Origin: a virus | Direction: 5' to 3' (one strand) | IMG/VR virus record: IMGVR_UViG_3300031671_000001 | Coordinates: 1-46,860 of that record | Length of the DNA: 46,860 nt | Shown here: piece by piece, positions 1 to 46,860 of the stretch | Layout of the letters: each line of letters begins with the position of its first letter | Numbering within the stretch: position 1 is the stretch's first letter | Notes under the pieces: model-generated | What the model was told of the DNA's origin: nothing | Databases searched by the model: none | Seen by the model: the letters and a program-made list of their open reading frames with translations, nothing else | Program-made: the position numbers and the translations under genes

Positions 1-188
1 CGTTCACGTTAACGATAACGCTATGCACCGCGCCTGCCTCAAGAATCGCGGCGTAAATTGGCATGGCCTTACGCGCCGCGCGATCTCCCGAAGATTGCTG
101 CGTAAAGGACTGCGCTTGCACAAAATATCCTTGAGGCAACGCTTGGCCGGTGGTCAAATTCAGGACGGGCGCGCCTTCCCACACGCCG
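1..188. repeat. Terminal direct repeat, left copy
   Basis: Identical to 46673-46860 except for one base (G at 61, T at 46733). The repeat lies inside the sheath gene, so it marks the overlap of a circular or circularly permuted assembly rather than a physical genome end. The mismatch changes a sheath codon from Pro (this copy) to Thr (right copy). Confidence 0.95.
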
Positions 189-1387
189 GGTCCGATATAG
201 CCGATCAAGGCTTCCTGCGCGCAGGAGTTTTCCACTTGAGCGATAAGCTGATGCTCTCCTGGGTCCGTTTGCGGAATCTTCGGTACACTGACAAGTAAAT
301 TCATCAGATTGGTTTGAATCAGGTTGACAAGCATGGCGCGGCCGAGAATCTGATCGAAGAATTCTCCGCTTGAGAGGATTCCCGAAACTATGTATCCGTC
401 ATATGGTCCAAAGCTCGCGCATGTATTGCAGTTCGCCGCCGCAATGGCCGCATATTGAGTCTGCGTGAGAGGTTCCGGCGCAATGCCTACAAGGGACTTG
501 AGATTGAGGGTAAAGGCGCTCCCGGCCAGCCCAGTATTCAGACCGCACGCGGCCCCGATAATCGCGGCGGCTGCATAGATGTTATTCGGGAACTCGTCCC
601 CCGTCTGCGTGGTGTCATAGCTCAGGTAGGCACGATACTTCGCCGCCTGCATCTCGAGGGCAAGATTGCCGGTCGTTCCGGCTGGAATAGAGCTGTCGGC
701 AGTCGAGCCAAAATACATGGCCGTCATCCAGTTCGCCGAGGACCATGCGGCCAAAGCGAGATGATCGGCGTCTACCGCCCCACAGCACATGAAGCAATAC
801 CATTGCTGGTTCACCAGGCTGCACGCCTCGACAGCCTGGAGCAAAGTTTCACCGATGGCCGTAATATCAACTTCCAGGCCGGTTCCTGCTCCACTCGTCG
901 TTGTCGGCAACGCCGTGGCAACGGAATATCCGGTCCCCTGATTGCCAGGGGTGGTTCCCAATGTTAGGACCGCGCCAGCATCTACAGTAAGAACGACCAG
1001 TTTTGCATTTGACGCACCAGCCTGCGTCGGCGTAACAGTATCTCCGACTGCGTATCCGGTACCCGCCGATCCACTATGGGGAATCGCCGTTTGGATGGCT
1101 GTAAGGTCCTGCCGTCCTATCCACACGAATTGCGGAACTGCAACCTGACTGAAATACAGGCCGGCGGAAATGTACTCAGGGTCCGTGTCAACGAATCCAT
1201 CCGTCAGCATCGCAGCGAGAGAGGGATATTGGCGAATGCGCGCGTTCGCTCCATATGATGGAATGACGGTGGACGGGCCCACAATGAGGCCCTGATTGAA
1301 TGGTCGCGGCGCAACGGAGCCCTGGGCAACCGAAACGTTCACGACAACGATATCGCTTAGCGGTAAAGAACTCGGGGTTGAGCCCAT
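1..1387 (-). CDS. Contractile tail sheath protein (DUF3383-like), interrupted by contig end
   Basis: ATG at 1387 preceded by a GGAGATGCG ribosome site. The frame is open to base 1 and continues across the junction to a TAG at 46662, giving 465 aa. The order sheath, tube, chaperone, tape measure and the N-terminal pattern (MGSTPSSLPLSDIVVVNVSV) fit the DUF3383 family of myophage sheaths; the C-terminus (AILEAGAVHSVIVNVNVQL) fits subunit linkage by extended strands. Residues about 104-177 form a Gly/Thr-rich beta module (GTGYAVGDTVTPTQAG, then GTGYSVATALPTTTSGAGTG) that looks like an insertion exposed on the outside of the sheath. The gene follows a putative tail terminator and precedes the tube gene. 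Family assignment is by recall of motifs and order; the structural role is well supported by context. Confidence 0.85.
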   Translation of the reverse strand, partial: MGSTPSSLPLSDIVVVNVSVAQGSVAPRPFNQGLIVGPSTVIPSYGANARIRQYPSLAAMLTDGFVDTDPEYISAGLYFSQVAVPQFVWIGRQDLTAIQTAIPHSGSAGTGYAVGDTVTPTQAGASNAKLVVLTVDAGAVLTLGTTPGNQGTGYSVATALPTTTSGAGTGLEVDITAIGETLLQAVEACSLVNQQWYCFMCCGAVDADHLALAAWSSANWMTAMYFGSTADSSIPAGTTGNLALEMQAAKYRAYLSYDTTQTGDEFPNNIYAAAAIIGAACGLNTGLAGSAFTLNLKSLVGIAPEPLTQTQYAAIAAANCNTCASFGPYDGYIVSGILSSGEFFDQILGRAMLVNLIQTNLMNLLVSVPKIPQTDPGEHQLIAQVENSCAQEALIGYIGPGVWEGAPVLNLTTGQALPQGYFVQAQSFTQQSSGDRAARKAMPIYAAILEAGAVHSVIVNVN

Positions 1388-1396
1388 CGCATCTCC

Positions 1397-2008
1397 TTAA
1401 CTTGCCGTAACGGTAAAGTCGGCCAGAACGCCGCCATTACCTTCAATCAGCGTTTCCACGCTCAGAATCGTCTGACGGTCAATGTTCTCCGTCACGAATT
1501 CGTACATTTCAACTTCCAGGTCCACGCGCTCAAACCATTGCCCATCGATCAATTCAGGGGCACGCACCTCTTGCGGGAAATCGCTTACCGGGAAAAGCTG
1601 TGAGAGGGCCAGCGCACCGACAAAATAGTCCTGGTACAAACCGCTTCTGATAGCGCGCGCCAGGTCGGTTGAATTTGGTCCGTAAAAGCACCAACGAATC
1701 GACCATGCCCTCGTATAGTTCCACTGCTCGTTCAGGTCCGTATCGTTCAATGGTAAATTGAACACATCGCGGATTTTGTCGTATGGGTCATCCTTTGGAA
1801 CGCAACGCAGGTAGCAAATATCCTCGGTCGCTTCCTGGAACGGTGCGCCGACCGTGGGCCATTCGATGCGTACCCGTGAAGTAGTCGTTGGGTCGGCCAC
1901 CCCAATCATTCCGCACGTCAACGGCTGCATGATCGCGTTGATTTGAGCAATCGTCAGCGCCGAGGAAGTCAGAACCGATCCGTCAGGATATGTGATCGAA
2001 GCGCCCAT
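1397..2008 (-). CDS. Tail terminator / neck protein, LIC_12616-like
   Basis: 203 aa starting at an ATG whose A is the last base of the upstream TAA (TAATG). A longer in-frame extension to 2101 would overlap the previous gene by 94 nt and is unlikely. The protein has the pattern of the LIC_12616 phage family: a hydrophobic N-terminal helix, then WSIRWCFYGPNSTDLARAIR and a C-terminal beta region (VDLEVEMYEFVTENID). Such proteins cap the tail tube or join it to the neck, which suits the position directly before the sheath gene. The TAA stop is followed, in frame, by GGA GAT GCG and the sheath ATG. Function is inferred from family resemblance and synteny. Confidence 0.65.
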   Translation of the reverse strand: MGASITYPDGSVLTSSALTIAQINAIMQPLTCGMIGVADPTTTSRVRIEWPTVGAPFQEATEDICYLRCVPKDDPYDKIRDVFNLPLNDTDLNEQWNYTRAWSIRWCFYGPNSTDLARAIRSGLYQDYFVGALALSQLFPVSDFPQEVRAPELIDGQWFERVDLEVEMYEFVTENIDRQTILSVETLIEGNGGVLADFTVTAS

Positions 2009-2370
2009 TAGTCGGCCTTCATCCTCGTGGCCATCGCACGCCAGTATCCGTAATCGACGTACTGCTTGACGAACAGCACGCGGTAGTTCTCGCCGCGCCA
2101 CACCAAAATGTCGCTTGATCCACCCACGCCAGCGGTCGCGTGCGTCCCATAAATGATTTGCGAGGACCAGAAAACCATCATCCCCTTAACGATATCGCCC
2201 TCGGGAACCATGTCCAGGTCGCGTCCGCTTGGTTCGGCGATTACTCCATATCCCTGAACGGTGGCCGTTACCGACTGCCACACCCCATTCAGCCAAGAGC
2301 CAGTTGAGCGAAGGATCGTGAATGCCTGTGCCAGATCGGGTTCGTTGACGACCTCGGCCACGCTTATCAT
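2008..2370 (-). CDS. Head-tail joining protein, hypothetical
   Basis: 120 aa, ATG overlapping the upstream TGA as ATGA at 2370. Sequence: short N-terminal helix (ISVAEVVNEPDLAQAFTILR), then a beta-rich body (VTATVQGYGVIAEPSG; WRGENYRVLFVKQYVDYGYW) resembling head-closure or stopper folds found at this position in tailed phages. No catalytic motif is visible. It sits between the gp10-like protein and the terminator-like protein, so a neck or head-closure role is the best inference. Confidence 0.5.
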   Translation of the reverse strand: MISVAEVVNEPDLAQAFTILRSTGSWLNGVWQSVTATVQGYGVIAEPSGRDLDMVPEGDIVKGMMVFWSSQIIYGTHATAGVGGSSDILVWRGENYRVLFVKQYVDYGYWRAMATRMKAD

Positions 2371-2855
2371 CGCGATTCCCTAACGACGTAAGTAATCGAC
2401 CGCCGCAGATCCCCAGTGTCAATCAATGGCCGGTCCGACTTCTTGCGCCGAATCGTGGAGGGCCTATTGGGAGGCCAGTTATTTCGCGGGTCCGTGAACC
2501 ACGCCTTCGCCGCATTGCTTCCGGCCATCCCCGCGCGGCGCAGGGCCGTGGTGGCCTGCGTGGGATTATCGTTTAGCATTCCCTTGACCGCATCTTGCAA
2601 ATCAGAGGCAATCGCCTGCCTGTTTCCGTCCGCCGCGATTGCAGGCTCGATTACCGGGCGAGCGGGAATCTTGTGGCCAGGCGAACCATTCGCCAGAATG
2701 TACATCAGGGCTGCGTTGCCGATCTTTTCTCCCTTTCGGGAGTTGCGACTCTGCGGGATGCCGACCAGCACCTCGGACTTGGCGATCTTCGCGAGCGCTG
2801 ACTGAAACCGCTTGATTCCAGGTCCGCCCTTCGAAAGTGAGATATTCGGTGTCAT
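2367..2855 (-). CDS. HK97 gp10-like neck/tail component
   Basis: 162 aa, basic. After an N-terminal helix comes SEVLVGIPQSRNSRKGEKIG and an ANGSPGHKIPARPVIEPAI segment, then a C-terminal WPPNRPSTIRRKKSDRPLIDTGDLRRSITYVV. The pattern, with a conserved 'IP.RPf..p' near the middle and 'LidTG.Lr.Sit' near the end, is characteristic of HK97-gp10 and related minor tail/neck proteins. ATG overlaps the upstream stop by ATGA; the stop overlaps the next ATG likewise. Neighbouring connector genes support a neck or tail-completion role. Confidence 0.75.
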   Translation of the reverse strand: MTPNISLSKGGPGIKRFQSALAKIAKSEVLVGIPQSRNSRKGEKIGNAALMYILANGSPGHKIPARPVIEPAIAADGNRQAIASDLQDAVKGMLNDNPTQATTALRRAGMAGSNAAKAWFTDPRNNWPPNRPSTIRRKKSDRPLIDTGDLRRSITYVVRESR

Positions 2856-2980
2856 TTCTTGATGCTCACGGCCAACCGGATATTGCTCTTGTGCCTATTC
2901 TCGATAGCTTTCTCGCTAAAAAACTCGCGCGCCCAAGATGCGACATACATCACGTTTCCCGTTATGTAGAAATGTCTCAT
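2852..2980 (-). CDS. Small basic hypothetical protein (42 aa)
   Basis: ATG at 2980 overlaps the DUF4054 stop (ATGA) and its own TGA overlaps the next ATG (2855). The product begins MRHFYITGNVMYVASWAREF and ends in a basic tail. A longer reading from 3055 lies over the preceding gene and is not preferred. Tight coupling on both sides is the main support; no function is recognised. Confidence 0.5.
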   Translation of the reverse strand: MRHFYITGNVMYVASWAREFFSEKAIENRHKSNIRLAVSIKK

Positions 2981-3699
2981 CCCACGTACACCGGACCACA
3001 TCCCACAACACGAGCCTGCGTTGCTAGCTGCTGCCCATAAATCGTCAGGTTCCACGCCGCCCAGTTATCGAGCGCGGTTAGCGGCTGATAGGTAACGCTC
3101 ACATCTCCCACCGACTTACTGACCTGAATTCCATTGGCGATAGCCTGCGAGGCGATCTGTCCTGCGGTGGTGTTTGTATTCCCATCGGATTGCAGATAGA
3201 GGCTCAGGAAGTGCGCGATGTACCAACCCATTGCGATGTACCACATCTCGCGCCACCGAGATTGCATCAACGACGCATAGGCCAGATTCAGATATAACTG
3301 AATGACCGCGAGCGTCACGATCTGGCTTTCGTAAATCGTCACCGTCTCGGTTGCCGAAACGGTCGCATTCAGGGAAAGGGTGATCGTGTTAGATGTGGTG
3401 CCTGCAACAACGGTTCCAGCGGGAATTCCATTGCCAATTACAAGCTGGCCGGGAAATACGCCGGCGGTCGACGACACGCCGGAAATTACTGGAGACGTGG
3501 CCGTCAAGGTGCCACTTACTGAAGTTCCAGGACCATAGAATTTAGGGTAGACAGAGAGAAAATCGTTCACGGTATACGGTGGATTGCCTGTCTGCGGGAT
3601 GCCTGCCGCCAGGCCCTGATACGCATCGCCAATCGCGGAATAGTCGTATCCGAAACCTCCATAAATCGACATGTAGAATAGCGTCAGGTCAGGAAACAT
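2977..3699 (-). CDS. DUF4054-like head-tail connector with inserted beta module
   Basis: 240 aa from the ATG at 3699, preceded by AGAGAAGAG; a TTG at 3717 is a weaker start. The DUF4054 pattern is split: NDFLSVYPKFYG near residue 50, then after about 65 residues IQLYLNLAYASLMQSRWREMW and the helix IAMGWYIAHFLSLYL. The intervening segment (SGVSSTAGVFPGQLVIGNG; TSNTITLSLNATVSATETVT) is a Thr/Val-rich beta module, probably a surface-exposed insertion. DUF4054 proteins form the adaptor ring between portal and tail, which fits its place after capsid genes. Ends in TGA overlapping the next ATG. Confidence 0.75.
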   Translation of the reverse strand: MFPDLTLFYMSIYGGFGYDYSAIGDAYQGLAAGIPQTGNPPYTVNDFLSVYPKFYGPGTSVSGTLTATSPVISGVSSTAGVFPGQLVIGNGIPAGTVVAGTTSNTITLSLNATVSATETVTIYESQIVTLAVIQLYLNLAYASLMQSRWREMWYIAMGWYIAHFLSLYLQSDGNTNTTAGQIASQAIANGIQVSKSVGDVSVTYQPLTALDNWAAWNLTIYGQQLATQARVVGCGPVYVG

Positions 3700-3723
3700 C
3701 AGCTCTTCTCTTTGCAAGAGGCA

Positions 3724-3811
3724 GACTGCCGAGATGCCGTCTTTATACTCACCGCAAAGGAGTCCACTGCGCCCGCGCCTCTCTGTGCGAGCGCCCCTCT
3801 CGTCGGCAGTC
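3724..3811. other. Inverted repeat in a 115-nt gene-free gap
   Basis: GACTGCCGA (3724-3732) and TCGGCAGTC (3803-3811) are perfect 9-bp arms separated by 70 nt. They lie in the only sizeable gap inside the head operon, between the 88-aa gene stop (3815) and the DUF4054 start (3699). No T-run follows, so it is not a typical intrinsic terminator. It may fold the leader of the DUF4054 gene or be an RNA processing site. Confidence 0.4.
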
Positions 3812-3814
3812 CTG

Positions 3815-4081
3815 TCACCTTAGTTGCTTTCTCGGGGTCTGTTTTTTTGTGTTTGTGGCTGTGTCGTTCACCTCCGGTACGTCAACCGATGATTGACTAT
3901 CGACAGGCGCGGCTTCGGGTGCATTGACAACTTCGATCCAGCGGGATTGCTGCGCCGCCTTGAAATACGGATCGCCTAAAAATCTATCCGGAAATATCTG
4001 CGGACGGTCTAGAGGAACCGCAGTATGTGTTCCTTCTTCATCCGAGAAAGAAAGTCTCCGATTCGAAATGACTAGCGCCAT
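3815..4081 (-). CDS. Small head-region hypothetical protein (88 aa)
   Basis: ATG at 4081 with a strong GAGGAG site seven bases upstream, immediately after the capsid gene. N-terminal MALVISNRRLSFSDEEGTHT, a middle with KAAQQSRWIEVV, and an acidic, low-complexity C-terminus ending in a basic KKQTPRKQLR tail. Small genes between capsid and connector in this phage group are often head accessory proteins, but no family is recognised here. Confidence 0.6.
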   Translation of the reverse strand: MALVISNRRLSFSDEEGTHTAVPLDRPQIFPDRFLGDPYFKAAQQSRWIEVVNAPEAAPVDSQSSVDVPEVNDTATNTKKQTPRKQLR

Positions 4082-4090
4082 GAGAGCTCC

Positions 4091-5170
4091 TCAAATTTTG
4101 TCTTGGTACAGCATCGTCTGGGGAGCTTTGGCCTTCACGATCCCGGTGTTCCCGATGTACGTTGCGACGAATGCGCCATCCTGAAGCGATAGCGGTCCAC
4201 CCATTCTCTGGATGTCCTGAAGAATCCCGAACTCCACGAAATTCTTGTTGAAGCTGTAGGACACCAAGCGCCGCGAACTAGAAGCGCCAACCGTTTCGAG
4301 CCAGTTAGGAACCGGCACGATTTCGGGGGTCTTGCCATTGATGGCCAGACCGAAATAGTTTGCCTTGATGTATTCGAGAACGTTTTTGAAGATGCCGACC
4401 GAGGTCGCGCTTCCTGTCGGAAGGACCATTGGCTGAAGCAGGAGAGGATATGCCGTTCCCGGAACCAGGAAGCGATCCGGAACGGAGTCGAGCGCATATC
4501 CGCAAGCTGCCCATGTAATCGATGCGGCGTTCTGGAAGTCGTTGAAGATGTCCAAGGGGGTTTTCGTCGCCCATCCTGGAGTTCCGGATGTCGCGCCATT
4601 CGCCGCCGCCTGCGCGGTAACTCCGTCCTGATTTACGAGGCCCGGCTTCCCAAACTTCCCGTCGTACACACGCTGGTCGAGCGTCTTGTTCCACACCACG
4701 CGCACGGCATCGTTGAGGATGTCGTTCGGGCTCTTGTTGGCTTGGGCCAGCATCAGCGATTCGATTAAGGGAATGCGGATCGAGCGCTGCCACGGGAACG
4801 CAGGGTACACGTCCTGCGAACGCGTGTAGTTGACCACGCCGATGTCGTTTGCACCGGCGCCAGCTCCGTCGATATTCGAATCGCCAACGGATACGAATTC
4901 GGACGTTTCGGAAGTGACCCATCCGCCACCATTGGTCAGGGGCACGTCACGGAACCACGTATGCCCTTCGAGCGGCATATGCAGGATCGTGTCTGCCTTG
5001 TTCAGCTCCGACTGCAAGAAAATCTGCCCGGTGGCGACCGCGTCCTTGACAGCATGGGAACCGTGAATTCGAAGCGCCATCAGGTCGCTCAAGTAAGACG
5101 AGGACTTTAGTTTCGCTTCGAGTTCCGGGTCTCTCCGCGTACTGCGCCCGGTAGAGTATTTTTCGATCAT
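4091..5170 (-). CDS. Major capsid protein (DUF2184)
   Basis: 359 aa from ATG 5170 (MIEKYSTGRSTRRDPELEAK). The frame is open to 5194, but that start would overlap the cement gene. The sequence matches the DUF2184 major capsid family: N-terminal arm, YTRSQDVYPAFPWQRSIRIPLIESL, the ANKSPNDILNDAVRVVWNK helix and the C-terminal SFNKNFVEFGILQDIQRM plus GAFVATYIGNTGIVKAKAP. Neighbours (cement, DUF2213 protease/scaffold, DUF4054) are the standard set around this HK97-fold capsid. Stop is TGA. Confidence 0.9.
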   Translation of the reverse strand: MIEKYSTGRSTRRDPELEAKLKSSSYLSDLMALRIHGSHAVKDAVATGQIFLQSELNKADTILHMPLEGHTWFRDVPLTNGGGWVTSETSEFVSVGDSNIDGAGAGANDIGVVNYTRSQDVYPAFPWQRSIRIPLIESLMLAQANKSPNDILNDAVRVVWNKTLDQRVYDGKFGKPGLVNQDGVTAQAAANGATSGTPGWATKTPLDIFNDFQNAASITWAACGYALDSVPDRFLVPGTAYPLLLQPMVLPTGSATSVGIFKNVLEYIKANYFGLAINGKTPEIVPVPNWLETVGASSSRRLVSYSFNKNFVEFGILQDIQRMGGPLSLQDGAFVATYIGNTGIVKAKAPQTMLYQDKI

Positions 5171-5174
5171 GGGT

Positions 5175-6038
5175 TTATGCCACCTTCCTTTCAAGAATCG
5201 TTGCTTGCGCTGTTACCTGCGCCGTGACGGGATCGGTAGACAGCAGGCCCGTCTTGAAGACCATGTTTTCGATAAGAATTGTCTTCATTGCCGCGACGAT
5301 GGAGAATCCATCCGAGCGAGTCATCGCCGTGCCACCAGCCGTGATCGTGAACTGAATCTGATTCCCGGCATTGAAGGCAACCCCGGTGGTTCCCACTCCC
5401 AGGAAACGTCCCATTGGATCGAATACCAAAAATGATGTCGCGGTAAAGAAATCGACCAGGTAGGTTCCGGTAATGGCAAATGGCAGGTTCGAAAGAGTGC
5501 CGATGGTCGCATTGCCGACATTGCCGGCAAATGCGGTGCCCACCGGAGTCACGCCATCGTTAACCGCCTCAAATCCACCAACCACGCCATTCGGAATCGC
5601 GCCGTTCAGGGTCGTCCGGATGTACACCGGAACGCCAGCCCCGGAAGGCGTGCCGTTATTGATCGCGATGTTGATTGTTCCGCGCGTGAGGCCATTGCAA
5701 ATCATGCCCGGCGCGTAGTACCCGGCTGGCATGTTAGTTCCGCCAGAGAGCGGGAAGTAAGCGTTGGCCTCGACTGTGTCCTTCGCGATGCCCAGCGGAT
5801 ATAGCGGCTGATTGTCCTGCATGAGGGCAATGAATGCCGCAACGCTGTTTTTAGAAATGAAGGAAGCTACACTCGAATAGGTATTGTCGGGATTCAACAC
5901 GAACGGATCGCCGAAGTTGATATTCAGCGTGTCGGTCGTCTCCACCAGTCGCGGACTAATCAGCGGGAAGTCTGTCTGAGAAATTGCACCGACCGGCTGC
6001 TCAAGTGCTCCTGTAACCGGGATTACACTAACTGGCAT
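5175..6038 (-). CDS. Structural cement protein, Gp24-like
   Basis: 287 aa, ATG with GAGAGGAGAACGAC upstream and an 11-nt overlap with the DUF2213 gene. Beta- and Gly-rich with AKDTVEANAYFPLSGGTNMP, an internal Ala/Gly-rich region and a C-terminal helix (FSIVAAMKTILIENMVFKT). This layout, directly before a DUF2184 capsid gene, fits the Gp24-type structural cement or decoration proteins that stabilise the expanded capsid. Ends with TAA, seven bases before the capsid ATG. Confidence 0.7.
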   Translation of the reverse strand: MPVSVIPVTGALEQPVGAISQTDFPLISPRLVETTDTLNINFGDPFVLNPDNTYSSVASFISKNSVAAFIALMQDNQPLYPLGIAKDTVEANAYFPLSGGTNMPAGYYAPGMICNGLTRGTINIAINNGTPSGAGVPVYIRTTLNGAIPNGVVGGFEAVNDGVTPVGTAFAGNVGNATIGTLSNLPFAITGTYLVDFFTATSFLVFDPMGRFLGVGTTGVAFNAGNQIQFTITAGGTAMTRSDGFSIVAAMKTILIENMVFKTGLLSTDPVTAQVTAQATILERKVA

Positions 6039-7476
6039 GTCGTTCTCCTCTCGCCTTCAAATGCTCGTTCCACGCCTTGAGTCCATCGGCGTATGACTTT
6101 CCATTGAAGAATTCGAACATAGGAATGTCAGGCTCTGAGTCGTTCGCCCCGCCGCTGATTTTTGTAAGGGCTTCGAACGGATCGGGCGCTCCATCCTTGA
6201 CTCCGGATTGAATCTCCTTCACACTGCGAGCGATCTTGTTGAAGGCATTGATCGCCTTGCAATCCTTCGATTTGGCAATCAATGGGCGAATCGCGCCGAG
6301 AGAAGCCGCCGCGTCCCCGACCTTCCATTCAGTCTTTCCGCGCTCATCGGGAGGCAGGATTTCGGCGTCGTCTTTTCCGCCCTTCTTGTCGCCGTTGGCC
6401 TTTTCCTCTTCCACGAGCTTTTCGACCTTTTCATCGTCGGGCTCTTCGTCCTTGGCCTTTTTGTCTTCGCCCTCTTCCTGGCCTTCGTCTTCGTCGTCAT
6501 CCTTCGCGTCCATGTAGGCGTCGAGGGCGGAGTGCATGGCATCGCGGGCCGCTTTCTTGCGGTCCTTGACCTTAGACTCTTTTTTCTCGTCCCGCTTTTC
6601 CTCGTCTTCCTTTTCGTCCTTCATCTCGGCGAGGGCATCCGCGATCTCTTCAGGCTTCGCGTCCTTCGCCCAATTCTGGAATCCAATCGCACTAAGCAAA
6701 TCTCTGAATTTCATGGCCACCCTCTTTCGTATTGGAGCCTCGTCGATTGCCGCGTCTCGAATGCCAACTTCTTCACCGGCTCGTCCTTTTGGAACTACGG
6801 CAATGTGATTGCCTCGAATCTTGGTTTGGATCAGCCTTCCGGATTCATCCTTGGCCAGCAGAAACGTGTAGCCACAGGACACGTCACGCACGCCGCCATC
6901 GATCTTCACATTCAGGTCAGGGTGCTTTACTTGGAGGTCGGCCACCAAGGAAGTCTCGCCATCCGGAAGCTTGTCGCCGACGCGAACGTTCTGCGCGTGG
7001 CCCTTGGTATAGCCGTCGTATTCGTCCAGGGCGTCCACGAGTATTTTTTCACCTTCCGGATGCTCATCCAGGACGGACTTGCCCTCGAATGAAGCTAATG
7101 TTTCCGGTGCAGTTACTTCCTCGATTGGCCGATAGACTTCTACCTGCTCGTCGTCGGAAAGATTCCATGAAGGGTCATAACCAGCATTCTTTTTGAGTTC
7201 CCGTCCAAGGTATGTCTGAGTTCCAGTGCGTGCGATTGGCACGTTTTTGTAGATGCGGTAGCCTTCCGGGGTTTGAAACTGAGATTCCTTGCCGGGCAGC
7301 AGGGAGGCGTAATAACTGAGCTTGTTACTGGGAGTCTTCGTGGCTGCGTCTTTCGACTTACGCGCATTCGAGTATGCGATGGCGGCAGCCTGGGATCGCT
7401 TGCGTCCCGCGCGTATCTCGGTCGCGATATTCCTGCTGATAACTTTTTGCGAAGTTCCGGCAGCAAGGGGCATGTG
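6028..7476 (-). CDS. DUF2213 prohead protease-scaffold fusion
   Basis: 482 aa from ATG 7476 (MPLAAGTSQKVISRNIATEI), a start typical of the family ('MPL..G.S...I..NI..E..AG'); the frame is open to 7509. Residues about 75-240 carry the DUF2213 protease-like domain (GRELKKNAGYDPSWNL, VLDEHPEG, VRDVSCGYTF, GNHIAVVPKGRAG). About residues 265-400 are extremely charged Lys/Glu/Asp coiled coil, as expected for an internal scaffold cleaved from the head. The protease probably matures the capsid by removing the scaffold. Stop TAG lies inside the cement gene start. Confidence 0.85.
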   Translation of the reverse strand, partial: HMPLAAGTSQKVISRNIATEIRAGRKRSQAAAIAYSNARKSKDAATKTPSNKLSYYASLLPGKESQFQTPEGYRIYKNVPIARTGTQTYLGRELKKNAGYDPSWNLSDDEQVEVYRPIEEVTAPETLASFEGKSVLDEHPEGEKILVDALDEYDGYTKGHAQNVRVGDKLPDGETSLVADLQVKHPDLNVKIDGGVRDVSCGYTFLLAKDESGRLIQTKIRGNHIAVVPKGRAGEEVGIRDAAIDEAPIRKRVAMKFRDLLSAIGFQNWAKDAKPEEIADALAEMKDEKEDEEKRDEKKESKVKDRKKAARDAMHSALDAYMDAKDDDEDEGQEEGEDKKAKDEEPDDEKVEKLVEEEKANGDKKGGKDDAEILPPDERGKTEWKVGDAAASLGAIRPLIAKSKDCKAINAFNKIARSVKEIQSGVKDGAPDPFEALTKISGGANDSEPDIPMFEFFNGKSYADGLKAWNEHLKARGERHAS

Positions 7477-7534
7477 ACAACGAAAACCTAACAGGATTCC
7501 GCAAAGCAAAATGCAGCAATTACGCTATTGACTA

Positions 7535-7563
7535 TTGATTTTGTGGAGAATGACGGGTAAAAT
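7535..7563 (+). promoter_or_regulatory. Sigma70-type promoter for rightward RHH-Imm operon
   Basis: TTGATT (7535-7540), 17-nt spacer, TAAAAT (7558-7563). The -10 box is the end of the first of two direct repeats, so a bound repressor would block it. It faces away from the DUF2213 gene. Confidence 0.55.
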
Positions 7564-7585
7564 CACGGCAAATGTCGGGTAATAT
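7550..7585 (+). promoter_or_regulatory. Paired direct-repeat operator
   Basis: ATGACGGGTAAAAT (7550-7563) and ATGTCGGGTAATAT (7572-7585), 12 of 14 bases identical, start to start 22 bp (about two helical turns). The first covers the -10 box, the second the ribosome-binding region of the RHH gene. This is what an autoregulated ribbon-helix-helix operator looks like. Confidence 0.5.
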
Positions 7586-7589
7586 TACG

Positions 7590-7739
7590 ATGACCGAACG
7601 GAAGCGGGCAGACCTAAGACTCAGCGTGACTGTATTGCACCTCATGGCAGCACTCGCAAAAAACCTCGGTATAGGTAAAGCTCACGTTCTGGAATTGGCC
7701 GTGCGGGACATGGCCGAAAGAAAAGGCATCAAGTACTGA
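7590..7739 (+). CDS. Ribbon-helix-helix (Arc/CopG-type) regulator
   Basis: 49 aa on the plus strand: ATG at 7590, TGA at 7737-7739. A short strand (RADLRLSVTVLHLMAAL) is followed by two helices (AKNLGIGKAHVLELAVRDMA), the usual RHH layout of a dimeric DNA-binding protein. It is first in a rightward operon with an Imm-like gene 18 bp downstream and has paired repeats over its own promoter, suggesting autorepression. RHH assignment rests on length, predicted layout and context. Confidence 0.6.
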   Translation: MTERKRADLRLSVTVLHLMAALAKNLGIGKAHVLELAVRDMAERKGIKY

Positions 7740-7757
7740 ACGGAAAGGAGGTGTCCG

Positions 7758-8006
7758 ATGGACCCAGGCGCCATTGCGGTATTCGCAGTTGTCGCGTACT
7801 TCCTTCCTTCGATAGTAGCTCAATCACGGGGCCATCAATCCAAACTGGCGATCTTCGTTTTGAATCTTCTGCTCGGCTGGACGGTCATTGCGTGGATTGC
7901 TTGCCTGGTGTGGTCATGCACGGGATTAGCTGGCAAGGAACGAGATATACAGAGGCAGCTTGCGGAGAAGCAGCTCGAATGGCTGGCAAGTCAAAAGAGG
8001 ACGTGA
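7758..8006 (+). CDS. imm: Superinfection immunity protein (Imm family)
   Basis: 82 aa with a very strong AAAGGAGGTG site before ATG 7758. Two membrane segments: about residues 4-21 (GAIAVFAVVAYFLPSIVAQ) and 30-54 (LAIFVLNLLLGWTVIAWIACLVW). The 'FLP..vA...gH.....ifvlNlLlGWt.igWi.alvW' pattern is the signature of the T4 Imm-type family of small inner-membrane proteins that block DNA entry of superinfecting phages. A charged C-terminal helix follows. Its early-looking operon with an RHH regulator, opposite to the late genes, fits protection of an infected cell or carrier state. Name by family resemblance. Confidence 0.8.
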   Translation: MDPGAIAVFAVVAYFLPSIVAQSRGHQSKLAIFVLNLLLGWTVIAWIACLVWSCTGLAGKERDIQRQLAEKQLEWLASQKRT

Positions 8007-8089
8007 GCGATGCGTCTGATGGATCGTCCAAAGCTATTGGAGTGCTGGCGCATGAATTAGCCGATTATTGGCTGGCGAATCAAAAATAG
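8003..8089 (+). CDS. Possible coupled 28-aa peptide
   Basis: GTG at 8003 overlaps the Imm stop (GTGA), open to TAG at 8089. The product is MSDASDGSSKAIGVLAHELA plus eight residues. Only the overlap supports it; it may be non-coding. Confidence 0.25.
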   Translation: MSDASDGSSKAIGVLAHELADYWLANQK

Positions 8090-8156
8090 GCTGAAATAAC
8101 TGTGGGGATAGAACTTTTATTTTCTGGGCTCGGGCGGCCGACAACGCCCCTAGATG

Positions 8157-8222
8157 TTGACATGCTGTCATATTCCTGGACTGTATTTTATTTGACATTG
8201 TCTGGGTATCTCACACTATACT
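8157..8222 (+). promoter_or_regulatory. Promoter/operator region before HTH gene
   Basis: TTGACA (8192-8197) and TATACT (8217-8222) with a long 19-nt spacer, and a second TTGACA at 8157-8162. Each -35 overlaps an inverted repeat: TGACA-TGC-TGTCA (8158-8170) and GACA-T-TGTC (8194-8202), about 35 bp apart. Probably operators for a regulator such as the HTH or RHH protein. Confidence 0.45.
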
Positions 8223-8246
8223 TGAGTTCTTCAAGGAGGATTACCG

Positions 8247-8438
8247 ATGGCTAAAACGGATCAGGTTAGCAGGACAGCCTCAGATTTTGTGAACGTCAAA
8301 GAGGCCGCGATTTTTACTACGCTGAGCGAAGTTTCAATAAGACGTTTCCTGACACAGAAGCGATTGACACGGTACAAAATCGGCGGTCGCACTCTGATCC
8401 GTAGAAGCCAGCTGCTCTCATTGATAATCGCCGAGTAA
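8247..8438 (+). CDS. MerR/excisionase-type HTH protein
   Basis: 63 aa with AAGGAGG upstream of ATG 8247. The core NVKEAAIFTTLSEVSIRRFL followed by KRLTRYKIGGRTLIRRSQLL is the winged-helix layout of the excisionase/'helix-turn-helix 17' family: a helix-turn-helix, then a small wing with 'y.iGgr.lirrs.l'. Members act as excisionases or transcription regulators. No integrase is visible in this genome, so a regulator is more likely than a true excisionase. It is preceded by a repeat-bearing promoter and converges on the head operon. Confidence 0.7.
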   Translation: MAKTDQVSRTASDFVNVKEAAIFTTLSEVSIRRFLTQKRLTRYKIGGRTLIRRSQLLSLIIAE

Positions 8439-8541
8439 TAAGGCAGTCTGGAATCCGCCAGCTTTAGCCGTGGGGAGGTTCAACCGCCATCAATGATCGA
8501 TCCTTGGCACGATTGATTCAAACAAAAGGAATCCAGCCATT

Positions 8542-9390
8542 CTAGGCCGCCCTACGCTGCATCCCGCTAATATCCACGAATTGCGCACGCGTCATTCTGC
8601 GGAGTGATCGATTCATGTATACCACGGCAGGCCACGAAACCACATTAAGAGCCACAAGAGGCAGTGCCACGCATCGGCAATTCCATATTTCACCTGGAGC
8701 GTAGCGTCCCACGGATGGCAATCGATCAAGAACTTCGGGCGACGGAGGATCGCTCCATCTAACTAGGACTTTGTCCATGATGCGGTGCGATGGCCTGACG
8801 CGCTGGTCCTCTGACGTTGCCCATTGATACCATTCGATTCCCAAATCTTCGCTACGCGCCTGCGTGATCGCCGTGGACGCCTTCCCTGTTTCGGTTCGTG
8901 CAATCAATGCGGCACGGCTGCGCGTGAGTTCCGGAACACGTCGACGAAGATGCTCTGCAATAGCCTCGTGCCTGAGACCTTGCCTGTGCATCTCGGCTAT
9001 TTCCGTGTTGACCGATTCTCGAATGCGGTCTGGGATAGCGCTTATCAGCCTGGCGTTTTCCGAGACGATGGAACTGACGCGCTCGCCAACGTTGGTTCGC
9101 ATCTCGCGTTCAAGTGCATTGTAGATTTCCCGTCCTCGGCTGGCTCGGCGCGCAGCCTCACGCCATGATCGCGCATTTGACGCACGAATCTGCGTAGCCA
9201 TGCGCAAGGCAATACGCGCACCAATCTCTTCGAGAAACTCCGAATTGCTCGATAGTACTGCCAGCTTTTGATCGATCTGCCGTGCTGTGTCCGTGGGCGA
9301 CAACTGAAACAGCCGCAAGAATATCCGGTTGATGGCCGTCCGAAATTCGGATTCGATGCGGCGATGCGGCGAGAACAGGTCGGTCTTCAC
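8542..9390 (-). CDS. Phage Mu gpF-like head morphogenesis protein
   Basis: 282 aa, GTG start at 9390 just past the portal stop. N-terminal two thirds are helical; the C-terminal domain carries the Mu F signature: RAALIARTETGKASTAITQA, then ATSEDQRVRPSHR and GEIWNCRCVALPLV with the paired Cys. Proteins of this family are minor head proteins near the portal vertex, needed for head assembly or DNA ejection. Position between portal and (after the rightward island) DUF2213 is standard. Stop TAG. The 103-nt gap to the convergent HTH gene holds no clear terminator. Confidence 0.85.
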   Translation of the reverse strand: MKTDLFSPHRRIESEFRTAINRIFLRLFQLSPTDTARQIDQKLAVLSSNSEFLEEIGARIALRMATQIRASNARSWREAARRASRGREIYNALEREMRTNVGERVSSIVSENARLISAIPDRIRESVNTEIAEMHRQGLRHEAIAEHLRRRVPELTRSRAALIARTETGKASTAITQARSEDLGIEWYQWATSEDQRVRPSHRIMDKVLVRWSDPPSPEVLDRLPSVGRYAPGEIWNCRCVALPLVALNVVSWPAVVYMNRSLRRMTRAQFVDISGMQRRAA

Positions 9391-9391
9391 T

Positions 9392-10837
9392 TCAGGATTC
9401 CGAGTCTTTATCGTCCGTTGATTTATTAGGATCGGCTATATTGGATTCTCCCGGCATGGATACGTCATCGTCAGCACTTGCAATGTCCTCGTCGGTGATG
9501 TTCGTGAATAAGCCGGTCACATCCGAAGCCTGTTTCAATTCACGCAGCGCCGTCTGCCTCCCAATGATTCCGGCATTGAATGCGGAGAATATAGGCTCGG
9601 TTTGAGCCTGACCAAGATCGAATCTTTCCTTGTCGTTCACGGTTCGTATAGGAGGGAAATGATAATCCAGATCATCTGGAATTTCTCCCCATTCACTCAT
9701 GCACATAATCGGAATCAGCTTGTCGAAGATGGGCCTTAATTCCCTCTTGCGCTTCTGGTCGATTGTGTCGTAATACGTTTGCAGGTCCGAGTCTCCATTG
9801 TCGCCGAGTCCCCCAGACAGCGTTCCGAACAGTCGGGAAACGGGAATCCCGCACGCTGCCGACACATTCCTCATTGTGTTCTGCTCAATGTCGCTCAGGC
9901 CCGAGAAAGTGAATGCCTGCGATTGCAACTCGCCATCTTCCGAGAGGGCCAGGATTCCGTTCGTTGTGATGCTTTCCGAAACGGCGCGCAGCCGATTCAC
10001 GTAATCTACATACATCTGCTGCGACAGGCCCACACCCGAGAGCATCTGAGCCAGCATGGGTTCTTTCATCACCATTACATAGGCACGCGATACGAGGTCG
10101 GCAATGCCAGCCTCGATGAAATCGCGGCGCTGGAGTTCTTGAAATATCGCTTCGACTTCCGACATTCCCCAGTATGTTTGGATCTGCTTCTCGAATAGCG
10201 GCAGGTCGCGCCCAGTGAACCTAAGAACACGGCTATGGTGCACGGTAAAATTCTGATTTGTTTCCGTGGTCACCTGATAATACTTTGGCAGTCCATATTC
10301 GGCGGGATTATCGAGATCGGAAATAAGTTCGGCCCCAGGATTAACCCCACTCCACCTGTCCACAATGATTAGCCCACGGTAACTGCCAATGTCCACATCT
10401 TCAATTTTCAATTGCTTCGACAAATCGTTGTCGCCCTTGATGATTATGATCGCGAGAGCACCGCCGAACAGCCGCCCCCATTTCAACGCCTCAATGAGCT
10501 TTTGCAGCGTCATCGTATTGGCGACCATCTTGTCGAACTCGGCGATGTCCTCGGCCTTCTGCTGCGTCTCTAGTGCGGGAAACTCCTTTAGCATGTCTTC
10601 GGGAATGGTGTCCACTACCGCACGCACAATCCAAGAACCGCGATACATGAAGAGAAGTTTCAGATAGTCGAGCGAAATACGGTAGGGGATGTAGGTCCCG
10701 GCGTTTACTTGACTGGTTGATCCGAAGCCGGTGTTAGAGGCTGGATTGGCGTACATGTCTTTTGCGGCATTCGCCTGTTTCTGCGATGGGGCCTTCAACT
10801 TTTTGCGAATAGCCAAACTCTTTGCTTTTCCGCTCAT
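9392..10837 (-). CDS. Portal protein (DUF1073)
   Basis: 481 aa from the ATG overlapping the terminase stop (ATGA at 10837); an ATG four codons upstream is possible. The portal signature includes YMANP-like start region, YRISLDYLKLLFMYRGSWIVRAVVD in full form at residues 50-75, KWGRLFGGALAIIIIKGD, HHSRVLRFTGRDLP, and ACGIPVSRLFGTLSGGL. This fits the DUF1073 phage portal family; databases sometimes tag relatives as anti-CBASS Acb1, but no catalytic HxT pair is evident here. Acidic disordered tail ends the protein. It forms the dodecameric DNA channel at the head vertex. Confidence 0.9.
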   Translation of the reverse strand: MSGKAKSLAIRKKLKAPSQKQANAAKDMYANPASNTGFGSTSQVNAGTYIPYRISLDYLKLLFMYRGSWIVRAVVDTIPEDMLKEFPALETQQKAEDIAEFDKMVANTMTLQKLIEALKWGRLFGGALAIIIIKGDNDLSKQLKIEDVDIGSYRGLIIVDRWSGVNPGAELISDLDNPAEYGLPKYYQVTTETNQNFTVHHSRVLRFTGRDLPLFEKQIQTYWGMSEVEAIFQELQRRDFIEAGIADLVSRAYVMVMKEPMLAQMLSGVGLSQQMYVDYVNRLRAVSESITTNGILALSEDGELQSQAFTFSGLSDIEQNTMRNVSAACGIPVSRLFGTLSGGLGDNGDSDLQTYYDTIDQKRKRELRPIFDKLIPIMCMSEWGEIPDDLDYHFPPIRTVNDKERFDLGQAQTEPIFSAFNAGIIGRQTALRELKQASDVTGLFTNITDEDIASADDDVSMPGESNIADPNKSTDDKDSES

Positions 10838-12066
10838 CCAATCCTCCATCCAGGAACCATCGTATGTATAACATACCGCACACCGTCACAGCAGTGGTCA
10901 TTCGATTTTATGGGCTTCTCGATTCCCTTTTGCGAGGAGTTTTTATCCCACGAATAATTCTCCATTTCACTGAGAGTCTTTTTGCATCGTGAGTGAATGC
11001 GGTATAGTCCGGTCTTAAGTGCGGAAGATACCTTTCTAATTCCCTCTTGCACTTCGTTCTTTGCATCCTTCACGAGCAGGCCTCTCTTAATCAATTCAGT
11101 CTTGAAGCTGGCGGCGCTTGGGTCCACCACCACGATCACTCCTCTTTTGTTTGGCCCAATGAACTCGATCATGTCGTCCGCATATTCAGAATCGGTTTTT
11201 TGTCGCTGCATCGTTTCAGAATCCCAATAATATTCATTGTCCTGCCATAGCCACTTTGCATCATCGTACACATCCAAGAAAACACATGGATTCGTTGTTC
11301 CGTAATCTACGCCTATATAGCGTGCAGCGAAAGATGAATATAATCCGGCCGGCCTGGAGTCTTCATCGAAACGGCAATGACTTCCGAGGACATCCCGATA
11401 GATCGCCCCTTCGGCCATCACCCATAGACCAAGAATGTATCGCTCGTAAAAGAGGCCCTTGTATAGCGTCCTTAGCGATCTTTTGTACTCTTCGCTCAGG
11501 TTTGGGTTGTCGTCCATCGTTACATGCATACTCGACAGAACCCCCATTTTGCGAAGTGGTTCATTGTCGAGCAGTTCAACTTTTAGCCAATGCTTCGGTG
11601 AATCACAATTTGTCGTACCGTAAAGACGCGCACCTTCCGGGGAAAGCCTCGTCAAGAGCATTTGAAAGAATTCGTGCGGCATCAATGTGACTTCATCGCA
11701 TACCGCAACGCCGACAGTCATTCCCCGGATGTACTTTTCAGAGCCCTCGTCCTTCGCGCCCATCACCATCCAATACGAATCGAACAGGCGCAAGAGCCCG
11801 CTTTGATGGTTGTATTTATAGTGTTTCGTTCCAATCAGGTTGAACAGGTCGTTTAGAACGTTGGCGAAAATGGTCTGCTTCGAGACTCCAGTAATCAGGC
11901 GCCAGCCCTTCACTGGATACCGGCACGCCCGTAGAATCTTTGGCTGAAGTGCCCACGTTTTTCCACTACGGACAGTTCCCTCAAGGATGTTGAGGCGGGA
12001 ATCCAATTCCAGGGGCTTGTAAGCTAATTGCTTGAGGCGTGGTCCGTAATTAAGACGAAGGGTCAA
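10834..12066 (-). CDS. terL: Terminase large subunit
   Basis: DNA-packaging motor. The ATPase has Walker A EGTVRSGKTW and Walker B VAVCDEVTLMP with the TTNC coupling motif; the RNase H-like nuclease has GVDYGTTNP, VVVDPSAAS and a C-terminal DHCCDGVRYVI with the third acidic residue. The start is uncertain: TTG at 12066 (410 aa, 17-nt overlap with terS) is preferred over ATG at 12147 (437 aa), which would overlap terS by about 100 nt. It lies between terS and the portal, the classic packaging order. It uses a PBSX/Terminase_3-like layout, consistent with headful or pac-type packaging. Confidence 0.92.
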   Translation of the reverse strand: MTLRLNYGPRLKQLAYKPLELDSRLNILEGTVRSGKTWALQPKILRACRYPVKGWRLITGVSKQTIFANVLNDLFNLIGTKHYKYNHQSGLLRLFDSYWMVMGAKDEGSEKYIRGMTVGVAVCDEVTLMPHEFFQMLLTRLSPEGARLYGTTNCDSPKHWLKVELLDNEPLRKMGVLSSMHVTMDDNPNLSEEYKRSLRTLYKGLFYERYILGLWVMAEGAIYRDVLGSHCRFDEDSRPAGLYSSFAARYIGVDYGTTNPCVFLDVYDDAKWLWQDNEYYWDSETMQRQKTDSEYADDMIEFIGPNKRGVIVVVDPSAASFKTELIKRGLLVKDAKNEVQEGIRKVSSALKTGLYRIHSRCKKTLSEMENYSWDKNSSQKGIEKPIKSNDHCCDGVRYVIHTMVPGWRIG

Positions 12067-12604
12067 CGGACACCGCTGATTTTTCGTGTTCGATCTTAAA
12101 TTCGGCGAGAAGCTCAGCGAGAGGATCGGTGCTGACAGTATGCTCAACTTTGTCAGTAAACATTTTCAGGTACTTCCCGAGTAGCTCCAGGCTTCCCCGC
12201 TTGTCTCCCAACTTGAACCGCGTGCGCTTGACTGGTCGCGCATCGTCGCCGCCGCCATCGGTGTATTCTTCGACTGTGATCTCCTGCATCGCCGCCGCCT
12301 GTTCTCGGGAGAGCTTCGAGAAGTCCACATATGCCGAACCGTCTTTTTGCGTTCTTATGTAATCCAGCATATTCGCAAATCCCATCAGGCTAAGTTCGGA
12401 AAGGATTCTCTCCGTCGTAACCTCAAGCTTGTCCATGTACTTTTTCTGGCCAGCCTCTACAGCCGCACGAATATTAGCTTTGGCTAACAGCCTGGAAGCT
12501 TGCTCGTTTGCTGTTTTTTTGCTATAGCCCGCGCGGATTGCGGCCTGGGTGCCGTTCACGTCTTTTATGTACTCGGCAACGAATCTCTTCTGCTTCTGAT
12601 TCAT
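12050..12604 (-). CDS. terS: Terminase small subunit
   Basis: 184 aa. N-terminal helix-turn-helix typical of Terminase_2: MNQKQKRFVAEYIKDVNGTQ, AAIRAGYSKKTANEQASRLL and a coiled-coil segment, then an acidic middle (ITVEEYTDGGGDDA) and a C-terminal GDKRGSLELLGKYLKMF common in the family. It recognises the packaging site and regulates TerL. Ends with TAA just inside terL. A weak GGGAAT is all that is seen as a ribosome site. Confidence 0.9.
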   Translation of the reverse strand: MNQKQKRFVAEYIKDVNGTQAAIRAGYSKKTANEQASRLLAKANIRAAVEAGQKKYMDKLEVTTERILSELSLMGFANMLDYIRTQKDGSAYVDFSKLSREQAAAMQEITVEEYTDGGGDDARPVKRTRFKLGDKRGSLELLGKYLKMFTDKVEHTVSTDPLAELLAEFKIEHEKSAVSVDPSS

Positions 12605-12644
12605 ATTCCCAAAGTGTAACGTATCTTATCGGGATTTGGAACCA

Positions 12645-12872
12645 TCAACGAAAACGCCGATGCGGAAAACCTTTGCCACTTCCAGTTTGTCTTTCCGGGT
12701 TCTCCATTGCCTCCATATCGATTTCCTCCGCGGGAAGTGTCGCAACTTCATCGCCACGGTCTTCCGCGTCGCTGCGTTTTCTGGCGGCAATGAATTGCTC
12801 GTACACCTTCGGGTCTTGCGGCGAGCTGGCCAGCAGAGCTTCGGTGAACGTTACGTCGATGCGATATTTCAT
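12645..12872 (-). CDS. Phage protein with MKYRIDVTFTE N-terminus, possibly truncated
   Basis: 75 aa, strong AAGGAG site before ATG 12872. The opening MKYRIDVTFTEALLASSPQD and the acidic LPAEEIDMEAMENP segment resemble a phage family that I recall as roughly twice this length or more. Here the sequence ends abruptly in FPHRRFR and TGA. The other two frames stay open only for about 20 further codons, so a simple frameshift would not restore a long protein. Function unknown. Confidence 0.55.
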   Translation of the reverse strand: MKYRIDVTFTEALLASSPQDPKVYEQFIAARKRSDAEDRGDEVATLPAEEIDMEAMENPERQTGSGKGFPHRRFR

Positions 12873-12887
12873 TTTTGCTCCTTGAAT

Positions 12888-13265
12888 TTAGACGAACGGC
12901 TCAAGACTCTTTCTCTTGGGAACTTGAACAGAAGAAATATCTGTTGCGATTGGAAGCGCCTCAGTCTTGCCCAAAACCCGGAACATGAACTCCAACGCTT
13001 TACTCGGCCGCGCGGTGCGCTTTTGCCGATGGCACCATTTTGGCCCGAATTTATAAACGGCCCAGCCAAGTCTGACCGCTTCGTTTTGCTTTTCGTATTC
13101 AAGCTCCATGTAGGCACCGCGATTGTGGCCGCCCTTACCGCCTGGCATGAAGATGCCACCCTGCACTTCGAGCAGAATCTTGCGTTCCGGCCATGCGAAG
13201 TCGGCGCGAAACTGCCGCATGGGATGAAAGCGATACTGGCGGACGGGTAGCTCCAGCCCGAACAA
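12888..13265 (-). CDS. PD-(D/E)XK-like nuclease, DUF559/resolvase type
   Basis: About 125 aa. The core FRADFAWPERKILLEVQGG gives the D...E-x-Q motif of small PD-(D/E)XK nucleases, followed by GGHNRGAYMELEYEKQNEAV and a GWAVYKFGP strand, as in VSR/DUF559-type or phage resolvase-like enzymes. No ATG is available; TTG at 13265 is the first clear start, with AGAGGA about 20 nt upstream, and the frame is open further. Its place before the terminase genes suits a Holliday-junction or branched-DNA trimming role before packaging. Exact activity not known. Confidence 0.6.
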   Translation of the reverse strand: MFGLELPVRQYRFHPMRQFRADFAWPERKILLEVQGGIFMPGGKGGHNRGAYMELEYEKQNEAVRLGWAVYKFGPKWCHRQKRTARPSKALEFMFRVLGKTEALPIATDISSVQVPKRKSLEPFV

Positions 13266-13291
13266 TTCAAATTCGGCAAAGAGATCGTCCT

Positions 13292-13447
13292 CTAGTTTTG
13301 AGCTTTTGCGTTTCGTGGTTGGCTCGCTTTCTGCTTTGCGCGGTACTTCCGCTTCCAGTCGATGCGGTTTTTACGGTCGCGCTCCTCGCGTTCACGCTCC
13401 TCGGCAAGCGTGCGAATCTTGACGTGTCCCGCACCTTGCACGCTCAC
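13292..13447 (-). CDS. Small highly charged protein (51 aa)
   Basis: GTG at 13447 overlaps the stop of the preceding 23-codon reading frame (GTGA). The product is a single Arg/Lys/Glu-rich helix (TLAEEREREERDRKNRIDWK) with a basic tail. The frame is open to 13480. No family recognised; a nucleic-acid-binding or structural helix is possible. Confidence 0.5.
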   Translation of the reverse strand: MSVQGAGHVKIRTLAEEREREERDRKNRIDWKRKYRAKQKASQPRNAKAQN

Positions 13448-13515
13448 GTCCGAACATCCCTCAGTTGAGATTTGCCGCACCGCTCACACTCCCTGCGCTG
13501 CCGTTCGTAACGCAT
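13444..13515 (-). CDS. Possible 23-aa zinc-knuckle peptide
   Basis: ATG 13515 to TGA 13444, product MRYERQRRECERCGKSQLRD plus three residues, with one CxxC pair. It fills the gap between two genes and is coupled to the next by GTGA. Very short, so only tentative. Confidence 0.3.
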   Translation of the reverse strand: MRYERQRRECERCGKSQLRDVRT

Positions 13516-13519
13516 TTTT

Positions 13520-13714
13520 TTAGTGACGATTAAAGGGGCACTCAAATTCACACTCCTCACTGCCGGCCTTGCCGCATAAACCGCAACAATCCATGGCGCA
13601 GTCGACATATTCGTCCTCATCTAAGTCGAGATCACTATCTTCCGCATCATCAAAATCTTCAAATGGATCATTGTTTATAAAGTTCTGCACTTCATGTGGT
13701 CCTGGATTTGGCAT
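13520..13714 (-). CDS. Acidic Cys-rich small protein (64 aa)
   Basis: Strong AAAGGAGG before ATG 13714. Middle is a run of Asp/Glu (DDAEDSDLDLDEDEYVD) followed by a Cys cluster (CAMDCCGLCGKAGSEECEFE then CPF). It may bind metal and, with its charge, mimic DNA. No family recognised. TAA stop. Confidence 0.55.
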   Translation of the reverse strand: MPNPGPHEVQNFINNDPFEDFDDAEDSDLDLDEDEYVDCAMDCCGLCGKAGSEECEFECPFNRH

Positions 13715-13955
13715 TGGTAGCCTCCTTTAGCTTGTCTCGCTGGGCCTGGTAATCTGACCACCTCGTGGCCGCATCAAGTCGTACCTCTTCGAGTGATCCC
13801 CAGTAATCCTTGATCCACCATTCCGCTTCCTCGATCCTCGCCTCCAATACCGCCAGCGCGGCGCGTTCTCGTAGTTCGGCGATATAGTCCTCTAAGTCAG
13901 ACACACAGGCGAAATCCATCAGCCCATTGCCCACATCCACATCATTTATTACCAT
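13692..13955 (-). CDS. Helical hypothetical protein (87 aa)
   Basis: ATG 13955 overlaps the previous stop (TGATG). Predicted mostly alpha-helical: SDLEDYIAELRERAALAVLE and ARIEEAEWWIKDYWGSLEE. The longer open frame to 14057 covers the previous gene. No function recognised. Confidence 0.55.
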   Translation of the reverse strand: MVINDVDVGNGLMDFACVSDLEDYIAELRERAALAVLEARIEEAEWWIKDYWGSLEEVRLDAATRWSDYQAQRDKLKEATNAKSRTT

Positions 13956-14236
13956 CAGAGCGTTCCTCCAAAGAACTTGTTGCGCTGGTACCTCTCGTTG
14001 AAATTTAGCTTGAAGGTGATTCCGGCGTCCGGGGTAAAGTTTTCTGGCAGCCGCCACTCAAGGAATCGGTCCACCATATACTTGATTTGGTAGTCGTTCG
14101 TCGACACATCCTCCTCGCTAGGCTCCGGCATTGCTACTGGGCGAAATAGCTTCTTGTGATAGGCGTTCATGTTCTCAACCTCGGCGCTGGTCATAGGCCG
14201 CTGTGGCGGCAAAAGCGGCTTCCGCTTCTGAGTCAT
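13955..14236 (-). CDS. Conserved phage protein with WRLPENF motif (93 aa)
   Basis: ATG 14236 with AAGGAGACGAAGAC upstream, overlapping the previous stop (ATGA). The C-terminal half contains MVDRFLEWRLPENFTPDAGI followed by a Phe/Asn-rich end, a motif I recall from many small phage and prophage proteins of unknown function. The N-terminus is Pro-rich and basic. Cytosolic; role unknown. Confidence 0.6.
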   Translation of the reverse strand: MTQKRKPLLPPQRPMTSAEVENMNAYHKKLFRPVAMPEPSEEDVSTNDYQIKYMVDRFLEWRLPENFTPDAGITFKLNFNERYQRNKFFGGTL

Positions 14237-14463
14237 GTCTTCGTCTCCTTGTGGACAGAGTGGTCGTGGCCGCAGCAATCAACCTTCATTCCCCGTATGC
14301 GATCCGCCAACACTTCAGCTTCTCGGGCCATCTGATAGTGATCCCTCCTGTGCTCGGGATTGGCGGCCTCTCTCTGCATTCGCCGGTGAAAACGCAAGCC
14401 TGCATCAATCTGGCAAGCGGCCTCTTCCAAAGCACAGTCTCGCACGCGCCAATATCGCGTCAT
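14233..14463 (-). CDS. Small helical protein with His/Cys tail (76 aa)
   Basis: Starts MTRYWRVRDCALEEAACQID and ends with a possible metal site (VDCCGHDHSVH). ATG overlaps the upstream stop (ATGA), and the stop overlaps the next ATG likewise. Function not recognised. Confidence 0.55.
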   Translation of the reverse strand: MTRYWRVRDCALEEAACQIDAGLRFHRRMQREAANPEHRRDHYQMAREAEVLADRIRGMKVDCCGHDHSVHKETKT

Positions 14464-14723
14464 GGCTTCACGTCGCCCATTTCGTGCAGCTTGTCTCCCG
14501 CATAACTCCCGACCGGACTGCCCATTGCGTTCATCTTAATCGACATCAGTGCTATCGCCGCTATTTCGAGCTTCTTGGTCGCTGCGGCAAGCTTTTCGAG
14601 GAGGTCGCGAATCGTCGCCTCAAGGGACGCGTTGACCCTTTCCGCAGTCGCCAGCTTTTCCCATGCGCCATCGCGCTGTTGGATCAATACTCGATACGTT
14701 GCATATTCCGTCATCACGTCCAT
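14460..14723 (-). CDS. Coiled-coil protein (87 aa)
   Basis: ATG 14723 preceded by GGAGGAAGAAA; an ATG eight codons upstream is possible. Residues about 15-65 are a heptad-rich helix (LATAERVNASLEATIRDLLE; KLAAATKKLEIAAIAL), then a short Gly-containing tail. Likely an oligomeric cytosolic protein; no function assigned. Confidence 0.55.
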   Translation of the reverse strand: MDVMTEYATYRVLIQQRDGAWEKLATAERVNASLEATIRDLLEKLAAATKKLEIAAIALMSIKMNAMGSPVGSYAGDKLHEMGDVKP

Positions 14724-14784
14724 TTTCTTCCTCCATTCAGGGACCAAAATGTCAACAGCGCGGTCAATCCTCCGCTAATCTGGT

Positions 14785-14849
14785 ATGGGCGCTGTCGGGG
14801 ATTGCACCCGATCCGGTACCGCTGTGTTGCGACGCGGCTCAGCGCCCAT
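14785..14849 (-). ncRNA. Three-way-junction RNA with tRNA-like T-arm
   Basis: In the 133-nt gap before the coiled-coil gene, the minus strand folds into a 10-bp closing stem (arms 14785-14794 and 14840-14849), a hairpin with stem CCGC/GCGG (14819-14822 with 14834-14837), and a hairpin with 5-bp stem TCGGG/CCCGA around the 7-nt loop TGCAATC (14795-14811). That loop is close to a tRNA T-loop. It lacks an anticodon arm, so it is not a normal tRNA. It could be a regulatory leader, a processed small RNA or a tRNA remnant. Confidence 0.4.
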
Positions 14850-14856
14850 CGAATTG

Positions 14857-15264
14857 TTAGGCCTGCAAATCGAATTCCGGGAACTCCTGACGGTCAAACG
14901 GATTCGGAATATCGGTCAGCGTTACCTGCGCTTCCGCAACCGGCTCCTCGGCCACCTGAATCTCCGTGATCGGCACGCCCCGCTGTCCGCACAGCTTCAC
15001 GAAGTCGTCCGTAAAGTTCGCCGGAATATTCCAGGACTTCCCTTCTTGCTGAGCGTGGAATTTCTTCAGGTCATTGGCGAGCTTCGTAACGTTTCCGTTG
15101 ATCGTGGTGAGTATCTTGCCCACGCTATAGGACACGATGTTGGGGGGCGCCCCGGCACGTATGTGCGCTACTTCGTGAGGAATCGTCGATCCCCATCCAT
15201 CCCCGCAAAGCTTTTTCCTCAGAGCTTCCAAGCGAGCCATTGTGTCGTTACTAAGCTGAGTCAT
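14857..15264 (-). CDS. Hypothetical protein (135 aa)
   Basis: Starts at ATG 15264 with AAGGAGGTAGGACG upstream. N-terminal helix (MTQLSNDTMARLEALRKKLC), a middle helix pair (VGKILTTINGNVTKLANDLK) and an acidic C-terminus (PNPFDRQEFPEFDLQA) like the terminal peptide used for partner binding by ssDNA-binding proteins; that is only an analogy. It follows the helicase loader gene, so a replication accessory role is possible. Confidence 0.6.
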   Translation of the reverse strand: MTQLSNDTMARLEALRKKLCGDGWGSTIPHEVAHIRAGAPPNIVSYSVGKILTTINGNVTKLANDLKKFHAQQEGKSWNIPANFTDDFVKLCGQRGVPITEIQVAEEPVAEAQVTLTDIPNPFDRQEFPEFDLQA

Positions 15265-15276
15265 CGTCCTACCTCC

Positions 15277-15972
15277 TTATGCGATCACGGGTATTCGCCG
15301 ATCTGGACCGTCCATGGGAAAAAGCCGAAACGACGAAAGCCGGCTCGCAATCCGTTCGTCCATCCGCTGTTCGATTTGTTCGAGTTCCCAATTCGACGTC
15401 ACAATAGTCGGGAGACTTTTGTTGATCCGTTGATCGAATACTTCAAGCGTTGACCGCCGTTCGTGGTCCGATAGTCCACCCGAGCAGAGATCGTCGAGCA
15501 CCACATGCGGACTGTTCACGTAATCGCGCATCACTGAATCCTCGCTTGTCCCGACCCGATACGATTCCCGTAACGCAGCGTACAGGTCCGCGCAGCGCCT
15601 GAAGAACACCTCTTGGCGAATTAGTAGCAGTGTCCGAACGATGGCGGCCGCGAAATATGTTTTACCTGTCCCGGCGGGCCCAACGATAAACAGGCCATCC
15701 CCAGGACATTCGAGCCAAAGCAGCGCGAGCTCTTGCGTGGTTTTGGGGAAGTCGATCAAGCTTGCCCGCCGGTATCTCTGCGGCAGCCGCGCGACAACTC
15801 TCCTCTCCAAAACGCATTCACATTCGCTCGCTTTCCCGTCGCGAACCACGTAGCTCAAATCCCCGCACTTCCCACATTCAACCGGATGGGCCTGGGAAGG
15901 CTCTTGGGTAATGTTTTCCTTCTGGCTTATGGAGCGCTCCAGACGGTCGGCTATTTCCTTTAGTCCTTCCAT
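15277..15972 (-). CDS. DnaC-like replicative helicase loader
   Basis: 231 aa from ATG 15972, chosen for the GGAGGAG at proper spacing; the open frame extends to 16059 inside the upstream gene. N-terminal zinc-ribbon-like CGKC...CEC, then an AAA+ domain with Walker A GPAGTGKTY (about residues 97-105), Walker B HVVLDDL, and sensor I IVTSNWE, followed by RMDERIASRLSSF with the arginine finger. Such proteins load DnaB-type helicase at phage origins. As no phage helicase or polymerase is seen, it probably recruits host DnaB. It follows and overlaps the replication protein gene. Confidence 0.85.
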   Translation of the reverse strand: MEGLKEIADRLERSISQKENITQEPSQAHPVECGKCGDLSYVVRDGKASECECVLERRVVARLPQRYRRASLIDFPKTTQELALLWLECPGDGLFIVGPAGTGKTYFAAAIVRTLLLIRQEVFFRRCADLYAALRESYRVGTSEDSVMRDYVNSPHVVLDDLCSGGLSDHERRSTLEVFDQRINKSLPTIVTSNWELEQIEQRMDERIASRLSSFRLFPMDGPDRRIPVIA

Positions 15973-16681
15973 TGCCATCTCCTCCGAATTTACCGATATT
16001 CGCCCTCCAGGTACGGACTGCGGCTTTCCAGTCCCGCATAATCGGTCCACGCCCTCCACTCACATGCCATCCGCGCTGGGCATGATGGTCAACGAACATT
16101 TGCGCCTGGCCGGAGGCATCGAGAACACCCAACACCACCATATAGGCGGAAACGTCCAAAACATCAGGAGGATGGAATTTTGGTGTGGGTGGTGAGCGCA
16201 GCGAACCATGCATATATATATCTTTTGACTTTGTATTTGTATTTGAAGTTATCTTTAAAGAAGAAGAAGAAGATGAAGAGGGCCGGGACATCGGTTGGAC
16301 ATCATGGTGGACATCGTGGTGGACAGAATTTTCGTCACTACGTTGCAATTCTTTTGTTTTTCTCCACTTCTTTCTCTTTATCTCATCAAGAATCATACGC
16401 TTACTGAAAATTGCGGTGGCCGAATTGCGGCGCGCAACCCCCATTCGCAACAATTCTTGAAGCATCAGAAGATTCTTGCGCGTGTCCCCGCTCACGGCCC
16501 CGGATATTTGATCGTCTGTCCAAGGCACACCGCCGGAGGCAAGCACCCCCCTCTCCTCACACTCGAACATAAGACACAAGAGATCTATCCATAGGGAGCG
16601 CGCTTCGGAACTGCACGCTCTCAAGGCTGGGTCCTTCAACCAATCACCAGGATAAAATTGAAAACTTGGCTCTTTACCCAT
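15878..16681 (-). CDS. Replication protein, DUF1376/DnaD-like
   Basis: 267 aa. The N-terminal domain (FQFYPGDWLKDPALRACSSE, ARSLWIDLLCLMFECEERG) resembles DUF1376-type winged-helix domains of phage replication initiators. A linker follows with a Ser run (PSSSSSSSLKI) and repeated HHDVHHDV. The C-terminus contains IMRDWKAAVRTWRANIGKFG, like the DnaD/replisome-organiser tail. It is placed directly before a DnaC-like loader, the usual pair for origin recognition and helicase loading. The overlap with the loader gene suggests coupled translation. Confidence 0.75.
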   Translation of the reverse strand: MGKEPSFQFYPGDWLKDPALRACSSEARSLWIDLLCLMFECEERGVLASGGVPWTDDQISGAVSGDTRKNLLMLQELLRMGVARRNSATAIFSKRMILDEIKRKKWRKTKELQRSDENSVHHDVHHDVQPMSRPSSSSSSSLKITSNTNTKSKDIYMHGSLRSPPTPKFHPPDVLDVSAYMVVLGVLDASGQAQMFVDHHAQRGWHVSGGRGPIMRDWKAAVRTWRANIGKFGGDGNGRTKGNSRPSGALHKPEGKHYPRAFPGPSG

Positions 16682-16687
16682 CCCAGG

Positions 16688-16885
16688 TCACTTGGCAATC
16701 TCCGCATCGCTTCTGGCTTCCTGGGGCCTCTCGTCGGGAAGATCCTCCCATTCCCAAAAGTGAAACCAGTTTCCGTGCGTATTGTTGTATAGATGGCATC
16801 TAAAAAATGGCTCTCCGTGGGCTCGCTGAAAGAACGCAACGAACCATAGTCGTTTTATAGAAATATCTAAAATCCTAAGTCTCAC
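16688..16885 (-). CDS. Small hypothetical protein (65 aa)
   Basis: GTG 16885 preceded by GCGGAGGTGG; TGA lies six bases before the replication gene ATG. Aromatic-rich middle (FFRCHLYNNTHGNWFHFWEW) and an acidic end. No family recognised; coupling to neighbours supports expression. Confidence 0.5.
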   Translation of the reverse strand: MRLRILDISIKRLWFVAFFQRAHGEPFFRCHLYNNTHGNWFHFWEWEDLPDERPQEARSDAEIAK

Positions 16886-16986
16886 TTAGCCACCTCCGCC
16901 GCTGGTTTCATCGTATCGTCATATCCCGATAAGCCCGGTCCTAGCTCGGCTTGTGTATCATTTCTTCCTTCTTTCCATAAACTCAC
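16882..16986 (-). CDS. Small hypothetical protein (34 aa)
   Basis: GTG at 16986 directly after the HerA-like stop, ending in a TGA that overlaps the next GTG (GTGA). Product MSLWKEGRNDTQAELGPGLS plus 14 residues. It accounts for an otherwise empty gap, but no homologue is recognised. Confidence 0.4.
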   Translation of the reverse strand: MSLWKEGRNDTQAELGPGLSGYDDTMKPAAEVAK

Positions 16987-16988
16987 AT

Positions 16989-18785
16989 TCATGAAAAAAG
17001 CAATTCCGCGACCTTGACCTGGCCTCGGCCAACCGATTCAATGATTCTCCTAGCGGCCAATCGCGACAGATAGGCGTCCCGCGAGGATCGCTTGTATCCC
17101 GTCGCCTCATCGAGCGCTTCACGATCTACCGATTCGCCTGGATACTGCAAAAGGATTTCGAGTATTTTCCGTTCGCCTTCCGGGAGCCTCTCTAACCAAT
17201 AGTTCTGAAGCTCCTTCCCTTCTGGGAGAGGCTCGTACCTATTCCCGAGGGCTTCTATGCCAGAAGGTGTGGCAACGATCCTCCCGCCGCGCTCCTCGAT
17301 GAATTCCTTTTGCTTTAGGCGGAATAAGTACGCATCGCGGGAACTGCGCCGATATCCCGTTAGGACAGAAAGCTGATTGCGCTCGACCCCTTCGGAATAT
17401 TGAGACGCCGCGATCAGAGTCGCGCGTTCCCCGGGCGGCAAACAGTCATCGCCTTTTAATGCAAAATGATTTTTCGGGCGGGATGGGGGCGTTTGAGGTT
17501 CTGGTCTGCCCTCCACGGCGTGACCAGTGGGCCTTCCTTCTCCTTTTTGGATTTCCACGCCCGAAATTTTTAGGCCCTCCGGAATCTCCCTGCCGGCATT
17601 GCGCTGCCCGGCGGTCACGATCCGTTCGGCCATACCTACGATTTGGCGAAATTGCTCAGCCTGTTCGGCGAGCATCTTGCGATAGGTCTTCGTGGCATTT
17701 ATGACGGCGCGCGCGATCGCCTTCGGATCTTCCTGTTTCGCCGCCTCATTTGAGGGTGATTTATGCGAAGAAGCGCGCAATTGCTTTTCCAGTTCACGAA
17801 TGCGTTTGTTGGCCTCGCCTAAATCCTGTGCTTCTTTGTGTCGCGCAACTTGCTTAGTGGTGAAGGCCTTTTTGAGTTTTTCGACCGCTTCGGTCACGCT
17901 GAATTTGGATACGTTGACCGTTCGCTCGCCCGGCTTGGGAGTCCTGCCGGCGTGATAGGTGACGCGTTCCCTGACGTGGAATTTGACCATCGTTCCCTTC
18001 CAGTCAGGGGACAGCAGCCAACATTCGCCACGCTGCATTCCGGCAATTTCGTCGACGATCTCGCGCAGCTTTTCCTTGTCGCCGCGGACATGATGCTTGA
18101 ACCAATCCTCGACCTGATCGATGTCCTGTGGGGCGAACATGCCCAAGGCGAGGAAATTGTCGGTCTGAGTCAGCACGCTTTTGTTGACGGCCGCTGGGCG
18201 CTGGCTGATGAGTGTGAATCCCAGGCCGATGCCGCGGCCTTCGTCGATGAGCTTTTCGGTGGCGTAGAGTGCGCGCTTCTGCTCGTCGAATTTGAGCATC
18301 TGCGGCGCGAAGTTTTGGGACTCCTCGAAAAATAGATGGCGCACCGTGCGGTTGATTCGAAAAAGCTCTTCGGAGAAGTCGGCGTAGTAGCGCTGCTGGG
18401 CCGTATAGGTCATCGCCTTCATGTTGATGACCACCGACAGATTCGAATCGACAATAATGTTCGCCAATTCCTTCGCGTCGGTCTGCTCAAGCTGGATGTC
18501 GGCGTTATCGCCGCCGATGAGCAGCACGTCGAATCCGGAAGGCCCTATCGGCTGGCCGTTTTCCCCGGCCTCGAATCGGATGCCCCAGTGAGCTCCAGGT
18601 GGGTCGAATACGACGAATGGGACTTGCTCGGCCGCGAATATCTCGATCATGCAGCCCGCCAGATTGCTCTTGCCGCGCCCGCGCTTGCCGAGCACCGCGA
18701 AGCCCTGCGTGGCCGCATCCTTCTGGAGCTCAATCTTGTTGCCGGATTCGGTCGTGCCGATGAAATGCGGGATGTGAATGCTCAC
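16989..18785 (-). CDS. HerA/FtsK-type DNA-translocating ATPase
   Basis: 598 aa, GTG start at 18785. Walker A GKRGRGKSN (about residues 33-41), Walker B HLFFEESQNF with Glu pair, and SQRPAAVNK (arginine-finger region) define a HerA-like DUF87 ATPase. About residues 300-440 are coiled coil and linker. The C-terminus has two tandem winged-helix repeats: each begins with LP.GER, and they share GYRRSSRDAYLFRL and GYKRSSRDAYLSRL. HerA enzymes form hexameric rings that pump DNA and partner with nucleases. Encoded a few genes after an SbcC-like ATPase and a RecB-type nuclease, it probably belongs to a phage end-processing or recombination complex. Other option: anti-defence factor. Confidence 0.8.
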   Translation of the reverse strand: MSIHIPHFIGTTESGNKIELQKDAATQGFAVLGKRGRGKSNLAGCMIEIFAAEQVPFVVFDPPGAHWGIRFEAGENGQPIGPSGFDVLLIGGDNADIQLEQTDAKELANIIVDSNLSVVINMKAMTYTAQQRYYADFSEELFRINRTVRHLFFEESQNFAPQMLKFDEQKRALYATEKLIDEGRGIGLGFTLISQRPAAVNKSVLTQTDNFLALGMFAPQDIDQVEDWFKHHVRGDKEKLREIVDEIAGMQRGECWLLSPDWKGTMVKFHVRERVTYHAGRTPKPGERTVNVSKFSVTEAVEKLKKAFTTKQVARHKEAQDLGEANKRIRELEKQLRASSHKSPSNEAAKQEDPKAIARAVINATKTYRKMLAEQAEQFRQIVGMAERIVTAGQRNAGREIPEGLKISGVEIQKGEGRPTGHAVEGRPEPQTPPSRPKNHFALKGDDCLPPGERATLIAASQYSEGVERNQLSVLTGYRRSSRDAYLFRLKQKEFIEERGGRIVATPSGIEALGNRYEPLPEGKELQNYWLERLPEGERKILEILLQYPGESVDREALDEATGYKRSSRDAYLSRLAARRIIESVGRGQVKVAELLFS

Positions 18786-18807
18786 GCGCCAATGCTCCTA
18801 TCGACTG

Positions 18808-18888
18808 TCAATTTCTAGACCTCTTCGCGCACAGATAGCCCTGATTGACTTCCTCCTTAGGTGCTCCGAATGGACCCAATTCCTTCAT
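18808..18888 (-). CDS. Possible 26-aa coupled peptide
   Basis: ATG 18888 overlaps the previous stop (ATGA) and runs to TGA 18808, giving MKELGPFGAPKEEVNQGYLC plus six residues. It contains the AAGGAGG run at the middle of the gap. Weakly supported. Confidence 0.3.
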   Translation of the reverse strand: MKELGPFGAPKEEVNQGYLCAKRSRN

Positions 18889-19013
18889 GGCATCACCGAC
18901 TGAACATTCAGCAGCCACAGCACACCGAATATGATCGCGAAGCCGACGATCACGCACAGCATTTCGCGGATGCCAAAGCGGCCATGGCTGCGACGGCAGC
19001 GCCAGCGTTTCAC
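18885..19013 (-). CDS. Single-pass membrane protein (42 aa)
   Basis: GTG 19013 overlaps the ASCH-like stop (GTGA). Basic N-terminus (MKRWRCRRSHGRFG) and one membrane helix MLCVIVGFAIIFGVLWLL, so the N-terminus should stay in the cytosol. Unknown role; like other tiny membrane proteins of the early region. Confidence 0.55.
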   Translation of the reverse strand: MKRWRCRRSHGRFGIREMLCVIVGFAIIFGVLWLLNVQSVMP

Positions 19014-19387
19014 GCGTATCTCCAATGAATGATGTGACCGTGAAACGGGAGCCTGCCTCCCCAGAACTTCATCATTTCGTGATAATCCGGAAATCCGTCT
19101 CGACGCGCGAGCGCTTCGCATTCGTCTAATCCAAGCTCGATACCGTTGATCGCTATTTGGAACGGATCCCACGGCATTGTGCGATCATCGCCGTGAATGC
19201 GAATTTCCTCGATCTTCACGCACGGCACACGCATTAGCAATCGAGCTCCCTTGTGCCGAAGGCCTGTGTAGAGATGCAGCACGTCGCCAGGCTTGTCCGG
19301 ATGAACGCGCATGGCGCGGATCGTGTGTGTCTTCTCGCCGGAGAGGATGAACGGCACGAAGTGAGGCTGGAAGTTGTAGAGGCCCAT
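19010..19387 (-). CDS. ASCH/PUA-like domain protein
   Basis: 125 aa, ATG overlapping the upstream TAA (TAATG). The N-terminal MGLYNFQPHFVPFILSGEKT followed by HTIRAMRVHPDKPGDVLHLY matches the ASCH layout: a 'f...f...i..G.KthTiR' turn, then 'pGd.l.l.tg.r', and VPCVKIEEIRI. ASCH domains bind or modify RNA. The C-terminal helix (DECEALARRDGFPDYHEMMK) is the usual second half. Role in the phage unknown; RNA binding or tRNA-related regulation would be compatible. Confidence 0.7.
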   Translation of the reverse strand: MGLYNFQPHFVPFILSGEKTHTIRAMRVHPDKPGDVLHLYTGLRHKGARLLMRVPCVKIEEIRIHGDDRTMPWDPFQIAINGIELGLDECEALARRDGFPDYHEMMKFWGGRLPFHGHIIHWRYA

Positions 19388-19635
19388 TAAAACAGATCCT
19401 TTTGTTTTGGTGCTTCCGGCTTCGGCTTCTTGCCAGCCTTGCGAAATTGCTTTATTCGATCGCACACCGAATGATGCGGGACTAGCCGGCTGTCCTTGAT
19501 CGACGAAAGCGGCATCCATTTTTTGTTTGGCGTAACGAACCACAAGATCGTTGTGCCGCATTCGCACGTCTTCGACGTGCCGGTATAGCCATAGCCCTCA
19601 TCTTCAAGGGCATCCATTGTGGCCGGCCAATTCAC
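19387..19635 (-). CDS. Small zinc-binding protein (82 aa)
   Basis: GTG 19635 overlaps the previous stop (GTGA). The motif CECGTTILWFVTPNKKWMPL with a later HHSVCDRIKQFRK fits a small zinc ribbon common in phage genomes ('C..C...i.W..t..gk..Pl......h...C'). Basic C-terminal tail. TAA stop. No function assigned. Confidence 0.55.
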   Translation of the reverse strand: MNWPATMDALEDEGYGYTGTSKTCECGTTILWFVTPNKKWMPLSSIKDSRLVPHHSVCDRIKQFRKAGKKPKPEAPKQKDLF

Positions 19636-20258
19636 GCGCTTTCCGCGAGCGCGCCCTGCGCCGCCTGCATGCGAATCCAGATTGGATTGGCCACCTGAGT
19701 CGTGGCGAAATTGGTGAGACTCTTGGTGATCTCCGACACTACGCGGAATTGCAGCCGCGTGATCTTCTCCGTCTTGCCGTCGACGGTTTTCTCGACGTGC
19801 GAGAGTCGCGCGCTCGATATTTCCGCAGCCGTCAAATGCAGCTCGGAATCCATGTCGGGAGCCAGATAGAGATCGATCGTTTGCGCCGGCACGGGAATGC
19901 CGCCGAGATTCGTGTTGTGCTTGCGTTCGATGAACTTCCAGGCGTCGAGAATTTCAGGATCGAGTATTTTCTTATGCGCGTCGCCCAAGGCAATCGAGAA
20001 TTCGAGACTCACGAAAATCTTGTCGTCCTCGCCACGCTCAAAGTGGGGCTTGACGTATTTCGCGAGGATTTTGTCGCCCTGGACCGATGGCGTCGGGATC
20101 CCGTCATCCTCCAGAAGCTTTTGCTGCTCCGCCATCGAAAGAGATTCGCCTTCGGTTTCTACTCCCTGTCGAGCCGCCTCTTCAACTAATCGCTTGCCGT
20201 ACTTTCCGGTGGGCCGCTCTTCTCGGCCGACCAGGTGAGACTTGCCGCGTACCGCCAT
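19632..20258 (-). CDS. Hypothetical recombination-module protein (208 aa)
   Basis: ATG 20258 with GAAAGGAGATCCACT upstream. Basic N-terminus (MAVRGKSHLVGREERPTGKY), then a region with strands and helices (KILAKYVKPHFERGEDDKIF; VSLEFSIALGDAHKK) and a C-terminal ITKSLTNFATTQVANPIWI helix. It follows the SbcC-like gene, and similar-sized partners of phage recombination ATPases occur there, but no family is recognised. Confidence 0.55.
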   Translation of the reverse strand: MAVRGKSHLVGREERPTGKYGKRLVEEAARQGVETEGESLSMAEQQKLLEDDGIPTPSVQGDKILAKYVKPHFERGEDDKIFVSLEFSIALGDAHKKILDPEILDAWKFIERKHNTNLGGIPVPAQTIDLYLAPDMDSELHLTAAEISSARLSHVEKTVDGKTEKITRLQFRVVSEITKSLTNFATTQVANPIWIRMQAAQGALAESA

Positions 20259-20312
20259 AGTGGATCTCCTTTCGATTATGCAAAGTGTCCTTCCACGCCG
20301 CGCCACGGAAAA

Positions 20313-22298
20313 TCACGGAACCCTTTCGCAGTAAATCCTTTCAAGCGTTTCAAGCTGGCCATCGCTCAGCGTTCGAATCGGCCCGCGAATATTTGGACGG
20401 CGGCCGTTATCGGTCGTCGAAAGCACGATGGCCTGGTCGAGATCGCTATCCAGGAGCATCGCAGTGAGTACGCCGCGGCTGTTCGCATCGAGCACGTCCG
20501 CGCGATCAATCACCACGAATTTCAGGCCCGTGACCATCGCGAGGGCGATCTGGAAAGCGACGCCAAACCTCCACGCTTCGCTTTCACTTAACTGTTGCAG
20601 CGAGCGCCATTGGCCCCCGTCAGCCTCGGCCATGCTGAAGCTGTAGGGTTCAAGGGTGAATTGCGCGACATAACCGAACTGGTTGAGACTCCGATTCATG
20701 GCCATCGTGAATGGTCCAATCTTGTCGCCCACGAGCGTGGCTTTGATGCCGTTCGGCCCAAAGAAATCGAGCAGGGTGGCCAGTGTTTCGAGTTGGGCCT
20801 CGAAAGCCAGCTTCTTGAACTTCCAATCGGCGAATGCCTCGCGTTCGCGTTCGACGGATCGCACCTGGTCCAGAATTCCCTCGCCCTTTGCGATGCGTCC
20901 ACTAAATTCCTTGATCTTCTCGCCCATGGCGTCGGTATCGGGCGCTACGGGATCCTTGATCGCCTTCAGCTCGCGACCGCAACGATCCGCCTCAATGATG
21001 GCTTCCCGATGGACACGCAGCTTGGCCTCGGCGGCTGCGACGTCGCCGATTGCCGCATACTCCGCTTCGAGCTTGATGAGCTTCTTGCGCAAATCGGCAA
21101 TTTCGTCAGTGTCGCTGGGAGACTCAGCAAGCGCCTTCAACTCCCGTTCGATGCCATCGATTTCCTGGCGAAGCGCCACGGCTTCGTCGTCCAGCCTGGT
21201 CCCAAGCGCCGCCTTGTCCTCCGCACTCAGCGGCCGCGCGCACGTCGGGCAATCGGCCGACTTGATCTTGATAAGCTCACCGGCCCGCGATTCTTTTTCC
21301 TCCGCGAGACCTTGCAGCCCTTCGCGCTTTTGGATGAGCGCCGCCCGCTTGCCGGCCCTTTCCTGGTCGAGGACATGGCGCTTATCGTTAAGCGAATTGT
21401 TGAGAGTCTTGATCTTTGCCGCGAACGCAATTCCCTTCTCCGCCGATTCGGCAACCTTGTCCAACTTGTCCGCTTCGGCTTCGGTGAGCTGCCGTTTCGA
21501 AGCCTCATTCTTGCGTCGCGTCAGCTCGGACCGCTTTTCTTCAACTGCCCGCTTGTCGGCACTATAGCGTTCTTCCCCGCGCGCCTTTTGCGCTGTTACC
21601 GCCGTCAGTTCGATCCGCAGGTCGTCGAGCTTTTTTCGCGTGGCAGTGAAATCGGGTGCATCGTCTGGGATTTCCGGCTCGTCGACCGTCCCGAGAGCTT
21701 TAATGTCGCGATTGGTCTGGGCCCGCATGTCGTAGAACACTTTGTAGGCGGCATCAATATCCGAAACCGAGCCCATCTCGCCAGTCCATGCCGCGAAACC
21801 GACGTGATCCACCGATATGGCCTTTTCTCTGATTTCGGAAGGAATCGAAATCTTGTCGCTAGCGAGCACTTGGGCGAGAAGCGCCTTTTGGCTCTTTTCA
21901 TCCATCGCGAGGAAGCGATTGGAGTTTAGGCACGCGCTCAACACGTCCGCCGTCACGCCGAGGCCTTTATAAATCTTTTCCTGCATGGCAGAGAGCGGTC
22001 CGGACTTCCCGCCGATATCGATCAGGTGATCCTTCGGGCCCTTGCTGCGCTCGATCAGCGTCTTGCCAATCTTCGCGGCCACGTAGAATTTGTGGGCGCC
22101 GAGACGGATCAGATCGTCTGCGCCGGCTCCGCCCTCCGTGGTGAACTGGCATTTCCCCGTGAGCAGGAATTGGATTGCCGCTGCGATGGAGGTCTTACCC
22201 GCGGCGTTCGGTCCCACCACGAAATTAAAGCGGTCGAGATCGATCTTCGTGTCGCGGTGAGAGCGGAAATCCTTGAGATGAAGATGTTCAATGCGCAT
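20313..22298 (-). CDS. SbcC/Rad50-like SMC-family ATPase
   Basis: 661 aa. Walker A GPNAAGKTS at about residues 29-37, long coiled coil in two halves around a zinc hook (DCPTCARPL near residue 350), ABC signature-like LSESEAWRFGVAF and a C-terminal Walker B FVVIDRADVLD. The usual catalytic Glu after the Walker B Asp is Arg here. SbcC/Rad50 proteins hold DNA ends and work with nucleases in repair; phage versions (T4 gp46, T5 D13) act in recombination-dependent replication. No SbcD/gp47-type phosphoesterase is adjacent. A RecB-type nuclease gene is directly upstream and may be the partner. Confidence 0.85.
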   Translation of the reverse strand: MRIEHLHLKDFRSHRDTKIDLDRFNFVVGPNAAGKTSIAAAIQFLLTGKCQFTTEGGAGADDLIRLGAHKFYVAAKIGKTLIERSKGPKDHLIDIGGKSGPLSAMQEKIYKGLGVTADVLSACLNSNRFLAMDEKSQKALLAQVLASDKISIPSEIREKAISVDHVGFAAWTGEMGSVSDIDAAYKVFYDMRAQTNRDIKALGTVDEPEIPDDAPDFTATRKKLDDLRIELTAVTAQKARGEERYSADKRAVEEKRSELTRRKNEASKRQLTEAEADKLDKVAESAEKGIAFAAKIKTLNNSLNDKRHVLDQERAGKRAALIQKREGLQGLAEEKESRAGELIKIKSADCPTCARPLSAEDKAALGTRLDDEAVALRQEIDGIERELKALAESPSDTDEIADLRKKLIKLEAEYAAIGDVAAAEAKLRVHREAIIEADRCGRELKAIKDPVAPDTDAMGEKIKEFSGRIAKGEGILDQVRSVEREREAFADWKFKKLAFEAQLETLATLLDFFGPNGIKATLVGDKIGPFTMAMNRSLNQFGYVAQFTLEPYSFSMAEADGGQWRSLQQLSESEAWRFGVAFQIALAMVTGLKFVVIDRADVLDANSRGVLTAMLLDSDLDQAIVLSTTDNGRRPNIRGPIRTLSDGQLETLERIYCERVP

Positions 22299-22308
22299 CG
22301 GCGTGCTC

Positions 22309-23496
22309 CTATTCGTCCTCGTCCGCTTCTTCGTCCGCCCGTCCTATAACGAGCTTGGTGATCGTCTTTGATTTCGCGACCACTTCCATACAGGTCTTGA
22401 GCGCCGCGCGCTTCAAAGCCTTCAGTGGCGAAGACAGACCACTGATTGTCAATTTCTCCGCCAATTCGCGATCGCCTGGATGGGATTCGAACCATTGATT
22501 GAGAATCGGAAACGCGACGCCGACGGGATAACTTCGGCGATCTTGCCGGTGGAATTCAGCGGTGTAGCACACGCTGTTCGCGTCGAGATATTCGACCGGG
22601 CCGTTTTCGAGAACCAAATCCTTTATGACCTGATCGTTTTGCTTCTTCGCGGCATTGATCCAGACGGCGAAACCGACCCTGTCCGCAGGATCAAGATTTC
22701 CGTAGGGATTCATCTTCTGAACCGGGCAACCGCTAAGAAGCAATGGGCACCAGGTGCATTGCCGCCCGGGAGTCGGCTTCATCTTTTCGGGATCGTCGGA
22801 ATGCAGCCTGACTTGCCGCGCGCGCTCCCACTCGACCATCTTCTTGAGTCGAGGAACATCGTCGCGTGTCCAAGCCACATCGCGCTGCGCATCGCCGTAG
22901 CGCACAAACGACAGCACGAATTTAATCGACTGAATTTGAGGATTCAGGATGAACAGCAGGAGCGGATACATCCGGGACTGAAACGTGTCGGCATCGACAA
23001 TCTGGAAGTAGGATTTGAAATCGATGATCGTCGCTTCGATTTCCGATTCCATGATAACGAGATCCATCATTCCTTCGTAAATGACGCCGGGAACGCGGGG
23101 ATCGTCGCGCTTGGCCCGTCCGTGGGCGTCTAGGAGGTTGAAGTCCGCGTCCAGGGCCACGTACATTTCGGTGTCATATATCTTTTCGTGGTCGTAGAAC
23201 GTGCTTTCGGTGAAGCGGTCCAGAACTTCTTTTTCGTCCGGGCTGGCATCGGCGGACAGTTCCGCCATTTTCTTGTAGTCGGTCTGTTGCTTGGTGATTC
23301 GAAGCGCGTCCATGTATTGCGCGAGGATTCGATGAATCTCGATGCCACGTCGCGCCGCTTCCGTCTCGAACTCAATGTGATCGACATGGCGCGCTCGATA
23401 CAAAAGTGAACAGGCCATGTCGGCTTGACGCGATTGAGACAGAGGGGGGATGGCCGTCTGTTCGAGCCGTTGAACTTGCTGAAGCTTGGCACCCAT
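22309..23496 (-). CDS. PD-(D/E)XK nuclease, RecB/Cas4-like
   Basis: 395 aa, ATG 23496. It has the RecB-family layout: helix with MACSLLYRARH and RRGIEIHRIL, then GMMDLVIMES, EATIIDFKSYFQ (the D...D-x-K core), FQSRMYPLLLF (motif with Gln), and a C-terminal CTWCPLLLSGC. With the Cys in MACSLLY this makes the four-Cys Fe-S cluster pattern of AddB/Cas4-like nucleases. A C-terminal domain of about 150 residues is unassigned. Likely a 5' or 3' resecting exonuclease that works with the neighbouring SbcC-like ATPase and Gp3-like protein. TAG stop. Confidence 0.82.
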   Translation of the reverse strand: MGAKLQQVQRLEQTAIPPLSQSRQADMACSLLYRARHVDHIEFETEAARRGIEIHRILAQYMDALRITKQQTDYKKMAELSADASPDEKEVLDRFTESTFYDHEKIYDTEMYVALDADFNLLDAHGRAKRDDPRVPGVIYEGMMDLVIMESEIEATIIDFKSYFQIVDADTFQSRMYPLLLFILNPQIQSIKFVLSFVRYGDAQRDVAWTRDDVPRLKKMVEWERARQVRLHSDDPEKMKPTPGRQCTWCPLLLSGCPVQKMNPYGNLDPADRVGFAVWINAAKKQNDQVIKDLVLENGPVEYLDANSVCYTAEFHRQDRRSYPVGVAFPILNQWFESHPGDRELAEKLTISGLSSPLKALKRAALKTCMEVVAKSKTITKLVIGRADEEADEDE

Positions 23497-23506
23497 CGAG
23501 CCGCTC

Positions 23507-24748
23507 CTAGAAATCGAACTTCTTGCCGCCCGCGGAGGCCCTTGCGCTCTTTGCCGGCTGCGGCGCCGCCGTGGGGCCGGGCTTGGCTGGCTCGGATTCG
23601 GCGATTGCGGCAGTTTTGACCGGCTCGCTCTCAGGTCCAGGAGCGCTCGCCTCCCCCATCAAATCCAGGAGTTTCTTTTCCAGCTCTCCGAGACGCCCTT
23701 GATGCTGACCGAGCATCATTTGCTCGCGGGCCTGATTGAAGCCGAGTTCCACGCACAGGCGATGGATGACAGCCTTCTGGACGACTTCTCCCGGCGCAGG
23801 AATCTCGGCGCGCGGAGGGCCTGGAGGCAACGCGTTCTGCCGCTCCGCATTGTCGGGATAGAATTCGCCGGCAATTTCGGGCGCTCGCTCATCGTCGTCC
23901 TCCTCCATGACAATGGTGCGGCCGCCTAGCATCTTGCGCGTGTCCTGAAACAGCTTCGAAAACTCCGTCATTTTCTCGACGAGCTTGGGAAGCGTTTCGG
24001 CGGCCAGGTTCAGGCTGAGAATATGGGCGGTGGAAGACTTCTTGCCGTTGTCCCCGTCGTAAGTAACTTTTTCTGGTGCCACTTTCAGGGTGACACGTAT
24101 GCCGCCAAGCCGGCCGCCCAATAGCGAGCGAATCTGCTGCAGGCCGTTCGCGATATTGCGGATCGAACGATACGACGTGGTGTGAATTCGGCAGACGCCA
24201 CCGAAGGTAGGAAACTTTTCGAGAATGAAATAGAGATCGCCGGACGGCTTGCATCGCCCTTCCTCAAGGTCCGGGCAGCCATCGCCACACGGCTCGACGG
24301 GCTTCCCTTTTTTGTCTCCCTGGGTGTACTTGTAGTTCCCCGGCCACGGCTCGCCTTCCGGGTGCTTTTCGGTTTTGCGGATCGCCCGCATCTCGAAAAC
24401 GTGATCTTCTATTTGCACGAGCGAGCCCTTGCACTGCCATTCGGTCGCGGACCACCACGCGAGGTTCGTCTTAAAGACATTCTCCGGGTCGTCGTCCAAT
24501 AGAACGATTCCGACCTCGCGGGGATTTTCTCCATAGGCCTCGATCATCGCCTTCGTGACATCCTCATCGACCATCCACACGGCTTCATTTCCGTCCATGG
24601 TCTTCTCAAGGAATTGGAAGTGATCGAGCCGGCTGGGATAGTTCTTCCCTTTGGCCTTGTTCGGGGCTTCGCCGATGCTCACCTTGGTGGTGACTGGAAG
24701 CCGTTGGAGAGAATTCCCGCTCGCTTCGTGGGTCAATCCGAGAATCAT
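23507..24748 (-). CDS. Gp3/recombination directionality factor-like protein
   Basis: 413 aa from ATG 24748 (MILGLTHEASGNSLQRLPVT), with GGGAGGTAGTC upstream. A metal-binding region (EPCGDGCPDLEEGRCKPSG) is followed by GDLYFILEKFPTFGGVCRIH, TTSYRSIRNIANGLQQI and GRLGGIRVTLKVAP, a pattern I associate with the phage Gp3-like family (named after a recombination directionality factor). The C-terminal third is acidic, then Pro/Ala-rich, ending in GGKKFDF. It leads the nuclease-SbcC operon, so a DNA-binding recombination mediator or ssDNA-handling role is possible. No integrase is present for a true RDF. Moderate certainty. Confidence 0.6.
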   Translation of the reverse strand: MILGLTHEASGNSLQRLPVTTKVSIGEAPNKAKGKNYPSRLDHFQFLEKTMDGNEAVWMVDEDVTKAMIEAYGENPREVGIVLLDDDPENVFKTNLAWWSATEWQCKGSLVQIEDHVFEMRAIRKTEKHPEGEPWPGNYKYTQGDKKGKPVEPCGDGCPDLEEGRCKPSGDLYFILEKFPTFGGVCRIHTTSYRSIRNIANGLQQIRSLLGGRLGGIRVTLKVAPEKVTYDGDNGKKSSTAHILSLNLAAETLPKLVEKMTEFSKLFQDTRKMLGGRTIVMEEDDDERAPEIAGEFYPDNAERQNALPPGPPRAEIPAPGEVVQKAVIHRLCVELGFNQAREQMMLGQHQGRLGELEKKLLDLMGEASAPGPESEPVKTAAIAESEPAKPGPTAAPQPAKSARASAGGKKFDF

Positions 24749-24750
24749 GA

Positions 24751-24864
24751 CTACCTCCCTGTCCAGATCAATGTTCCCGCTATTCCAATACCGATGAAGA
24801 ATGCCGCTTTCGCTATTTGCCAGGCCACGCGCCAGCAGAGGTCGGCGCGCATCTGCCGCTCCAT
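24751..24864 (-). CDS. Single-pass membrane protein (37 aa)
   Basis: ATG 24864 overlaps the previous stop (TGATG), TAG ends two bases before the next ATG. One membrane helix (AFFIGIGIAGTLIWTG) after a charged N-terminus (MERQMRADLCWRVAWQIAK). Unknown. Confidence 0.5.
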   Translation of the reverse strand: MERQMRADLCWRVAWQIAKAAFFIGIGIAGTLIWTGR

Positions 24865-25178
24865 CATCGCTTAGCGACCTTCTTTCTTTTCGGTATCGGT
24901 AGACTGAACTTGAACGGCTGCGCACGAAGGCTACATACATCGTCAAAAACGCGTATAAATCTAGACACTTTGGCGGGCACATTTATGCCGGTGCATTCGT
25001 ACCTCGGGCACCCTTTCTTATTTGCCCAATAAATACGCCTAGTCTTGACGTATACCGTACCCACTCCAGTGGACTCCCGTATTGCGAGGGCTACTGGACA
25101 GCGAGTCTGATTGGCCGCCTCTCCGCGAACGATATGCTCCATTGTCACTTCAATTTCCGTCTTACCTTGTGTGCTCAT
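24864..25178 (-). CDS. Hypothetical early protein with Cys pair (104 aa)
   Basis: ATG 25178 with TTGGAGGATGCT upstream, overlapping the previous stop (ATGA). N-terminal VTMEHIVRGEAANQTRCPVA, then IRESTGVGTVYVKTRRIYW and a basic C-terminus (PKRKKVAKR). No family recognised; the basic end suggests nucleic-acid binding. Confidence 0.55.
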   Translation of the reverse strand: MSTQGKTEIEVTMEHIVRGEAANQTRCPVALAIRESTGVGTVYVKTRRIYWANKKGCPRYECTGINVPAKVSRFIRVFDDVCSLRAQPFKFSLPIPKRKKVAKR

Positions 25179-25393
25179 AGCATCCTCCAAGCTATCCACG
25201 TTACGGCTAGCGCGATAAGGCTTCCGATTGCCCATACGCGAATCAATGCCAATACATGGCGCTCTTCTTCCCTCGGCAGATGTGTAATCGTGATATAGCC
25301 GGCACCAAGGCAGTAAGGACAGAGGCGGTCAATGTCCTGAATTCCTTTGTTACAGTTGCAACGCACATGGTCGCTTTCGATTGTCTCGATCAT
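25175..25393 (-). CDS. Zinc-finger membrane protein (72 aa)
   Basis: ATG 25393 (MIETIESDHVRCNCNKGIQD). CxC...CPYC zinc site in the first 35 residues, then one membrane helix (WAIGSLIALAVTWIAW) at the C-terminus. Coupled at both ends by ATGA overlaps. Role unknown. Confidence 0.55.
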   Translation of the reverse strand: MIETIESDHVRCNCNKGIQDIDRLCPYCLGAGYITITHLPREEERHVLALIRVWAIGSLIALAVTWIAWRML

Positions 25394-25503
25394 TGCTTTC
25401 CCTTTCGCCGGTCGTACCTCGGGCCGGTACTCACCCACCAGATGTGGATGACGAGCACGATTGGCAACATGGCGAGGAATCCGGCGCTGAGTAGGGCGGT
25501 CAT
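25390..25503 (-). CDS. Single-pass membrane protein (37 aa)
   Basis: ATG 25503 and TGA 25390 both overlap neighbours (ATGA). Hydrophobic helix LSAGFLAMLPIVLVIHIWW at the N-terminus and a basic tail (PRYDRRKGKQ). Function unknown. Confidence 0.5.
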   Translation of the reverse strand: MTALLSAGFLAMLPIVLVIHIWWVSTGPRYDRRKGKQ

Positions 25504-25727
25504 TGTCTTATGGCTCCGGTTCCTCTTTCGAGAACGTATCCGGTGCTATTGGGCCGAAATCGGCAGAGCTGAATCCGTGACCGTCGAGTCGTGTTGTATC
25601 TTCCCCACTTGTCGCAATTCACGCAGAGGGCTTTTTCGGGTCCGACTTCGAGGACAAGAATGTAACGTTCGCTAATCCTAGAATCGTTATCACTCCATAT
25701 CTGACCTGCCTTAACAGTTGGTTTCAT
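25500..25727 (-). CDS. Small conserved protein (75 aa)
   Basis: ATG 25727 with GAGGTGATCGG upstream. The pattern VKAGQIWSDNDSRISERYIL and VNCDKWGRYNTTRRSRIQLC with a C-terminal GYVLER resembles a small beta-barrel family common in phages and prophages. No function assigned. Confidence 0.55.
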   Translation of the reverse strand: MKPTVKAGQIWSDNDSRISERYILVLEVGPEKALCVNCDKWGRYNTTRRSRIQLCRFRPNSTGYVLERGTGAIRQ

Positions 25728-25903
25728 CCGATCACCTCGCAAACAAACGCCACAACCAGCACCACGCCCAGCGCGCCAGCGAGCATCCAAAACAGGCAGT
25801 CTTTGACGCCCTGGCGGTATGCTAGTTTGTCGTCCGCGACGTACTTCACGCGCTCGACGAAACCGCTCCCGCTGATGGTGATTACTTCGTCCAAGACTCT
25901 CAC
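25724..25903 (-). CDS. Single-pass membrane protein (59 aa)
   Basis: GTG 25903 overlaps the previous stop (GTGA); the TGA overlaps the next ATG. N-terminal soluble part (VRVLDEVITISGSGFVERVK) then a membrane helix (FWMLAGALGVVLVVAFVC). Unknown role. Confidence 0.5.
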   Translation of the reverse strand: MRVLDEVITISGSGFVERVKYVADDKLAYRQGVKDCLFWMLAGALGVVLVVAFVCEVIG

Positions 25904-26184
25904 GGGCGACCCTCCGCCTTCGCAATGGCCCTTTTGGCCATGTCACTAACTTCCGACCAATTAACTTGAAATCCAGCGTCCAGCGCGCCGATATTCGCGA
26001 GAACTATTTCGGCTACCTTCAGTAAATCCTCGGCTGCCTTGTGCATTGCGCACATGCGAAACATTGCGCCAGCCTTCCTGTAGGAAAGAATCTCGCAGCC
26101 GCAACCTGATACGGTGTGGCTAGCGATTGTGGCGGTAAGAAACGGCGCTTCCCACGGTCCCGGCGTCGGTTTCGACTCTTCCAT
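25900..26184 (-). CDS. TPGPW-type phage protein (94 aa)
   Basis: Starts MEESKPTPGPWEAPFLTATI, an N-terminal 'TPGPW' motif seen in many small early phage proteins. Cys-rich middle (SGCGCEILSY; FRMCAMHKAAEDLL) and a helical C-terminus. Likely early and cytosolic; function unknown. Confidence 0.6.
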   Translation of the reverse strand: MEESKPTPGPWEAPFLTATIASHTVSGCGCEILSYRKAGAMFRMCAMHKAAEDLLKVAEIVLANIGALDAGFQVNWSEVSDMAKRAIAKAEGRP

Positions 26185-26186
26185 CG

Positions 26187-26594
26187 CTATTCCTCCATCT
26201 CGTAGCAGCCCGCCGCGTGCTGCAAGTCGGCCTGATACTTCGCATCTTGCCTATTGCGTTCGAGCTGCGCCGCCCCACTAAGAGGAATCGAAACGGCGCG
26301 CCCGTCCTCCGGCACAACGCCCAGCGCGTCGTGGTGAGTTTCGGAGCTTTGTCTTTCCATCCATTCCTGAAGTTCTCGGTGGAACTGATCGACGGAAATA
26401 TCGCGACGGTATGTAGAGATATCGTGACTGCCTCCCGCGCCACCGGATATCATCTGGCAGTTGTTAGGAAAACGCTCGCCGATATATTCAGCGATCTTTG
26501 CAATCGTTCGGCGAACATATCCCCAATCTTCTCCGCTTATATTTATCTTGACTTCGAAAGGTGCTAGCGGCGGTCGCTCTACCGTAATCGTCAT
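26187..26594 (-). CDS. Hypothetical early protein (135 aa)
   Basis: Coupled to the preceding 37-codon gene by ATGA. Contains VKINISGEDWGYVRRTIAKI, a Gly-rich GGAGGSHDISTYRRDISVDQ, and a polar helical end with AAGCYEMEE. No family recognised. TAG stop two bases before the next ATG. Confidence 0.6.
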   Translation of the reverse strand: MTITVERPPLAPFEVKINISGEDWGYVRRTIAKIAEYIGERFPNNCQMISGGAGGSHDISTYRRDISVDQFHRELQEWMERQSSETHHDALGVVPEDGRAVSIPLSGAAQLERNRQDAKYQADLQHAAGCYEMEE

Positions 26595-26704
26595 GCTTTC
26601 CTCCTCGTCTTCCGCTTCCGGCTCGCGACGTAGTACGCCACGCGGAGCAGCTTCTCCCGCTTGCTGGCAGGCAGTCGCAGAAGGGCGCGGTCAATGCGTG
26701 TCAC
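26591..26704 (-). CDS. Small basic protein (37 aa)
   Basis: GTG 26704 with GGAGAAAGCATA upstream. Product MTRIDRALLRLPASKREKLL then a basic tail (ASRKRKTRRKA), likely nucleic-acid binding. First gene of the leftward early operon. Confidence 0.45.
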   Translation of the reverse strand: MTRIDRALLRLPASKREKLLRVAYYVASRKRKTRRKA

Positions 26705-26804
26705 TATGCTTTCTCCTTCGTGCCACACTGATCGCTATTTGCTTTGTCTCTCCTATTCGGAGGACTTTCATGCACCATTACGACGAGCGGTCAAATGTTG
26801 CCTA

Positions 26805-26832
26805 TTGCGTCTATTTAGTGATTTCGTATAAT
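26805..26832 (+). promoter_or_regulatory. Rightward promoter
   Basis: TTGCGT (26805-26810), 16-nt spacer, consensus TATAAT (26827-26832). It implies a transcript start near 26839, just ahead of the AAGGGGGC site and ATG at 26866. Confidence 0.5.
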
Positions 26833-26854
26833 TCGCGCATCCCCGCTGGTCCAA
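26825..26854 (-). promoter_or_regulatory. Candidate leftward early promoter overlapping the rightward one
   Basis: On the minus strand TTGGAC (26849-26854), 18-nt spacer, TATACG (26825-26830), sharing the same AT-rich core as the rightward -10. It would start the early operon with a leader of about 110 nt before GTG 26704. Confidence 0.35.
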
Positions 26855-26865
26855 GGGGGCAATCC

Positions 26866-27141
26866 ATGTCCAAGGCGCGATTTACAGACAACGCACAATT
26901 AACTCTGCCGCTGGAATATTTGACTTCATCGTCCGATACGAGTCTTCGCAATTTCGAAATGATGCAATTGAACCACGCGGCAAATCTAGAAAAGGAAATC
27001 GAGGCGATGCGCAGGGAACGCGACCGGGCAAACGTAATGGCGGAGGTGGCCCGCATGCTTATTGATAACCGGACCGAATTGCTAAAGCATGTCGGGAACC
27101 ATCTGGAAAGAGTGAGAGGAGAAAGGAGCGATGCCGCGTGA
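26866..27141 (+). CDS. Coiled-coil protein on the plus strand (91 aa)
   Basis: ATG 26866 with AAGGGGGCAATCC upstream, downstream of a good promoter. An ATG at 26770 also has GGAGGA, but the extra residues read like untranslated promoter DNA. After a polar N-terminus (MSKARFTDNAQLTLPLEYLT) the protein is a long helix (ANLEKEIEAMRRERDRANVM). It is transcribed against the early operon. Role unknown; a divergent regulator is possible. Confidence 0.55.
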   Translation: MSKARFTDNAQLTLPLEYLTSSSDTSLRNFEMMQLNHAANLEKEIEAMRRERDRANVMAEVARMLIDNRTELLKHVGNHLERVRGERSDAA

Positions 27142-27253
27142 GAGGGTCTTACCGTCCGCTGATTATGTTGTGCGAATGAAACAACAACATTGTATTCATT
27201 CCCGCACTCCAAGTTGACCGGAAACACAAATACCTCCGCGTCGGCTCTCATGG

Positions 27254-27415
27254 CTAGGCCGCCTGTCCCTTTTCTGCTCTTAATTCACGGTGCAAGAGCT
27301 GGCGCACGAGCTCACTGAAGTCAGTTCCTCGCTTCTCAGCCAAGGAATAGAAGGCTTTCTGCTCTTCAGGGCTTAGCATCACCCGACTCTGCAACGTCCG
27401 GTTTGATCGTTTCAT
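27254..27415 (-). CDS. Second ribbon-helix-helix-like regulator (53 aa)
   Basis: ATG 27415, TAG 27254. Short strand (RTLQSRVMLSPEEQKAFYSL) followed by the two helices (AEKRGTDFSELVRQLLHREL), an RHH layout close to CopG/Arc-type repressors. Its promoter has a palindrome between the -35 and -10 boxes, so autoregulation is likely. It lies alone between the early region and lysis genes. Confidence 0.6.
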   Translation of the reverse strand: MKRSNRTLQSRVMLSPEEQKAFYSLAEKRGTDFSELVRQLLHRELRAEKGQAA

Positions 27416-27421
27416 GCTTAC

Positions 27422-27450
27422 TTTTTACAATGATGGCCATGTCTTGTCAA
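27422..27450 (-). promoter_or_regulatory. Promoter and palindromic operator of the second RHH gene
   Basis: TTGACA (27445-27450), 17-nt spacer, TAAAAA (27422-27427) on the minus strand; the spacer holds the palindrome ATGGCCAT (27433-27440). The expected start site falls at or next to the ATG at 27415, so the mRNA may be leaderless. Confidence 0.5.
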
Positions 27451-27555
27451 GAACAATTATCGCCACATTCCCACAAAGAGCATAAATAATCCTGCTTTTA
27501 TGGCACTCAACGTGCTCAGGGTATCCCTGTATTTACGCTCCAGTGAAGCGCCGGG

Positions 27556-28038
27556 TCACGCTGCGCAGTCCCGCCTGAGCCAGCCGAGCAAGAATTGCGC
27601 CTGCGTCTGGTCGTTGCAGGCTATCTGTGCGTGCCGATAAGCCGCGCGTGCCGATAGCTCCGACACAAGGCTACTTTCTTCCACCGCGTTCGCCAGCTTG
27701 ACCGTCTCCGGCCCTACCAGGCCGTCAATCACTAGCGGCCCCACGCTGAAGTATGCCAACGCTTGCTGTAGCAGCTTCCCTGCCGTCTCCTGCCCGAAGT
27801 TGACCGCCATGTCGAGCATCTTGTTAGCTACGAGCTGAGAGTGGAGGCCATCAAAGCGCCAGTAGTCACGGCAATAGATGGCGATGGCTTGTGCTTCGGT
27901 GAGGTTGCGGATGTCGAGCTGGGGATAGGCGCGCTTAGAGATGCCATACTTCGTGATCCCGCCTGCGTCTGAGGGGTTCTTTACCAGGCCGCCTTCGATG
28001 CGGATCAAGCGTTGGACGGCAATGTTGAAATCAGCCAT
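27556..28038 (-). CDS. Endolysin, GH108 N-acetylmuramidase
   Basis: 160 aa. The GH108 signature is clear: catalytic Glu in RLIRIEGGLVKNPSDAGGIT, then KYGISKRAYPQ, AIYCRDYWRFDG, and LDMAVNFGQETAGKLLQQAL. The C-terminal half carries the peptidoglycan-binding segment (IDGLVGPETVKLANAV). It cleaves the glycan strands of peptidoglycan to release progeny. No signal peptide or N-terminal membrane helix, so it needs a holin. Candidate holins are encoded upstream (29091-29438, 30720-30896). It follows the two tRNA genes and ends the leftward late block. Confidence 0.9.
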   Translation of the reverse strand: MADFNIAVQRLIRIEGGLVKNPSDAGGITKYGISKRAYPQLDIRNLTEAQAIAIYCRDYWRFDGLHSQLVANKMLDMAVNFGQETAGKLLQQALAYFSVGPLVIDGLVGPETVKLANAVEESSLVSELSARAAYRHAQIACNDQTQAQFLLGWLRRDCAA

Positions 28039-28072
28039 TCGGTGTGTTATTCTCCGCTTTGTAAGAGTTTTG

Positions 28073-28156
28073 CGGAGAGGGTGGGAGTCGAACCCACAAA
28101 TCCTCTAGGGATCGCGATTTTAAAGATCGCCGGGCTTACCGATGCCCAACCTCTCC
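28073..28156 (-). tRNA. Class II tRNA with anticodon UUA (ochre suppressor type)
   Basis: Cloverleaf: acceptor GGAGAGG/CCTCTCC (7 bp), D-arm GGGC/GCCC, anticodon stem GCGAT/ATCGC around loop CTTTAAA, so U33 is followed by UUA, which pairs with UAA. The variable arm is long (stem ATCC/GGAT) and the T-arm is GTGGG TTCGACT CCCAC. The discriminator base is G; CCA is not encoded. A long variable arm plus G73 are serine identity elements, and the loop differs from a tRNA-Ser(UGA) loop (CTTGAAA) by one base. The 4-bp D-stem is unusual for Ser. Predicted charging with Ser is an inference. Confidence 0.8.
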
Positions 28157-28161
28157 ACGAA

Positions 28162-28255
28162 TGGCGGGGGCGGTTAGATTCGAACTAGCGAACCCTGTGC
28201 GAGCAGGGTTGGCCGATTATAAGCCGGCTACATTCAACCGCTCTGGCACGCCCCG
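28162..28255 (-). tRNA. Class II tRNA-like gene with anticodon UAU
   Basis: Encoded CCA (28164-28162) after discriminator G. Acceptor CGGGGCG/CGCCCCC has a C-C mismatch at the first pair. Anticodon stem GCCGG/TCGGC with loop CTTATAA gives UAU (codon AUA). The variable arm is very long (7-bp stem AACCCTG/CAGGGTT); the T-arm (GCTAG TTCGAAT CTAAC) has one mismatch. The D-region TGCCAGAGCGGTTGAAT resembles tRNA-Ser genes. A Ser-type body with an Ile-type anticodon is odd; it may be degenerate or a decoder of another kind. Confidence 0.65.
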
Positions 28256-28278
28256 CCCTAGTTATTTCTGTTTAGGTT

Positions 28279-28539
28279 TCACCGTTCCGGGGCTGGATTC
28301 GGCAGGCACTTCGGACGGAGCGCCTTCTCTTTTTCGTGCTGTTCCTTCCATTCCTTGAGCCTGTCCTTCAGCACCTGTTGCCACCGGTTATGCCGGTAAA
28401 CGCAGATGGCCGTCTCGGGCAGCCACGCACTCTTGATGTTCCCGCTGTTCTCAATCAGAACATCGAAGTGCTGGCAGCAGTACGACTTACCGTCCAGTTC
28501 GTGCCGCGCGCGGCGCGCGCACCACGCGCACTTTGGCAT
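28279..28539 (-). CDS. Zinc-finger-like small protein (86 aa)
   Basis: MPKCAWCARRARHELDGKSY followed by CCQHF gives a CxxC...CxxH zinc site at the N-terminus. A charged helix (DRLKEWKEQHEKEKALRPK) ends the protein. TGA stop. It follows the small membrane gene by 13 bp. Unknown role, expressed with the lysis genes. Confidence 0.55.
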   Translation of the reverse strand: MPKCAWCARRARHELDGKSYCCQHFDVLIENSGNIKSAWLPETAICVYRHNRWQQVLKDRLKEWKEQHEKEKALRPKCLPNPAPER

Positions 28540-28552
28540 TGAATGTCCTCAC

Positions 28553-28780
28553 TCACTTGAAGCCGTCCCGGTTCCGCGCAACGCGGTCCTTGTAATCCTC
28601 AATGGCAACCAGTTTCGTTACGGTGGCGCTTAATTCGTCGAGAATCAGCTGTGCCTTCTCGCGCCACTCCTCGATACTATTCAGGCGCTGCCCCATCGTG
28701 CCAGCTGTGTAGGCCCATGCAATGATGACGAATACGATGGTGAGCGCGTTGCCAAGATCAATGTGCCAGAATGGCTGCAT
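28553..28780 (-). CDS. Membrane-anchored coiled-coil protein, spanin- or holin-like (75 aa)
   Basis: ATG 28780 overlaps the upstream stop (TGATG). One membrane helix (NALTIVFVIIAWAYTAGTM) then a helix with heptads (EKAQLILDELSATVTKLV). N-in anchor plus periplasmic coil recalls Rz-like i-spanins, though it is short. A holin accessory is the alternative. Confidence 0.45.
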   Translation of the reverse strand: MQPFWHIDLGNALTIVFVIIAWAYTAGTMGQRLNSIEEWREKAQLILDELSATVTKLVAIEDYKDRVARNRDGFK

Positions 28781-29091
28781 CACTTTTTCTCCGCCTTACA
28801 CGAAAAGGGTGAATCTATGCACAGTTGTCCGCTTTTTATCCAGGAGTGATAGCAGCCATAGGCAAGAAAACTAGGAGACAAACTCATTGTTTCCAGGGCA
28901 TCTCCCGTTCTTTGCCAATGGGGACACTCGCTGTCCGGCCACCGCGATTCAGAGGCTCCAATCGGCTTTATGAACAGCGCTAGATACTCTCTCCCGCAAT
29001 TAGGACATCGGATTCGGAGGCCATACTTTATGGTCCCTTCCACGTCGTCATATTCCAAGAATCGAGCAAAATCTTTCAGTGGGTAGTCCAT
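28780..29091 (-). CDS. Zinc-ribbon-like protein (103 aa)
   Basis: ATG 29091 overlaps the previous stop (TGATG). The longer frame to 29307 runs over the upstream gene. Sites RCPNCGREYLALFI and DSECPHWQRTGDALE suggest one zinc ribbon, with more Cys/His near the C-terminus. No family recognised. Confidence 0.5.
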   Translation of the reverse strand: MDYPLKDFARFLEYDDVEGTIKYGLRIRCPNCGREYLALFIKPIGASESRWPDSECPHWQRTGDALETMSLSPSFLAYGCYHSWIKSGQLCIDSPFSCKAEKK

Positions 29092-29438
29092 CACTTTTTC
29101 TCCGCTTCCGAGCCTATGATCGTCACCTGGTCGGGATGCTCCTGCATCTGCGTGATGAACGCCTTGGGCAGCGATTGGATCAGGTCGCGGCCAAGCGGCG
29201 ATACGCTGCACACGCCGAACCATGCCGCAGCGAGCGCAAAGAGGCCGGCGCCAGACGCATCCCGCCAGCCTCTCCCCGCCAATAATGCGAGCCCAGCTAG
29301 CCCGCAACTCGAAATCACGCCGCTTACGATCAGCGACGTGAAGAGCTTAAGCCACGCCTGAATCATCTTGTCCTTGCGCACCGATAGCCACCAGTTCAGC
29401 AGTACATCGCCAATCGCACCCAGTCCGGTCAGGTCCAT
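29091..29438 (-). CDS. Two-helix membrane protein, candidate holin (115 aa)
   Basis: ATG 29438. N-terminal amphipathic region (MDLTGLGAIGDVLLNWWLSV), membrane helices LFTSLIVSGVISSCGLAGLA and GAGLFALAAAWFGVCSV, and a charged C-terminus (GSEAEKK). The topology fits class II holins, and it is encoded a few genes before the endolysin. No sequence family is recognised. Confidence 0.55.
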   Translation of the reverse strand: MDLTGLGAIGDVLLNWWLSVRKDKMIQAWLKLFTSLIVSGVISSCGLAGLALLAGRGWRDASGAGLFALAAAWFGVCSVSPLGRDLIQSLPKAFITQMQEHPDQVTIIGSEAEKK

Positions 29439-29440
29439 GG

Positions 29441-29737
29441 CTACCTGTACAGCTCCCTGAGTTTCTCCATGATCGGCGTCGCCAGCATTACGCGGTCGAT
29501 TTCATGGATTTCCTTCTGCAAGCTCTCCATCTCCTGCTGCATGGTCAGCTTGTCCTGGTCGAACCTTGCGATGGAGTTGTCCAGGTATTGCAGGCGCGTG
29601 CTCAGGCGTCCGCGAATGGCTACCAGGGGATTCGGGGGAGCTATCGGTGCCGAATCCGGAAAGACTGAACTTGTAGTTCCGGAAGTTGCGATACTTGGAC
29701 TCTGGAGTTGGTCTCGGTTCTTGCGTCTAAATTTCAT
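29441..29737 (-). CDS. Coiled-coil protein (98 aa)
   Basis: ATG 29737 overlaps the upstream stop (ATGA). A disordered Ser/Pro-rich N-terminus is followed by a heptad helix (STRLQYLDNSIARFDQDKLT; MQQEMESLQKEIHEIDRVM). Function unknown; neighbours are membrane and lysis proteins. Confidence 0.5.
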   Translation of the reverse strand: MKFRRKNRDQLQSPSIATSGTTSSVFPDSAPIAPPNPLVAIRGRLSTRLQYLDNSIARFDQDKLTMQQEMESLQKEIHEIDRVMLATPIMEKLRELYR

Positions 29738-29844
29738 GGCTTCCCTTTCAAGTCTCGATTGGCTCGCCTAGCTAGAGTGATCAGTTGCGGGATGCTGGCG
29801 AGAAAGCTTCCCAGAGTCGCGAATGTCGCCCAGATACGTTTCAT
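29734..29844 (-). CDS. Small hydrophobic peptide (36 aa)
   Basis: ATG 29844 to TGA 29734, coupled to the next gene by ATGA. MKRIWATFATLGSFLASIPQ then a basic tail: a short membrane-like helix. No ribosome site is evident. Tentative. Confidence 0.4.
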   Translation of the reverse strand: MKRIWATFATLGSFLASIPQLITLARRANRDLKGKP

Positions 29845-29848
29845 GGCG

Positions 29849-30403
29849 TTAGAAATTAATCGACAGCCCGGTTGAGATTGCGGCTGTGCTGGGTGATACG
29901 ATGAAACCGTTCCCCTGAGTGGTGCTGTGCAGCCATTGCGCGCCGATCACCTGCACCGACATGTTCGCAGTGACGGGATAAGACAGGTACGCACCCGCCG
30001 TCTCCGCCAATTCGCTGATTCCCTGCGAGGATTGCAGCAGTTTCCCCGCCCCGCCTAGAAACGTCACTTCAACCTTCGTGGCGTCAAAGGTGAACTTGCT
30101 CGTCAGCGACTTTCCCACGATGGATGAAAGGGGCTTCGTGAACTCAGCGATGCCAAAATCGTAGCTCGCGGTGCTGGGCACGGTGATTTGCTCGTAACCG
30201 AGTGAGACTGCTTTCGTCAGCGAGAACGATGCCCCAACAATCGAAGTAGGCTGCGATCCGGTCGCGGAGCCAAGAAATCCCGCCGCCGAACCGGTCAGCG
30301 TGAAGTGCTGAAGCGAACCGGACGTGCTGGGGGAAATCTGTCCGTAAGCCGCGAGTGGCAGCAATCCAAACACGCAAAGTGCGAATATCCGAAACGCTTT
30401 CAT
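29849..30403 (-). CDS. Phage-encoded outer-membrane beta-barrel protein
   Basis: 184 aa, ATG coupled to the previous gene (ATGA). Clear Sec signal peptide (MKAFRIFALCVFGLLPLAAY then GQ) with a predicted cut near residue 22. The mature part alternates polar and hydrophobic residues (SFTLTG-like strands, VEVTFLGG, AYLSYPVTANMSVQVIGAQW) and ends in Phe (GLSINF), the usual signal for BAM-mediated insertion of an outer-membrane barrel. It probably sits in the host outer membrane; surface alteration or blocking of the phage receptor is a plausible purpose. TAA stop. Family not recognised. Confidence 0.65.
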   Translation of the reverse strand: MKAFRIFALCVFGLLPLAAYGQISPSTSGSLQHFTLTGSAAGFLGSATGSQPTSIVGASFSLTKAVSLGYEQITVPSTASYDFGIAEFTKPLSSIVGKSLTSKFTFDATKVEVTFLGGAGKLLQSSQGISELAETAGAYLSYPVTANMSVQVIGAQWLHSTTQGNGFIVSPSTAAISTGLSINF

Positions 30404-30723
30404 TGGCCCTCCTTTAGGGCTGTAGTGTCAGTTGCAAGTACCGCTTCCGCGCGGGCCACGTCGCCCGCCTGCGCTTTCTGGCCATGCGACCGCTGAATCA
30501 GGTCGAGGCCGTCGTTGAGCGCCTTGGCGAATGCCGCGTACCAGACTTTCTTGTGGGCCGCTATTTCCGTGGCGGAGGAGATGGTTTGATCGTTCTGGAT
30601 ACCAATCGCGGAGGCTATGAACTGGTCGAGGCCCACCAGCACGCGATGGATGTAATTTTCGCTTGCTGCCCTAACTTCCGCCGTGGCGATTTGCTGGTCG
30701 CTGAGTGGTGCGTCGAGGCTCAT
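30400..30723 (-). CDS. Conserved phage protein, ETISS-type family (107 aa)
   Basis: ATG overlaps the previous stop (ATGA) and its TGA overlaps the next ATG. Pattern ENYIHRVLVGLDQFIASAIG, then QTISSATEIAAHKKVWYAAF and DLIQRSHGQKAQAGDVARAE resembles a widespread small phage protein ('ETiSsr.ara...gk..w....l.d.iQ..H...A..GD..RA'), often near lysis genes. Soluble and helical. No function is known to me. Confidence 0.6.
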   Translation of the reverse strand: MSLDAPLSDQQIATAEVRAASENYIHRVLVGLDQFIASAIGIQNDQTISSATEIAAHKKVWYAAFAKALNDGLDLIQRSHGQKAQAGDVARAEAVLATDTTALKEGQ

Positions 30724-30896
30724 TGTTTCACCGGCGATTTCAGGAAGTTGGCCCCGATGACCGACAGGATCACGCCTATCCCGGTCAGCTTGGGGTCCTT
30801 GGAAATCCAGTGCTGCACCGCGGGCAGCAGGTCAATCACCGCCGCTAGAATGAACGTCCCGTAAACTGCCCACCACTTTTTAACGTGTGTCAGCAT
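30720..30896 (-). CDS. Small membrane protein, holin-like (58 aa)
   Basis: ATG 30896 with GGGAGAGGAAAGA upstream; the frame is open to 30923. Two hydrophobic stretches (VYGTFILAAVIDLLPAV and LTGIGVILSVIGANFL) with a basic end. The size and topology suit a pinholin-type or accessory membrane protein. Direct evidence for lysis function is lacking. Confidence 0.5.
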   Translation of the reverse strand: MLTHVKKWWAVYGTFILAAVIDLLPAVQHWISKDPKLTGIGVILSVIGANFLKSPVKQ

Positions 30897-31060
30897 TCTT
30901 TCCTCTCCCTTCGTGATACCCAAGGCCGCGCGTGCCTGACCGGCATCGTGAACGGATGCTGCGGCTTCGCTTCCGTCTCCTTCACATCTTCCCGGCGCAA
31001 GTGCAGCCGCAATCCTTGCTTGCGGTCGGCGTCCGAAATCAGCACTGGGAGGAGTTTCAA
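30890..31060 (-). CDS. Small basic protein (56 aa)
   Basis: TTG 31060 overlaps the stop of the beta-helix gene (TTGA). Product begins MKLLPVLISDADRKQGLRLH and ends WVSRRERKEC. It fills the space between two genes and is open far upstream only as an antisense-like extension. Tentative. Confidence 0.4.
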   Translation of the reverse strand: MKLLPVLISDADRKQGLRLHLRREDVKETEAKPQHPFTMPVRHARPWVSRRERKEC

Positions 31061-32682
31061 AAGAGCACTCTCGCCGTCAGATTCGTTGGTGGCAGTAGGA
31101 CCATGCAGGCCGCGCAGGGTGCTACAGGCCCAGCGTCTAAGTTGTAAGCACCTATCGTCCAACTCCCCGTTGATGGCCGTGCAGTGGGTATGATTTGGCC
31201 GCCATAGCTCGTATCGCTGCACAATCCCGTGGCCGTGCTGCATGTCGAGGTGAAATTCGGCCCGGCGTTTATGAGCGGGCTTCCCGCCAGCGGAACGCCG
31301 GTAGACGAAATATCGAGGCTCGATTGACTCGAGTAGTAGGCCGAGTGAGCTTCTGCGCTCGTAGCGGATTGCCAGCACGTTAGCGTGGAACAATCCGTGC
31401 TCGTATTGCCATACTTCCAGATATTCGACCCAGTGCCGAAGGCGTATTGGTTGTAATCCAGGCCAGTAATGGTTGGAGCGCCGCCAGTTCCATTTTGCAG
31501 TTCCTCTAGGGTCGCACAGCCGCTCACAACGTTGCTTTCGAATACGAAAGTGCCCTGAAGCACCACGCAGTCCTGGGTATCAATGGTGGGTCCCGCGCCA
31601 AGAATTGTGTTGTTATAGACCCACACCGTCTGTGTGGTAGTGCCGTCATTGCCAGTCAATTCAAGGAGTGCATTACCCATCCCAGTGGATTGCCCGGAAT
31701 TATTGAACACATTGTTATAGACGTAGGTGTTCTGCTGCTGCCCTCCGCCAAAATAAATCATTCCGGTGGAATACATGCCCTGCGCACCATCGAACAGATT
31801 GTTGTAGATCAGTACGCCGTTGAAACTGCCCTCTCCCGCAACAGAATCGTAAAGAAATAACTGATCGTGATGATACGTATCATTCGAATCGTCCCAATTG
31901 GCTGTAGTACCAAAATGGTTATCATGGATGGAGTAGCTTGTTTGCGTGCTTCCCGAACCGCCCGTCGCGGAAGAAAATCCCCAGTTAATGTTCCAAAGAT
32001 TGTTGTTGTAGAAGGAAATATCGGAAAGGTTCGTGCCGCCCGGTATTTCATAGGCCGCCGACACGTCATGGACGGTGCAATCGTGCATACTGTCGCCGCT
32101 GCCTTCGATATACGCTCCACTATAGTCGCCAGCGCCTCCCGTATTGTCCATGAAGCTCGTATGCTGGTACACATTGCGAATGATGAGATTCTTGATTTCT
32201 ACGTGAGAGCCAGTTGAGTAGATTCCTTCCGAAGGACCCGGCTGATTCGCGAGAGGCGGTGATCCAGATGCGGTCGCTTCGATAATCCCGGTTCCTGAAT
32301 CGGAGGCTGCGCAGACTGTTCCTGGGCCGCAGGGAGTGCCACCATCGAGAACGATATAGCTGTTATTGGAGAGGTCTACGCATTTAGCGCCGCTGCCATT
32401 GCAAGTTGGTAGACTGATCGACGCTCCAGTGTCCCATGTGACGGTTATCACGTTGCCAGACGTGCCGCTACCGTAGACGCCTAGAAATGTTGTCAGCGTT
32501 CCGCAAATATATACATGGTCACCTGCTGCGGGAGTTGAGGTGTTGAATGTCGCAACCGAAACAGAGGAATGACTTCCTGCATTGCAGGTGACTGTTCCCC
32601 CCGACTGCGAGACGTAGGTGGTCGCTGCGCGCGCACCAGTCGCAAGTAAGAGGACTGCGGACATGAGCAGTATTTTTCTCAC
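31057..32682 (-). CDS. Secreted parallel beta-helix protein
   Basis: 541 aa. GTG 32682 overlaps the previous stop (GTGA) and gives a good signal peptide (MRKILLMSAVLLLATGARAA). The ORF is open further upstream, but that part lies over the previous gene. The body is a right-handed parallel beta-helix with Asn-ladder turns: YIVLDGGT, ISFYNNNLWNIN, YSIHDNHFG, VLIYNNLFDG, TYVYNNVFNN, VWVYNNTILG. It resembles pectate-lyase-fold polysaccharide lyases or tailspike bodies. It may cleave or bind a surface polysaccharide, or be delivered to the periplasm or exterior. No active-site set is identified with confidence. Confidence 0.7.
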   Translation of the reverse strand: MRKILLMSAVLLLATGARAATTYVSQSGGTVTCNAGSHSSVSVATFNTSTPAAGDHVYICGTLTTFLGVYGSGTSGNVITVTWDTGASISLPTCNGSGAKCVDLSNNSYIVLDGGTPCGPGTVCAASDSGTGIIEATASGSPPLANQPGPSEGIYSTGSHVEIKNLIIRNVYQHTSFMDNTGGAGDYSGAYIEGSGDSMHDCTVHDVSAAYEIPGGTNLSDISFYNNNLWNINWGFSSATGGSGSTQTSYSIHDNHFGTTANWDDSNDTYHHDQLFLYDSVAGEGSFNGVLIYNNLFDGAQGMYSTGMIYFGGGQQQNTYVYNNVFNNSGQSTGMGNALLELTGNDGTTTQTVWVYNNTILGAGPTIDTQDCVVLQGTFVFESNVVSGCATLEELQNGTGGAPTITGLDYNQYAFGTGSNIWKYGNTSTDCSTLTCWQSATSAEAHSAYYSSQSSLDISSTGVPLAGSPLINAGPNFTSTCSTATGLCSDTSYGGQIIPTARPSTGSWTIGAYNLDAGPVAPCAACMVLLPPTNLTARVLF

Positions 32683-33407
32683 TTTATGGTGCTCACCATA
32701 CCGAGACCAGATACGTTCGCGCCGACCAGCGTTGCTGTCGCAGTCTGCGCGCCCGTGACGGACAGAACCTTGTCTGCGTAAATAACGGAAGCTCCTCCAA
32801 TGAGCGTTTGTTCCACCGTCCAGCCGCTTCCTCCGGTCCAGACATTCGAGGTAGAGGAATCTTGCGTAAACAAAGCGACGCCGAGTTCTGAGGCGTTTGC
32901 AGTAACAGAGGAAGTTCCTGTGGTAAATGAGAGCGTGGTGCTGTTGTTTGCCCCCGCTACTACTACGTCCCATCCGCTGGTTGGCGTCCCCGAATAGAGT
33001 GCAACCACACACCCCATCGAGTTCGTATTGTTCGTCACGGTGCAGGTAAATACTTCAGTGGCATTCGTGGTGCTCATCGTCGCCAACCCGAAGCTCCCTA
33101 TCGAATTTCCGGTGAATAGATAGGGATTGCCTGTGGGATAACTGAATGTGTCGCTATTTGTGTCGGAGCAGGTGAGCGTGTTCGTTGGCACGCTTGTGCT
33201 TCCCACGCCACACACGGCGAACTGGCCGGCCGTCACGGAAAGAGTAACCGTGCAGCTAAATCCTCCCGAAGAACAGTTTCCGCTGGTTTGATAGACGGGA
33301 GCAAAACCCCCATTACTTGCCATTTGGTTCTGTCCAAAGAAAATGGCGTTCTGCGGAATCAGCAGGTGAAACGCGAGCAGCAGATGGAGTAGCGCGGCGG
33401 TCATCAT
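32679..33407 (-). CDS. Exported beta-sandwich-type protein
   Basis: 242 aa from ATG 33407 (MMTAALLHLLLAFHLLIPQN), overlapping the tailspike stop (ATGATGA). The N-terminal helix is a signal peptide or anchor. The rest is Thr/Ser/Asn-rich beta (FSCTVTLSVTAGQFAVCGVG; TEVFTCTVTNNTNSMGCVVA) as in secreted adhesion-like domains. No family is recognised. Translational coupling with the tailspike and beta-helix genes suggests a shared surface function. Confidence 0.6.
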   Translation of the reverse strand: MMTAALLHLLLAFHLLIPQNAIFFGQNQMASNGGFAPVYQTSGNCSSGGFSCTVTLSVTAGQFAVCGVGSTSVPTNTLTCSDTNSDTFSYPTGNPYLFTGNSIGSFGLATMSTTNATEVFTCTVTNNTNSMGCVVALYSGTPTSGWDVVVAGANNSTTLSFTTGTSSVTANASELGVALFTQDSSTSNVWTGGSGWTVEQTLIGGASVIYADKVLSVTGAQTATATLVGANVSGLGMVSTIK

Positions 33408-36400
33408 GGCGCTGCGTATTCCTTTCCGACCGTTGCCTTGCAATCGGTCCCGTCATAGGTAAAGCTGATTGCGTCCAGCGCGTTTGCCGCCGTGCTCAGC
33501 GGGAATATCCCGCTTCCGGTGCCTCCGAGAACGAGCCATGTGCAGCCGGTGCCAGGCGTCAGAGTTCTAGTCCCGGTCGCGTCCTGCTTCACGAACACCG
33601 TGTACTGGCCGCCATTCACAAGTCCGGTCAGGTCAAGCGTGCGATTCCCGGCAATCGTGACATTCGCGTTGGCGTAGGGTGCGGAAGCAATCGCCCAAGT
33701 GATCGTTGCGCCGTCTGTGAGAGTTGAGAAGGCGATGGGGTTGCCGCGCACAATCGCAAAGTAGTTTGTGTTGTCCGAATAAATCGTGGCGCATTGGCCT
33801 GTCGTAAGTACCAAGCTCGTTGCGCCGGAGGTATACGACGAACCGTTTGAATAACTGATAGTGCTCGTGGTCGGCGTAATCGTCGCCGTTCCTGCCCCGA
33901 TATCGCAAGTTGAGAAAACGAAGTTGGACCCGAAGCCGGTTGACCCCGCTTGCGGAAGCGTCACTGCAACCGCGCTCGCGTTGCTGAAGCTCACATAGGA
34001 AGCCCGATCTGTTACCGCAATGGTGTAGGTCGTTCCAGTTTGCGGATTTGGCGCAACGCCTCCCAGGCTCCATGTTGCCGCCCCACCGACCCCGCCAGAA
34101 GGTGTCGAGATAATCGTTTGCGGGACGCCGTTGGGAGAGGTCGGCAACGTTGGCAGTCCGCTTCCTCCGCTATTTAGCTGTTGCGTCCAGGTGTTCGTTG
34201 CGGTGCAGAAGTACCAGTTTTGGCCTGCTGTCGCGTCCGTGGCCTCGTAAATATCGCCCACGGTGCAAGTTCCTGGCAACCCGGCCACGGTGCCAAACTT
34301 TGGGCGAAACACGGAAGCCGCCGAGAAATCCTGAATGCCACCGGAAGCGGTGAGGGCTGCCTCGTTGATCTTCCTTGCAAGCAGGCCATTCGTATCGACT
34401 TGCGCTATGTTCCCCGCCGCATCGTCCCATCGATAGGTATCCGTTTGTCCGGAATATCCATAACGATAGCTACCAATTCTGGCCTGCGTGGATGCCGGAA
34501 TGGTGATCGCCGGGGATGCCGACTCGTTGTCAATCGTGTCCGTCCAGGAGTTGAAATTGTCGATATTATCGAAAGAGATTTGTCCGCTATTCGCCCCCGT
34601 GATCTTGATGGCGGCGGCTCCTGGGTTCGTGGCGGACGTGAAAATAAGCCCCGAGCCGTAGACTGCGGTCGAGTTGTTTATCAGGATGCCGATGTCGCCC
34701 GTATTGCTCGATTCAAACTGCGACCCATAGAAGTTAACGCCGGAATTGTCGCCCCCCGTGATTCCTTCCAGGTCAACGATTGCAAGTCCGCCGCTACCTG
34801 GATGTGTAAAGCTGCCGCCGTTGAAATTGATTGTTCCCGTCACGCCGCTACCTGTTACGGACTTGATGAGTACAGGCTTCGCTCCGGTGCAGCCGTTACC
34901 ATTCACCGACAAATTGTCGAGGTTTACCGGTCCCATTGCCTGCGCGGAAGTGGTGTGCATGTAGAGGCCGACCGTGTTGCAGGTGTTCCAGATCACCAGA
35001 TTGCTGATGGTTGAAAGGTCGGTTATGTTTTGCAGGTCCAGCAGCCCATTCGTGGTGGTCGCGGAAGCGTTTCCTTCCACGGTGAAATTCGACATCCCGA
35101 CAATGCTCTGGTTCGTGCGCGGGTAACTCGCAATCACGCTCGATACGTTGGTAGTCGCCGTTTCGCAGAATGTGCAGTTGTTGGCGTTCGGACTTCCCCA
35201 GCCGATCATCGCGCTCTTTTCCCAGAGCTGGATTGCGTCCACGCCGCCCGTCACATTGATGTCGTAGTTCGTGAGCCGGTCGAATCGCCACGTAACAGGT
35301 TCCGTCGAGGAGCCAACGATAATGGGACTGGTGAGGCTTACAGTGCCCTGGCATCCCGTCGAATCCACTACGCCGCCAGTTGCGGGGAGCGCGGATATCG
35401 CCGCATTGATTCCAGCCGAGGAGCACGCATACACCGTGCCGTCCACATAGACAACGCCGTTGACTGAAGGCGTCGTAATCCCGCTAGGTGTGAAATGCTC
35501 TGCCGGCTGCATTTGACTCACCGGGAAAACGCCCGTGGTCGCCGCTGTTGTGGTGATCGTGACGGAGGTGGTACCCGCGCCCGATACGAATCCGTCAGTA
35601 TTGATGCGGCTGGCAAACTTGTTTTCCACTGTCTCACCAGTAATCAACAGGCAGTAGCCATTGATCGGCGTGAGACCGCTTGCCGCCGCTGTCCATGTCA
35701 TCGCGATGCTGCTGGTCGATCCAGTCAGGACGAACGGTCCCGCAATGTTCGAGATGGCCGACAATGAGGATTGTGTATTGCAATTGTCTCCCGCAATCGT
35801 GTCGCTTGCCGCGTAGACGTAGTAGGTGCCAGCCCCCAACGTGCCGCCCGTGGCGCTCGGAGTGCCGGCCAAACTTGTTGGCGGGTAGTTCTGCGGGAAT
35901 GCCACGTCGATATTGCCCGCGCTCGATGCTTGAAGGTCCGAGAGCCATCCTTGCGATTGGCCATCGGAAAACATGAGGCCGTTTTTGCCGTCGAGTCCGT
36001 AACTGGCGAGCTGATTAGCTGTTTGCGTGACGCGGATAGATGGGCCGTCTGCCGCGCCAGCGCTCCAGAATGGATTCGTAGTGAGGCGGAAGGCATCGGA
36101 AGTATTCGCGAAAAAGTCCTCACCTTGCGCGTTCGTTACGAAACCAGTCCCGATAATGCTTCCACTCGCGTTTTCGGCAAGTGTCGAGCAGGCAATCCCC
36201 GTGCCGCATCCGGTGGCCTCATAACCGCTGAGCGTTCCCTCCGTCACAATCAAGGCCGCATTACTGAAATTACTGTCAGCTGGTGTTGATTGATCTATCC
36301 TCACGCCCGAGAGAGTGTCGGTAGTAGCCGCACCGTGGAAATTAATGATGGCTGCTGTCGTGCTGGCCGCGTCGGATACGGAAGCCCTCGAAATCCTGAT

Positions 36401-38023
36401 TGGTCCAAACGTGAAAGCCGATCCGCTGGAATTGGTGATGCTCAGGTAGTCGCTGTCCTGGCTCTCCGTGTCCGCATTATCGATTTCCCAGTAGCCCGGC
36501 TGCGAGGCATTCAAAGGCGTGGTCTGCACGTACTGGATATTTCCGCCCACCATCCGCGTGTCTTGCATCCTGAAATTAATTACCGTGGCCGTGCAGCCAG
36601 CGCAGGCGTCTCCGCTCAGCAGCAGCCCTGGAGGATAGGGACGGCTTCCATTGTTAGTTTGCAACGAGCCTCCAAGGATGCGCGCCCAGTAGAGATTGCT
36701 CAGATGGACAGCGGCATTCCCCGATAGTCCTGTGTTGGTCACGCTGAAAGTATCGTTGTCGAGCGTAACGTCCGATGCCCCCCTGCTATAAAACGCTGTG
36801 TTGTAGCCCGTGATCGTCATGTCCTTAACGGTCACTTCATTGTCGGGATAGCTTTCATCGAGCGTTGGCCCAGAACCGGGAATCGAGCCTGCATTCGCTA
36901 ACCATATGGAGCTTGGCGGCCTGGTGAATTGTCCGCCATTGTGCTCGGAGGCGTTTCCTCCGTAGATATACAAGTCCTGGCAGCCCGTGAAGGTTGCGGC
37001 AGTCGTGTTCTGCGCTACAGTGAAGGCGAAGGTTCCCGGAGGGGAGAATACCGCCGCGCCACCGGAAAGAGTGGGAGTCGCGCACGCAGCCGCAATCGCC
37101 GCCTGAATTGCCAGCGTGTCATCGTCCTTGAACCCTGCACCAGAAACAGTCGTGCCAGCGTTAACCGCCGCGCCGGTGTTATCGACCAGCGTAAATATAT
37201 CGCCTGTGATCGTGCCCACCTTCGCAACCAGCGACGCTCCGCTTGCGCCCGCGCCATTGATCGAGATACCCATGCCCGTATGCCAGCCCGTAACCGGAGT
37301 GGTTGAGACGGTAAACGTATTCGTGCCGGATGTGATGCTGCCCGCCTGCGTGTTCAGGATTCCGCCATCACCCACCGCACCAAACACTGGATTGGTGATA
37401 TCGAAGTAAGGGCGCGGGCCGACGAAGGCCGTGTTCTCGTTCATATTCACAACCGAGAATTCCGAGTTGATGTTGATCGGCGCCGCTTCGCAGGTCGAGC
37501 TTGGGCTTTTTGCCTGGACATCACCGGGATTCCCGGCCACCGTGCAGCCGGTACCACCCGAAGAAATCGAACCCCTGGCCACTTCCGTCCAGGTTGTTCC
37601 GGTTAGCGTTAGCGTCAGGGATAGATTGGTTCCTCCGCACGTAAACGACTGAGGTAGATTGATGTTTGCCGACGTTGCCACCGTGGTGAAGGTATCGGAA
37701 ACCGCGCAGACTAGCCGGATTGTTTGACCGGGGAATCCTCCAATAAAATTTGTGATTGTCGTTGCGGTAGTGTTTGCCGTGACCCACGTACCGGACTTTG
37801 AAATGGTAGGAGTGGTACCAGTGGGAAGCGTGGGCGCTCCTCCAAGGATCGCATCCAGGGCGTTGAGGTCCCAAGTAATCGGCACCTGCCAGTTGGTTTG
37901 CTGGTAGGACGGCAATTGCAGGCCGATGTTAGGCGTTACCGTGGCCTGAGAATGGGCCTCGGGGCAGAAGACCGCGAACAACACAACCGTCAAGATTGCC
38001 GCCCAATATCGAGACAATTTCAT
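33404..38023 (-). CDS. Giant tailspike-like protein with signal peptide
   Basis: 1539 aa, ATG 38023 with AGGGGAGAAGGG upstream. Residues 1-26 are a Sec signal peptide (MKLSRYWAAILTVVLFAVFC then PEAHSQA). Next is a phage-fibre-like N-terminal element (TPNIGLQLPSYQQTNWQVPI). Around residue 205 the pectate-lyase motif FGAVGDG...DDDTLAIQAAIAAAC begins but is split by a beta module of about 70 residues (SITSGTNTFTVSTTPVTGW). Two beta-helix regions follow (about 290-640 and 860-1200), then GDIYEATDATAGQNWYFCT and a C-terminal beta domain. It probably binds or degrades host surface glycan. The export signal on a virion-type protein is unusual. Tandem TGA stop. Confidence 0.75.
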   Translation of the reverse strand: MKLSRYWAAILTVVLFAVFCPEAHSQATVTPNIGLQLPSYQQTNWQVPITWDLNALDAILGGAPTLPTGTTPTISKSGTWVTANTTATTITNFIGGFPGQTIRLVCAVSDTFTTVATSANINLPQSFTCGGTNLSLTLTLTGTTWTEVARGSISSGGTGCTVAGNPGDVQAKSPSSTCEAAPININSEFSVVNMNENTAFVGPRPYFDITNPVFGAVGDGGILNTQAGSITSGTNTFTVSTTPVTGWHTGMGISINGAGASGASLVAKVGTITGDIFTLVDNTGAAVNAGTTVSGAGFKDDDTLAIQAAIAAACATPTLSGGAAVFSPPGTFAFTVAQNTTAATFTGCQDLYIYGGNASEHNGGQFTRPPSSIWLANAGSIPGSGPTLDESYPDNEVTVKDMTITGYNTAFYSRGASDVTLDNDTFSVTNTGLSGNAAVHLSNLYWARILGGSLQTNNGSRPYPPGLLLSGDACAGCTATVINFRMQDTRMVGGNIQYVQTTPLNASQPGYWEIDNADTESQDSDYLSITNSSGSAFTFGPIRISRASVSDAASTTAAIINFHGAATTDTLSGVRIDQSTPADSNFSNAALIVTEGTLSGYEATGCGTGIACSTLAENASGSIIGTGFVTNAQGEDFFANTSDAFRLTTNPFWSAGAADGPSIRVTQTANQLASYGLDGKNGLMFSDGQSQGWLSDLQASSAGNIDVAFPQNYPPTSLAGTPSATGGTLGAGTYYVYAASDTIAGDNCNTQSSLSAISNIAGPFVLTGSTSSIAMTWTAAASGLTPINGYCLLITGETVENKFASRINTDGFVSGAGTTSVTITTTAATTGVFPVSQMQPAEHFTPSGITTPSVNGVVYVDGTVYACSSAGINAAISALPATGGVVDSTGCQGTVSLTSPIIVGSSTEPVTWRFDRLTNYDINVTGGVDAIQLWEKSAMIGWGSPNANNCTFCETATTNVSSVIASYPRTNQSIVGMSNFTVEGNASATTTNGLLDLQNITDLSTISNLVIWNTCNTVGLYMHTTSAQAMGPVNLDNLSVNGNGCTGAKPVLIKSVTGSGVTGTINFNGGSFTHPGSGGLAIVDLEGITGGDNSGVNFYGSQFESSNTGDIGILINNSTAVYGSGLIFTSATNPGAAAIKITGANSGQISFDNIDNFNSWTDTIDNESASPAITIPASTQARIGSYRYGYSGQTDTYRWDDAAGNIAQVDTNGLLARKINEAALTASGGIQDFSAASVFRPKFGTVAGLPGTCTVGDIYEATDATAGQNWYFCTATNTWTQQLNSGGSGLPTLPTSPNGVPQTIISTPSGGVGGAATWSLGGVAPNPQTGTTYTIAVTDRASYVSFSNASAVAVTLPQAGSTGFGSNFVFSTCDIGAGTATITPTTSTISYSNGSSYTSGATSLVLTTGQCATIYSDNTNYFAIVRGNPIAFSTLTDGATITWAIASAPYANANVTIAGNRTLDLTGLVNGGQYTVFVKQDATGTRTLTPGTGCTWLVLGGTGSGIFPLSTAANALDAISFTYDGTDCKATVGKEYAAP

Positions 38024-38040
38024 GCGATCCCTTCTCCCCT

Positions 38041-38084
38041 AAAACAAAAAGGCCCGCCACGCGGTTTTATCCGCATTGCGGGCC
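38041..38084 (-). terminator. Intrinsic terminator before the tailspike gene
   Basis: On the minus strand GGCCCGC (38084-38078) pairs with GCGGGCC (38057-38051), with an inner GCGG/CCGC stem, followed by TTTTTGTTTT (38050-38041). It separates the baseplate operon from the exported-protein operon. Confidence 0.8.
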
Positions 38085-38096
38085 AATCTTTGTCTC

Positions 38097-38108
38097 TCCC
38101 TTGCGGGA
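38097..38108 (-). other. Small hairpin with GCAA tetraloop
   Basis: TCCC-GCAA-GGGA on the minus strand, 12 nt upstream of the terminator stem. GNRA tetraloops are protein- or RNA-docking elements; it may influence termination or mRNA stability. Confidence 0.35.
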
Positions 38109-38134
38109 AACTTAGATCACGGCCAAGTCAGCTA

Positions 38135-38329
38135 TCAGTACTTATAAACCTTTTTTGTAAGCGATTCAACGCTTGCTATTCTGCTCGCCGCGAAATGCAA
38201 TGTTACCGACCCGGATATCGGATCTTCCGATTTAATGAACGCCTCCACGGCGCGATACACTTCCTTCGTGACCGTAAGCGACATGCCATCAGGGCCGATT
38301 ATCTCGAAACTTTCGGGTTTATTAGCCAT
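38135..38329 (-). CDS. Small hypothetical protein (64 aa)
   Basis: ATG 38329, one base after the fibre TAA. MANKPESFEIIGPDGMSLTV then a helix (TKEVYRAVEAFIKSED) and strand (GSVTLHFAASRIASVESLTK). Last gene before the terminator. No family recognised. Confidence 0.55.
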   Translation of the reverse strand: MANKPESFEIIGPDGMSLTVTKEVYRAVEAFIKSEDPISGSVTLHFAASRIASVESLTKKVYKY

Positions 38330-38330
38330 T

Positions 38331-39098
38331 TTATTCCAGAACTTCTACAAGCATTCCGTACTGAGTGCAGCTATTCAATGCTGATGCAACACTAAAGCCC
38401 ACCTGGAACGTCATGAGAATTTGAGCGGTTAAATCGATGGGAGTAAGATTCTGGCTATACGCCTCGAAGGGTTGGGTGATGGTAATGCCAGAAGTGCCTT
38501 GCCCGAAAATACTGGAGAAGCTAGCTAGTATATTTCCTGAAGACCCTCCAGCAGTAGTTACAAGTTCGATTACTGAACGCCATCCGAAAGTTCCAGCCGA
38601 GGCGGGAATACTAGGAGACCCCAGGCCCATGGAAAATCCACCGGACATCGCCAGTCCAAAACTTACGCTTTCCGCAGATCCACTTGTAGCAAAGACGCCG
38701 AAAGCGGTTACGCGAATGACCCGTGGAACCACATTTAGAAAGCCAGCCGGCCCTACAACCTGACTCATCAAATTCTGTACGGTTATGACATTCGCATTAA
38801 CCGTCACGGGGCTTCGGTCGATGAATAAAACGTAAGAACCGGCCTGCATTATAGCTGTTGATATATTGTCGGCTAGGGTCGCCAGATTGGAATCTGATGC
38901 GGAAATCCCTTGCGCAACCATAAATTGCGCAATTGCCGCAGCCATCGTGCTTGCCTGAAAAAATAGCTTGTTCGCCAAAGGGCTTGGGAATAGGGCATCG
39001 ACGGTCGCCCCACCGGCACGAAGAGTGTCCGCCGTGTATTCCGCATCCGTCTCTTGGTTTGCTTCAGTCGGATTCCATTGCAAAAAGTTGGTTGACAT
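38331..39098 (-). CDS. Tail fibre / baseplate-distal fibre protein
   Basis: 255 aa with GGGAG upstream of ATG 39098. N-terminal pattern MSTNFLQWNPTEANQETDAE and DTLRAGGATVDALFPSPLAN, then FFQASTMAAAIAQFMVAQGI, is typical of short myophage tail fibres that attach to the DUF2612/gpI-type baseplate protein. The C-terminal part is beta-rich and may form the trimeric fibre head. TAA stop one base before the next ATG. Confidence 0.7.
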   Translation of the reverse strand: MSTNFLQWNPTEANQETDAEYTADTLRAGGATVDALFPSPLANKLFFQASTMAAAIAQFMVAQGISASDSNLATLADNISTAIMQAGSYVLFIDRSPVTVNANVITVQNLMSQVVGPAGFLNVVPRVIRVTAFGVFATSGSAESVSFGLAMSGGFSMGLGSPSIPASAGTFGWRSVIELVTTAGGSSGNILASFSSIFGQGTSGITITQPFEAYSQNLTPIDLTAQILMTFQVGFSVASALNSCTQYGMLVEVLE

Positions 39099-39106
39099 TT
39101 ACTCCC

Positions 39107-39751
39107 CTATGCGTTGAATCCCGCAAATCTCCCAACGTCAAATCCGGACACCCATGTATTGTTCAAGTCGAATCCGAAGGCTGGCAGCGTCGAGAAAACG
39201 TAGTTGTAAAGAACGCCTTCTGGCCTTGGCACGATGTAGCCATTCACGATTAAGTCCTGCTCTATCGATGTGAATGTTCCGGTCAGGAAAATACTCGCTG
39301 TCATGTTCTGATTATCGCCAATGGCGATTGTTCTTGAAGGGAAAAGCGTCTCCCAAATTGCCTGAAGGCTATCGATCTTTCCATCCCACTGATTCTGTGC
39401 AGCGCGCGCCTTGATGTAAATCCGGTACGTCGCATCATCCAGGACGGGACTCACGCCGCCAGATGGCTGAAAGCCTACCGTGCGGTTAGCCCCTACAATC
39501 GCCCCAACGGCGTCGAGCTGCTCTCCAATCGCATTGTCCACGTCGAAAGCCATGTCCATCGCAACTTGGCACTGCGAGATGTCGTCAAACTTCTTCAGGA
39601 GCATCGTCAGAAAGGCGATCAACTTAGGAGAACTCCGATATTCGGATGTAAGCAAATTCATGTAATAGCCGATTATCAGCATCTCCACCGGCGCGTTGCC
39701 GAACTCGCCCGATCCGTAACCTTGCAACGAGAATGGATTCTGACTAGACAC
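39107..39751 (-). CDS. Baseplate protein, DUF2612 (gpI-like)
   Basis: 214 aa, GTG 39751, overlapping the J-like gene by 8 nt. Features of DUF2612: an N-terminal region with YRSSPKLIAFLTMLLKKFDD, ISQCQVAMDMAFDVDNAIGE, QLDAVGAIVGANRTV, then a C-terminal wedge with YRIYIKARAAQNQWDGKIDS and PRPEGVLYNYVF. It lies between J-like and fibre genes, the place of gpI/gp7-like proteins that link the wedge to tail fibres. Confidence 0.8.
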   Translation of the reverse strand: MSSQNPFSLQGYGSGEFGNAPVEMLIIGYYMNLLTSEYRSSPKLIAFLTMLLKKFDDISQCQVAMDMAFDVDNAIGEQLDAVGAIVGANRTVGFQPSGGVSPVLDDATYRIYIKARAAQNQWDGKIDSLQAIWETLFPSRTIAIGDNQNMTASIFLTGTFTSIEQDLIVNGYIVPRPEGVLYNYVFSTLPAFGFDLNNTWVSGFDVGRFAGFNA

Positions 39752-40925
39752 TGGTAATCACCACATTGGCCGAGGCACCTTGCGCCACTTCATTGAAGGT
39801 CAGAGTGATATCCGAAGTTCCCACCGGAGATGGCGCTATGCCGGAAGTCACGGCGCGAATTGAAAATGTCGGCTGGTCGGGATTGGATCGGGCATTCAAT
39901 GCGGACCCATAGAGTTCGCTGTAAACGACCGTCTCACCGATTTCAAGAGAATTAAGATATGCGACCACGTCGGCCTGAATCGCCAGCAACGTTGCGCTCG
40001 TTCCACCGGCTAAAAGGTGGATGGACATCGAGACATAAATCGGAACGTAGGTGGGCCGGTCAAAACGGATCGGCATGGTGTACCCAGTGTCCGGGTCGGT
40101 GATAACGACCGTTGTGGTCCCGTTGGTATAGCAGCCGATTCCTCGGTTGTTATAGATTGCCGTTGCGACGGAGAGATCGGTTGAACCTTCCACCACCGCT
40201 GTAATCGAATGCGGTGGATTTCCATTCGCGTCCGTTCCACCAGTGGGATTCTCCAGAACATTTACACGCGTCACCCCGGACACGGCCTCAAGATCGGCCA
40301 CGGTTCCGGCCAGCATCGTTACTGAAGGAAGCGAGACCGAGATTGCCTGGCGTGCGCGAAGCTGGGAATCCGTTTCTATGGGTGTTCCGGGTATAGCCGC
40401 CGCCGCATTCGTCACGCTGGACCAGCCGCCCACAGGCGTTGCTATGATCGTGATCGTTCCGGGCTCGGCGGTGACATTTCCCGCCGTAGTGCAGGTCGCC
40501 AAAACGTTGATACTTCCTCCGCTTGGGATCGTCACGGTGGGCTGCGGAAGGTTCCACTGGTTTCCGTTCGTGTCCTGTGCCACTCCGTTTTTAATTACAG
40601 TTCCCACCACCCCTGTCACGGCTACAGTTGCCGTCGAGTAGGTGTATGGCAGCCGGGCGATTCCATTCAGCTTTACGATCCGGTCGAGACCCGCCCCGAT
40701 GGCCGTCAGCGGAGATGATTGGTTGTAAGCATATTGGAGTGCTTCGCAGGTATCCGACATCTTGAGTGAGAGGATGGAAAGAAGCTGATAGATTGCCGAA
40801 TCGTCGCCAACGTACTGATTCGCCCCATAAATCTTGAGGTACTGCGCGACATTATCCGCAATGATGTCCTGATAGCTTGGAATTGTTAGTCCCGCCGAGG
40901 TTATCGATGGTGGAGCGTAGGCCAT
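39744..40925 (-). CDS. Baseplate wedge protein J-like
   Basis: 393 aa, ATG 40925 three bases after the wedge gene stop. Motifs of the baseplate_J family: ANVAQYLKIYG-like start, PLTAIGAGLDRIVKLNGIAR, TDSQLRARQAISVSLPSVTM, LEAVSGVTRVNVLENPTGG and ITAVVEGSTDLSVATAIYNN. The C-terminal domain (VPIYVSMSIHLLAGG) fits the standard dimerisation region. It forms the wedge periphery and triggers sheath contraction. TAG stop. Confidence 0.9.
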   Translation of the reverse strand: MAYAPPSITSAGLTIPSYQDIIADNVAQYLKIYGANQYVGDDSAIYQLLSILSLKMSDTCEALQYAYNQSSPLTAIGAGLDRIVKLNGIARLPYTYSTATVAVTGVVGTVIKNGVAQDTNGNQWNLPQPTVTIPSGGSINVLATCTTAGNVTAEPGTITIIATPVGGWSSVTNAAAAIPGTPIETDSQLRARQAISVSLPSVTMLAGTVADLEAVSGVTRVNVLENPTGGTDANGNPPHSITAVVEGSTDLSVATAIYNNRGIGCYTNGTTTVVITDPDTGYTMPIRFDRPTYVPIYVSMSIHLLAGGTSATLLAIQADVVAYLNSLEIGETVVYSELYGSALNARSNPDQPTFSIRAVTSGIAPSPVGTSDITLTFNEVAQGASANVVITSV

Positions 40926-40928
40926 ACC

Positions 40929-41315
40929 CTATCCAAGACTCGCCACGGCGCCCGGCGTGAAGGTTACGGGCACAGAACCAAAAGACGTTTGCGCTATCGC
41001 ACTGAAGGTCAACTTCCTGTTTGTCGGGTTGAACGTGATCGAGATATTCTCGACAGCCGAAACATAAGGCGTGCCAGCAATGCGCGAAGAAATGGCGAGA
41101 GACATAACCTCTAAGCCGCTCTGTGATGCGCGGTTTCCAATGATCCCCTGAAACATTGGCGTGCCTTCGCTTAGGTTTTCCCACCATTCCCCTTGAAACA
41201 AGAGCAGTCGCGTGTCGATGGCTTGAGCTACAGCGTCCAAATTGCTTAACTCCGCGTCGGGATCGAAGATGGGATCGTGGTTAGCATCAAGCCGCAAATA
41301 GGTGATTGCCGACAT
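40929..41315 (-). CDS. Baseplate wedge protein, W/gp25-like
   Basis: 128 aa, ATG 41315 overlapping the spike stop (TGATG). Sequence LRLDANHDPIFDPDAELSNL, AIDTRLLLFQGEWWENLSEG and RIAGTPYVSAVENISITFNP follows the gp25/GpW layout, a small wedge protein that starts sheath polymerisation. Place between spike and J-like genes is diagnostic. Confidence 0.82.
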   Translation of the reverse strand: MSAITYLRLDANHDPIFDPDAELSNLDAVAQAIDTRLLLFQGEWWENLSEGTPMFQGIIGNRASQSGLEVMSLAISSRIAGTPYVSAVENISITFNPTNRKLTFSAIAQTSFGSVPVTFTPGAVASLG

Positions 41316-42019
41316 CAGAGCACCGGCCCCGTGTCGCTGCTGCCTGTCGTTACGCCTGTATGCAAATGCGTCAGGAAGCTCTTGCCCTCAATGATTGCCG
41401 TTCCTGAAATATTGACGTTCCCGGCAGCCGAAATGTCCACATCGCCGGATGAATTGATCGTCACCTTCGGTGCCGTCAGCGCGATTCCCGACTCGGCCAC
41501 ATCCACAATGACCGTACCGTCGTCACTGCGAAGCTGCGCTGAATCGGACGAATAGCTTGGAAGGACGCGAGGCTGGCTGCGTCCTCCAGGATAAAATTCG
41601 CAGTCGGAAACGTCGTGACGCCTGCGTTCGAATTGATTCTGGATTCCTCCCCGAACCCACCACAGATCAATGCACATATCGCAAAACACCAGAAGCCCTT
41701 CGTCTCCTTTTTCCAATGGCAATGTCAGCGAGAATCCGCCGGCCGAAGGAAACATAACGGGAACGTTATAGATCGGGGATATGGCAATGTTCTGCGGTCC
41801 CGATGGCGTGCGAACCACTTCACGGATGGCGATCTGCACTGAAACCGTTTGCGTCGATGCGTCGAACGATTGCACGATGGCAGGGACGGAAACCCGAAGG
41901 TCGGCTATCGCCTGATTGAGGATTTCCTTCCATTGCGCCGTTTCCGCGTAGTTTAGCTGAGAAGGCGTCAGTTGCGGCTGGAATAGGCGGGATAGTGCAT
42001 TCAATATTCCTCTAATCAT
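41315..42019 (-). CDS. Baseplate spike, gpV/Gp138-like
   Basis: 234 aa, ATG coupled to the hub stop (ATGA). The N-terminal OB-fold resembles the phage Gp138 N-terminal domain (ASTQTVSVQIAIREVVR; PVMFPSAGGFSLTLPLEKGD; GLLVFCDMCIDLWW). After a beta-helical stretch (APKVTINSSGDVDISAAGNV) it ends with a THLHTGVTTG apex, the HxH motif that binds iron at the tip of membrane-piercing spikes. It is the central needle of the contractile tail. TGA stop. Confidence 0.85.
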   Translation of the reverse strand: MIRGILNALSRLFQPQLTPSQLNYAETAQWKEILNQAIADLRVSVPAIVQSFDASTQTVSVQIAIREVVRTPSGPQNIAISPIYNVPVMFPSAGGFSLTLPLEKGDEGLLVFCDMCIDLWWVRGGIQNQFERRRHDVSDCEFYPGGRSQPRVLPSYSSDSAQLRSDDGTVIVDVAESGIALTAPKVTINSSGDVDISAAGNVNISGTAIIEGKSFLTHLHTGVTTGSSDTGPVL

Positions 42020-43053
42020 TGCACACCCGCCGTGGACGCCACGAACGTCCCACTCAAAAGCCCTTGCGCATATCCTCGCGTGTAGCCCGTCACTTGCGTA
42101 TACCAGTCGTTTCCTCGCGTATCACCGTAATGACGAACCTGCGCGGCAACAAATAGTCCGCTTTGGTCGAGCGGAGTGAGGACCTGCCCATACTGAATCT
42201 TCAATTGCGATATGACCGTCTGGTCGAGCTTGACCAGGAGAGGCGGAAGCTGCACCTTCAATCGCGGATCGAGCAGAACCGTAAAGATTGCCCCAAACGT
42301 GTTCTGCTTCGGAACCCCCACAATGCTTCGCGTGATCGATGTATCCGAAGAAGATCCCGCGTTGTAATTCGGTGGGAATGGAGGTCCGAACACCAGATCG
42401 GGATTCATCGTAATGGATGAGTCAAACAGCTCGCTCAAAAAATGTTGATTCCCTCCTATCCAATGATTCAGAAAGTTATCGTCCGCCATCTGCGAAACAT
42501 ATTTGCTAACCTTACCGAAGATCGTCTTCCCCCGAGGGTATTGTTTCGCGCCAAGTAGTTTTTTCGCCTTTGGACTGACCTGCTCGTCCACATTTCCGCC
42601 CATTTGATCGATCATGGATGAAACAACCTGAAGCTGGCTCGACATCTGTCCCATTGCCACGTTTACGAATTGCTCCTCAATGAGCCACGGCCCGGCGAGG
42701 CAGTTGAAATGCATCGTCAGATTTACAACGTCCTCGCGATCAAACATGACCTGCAAGACAGGTCCGTCCCAGATGATCGACGACTTGCTCGGGCCGGACT
42801 GATAACCAGCCTCAAGAGTCAGCCACACGGCATTAAAAAGAATGTTTTGCATTTCCGGGTCGTTCAGGTTGTAAACAATCACATCCGCATACCAGAAAGG
42901 AGATGGAAGCGTGCTTTCAAGAATGTCGAATACTATCCGCAATGCTTCCGGGTCCCAACTGCTCTGGGAGAGAACCTGTATGTCGCCGGAGGCGAGCTTT
43001 ACCGATAGTTTCCATGCCCGGCCCCACAGCGGGATAGCCGACGTTGCGCTCAC
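42016..43053 (-). CDS. Baseplate hub protein (gpD/gp27-like)
   Basis: 345 aa from GTG 43053, which overlaps the plug stop (GTGA); an ATG at 43089 is unlikely. N-terminal SATSAIPLWGRAWKLSVKLA and IVFDILESTLPSPFWYADVI are hub-like strands, followed by DREDVVNLTMHFNCLAGP and late strand TGYTRGYAQGLLSGTFVAS. It lies between plug and spike genes, so it should form the trimeric hub that carries the spike. Assignment mainly by synteny. Confidence 0.7.
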   Translation of the reverse strand: MSATSAIPLWGRAWKLSVKLASGDIQVLSQSSWDPEALRIVFDILESTLPSPFWYADVIVYNLNDPEMQNILFNAVWLTLEAGYQSGPSKSSIIWDGPVLQVMFDREDVVNLTMHFNCLAGPWLIEEQFVNVAMGQMSSQLQVVSSMIDQMGGNVDEQVSPKAKKLLGAKQYPRGKTIFGKVSKYVSQMADDNFLNHWIGGNQHFLSELFDSSITMNPDLVFGPPFPPNYNAGSSSDTSITRSIVGVPKQNTFGAIFTVLLDPRLKVQLPPLLVKLDQTVISQLKIQYGQVLTPLDQSGLFVAAQVRHYGDTRGNDWYTQVTGYTRGYAQGLLSGTFVASTAGVQ

Positions 43054-43406
43054 GCGATAGCCTCTTGTGCTGGCGCTGTGTCGTCCCATAGCAGCGCGAA
43101 GCTAGTTCCCAGATCGCTTCGTCCTGGATAGTCCGAAAGGGAATTTCCTTCATTGAGAATGAAAGCGGATCCGATAGCCAAATAGGCATACTGCGCGAGG
43201 ATGTTGGCTCCTGGATACCAGCCGGTAATCAACGGAATGGAATCCAGAAGCAAATTCTGCGCCGAGTCGAATATCGTCATCACCCAATAACCGGCCATCT
43301 CGGACCAACGCAATACGAGGTTCAAGGTCAGTGGAGATCCATCCACATGGAGCTGTACCGCGAAACTCTGATTCGGCGATGGCGCGAGTGGAATGATCTG
43401 AGGCAT
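43050..43406 (-). CDS. Baseplate plug protein, Pam3 gp18-like (DUF6983)
   Basis: 118 aa. Pattern QIIPLAPSPNQSFAVQLHVD, LNLVLRWSEMAGYWVMTIFD and LLLDSIPLITGWYPGANILA, then GTSFALLWDD near the end, fits the DUF6983 family found as the baseplate plug of cyanophage Pam3. Such proteins close the hub. Its ATG directly follows the Dit-like TAA with no spacer and in the same frame. Confidence 0.8.
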   Translation of the reverse strand: MPQIIPLAPSPNQSFAVQLHVDGSPLTLNLVLRWSEMAGYWVMTIFDSAQNLLLDSIPLITGWYPGANILAQYAYLAIGSAFILNEGNSLSDYPGRSDLGTSFALLWDDTAPAQEAIA

Positions 43407-44123
43407 TTATTTGCTCGGCAGTCCGTTGGAATTTGAAACCGCATTGCTTGACCAGTTCCCCGCCCCTACCGCATTCCACGGGACATATGTGGGAGGTACT
43501 TCGTTCTGCTGCGTCTGCGAAGCCGATGGTGGCTGCGTGGTCAATGAACCCAGGTTGGTTGTGTCGGTATCCTGACTGCGCGCGCTTACTGCTGGCATCG
43601 ACACATCGGCCATGAAAATCTGTCCAAACTCGACACGCATCCTAAGTCCAGCAATGGTTTTTGCGCTCTCTTGCGGCGTCAGCGCCTCAATCACCATGTT
43701 TTGATAGGTTCGAAGCTTGGTTGTGATCGATAGAGGAATACGCGAGAACTGCAAGGCCAGCATTGTCTGGTATGCGGAAACGCTTTTTGATGTCGAGCCT
43801 GACCAGGTAGTCGGGTTGTAGTAGGCGTCCATCGCGTCGGACATCCCCACATCCAAAACAAGGCGCGCTGGAACGATGTAGGCGTGATCGGAAACGCTCG
43901 CGCCAGTCTGTACCGGGTGCTCTGTTCTGCGCAGTTCTTGCTGATGCTCAATCTCGAATTCGGCATCGAACGCATACAAGGTCTGCGTGGCCGGAAGTGT
44001 CGCATTCGATCCAGCCGTCCCGCTATATTGCGGGGCGTTTCCTTGTCCAGGAAATGTAATCAGCACCTTGGACGCGGATGTCGTTTGCCATTGCGGGGGA
44101 CGCCACGTAGCACCGGAACTCAT
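43407..44123 (-). CDS. Dit-like tail/baseplate hub protein
   Basis: 238 aa, ATG 44123 abutting the tape-measure TAG. N-terminal domain: LRRTEHPVQTGASVSDHAYI, VPARLVLDVGMSDAMDAY, LSITTKLRTYQNMVIEALTP and AGLRMRVEFGQIFMADVS; this 'hPv..Ga.itDH......l.l.g..sd' pattern is that of Dit_like_N domains. The C-terminal 60 residues are Gln/Ser/Thr-rich and flexible. It links the tail tube to the hub. The stop is a lone TAA followed at once, in frame, by the plug ATG, so suppression would fuse them. Confidence 0.75.
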   Translation of the reverse strand: MSSGATWRPPQWQTTSASKVLITFPGQGNAPQYSGTAGSNATLPATQTLYAFDAEFEIEHQQELRRTEHPVQTGASVSDHAYIVPARLVLDVGMSDAMDAYYNPTTWSGSTSKSVSAYQTMLALQFSRIPLSITTKLRTYQNMVIEALTPQESAKTIAGLRMRVEFGQIFMADVSMPAVSARSQDTDTTNLGSLTTQPPSASQTQQNEVPPTYVPWNAVGAGNWSSNAVSNSNGLPSK

Positions 44124-45557
44124 CTAATAGCTCCATCCGGGCGTCTGGAATTCGGCGATGTTCCTCTGGGTGCGTTGGTTCTGAGTGGCCGCGACCGCCT
44201 TGGCCGTTTCCGTGGCTATCTTTTTAGGATCGGCGTTGCTTGCCACATTCACCGTGACATTAATAGTCGCTTCGGCCTGGAGAACGCGATTGGCATATGC
44301 CGCATTCTCGGCGGGATTCTTGCTTCCGTAGTAGTGCTGAAGAGCGGCACCGACATCGTGATACCTATCGAGGAGCTGCTTCAAATATTTCACGCCTCCA
44401 TATACGTTTTCTCCAATGCTGGACGGATTGACGCCTAGCATCTTCGCGGTATCCGGCTGAAGCTGGAATATCCCCGCCGCATGAGAGCCTGGAACATTCG
44501 AGGTCAGCACATTTCCGGATTTATCGAATTGCTGGAAATTGCTTTCTATTTGAGCGACAGCAAGGGCCAACTCCGGAGCCACTCCGAGCGCTTTCGCCTG
44601 AGAAACGATGTCAGCCTGTATCGAGGATTTAGAAACGTGCGTTTGCCCATGAAGCAGAACATCAATGGGAGAACCTGGAAGGATCGATAGGGCCGGTCCT
44701 TGTCCTTCGGGACCCAGCAGTTTATTGGCCTCTTTCAGGTCCGACCATGAACCCTTGAAGTCGCCTCTGGCCATCTTGGCAAAGGCGCTCTCGATAGAGT
44801 TCAGTCCCATCACGGATGTGGCTATATCGTGAATGAACTTCTGTATGGGAAGCTGCGATATGTCGATGCCGATTTGCTTGATTAGCTCTCCCGTGCTTTT
44901 AAGAACGTTCCAAACGTCGATCAAGACGGGCTTCAGTTTCGTGGCAATAACCTGCGCGAAAAATGGAATGTTGGCGATAAACCACGCGTTGAAATGGCGC
45001 ATCTTTTCTAGCAGGCCATCAATGGTCGTTCCGAATGCCCTTGCGAGGTCCTGAACAACATTCATTGACAGGTATTGCAGTTCAACTCCCAGGCGCGTGA
45101 ACTCGAAACGCACGTCGCGAATCCTGAGCATTTGATTCTCGAATCCCGGCCCCAACTGCTGCGTAAGTGTCCTCTGATCCTGCACTAGCTGGTGGAAACG
45201 TCCGGCAAGTTCCGGGTCCCACATCACGTTTTCCAGCGGCTGTCCCAGCGCGTCTAGGGCAACCTTCAGCTCGCGGGCTACAGGCAGGGATGTGTACATG
45301 TGCAGAGCGAGCAAGCGGTATTCCTGGTCCGCCATCGCCGTCTTGTCGACGATCCCAATAGCAGCGGCACCCGTAGCCGCAAACGCTCCAATGATTGCGG
45401 ACTGGAATTCCAGAATGCTTTTGCCCATGCGAAGGAATTGGTTGTCAACGAGGGCGGAAGCATCACGCAGGTCTGCCGCGAAGCGGGCATAACTTACCGA
45501 GTCGGATTGAAATCCAAGCTTGACGAGATATTCATCGATGACGTTCTGATTGGGCAT
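44124..45557 (-). CDS. Tape measure protein with lytic transglycosylase domain
   Basis: 477 aa, ATG 45557, overlapping the frameshift frame by 26 nt. The N-terminal two thirds are helical with a hydrophobic region (SAIIGAFAATGAAAIGIVD) and set tail length; this is short for a tape measure and implies a short tail. Residues about 315-430 are an SLT domain: VAPELALAVAQIESNFQ (catalytic Glu), GSHAAGIFQLQPDTAKMLGV, NVYGGVKYLKQLLDRY and YYGSKN. It probably cuts peptidoglycan during DNA entry. TAG stop. Confidence 0.85.
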   Translation of the reverse strand: MPNQNVIDEYLVKLGFQSDSVSYARFAADLRDASALVDNQFLRMGKSILEFQSAIIGAFAATGAAAIGIVDKTAMADQEYRLLALHMYTSLPVARELKVALDALGQPLENVMWDPELAGRFHQLVQDQRTLTQQLGPGFENQMLRIRDVRFEFTRLGVELQYLSMNVVQDLARAFGTTIDGLLEKMRHFNAWFIANIPFFAQVIATKLKPVLIDVWNVLKSTGELIKQIGIDISQLPIQKFIHDIATSVMGLNSIESAFAKMARGDFKGSWSDLKEANKLLGPEGQGPALSILPGSPIDVLLHGQTHVSKSSIQADIVSQAKALGVAPELALAVAQIESNFQQFDKSGNVLTSNVPGSHAAGIFQLQPDTAKMLGVNPSSIGENVYGGVKYLKQLLDRYHDVGAALQHYYGSKNPAENAAYANRVLQAEATINVTVNVASNADPKKIATETAKAVAATQNQRTQRNIAEFQTPGWSY

Positions 45558-46190
45558 TTTCTATGTATCGCCGCTCGTTCTCTTCTTTCCAGTCGAGCAC
45601 GTCATTTACCGCGACCAAGTCCGAGAAATCGTAGGTTCCATCGAACGTTTCTTTCTGCATCCACATCCCCGCAAGAACGGGACGCCACAGAAAGCCATCC
45701 AGATTCGGCGGAAACTCTATGCCGCTGAAACCTGACCCGCCATCGCATTCAGGCCCCCTACGGCGAAAAAATCCGTGAAATTGAATGCCAGCACTTCAAC
45801 TTCTAGTCGCATCACCAGCGCGACATCGTCCCGTATTTCAGGGATAGCCCAAGCGCCCGCATCGTTCACTATTGGCATGGGCAGTTCGGGGCCGCCATCC
45901 TTGCTTTCCATCCTCGAGCACACCGCAAGGCATTTTCCCTGCACGAAGCGATGCGTCTCGAAATCGGCCCCACGGAACACGAACGAAAAGGCGATCGCGC
46001 GCGCCATGTCTTCCGGTGCGGCTTTGTCCGGCGCGGCCACGGCATCTCCGTTGCTTGCGGCGCTTTCCTCGGAAGCCTTTATTCCGACCATCAGGGCCTT
46101 GCCGAGAATGAACGATCCCACGTCCGGAGAGAGCTTGCGCACCTGATAGCGCGTGCCGGAAAACTCCACGATTTTTGTTTTTGGCGTCAT
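45532..46190 (-). CDS. Tail assembly chaperone, -1 frameshift product (219 aa)
   Basis: Residues 1-142 come from the upstream frame, then a -1 shift at TTTTTTC (45771-45765) adds 77 codons ending at TGA 45534-45532. The new frame is stop-free from the slip site and encodes FLWRPVLAGMWMQKETFDGT and SDLVAVNDVLDWKEENERR, the well-known second half of phage tail chaperones, which has no start codon or ribosome site of its own. Equivalent to lambda G/GT: the short and fused forms bind the tape measure and recruit tube subunits. Frameshift itself is inferred. Confidence 0.75.
45717..46190 (-). CDS. Tail assembly chaperone, short form (157 aa)
   Basis: ATG 46190 overlaps the tube stop (ATGA); an ATG at 46223 is less likely. 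Begins MTPKTKIVEFSGTRYQVRKL, with LSPDVGSFILGKALMVGIKA and IRDDVALVMRLEVEVLAFNF. Position after the tube gene and before the tape measure, plus a slippery site near the end, identifies it as the gpG-like chaperone. It is not expected in virions. TAG stop. Confidence 0.75.
   Translation of the reverse strand: MTPKTKIVEFSGTRYQVRKLSPDVGSFILGKALMVGIKASEESAASNGDAVAAPDKAAPEDMARAIAFSFVFRGADFETHRFVQGKCLAVCSRMESKDGGPELPMPIVNDAGAWAIPEIRDDVALVMRLEVEVLAFNFTDFFAVGGLNAMAGQVSAA
45765..45771 (-). promoter_or_regulatory. Slippery site T TTT TTC for -1 frameshifting
   Basis: The heptamer is in the correct phase (GAT TTT TTC in the zero frame, codons 140-142). It is followed by the G-rich stretch GCCGTAGGGGGCC, which could form a stimulatory structure with downstream C-rich sequence. 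Confidence 0.75.
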
Positions 46191-46651
46191 TGCGTTATCG
46201 CATTCGCCGCCAGGAAGTTCCACGTGACGTTTTGCCCTTTTGCAGCATAGGGCTTGTCGGGGATCTTTCGAGGCATGACTCCGGTCAAGTAGTGGCCTGT
46301 CCCGTCCGTGATCGTTCGCAGGCTGATAGTCGTTGCCGCCCAGAAGCTCACGTCGTTGTTCCAGTCCGCCGCAGTCACGAGGAGATTGTAGAGATCTATA
46401 AGTGCATGGTGCAGGTCGGAGGTTTGCTGCACTTCAATGGTCATCTCGGCGTTCGCGCCGGCGATATACATGGGCATTACACTTCCATCGGTTCCGACCA
46501 GCACGTCGGCTCGCTCGGTCAACATTTTTATGGTGATTGAGCCGAGGCCGATATTTCCGCCGACAAGCTGATATGGAATGTCGAGGATGGGGTTTATTAG
46601 AACTCCAGTCAAATCCCTGAAGCTGTATGTAGTCTGAACAGGTCCGAACAT
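46187..46651 (-). CDS. Tail tube protein (DUF3277-like)
   Basis: 154 aa, ATG 46651 with GGGGAGAGCAA upstream. Sequence MFGPVQTTYSFRDLTGVLIN, IGLGSITIKMLTERADVLVG, IAGANAEMTIEVQQTSDLHH and KPYAAKGQNVTWNFLAANAI is the layout of small myophage tube proteins (DUF3277), with two halves of a beta-barrel. It lies between sheath and chaperone genes, as expected. Tubes form the channel for DNA. Confidence 0.85.
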   Translation of the reverse strand: MFGPVQTTYSFRDLTGVLINPILDIPYQLVGGNIGLGSITIKMLTERADVLVGTDGSVMPMYIAGANAEMTIEVQQTSDLHHALIDLYNLLVTAADWNNDVSFWAATTISLRTITDGTGHYLTGVMPRKIPDKPYAAKGQNVTWNFLAANAITQ

Positions 46652-46661
46652 TTGCTCTCCC

Positions 46662-46860
46662 CTATAACTGCACGTTCACGTTAACGATAACGCTATGCAC
46701 CGCGCCTGCCTCAAGAATCGCGGCGTAAATTGTCATGGCCTTACGCGCCGCGCGATCTCCCGAAGATTGCTGCGTAAAGGACTGCGCTTGCACAAAATAT
46801 CCTTGAGGCAACGCTTGGCCGGTGGTCAAATTCAGGACGGGCGCGCCTTCCCACACGCCG
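46662..46860 (-). CDS. C-terminal part of the tail sheath gene (right contig copy)
   Basis: Reading frame without a start inside this end, stop TAG at 46662. It is the same gene as at 1-1387, carried over by the terminal repeat; only 46662-46672 are new. At the mismatch this copy encodes Thr in AMTIYAAIL where the left copy encodes Pro. Confidence 0.9.
   Translation of the reverse strand, partial: GVWEGAPVLNLTTGQALPQGYFVQAQSFTQQSSGDRAARKAMTIYAAILEAGAVHSVIVNVNVQL
46673..46860. repeat. Terminal direct repeat, right copy
   Basis: 188 bases equal to 1-188 with one substitution (T at 46733 for G at 61). Shows that the genome closes on itself. Confidence 0.95.

Follow-up and report, generated by a model that had tools for sequence, protein, structure and literature searches.

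UAA is the stop codon recognised by both bacterial release factors, and a tRNA with the anticodon UUA would read it as an amino acid. What might such a tRNA do in a phage that ends its own genes with TAA? The question is raised by the window analysed here, a stretch of 46,860 nucleotides that makes up the whole of IMG/VR virus record IMGVR_UViG_3300031671_000001 and carries a class II tRNA gene with anticodon UUA and discriminator G73 (28073..28156, minus strand; ARAGORN, Rfam and a geometry scan). A first-pass annotation had taken it for a serine-inserting ochre suppressor that would serve as a readthrough or timing device, or act against host genes.

The two ends of the record are joined by a sister contig via a 188-base overlap, and the window therefore represents a complete genome of ~46.7 kb. 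It belongs to a tailed phage from soil, with genes for terminase, portal, major head protein, a DUF3383 sheath-type protein, a Dit-like protein and baseplate proteins. Judged through the sister contig, positions 1-188 and 46673-46860 form a near-identical 188-base terminal repeat; the record is classed as linear. No integrase match (PF00589 or PF00239) was found anywhere in the record. Among isolates, the phage is closest to a prophage carried by Acidobacteria bacterium AB60 (portal 56%, head protein 61%); the portal match is the same in a 68.7 kb IMG/VR record as in the AB60 contig. As this nearest isolate prophage resides in a member of Acidobacteriota, the phage host probably lies in Acidobacteriota as well.

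The UUA tRNA, its identity and its neighbours

The complete class II cloverleaf described in the first-pass annotation, which had named ARAGORN and covariance scoring as checks, is confirmed by both programs. ARAGORN called a tRNA-Stop with anticodon tta at 28072-28156, and Rfam model RF00005 matched 28073-28156 with 52.1 bits (E-value 1.9e-8, no non-standard pairs marked), compared to a gathering cut-off of 29 bits. The coordinates given earlier were right, with the correction that the gene lies on the minus strand. The score above the cut-off is accompanied by the paired stems expected of a functional cloverleaf: seven of seven pairs in the acceptor stem, four of four in the D stem and five of five in both the anticodon and T stems, all of them Watson-Crick. 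U33 and a TTC in the T loop are likewise present. The anticodon UUA (28121..28123, minus strand) occupies positions 34-36 of the 7-nt loop CUUUAAA (28119-28125), as it should in an ochre suppressor tRNA. This loop also contains A36-A37-A38, the motif that would be expected to accompany a hypermodified A37 in tRNAs for codons starting with U. The long variable arm GATCCCTAGAGGATTT (28098..28113, minus strand), as parsed in the class II comparison, has 16 nt and a stem of 4-5 bp. A geometry scan of both strands for fully Watson-Crick acceptor, T and anticodon stems returned this gene as the sole match in 46.9 kb, and nothing in 20 shuffled windows. The MFE z-score is -3.4, with none of 200 shuffles equally good and with a single-strand MFE structure that differs from the cloverleaf. 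Altogether, this is a real, well-formed, phage-borne ochre tRNA. It does not encode CCA, the bases that come next being CAA, unlike the listed tRNAs of AB60, which do encode CCA; this counts against the suppressor function favoured below.

The amino acid identity was approached by comparison with 176 class II tRNAs (77 Ser, 68 Leu and 31 Tyr) taken from the loci collected here. The discriminator G73, proposed earlier as a serine-type mark, is found in 64/77 Ser tRNAs, 0/68 Leu tRNAs and 1/31 Tyr tRNAs; the pair A3-U70, also present in the UUA tRNA, occurs in 86%, 3% and 29% of them, respectively. The gene thus combines the two features looked for in a SerRS substrate, G73 and a long variable arm, and SerRS ignores the anticodon. 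Moreover, its last 25 nt are identical to those of AB60 tRNA-Ser(GGA) at 24 positions, its 5′ acceptor strand matches that tRNA at 7/7 nt, and the closest whole bodies among 1134 tRNAs are mostly Ser, all of which agrees with the serine-type identity elements claimed at the outset. The further claim, a distance of one base from tRNA-Ser(UGA), is true of the anticodon loop alone: the core is atypical for Ser, with a four-pair D arm bearing C13-G22 and U15, and with U48. A feature classifier, which replaced a local HMM isotype scoring that did not discriminate and which assigned 71 of the 77 Ser tRNAs correctly in a leave-one-out test, favours Ser over Leu by ~17 log units and Ser over Tyr by less than one, a near tie that is due to the unusual D arm. 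Because of this D arm, we infer charging with serine rather than assert it; serine is the best reading of the identity, and a likely one.

A second class II tRNA, overlooked in the first-pass annotation, sits 8 nt upstream at 28165..28255 on the minus strand (ARAGORN, Rfam). It has the anticodon UAU (28219-28221), G73, a Ser-like body, a variable arm that forms a perfect 7-bp hairpin and an encoded CCA reaching 28162. Among the 1134 tRNAs, it comes closest to tRNA-Ser(UGA) from Burkholderia phage DC1 and to a Ser-like tRNA with anticodon UAU from an Acidobacteriota genome. With only 32.8 bits in Rfam, a C1-C72 mismatch and one mismatch in the T stem, this neighbour is, to judge by its sequence, degenerate, which likewise counts against the suppressor reading.

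The tRNA pair directly precedes, on the same strand, a gene for an endolysin with Glyco_hydro_108 and PG_binding_3 domains (27556..28038, minus strand; PHROG 315, Pfam), which begins 34 nt past the UUA tRNA; an SD-like GGAG lies 13 nt from its ATG, which is far. Upstream of the pair is an 86-aa open reading frame without family match (28279..28539, minus strand). No promoter was found, and neither a promoter nor a terminator near the tRNAs is convincing. A search for an HDV-like ribozyme beside the tRNAs, as in theta-ribozyme-linked phage suppressor tRNAs, gave no match at 27400-28900 even at E<=1 with Rfam 15, which may lack the theta model. Searches for near-identical DNA among phages and plasmids yielded no match, and no relatives of the endolysin were found among viral contigs. 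In near-identical contigs the coverage ends before the tRNA region. Sister contig 3300031672_000006 covers the remaining genome and breaks off on both sides of 27493-37886, a segment containing the tRNAs, the lysis genes and genes of the tail-fibre region; this gap perhaps reflects strain variation.

TAA usage and in-frame junctions

A simple gene call of 38 genes gave 22 TGA, 9 TAG and 7 TAA stops, and an alternative call found TAA at the end of 5/32 genes. By these gene calls, the earlier count of at least 12 genes ending in TAA was too high, and its point that the phage does not avoid TAA stands. In AB60, 31/154 stops (20%) are TAA, no different from the 7/38 of the phage (Fisher p=1). The genes closed by TAA include those of the tail terminator, the Dit-like protein and the protein preceding the major head protein. 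Apart from ordinary junctions between genes, no coding frame in the phage carries on past a TAA. With no in-frame TAA inside genes and no avoidance of the codon, a recoded phage in which TAA is sense was rejected: this phage does not recode TAA.

Of the in-frame TAA junctions, only those at 43407, 1397 and 12888 look coding on both sides, and each of the three leads into a regular following gene whose frame opens with an ATG of its own. The Dit-like tail protein gene (43407..44123, minus strand) ends in TAA followed by the in-frame ATG of a gene resembling the Pam3 plug gp18 (43050..43406, minus strand), and is a candidate readthrough junction only; the tail-terminator gene (1397..2101, minus strand) likewise ends in TAA and shares its frame with the DUF3383 sheath-type gene at 2-1387. 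Over 43050-45557, the genes for an SLT-domain protein, the Dit-like protein and the plug-like protein abut without gaps in one frame, with TAG directly followed by ATG at one junction and TAA directly followed by ATG at the other. The AB60 prophage, in which no tRNA gene was found, also has several zero-gap in-frame junctions, with TAG between the Dit and plug genes. Such junctions thus occur without a suppressor and are a gene-packing habit of the phage group, not readthrough, and we rejected them as readthrough evidence. The readthrough device proposed in the first-pass annotation is accordingly left with no target found, as its candidate junctions are ordinary gene boundaries shared with a suppressor-free prophage.

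Ochre and UAU tRNAs elsewhere

When 2.9 million viral contigs (IMG/VR) were scanned with a strict pattern and the matches passed to ARAGORN, the loci retrieved included 12 records with class II ochre tRNAs, the window among them; four of these 12 carry one identical tRNA. The class II ochre tRNAs comprise Ser-type genes (the window and L059, the second clear case), Leu-type genes (L014, L037 and the L052 group) and unclear kinds. A corresponding scan for class I bodies gave 20 called ochre tRNAs. Several ochre tRNAs are the only tRNA called in their record or fetched locus. Like the UUA tRNA of the window, those of L059, L014, L037, L052 and L010 are class II tRNAs with UUA and an intact or nearly intact cloverleaf, but their bodies are different. 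As ochre tRNAs thus appear in unrelated viral contigs on different bodies, they have arisen repeatedly and separately in phages. A looser pattern for diverged relatives of the UUA tRNA itself gave two matches in viral contigs, neither of them a tRNA. Among 396 sampled Acidobacteriota genomes, the class II ochre pattern gave six matches, about as many as the reversed-pattern control, and none passed ARAGORN.

Some Leu-type ochre tRNAs (L052, L055, L063 and L073; also L110) are followed, 100-130 nt downstream and in the same orientation, by an IS1-like transposase. The unit of tRNA and transposase is common to L052, L055, L063 and L073 with 100% identity over about 2.4-2.5 kb, and in L014 (L111) a different Leu-type ochre tRNA lies ahead of a 65% identical transposase. 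This IS1-like unit may be a transposon with an ochre tRNA as cargo.

Ser-type UAU tRNAs were found at L172 1488-1573, in an unrelated Acidobacteriota prophage amid terminase, portal and minor head genes (L185 8000-9500), and in two further acidobacterial loci (L180 and L183). Viral contigs hold at least 120 stretches with UAU tRNAs whose variable arm is of class II length (strict scan), with at least 98 ARAGORN calls (L188-L307; also L173 and L174). Most of these end in A73, and 60 of 75 distinct long-arm UAU tRNAs have AGAT in the variable region, compared to 6 of 192 other class II tRNAs. One is carried by Sinorhizobium phage Phosso, where it is annotated as tRNA-Ile(tat), and the long-arm UAU tRNAs of viral contigs look like a distinct family of phage tRNA-Ile(UAU). 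Another acidobacterial contig (L175 1-3047) packs about 30 tRNA genes closely together, among them an odd one called with a four-base anticodon.

Possible roles and meaning

The reading we prefer, with about an even chance of being right, is that of a phage nonsense-suppressor tRNA of Ser identity that would cause partial UAA readthrough late in infection and leave the code unchanged. Given the gene with its cloverleaf, anticodon and Ser-type acceptor end, its position and strand and the absence of recoding, expression, charging and decoding may be pictured as follows. The UUA tRNA would be expressed with the lysis genes within a two-tRNA unit and matured by host RNases and the CCA-adding enzyme. 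Host SerRS would charge it with serine, the anticodon being ignored, and the charged tRNA would compete with release factors in reading UAA and, by wobble of U34, possibly UAG as well. The code would stay as it is, with some readthrough in late infection, and the benefit might lie in phage fusion proteins, in disturbed host termination, or there might be none. The atypical D arm and position 48, the near tie of Ser with Tyr, and the searches that found no readthrough target, no diverged relative of the tRNA and no promoter also weigh against this reading.

Captured host tRNA-Ser genes might instead have drifted, with mutated anticodons and little or no function, an account that we consider unlikely but of some weight. 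The mismatches and low score of the companion UAU tRNA speak for it, as do the failure of pattern scans to find a relative of the UUA tRNA in the 396 Acidobacteriota genomes or the viral contigs and the lack of target genes. However, drift fits poorly with stem pairs that are all intact in the UUA tRNA, with its A36-A37-A38 and with the independent recurrence of ochre tRNAs. The tRNAs could also act as punctuation in RNA processing, their excision fixing the 5′ terminus of the endolysin mRNA irrespective of the anticodon. This is quite doubtful: both tRNAs do share the strand of the endolysin gene and stop 34 nt short of its start codon, but any tRNA would suffice, the two unusual anticodons would be left unexplained, and the SD-like GGAG is far from the ATG.

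Phage tRNAs serve in counter-defence against tRNA cutting in other systems, which lends some plausibility to a role as replacements or decoys for host tRNAs. Here such a role is improbable, as neither UUA nor UAU decodes a Ser codon and so cannot replace a cut tRNA-Ser. An att site copying the 3′ end of a host tRNA-Ser would account for the 24/25 nt shared with AB60 tRNA-Ser(GGA), but the genome has no tyrosine or serine integrase and the cloverleaf is complete, more than a 3′ end, which makes this highly improbable. Genuine reassignment of TAA to Ser has the UUA tRNA itself in its favour, together with a cold-seep study (PMC10504277) in which TAA recoding was predicted for some viruses, Acidobacteriota being among their hosts. 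It is largely refuted by TAA at the ends of structural genes and by the lack of any frame crossing TAA beyond gene-gene junctions, and we give it almost no credence.

The preferred suppressor reading has precedents. The Xanthomonas jumbo phage XacN1 has a suppressor tRNA (CUA) with neither a detectable target nor recoding (PMC5852040), and Zeta crAss-like phages have a CTA suppressor tRNA without recoding, for which early-stage recoding or counter-defence has been discussed (PMC12386605). As in the window phage, a stop-anticodon tRNA is present, the stop in question is still used and no target was found; the window phage differs in its UUA anticodon, its class II Ser-type body, its 46.7 kb genome and its only two tRNAs. 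The UUA tRNA is thus real and not unprecedented. The suppressor tRNAs of crAss-like and other recoded phages with code 15/4 are likewise phage-encoded and stop-reading, but many of the genes in those phages contain in-frame stops, whereas the window phage has none. A survey of jumbo phages reported no TAA recoding within its set (PMC13037316). The literature searched, which probably lacks the primary papers, yielded nothing direct on UUA suppressors in phages or on UAU tRNAs with long variable arms. The classical ochre suppressor supC of E. coli is a tRNA-Tyr with UUA; similar to the UUA tRNA, it is a class II tRNA with a single-base anticodon change to UUA, but such classical suppressors are laboratory or spontaneous host mutants, charged with Tyr and not borne by a phage.

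Bacterial allo-tRNAs of Acidobacteria, Clostridia and Proteobacteria combine Ser identity and a long variable arm with non-Ser anticodons; the most frequent anticodons of the 8/4 type include UAU, UUA is found in the 9/3 type, and some UAU copies are degenerate (PMC7609411). The window tRNAs resemble them in their long variable arm and in a probable Ser identity with non-Ser anticodons, but have 7/5 acceptor and T stems and no long Sec-like D stem. Since both are 7/5, rather than 8/4 or 9/3 with a 12-bp branch, and position 8 cannot pair with 65, we place them outside the allo-tRNA class; they may nevertheless work like allo-tRNAs. The UAU neighbour connects phages with the unexplained allo-tRNA-like genes of Acidobacteria. 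The pair of UUA and UAU tRNAs in the window, the prophage UAU tRNA of L172/L185 and those of L180 and L183 raise the speculative, rather unlikely idea that Acidobacteriota phages carry a kit of Ser-identity UUA and UAU tRNAs. Late in infection, such a kit would put Ser at AUA codons as well as at stops, and it would be the mobile source of allo-tRNA-like genes in acidobacterial genomes and soil.

Most phage suppressor tRNAs in the cited publications read UAG or UGA. For the question of what “targetless” suppressor tRNAs do, a Ser-type tRNA for UAA in a phage that itself terminates genes with this codon offers a compact test case, and the ~30 further ochre tRNAs from viral contigs make the role of such suppressors testable by comparison.
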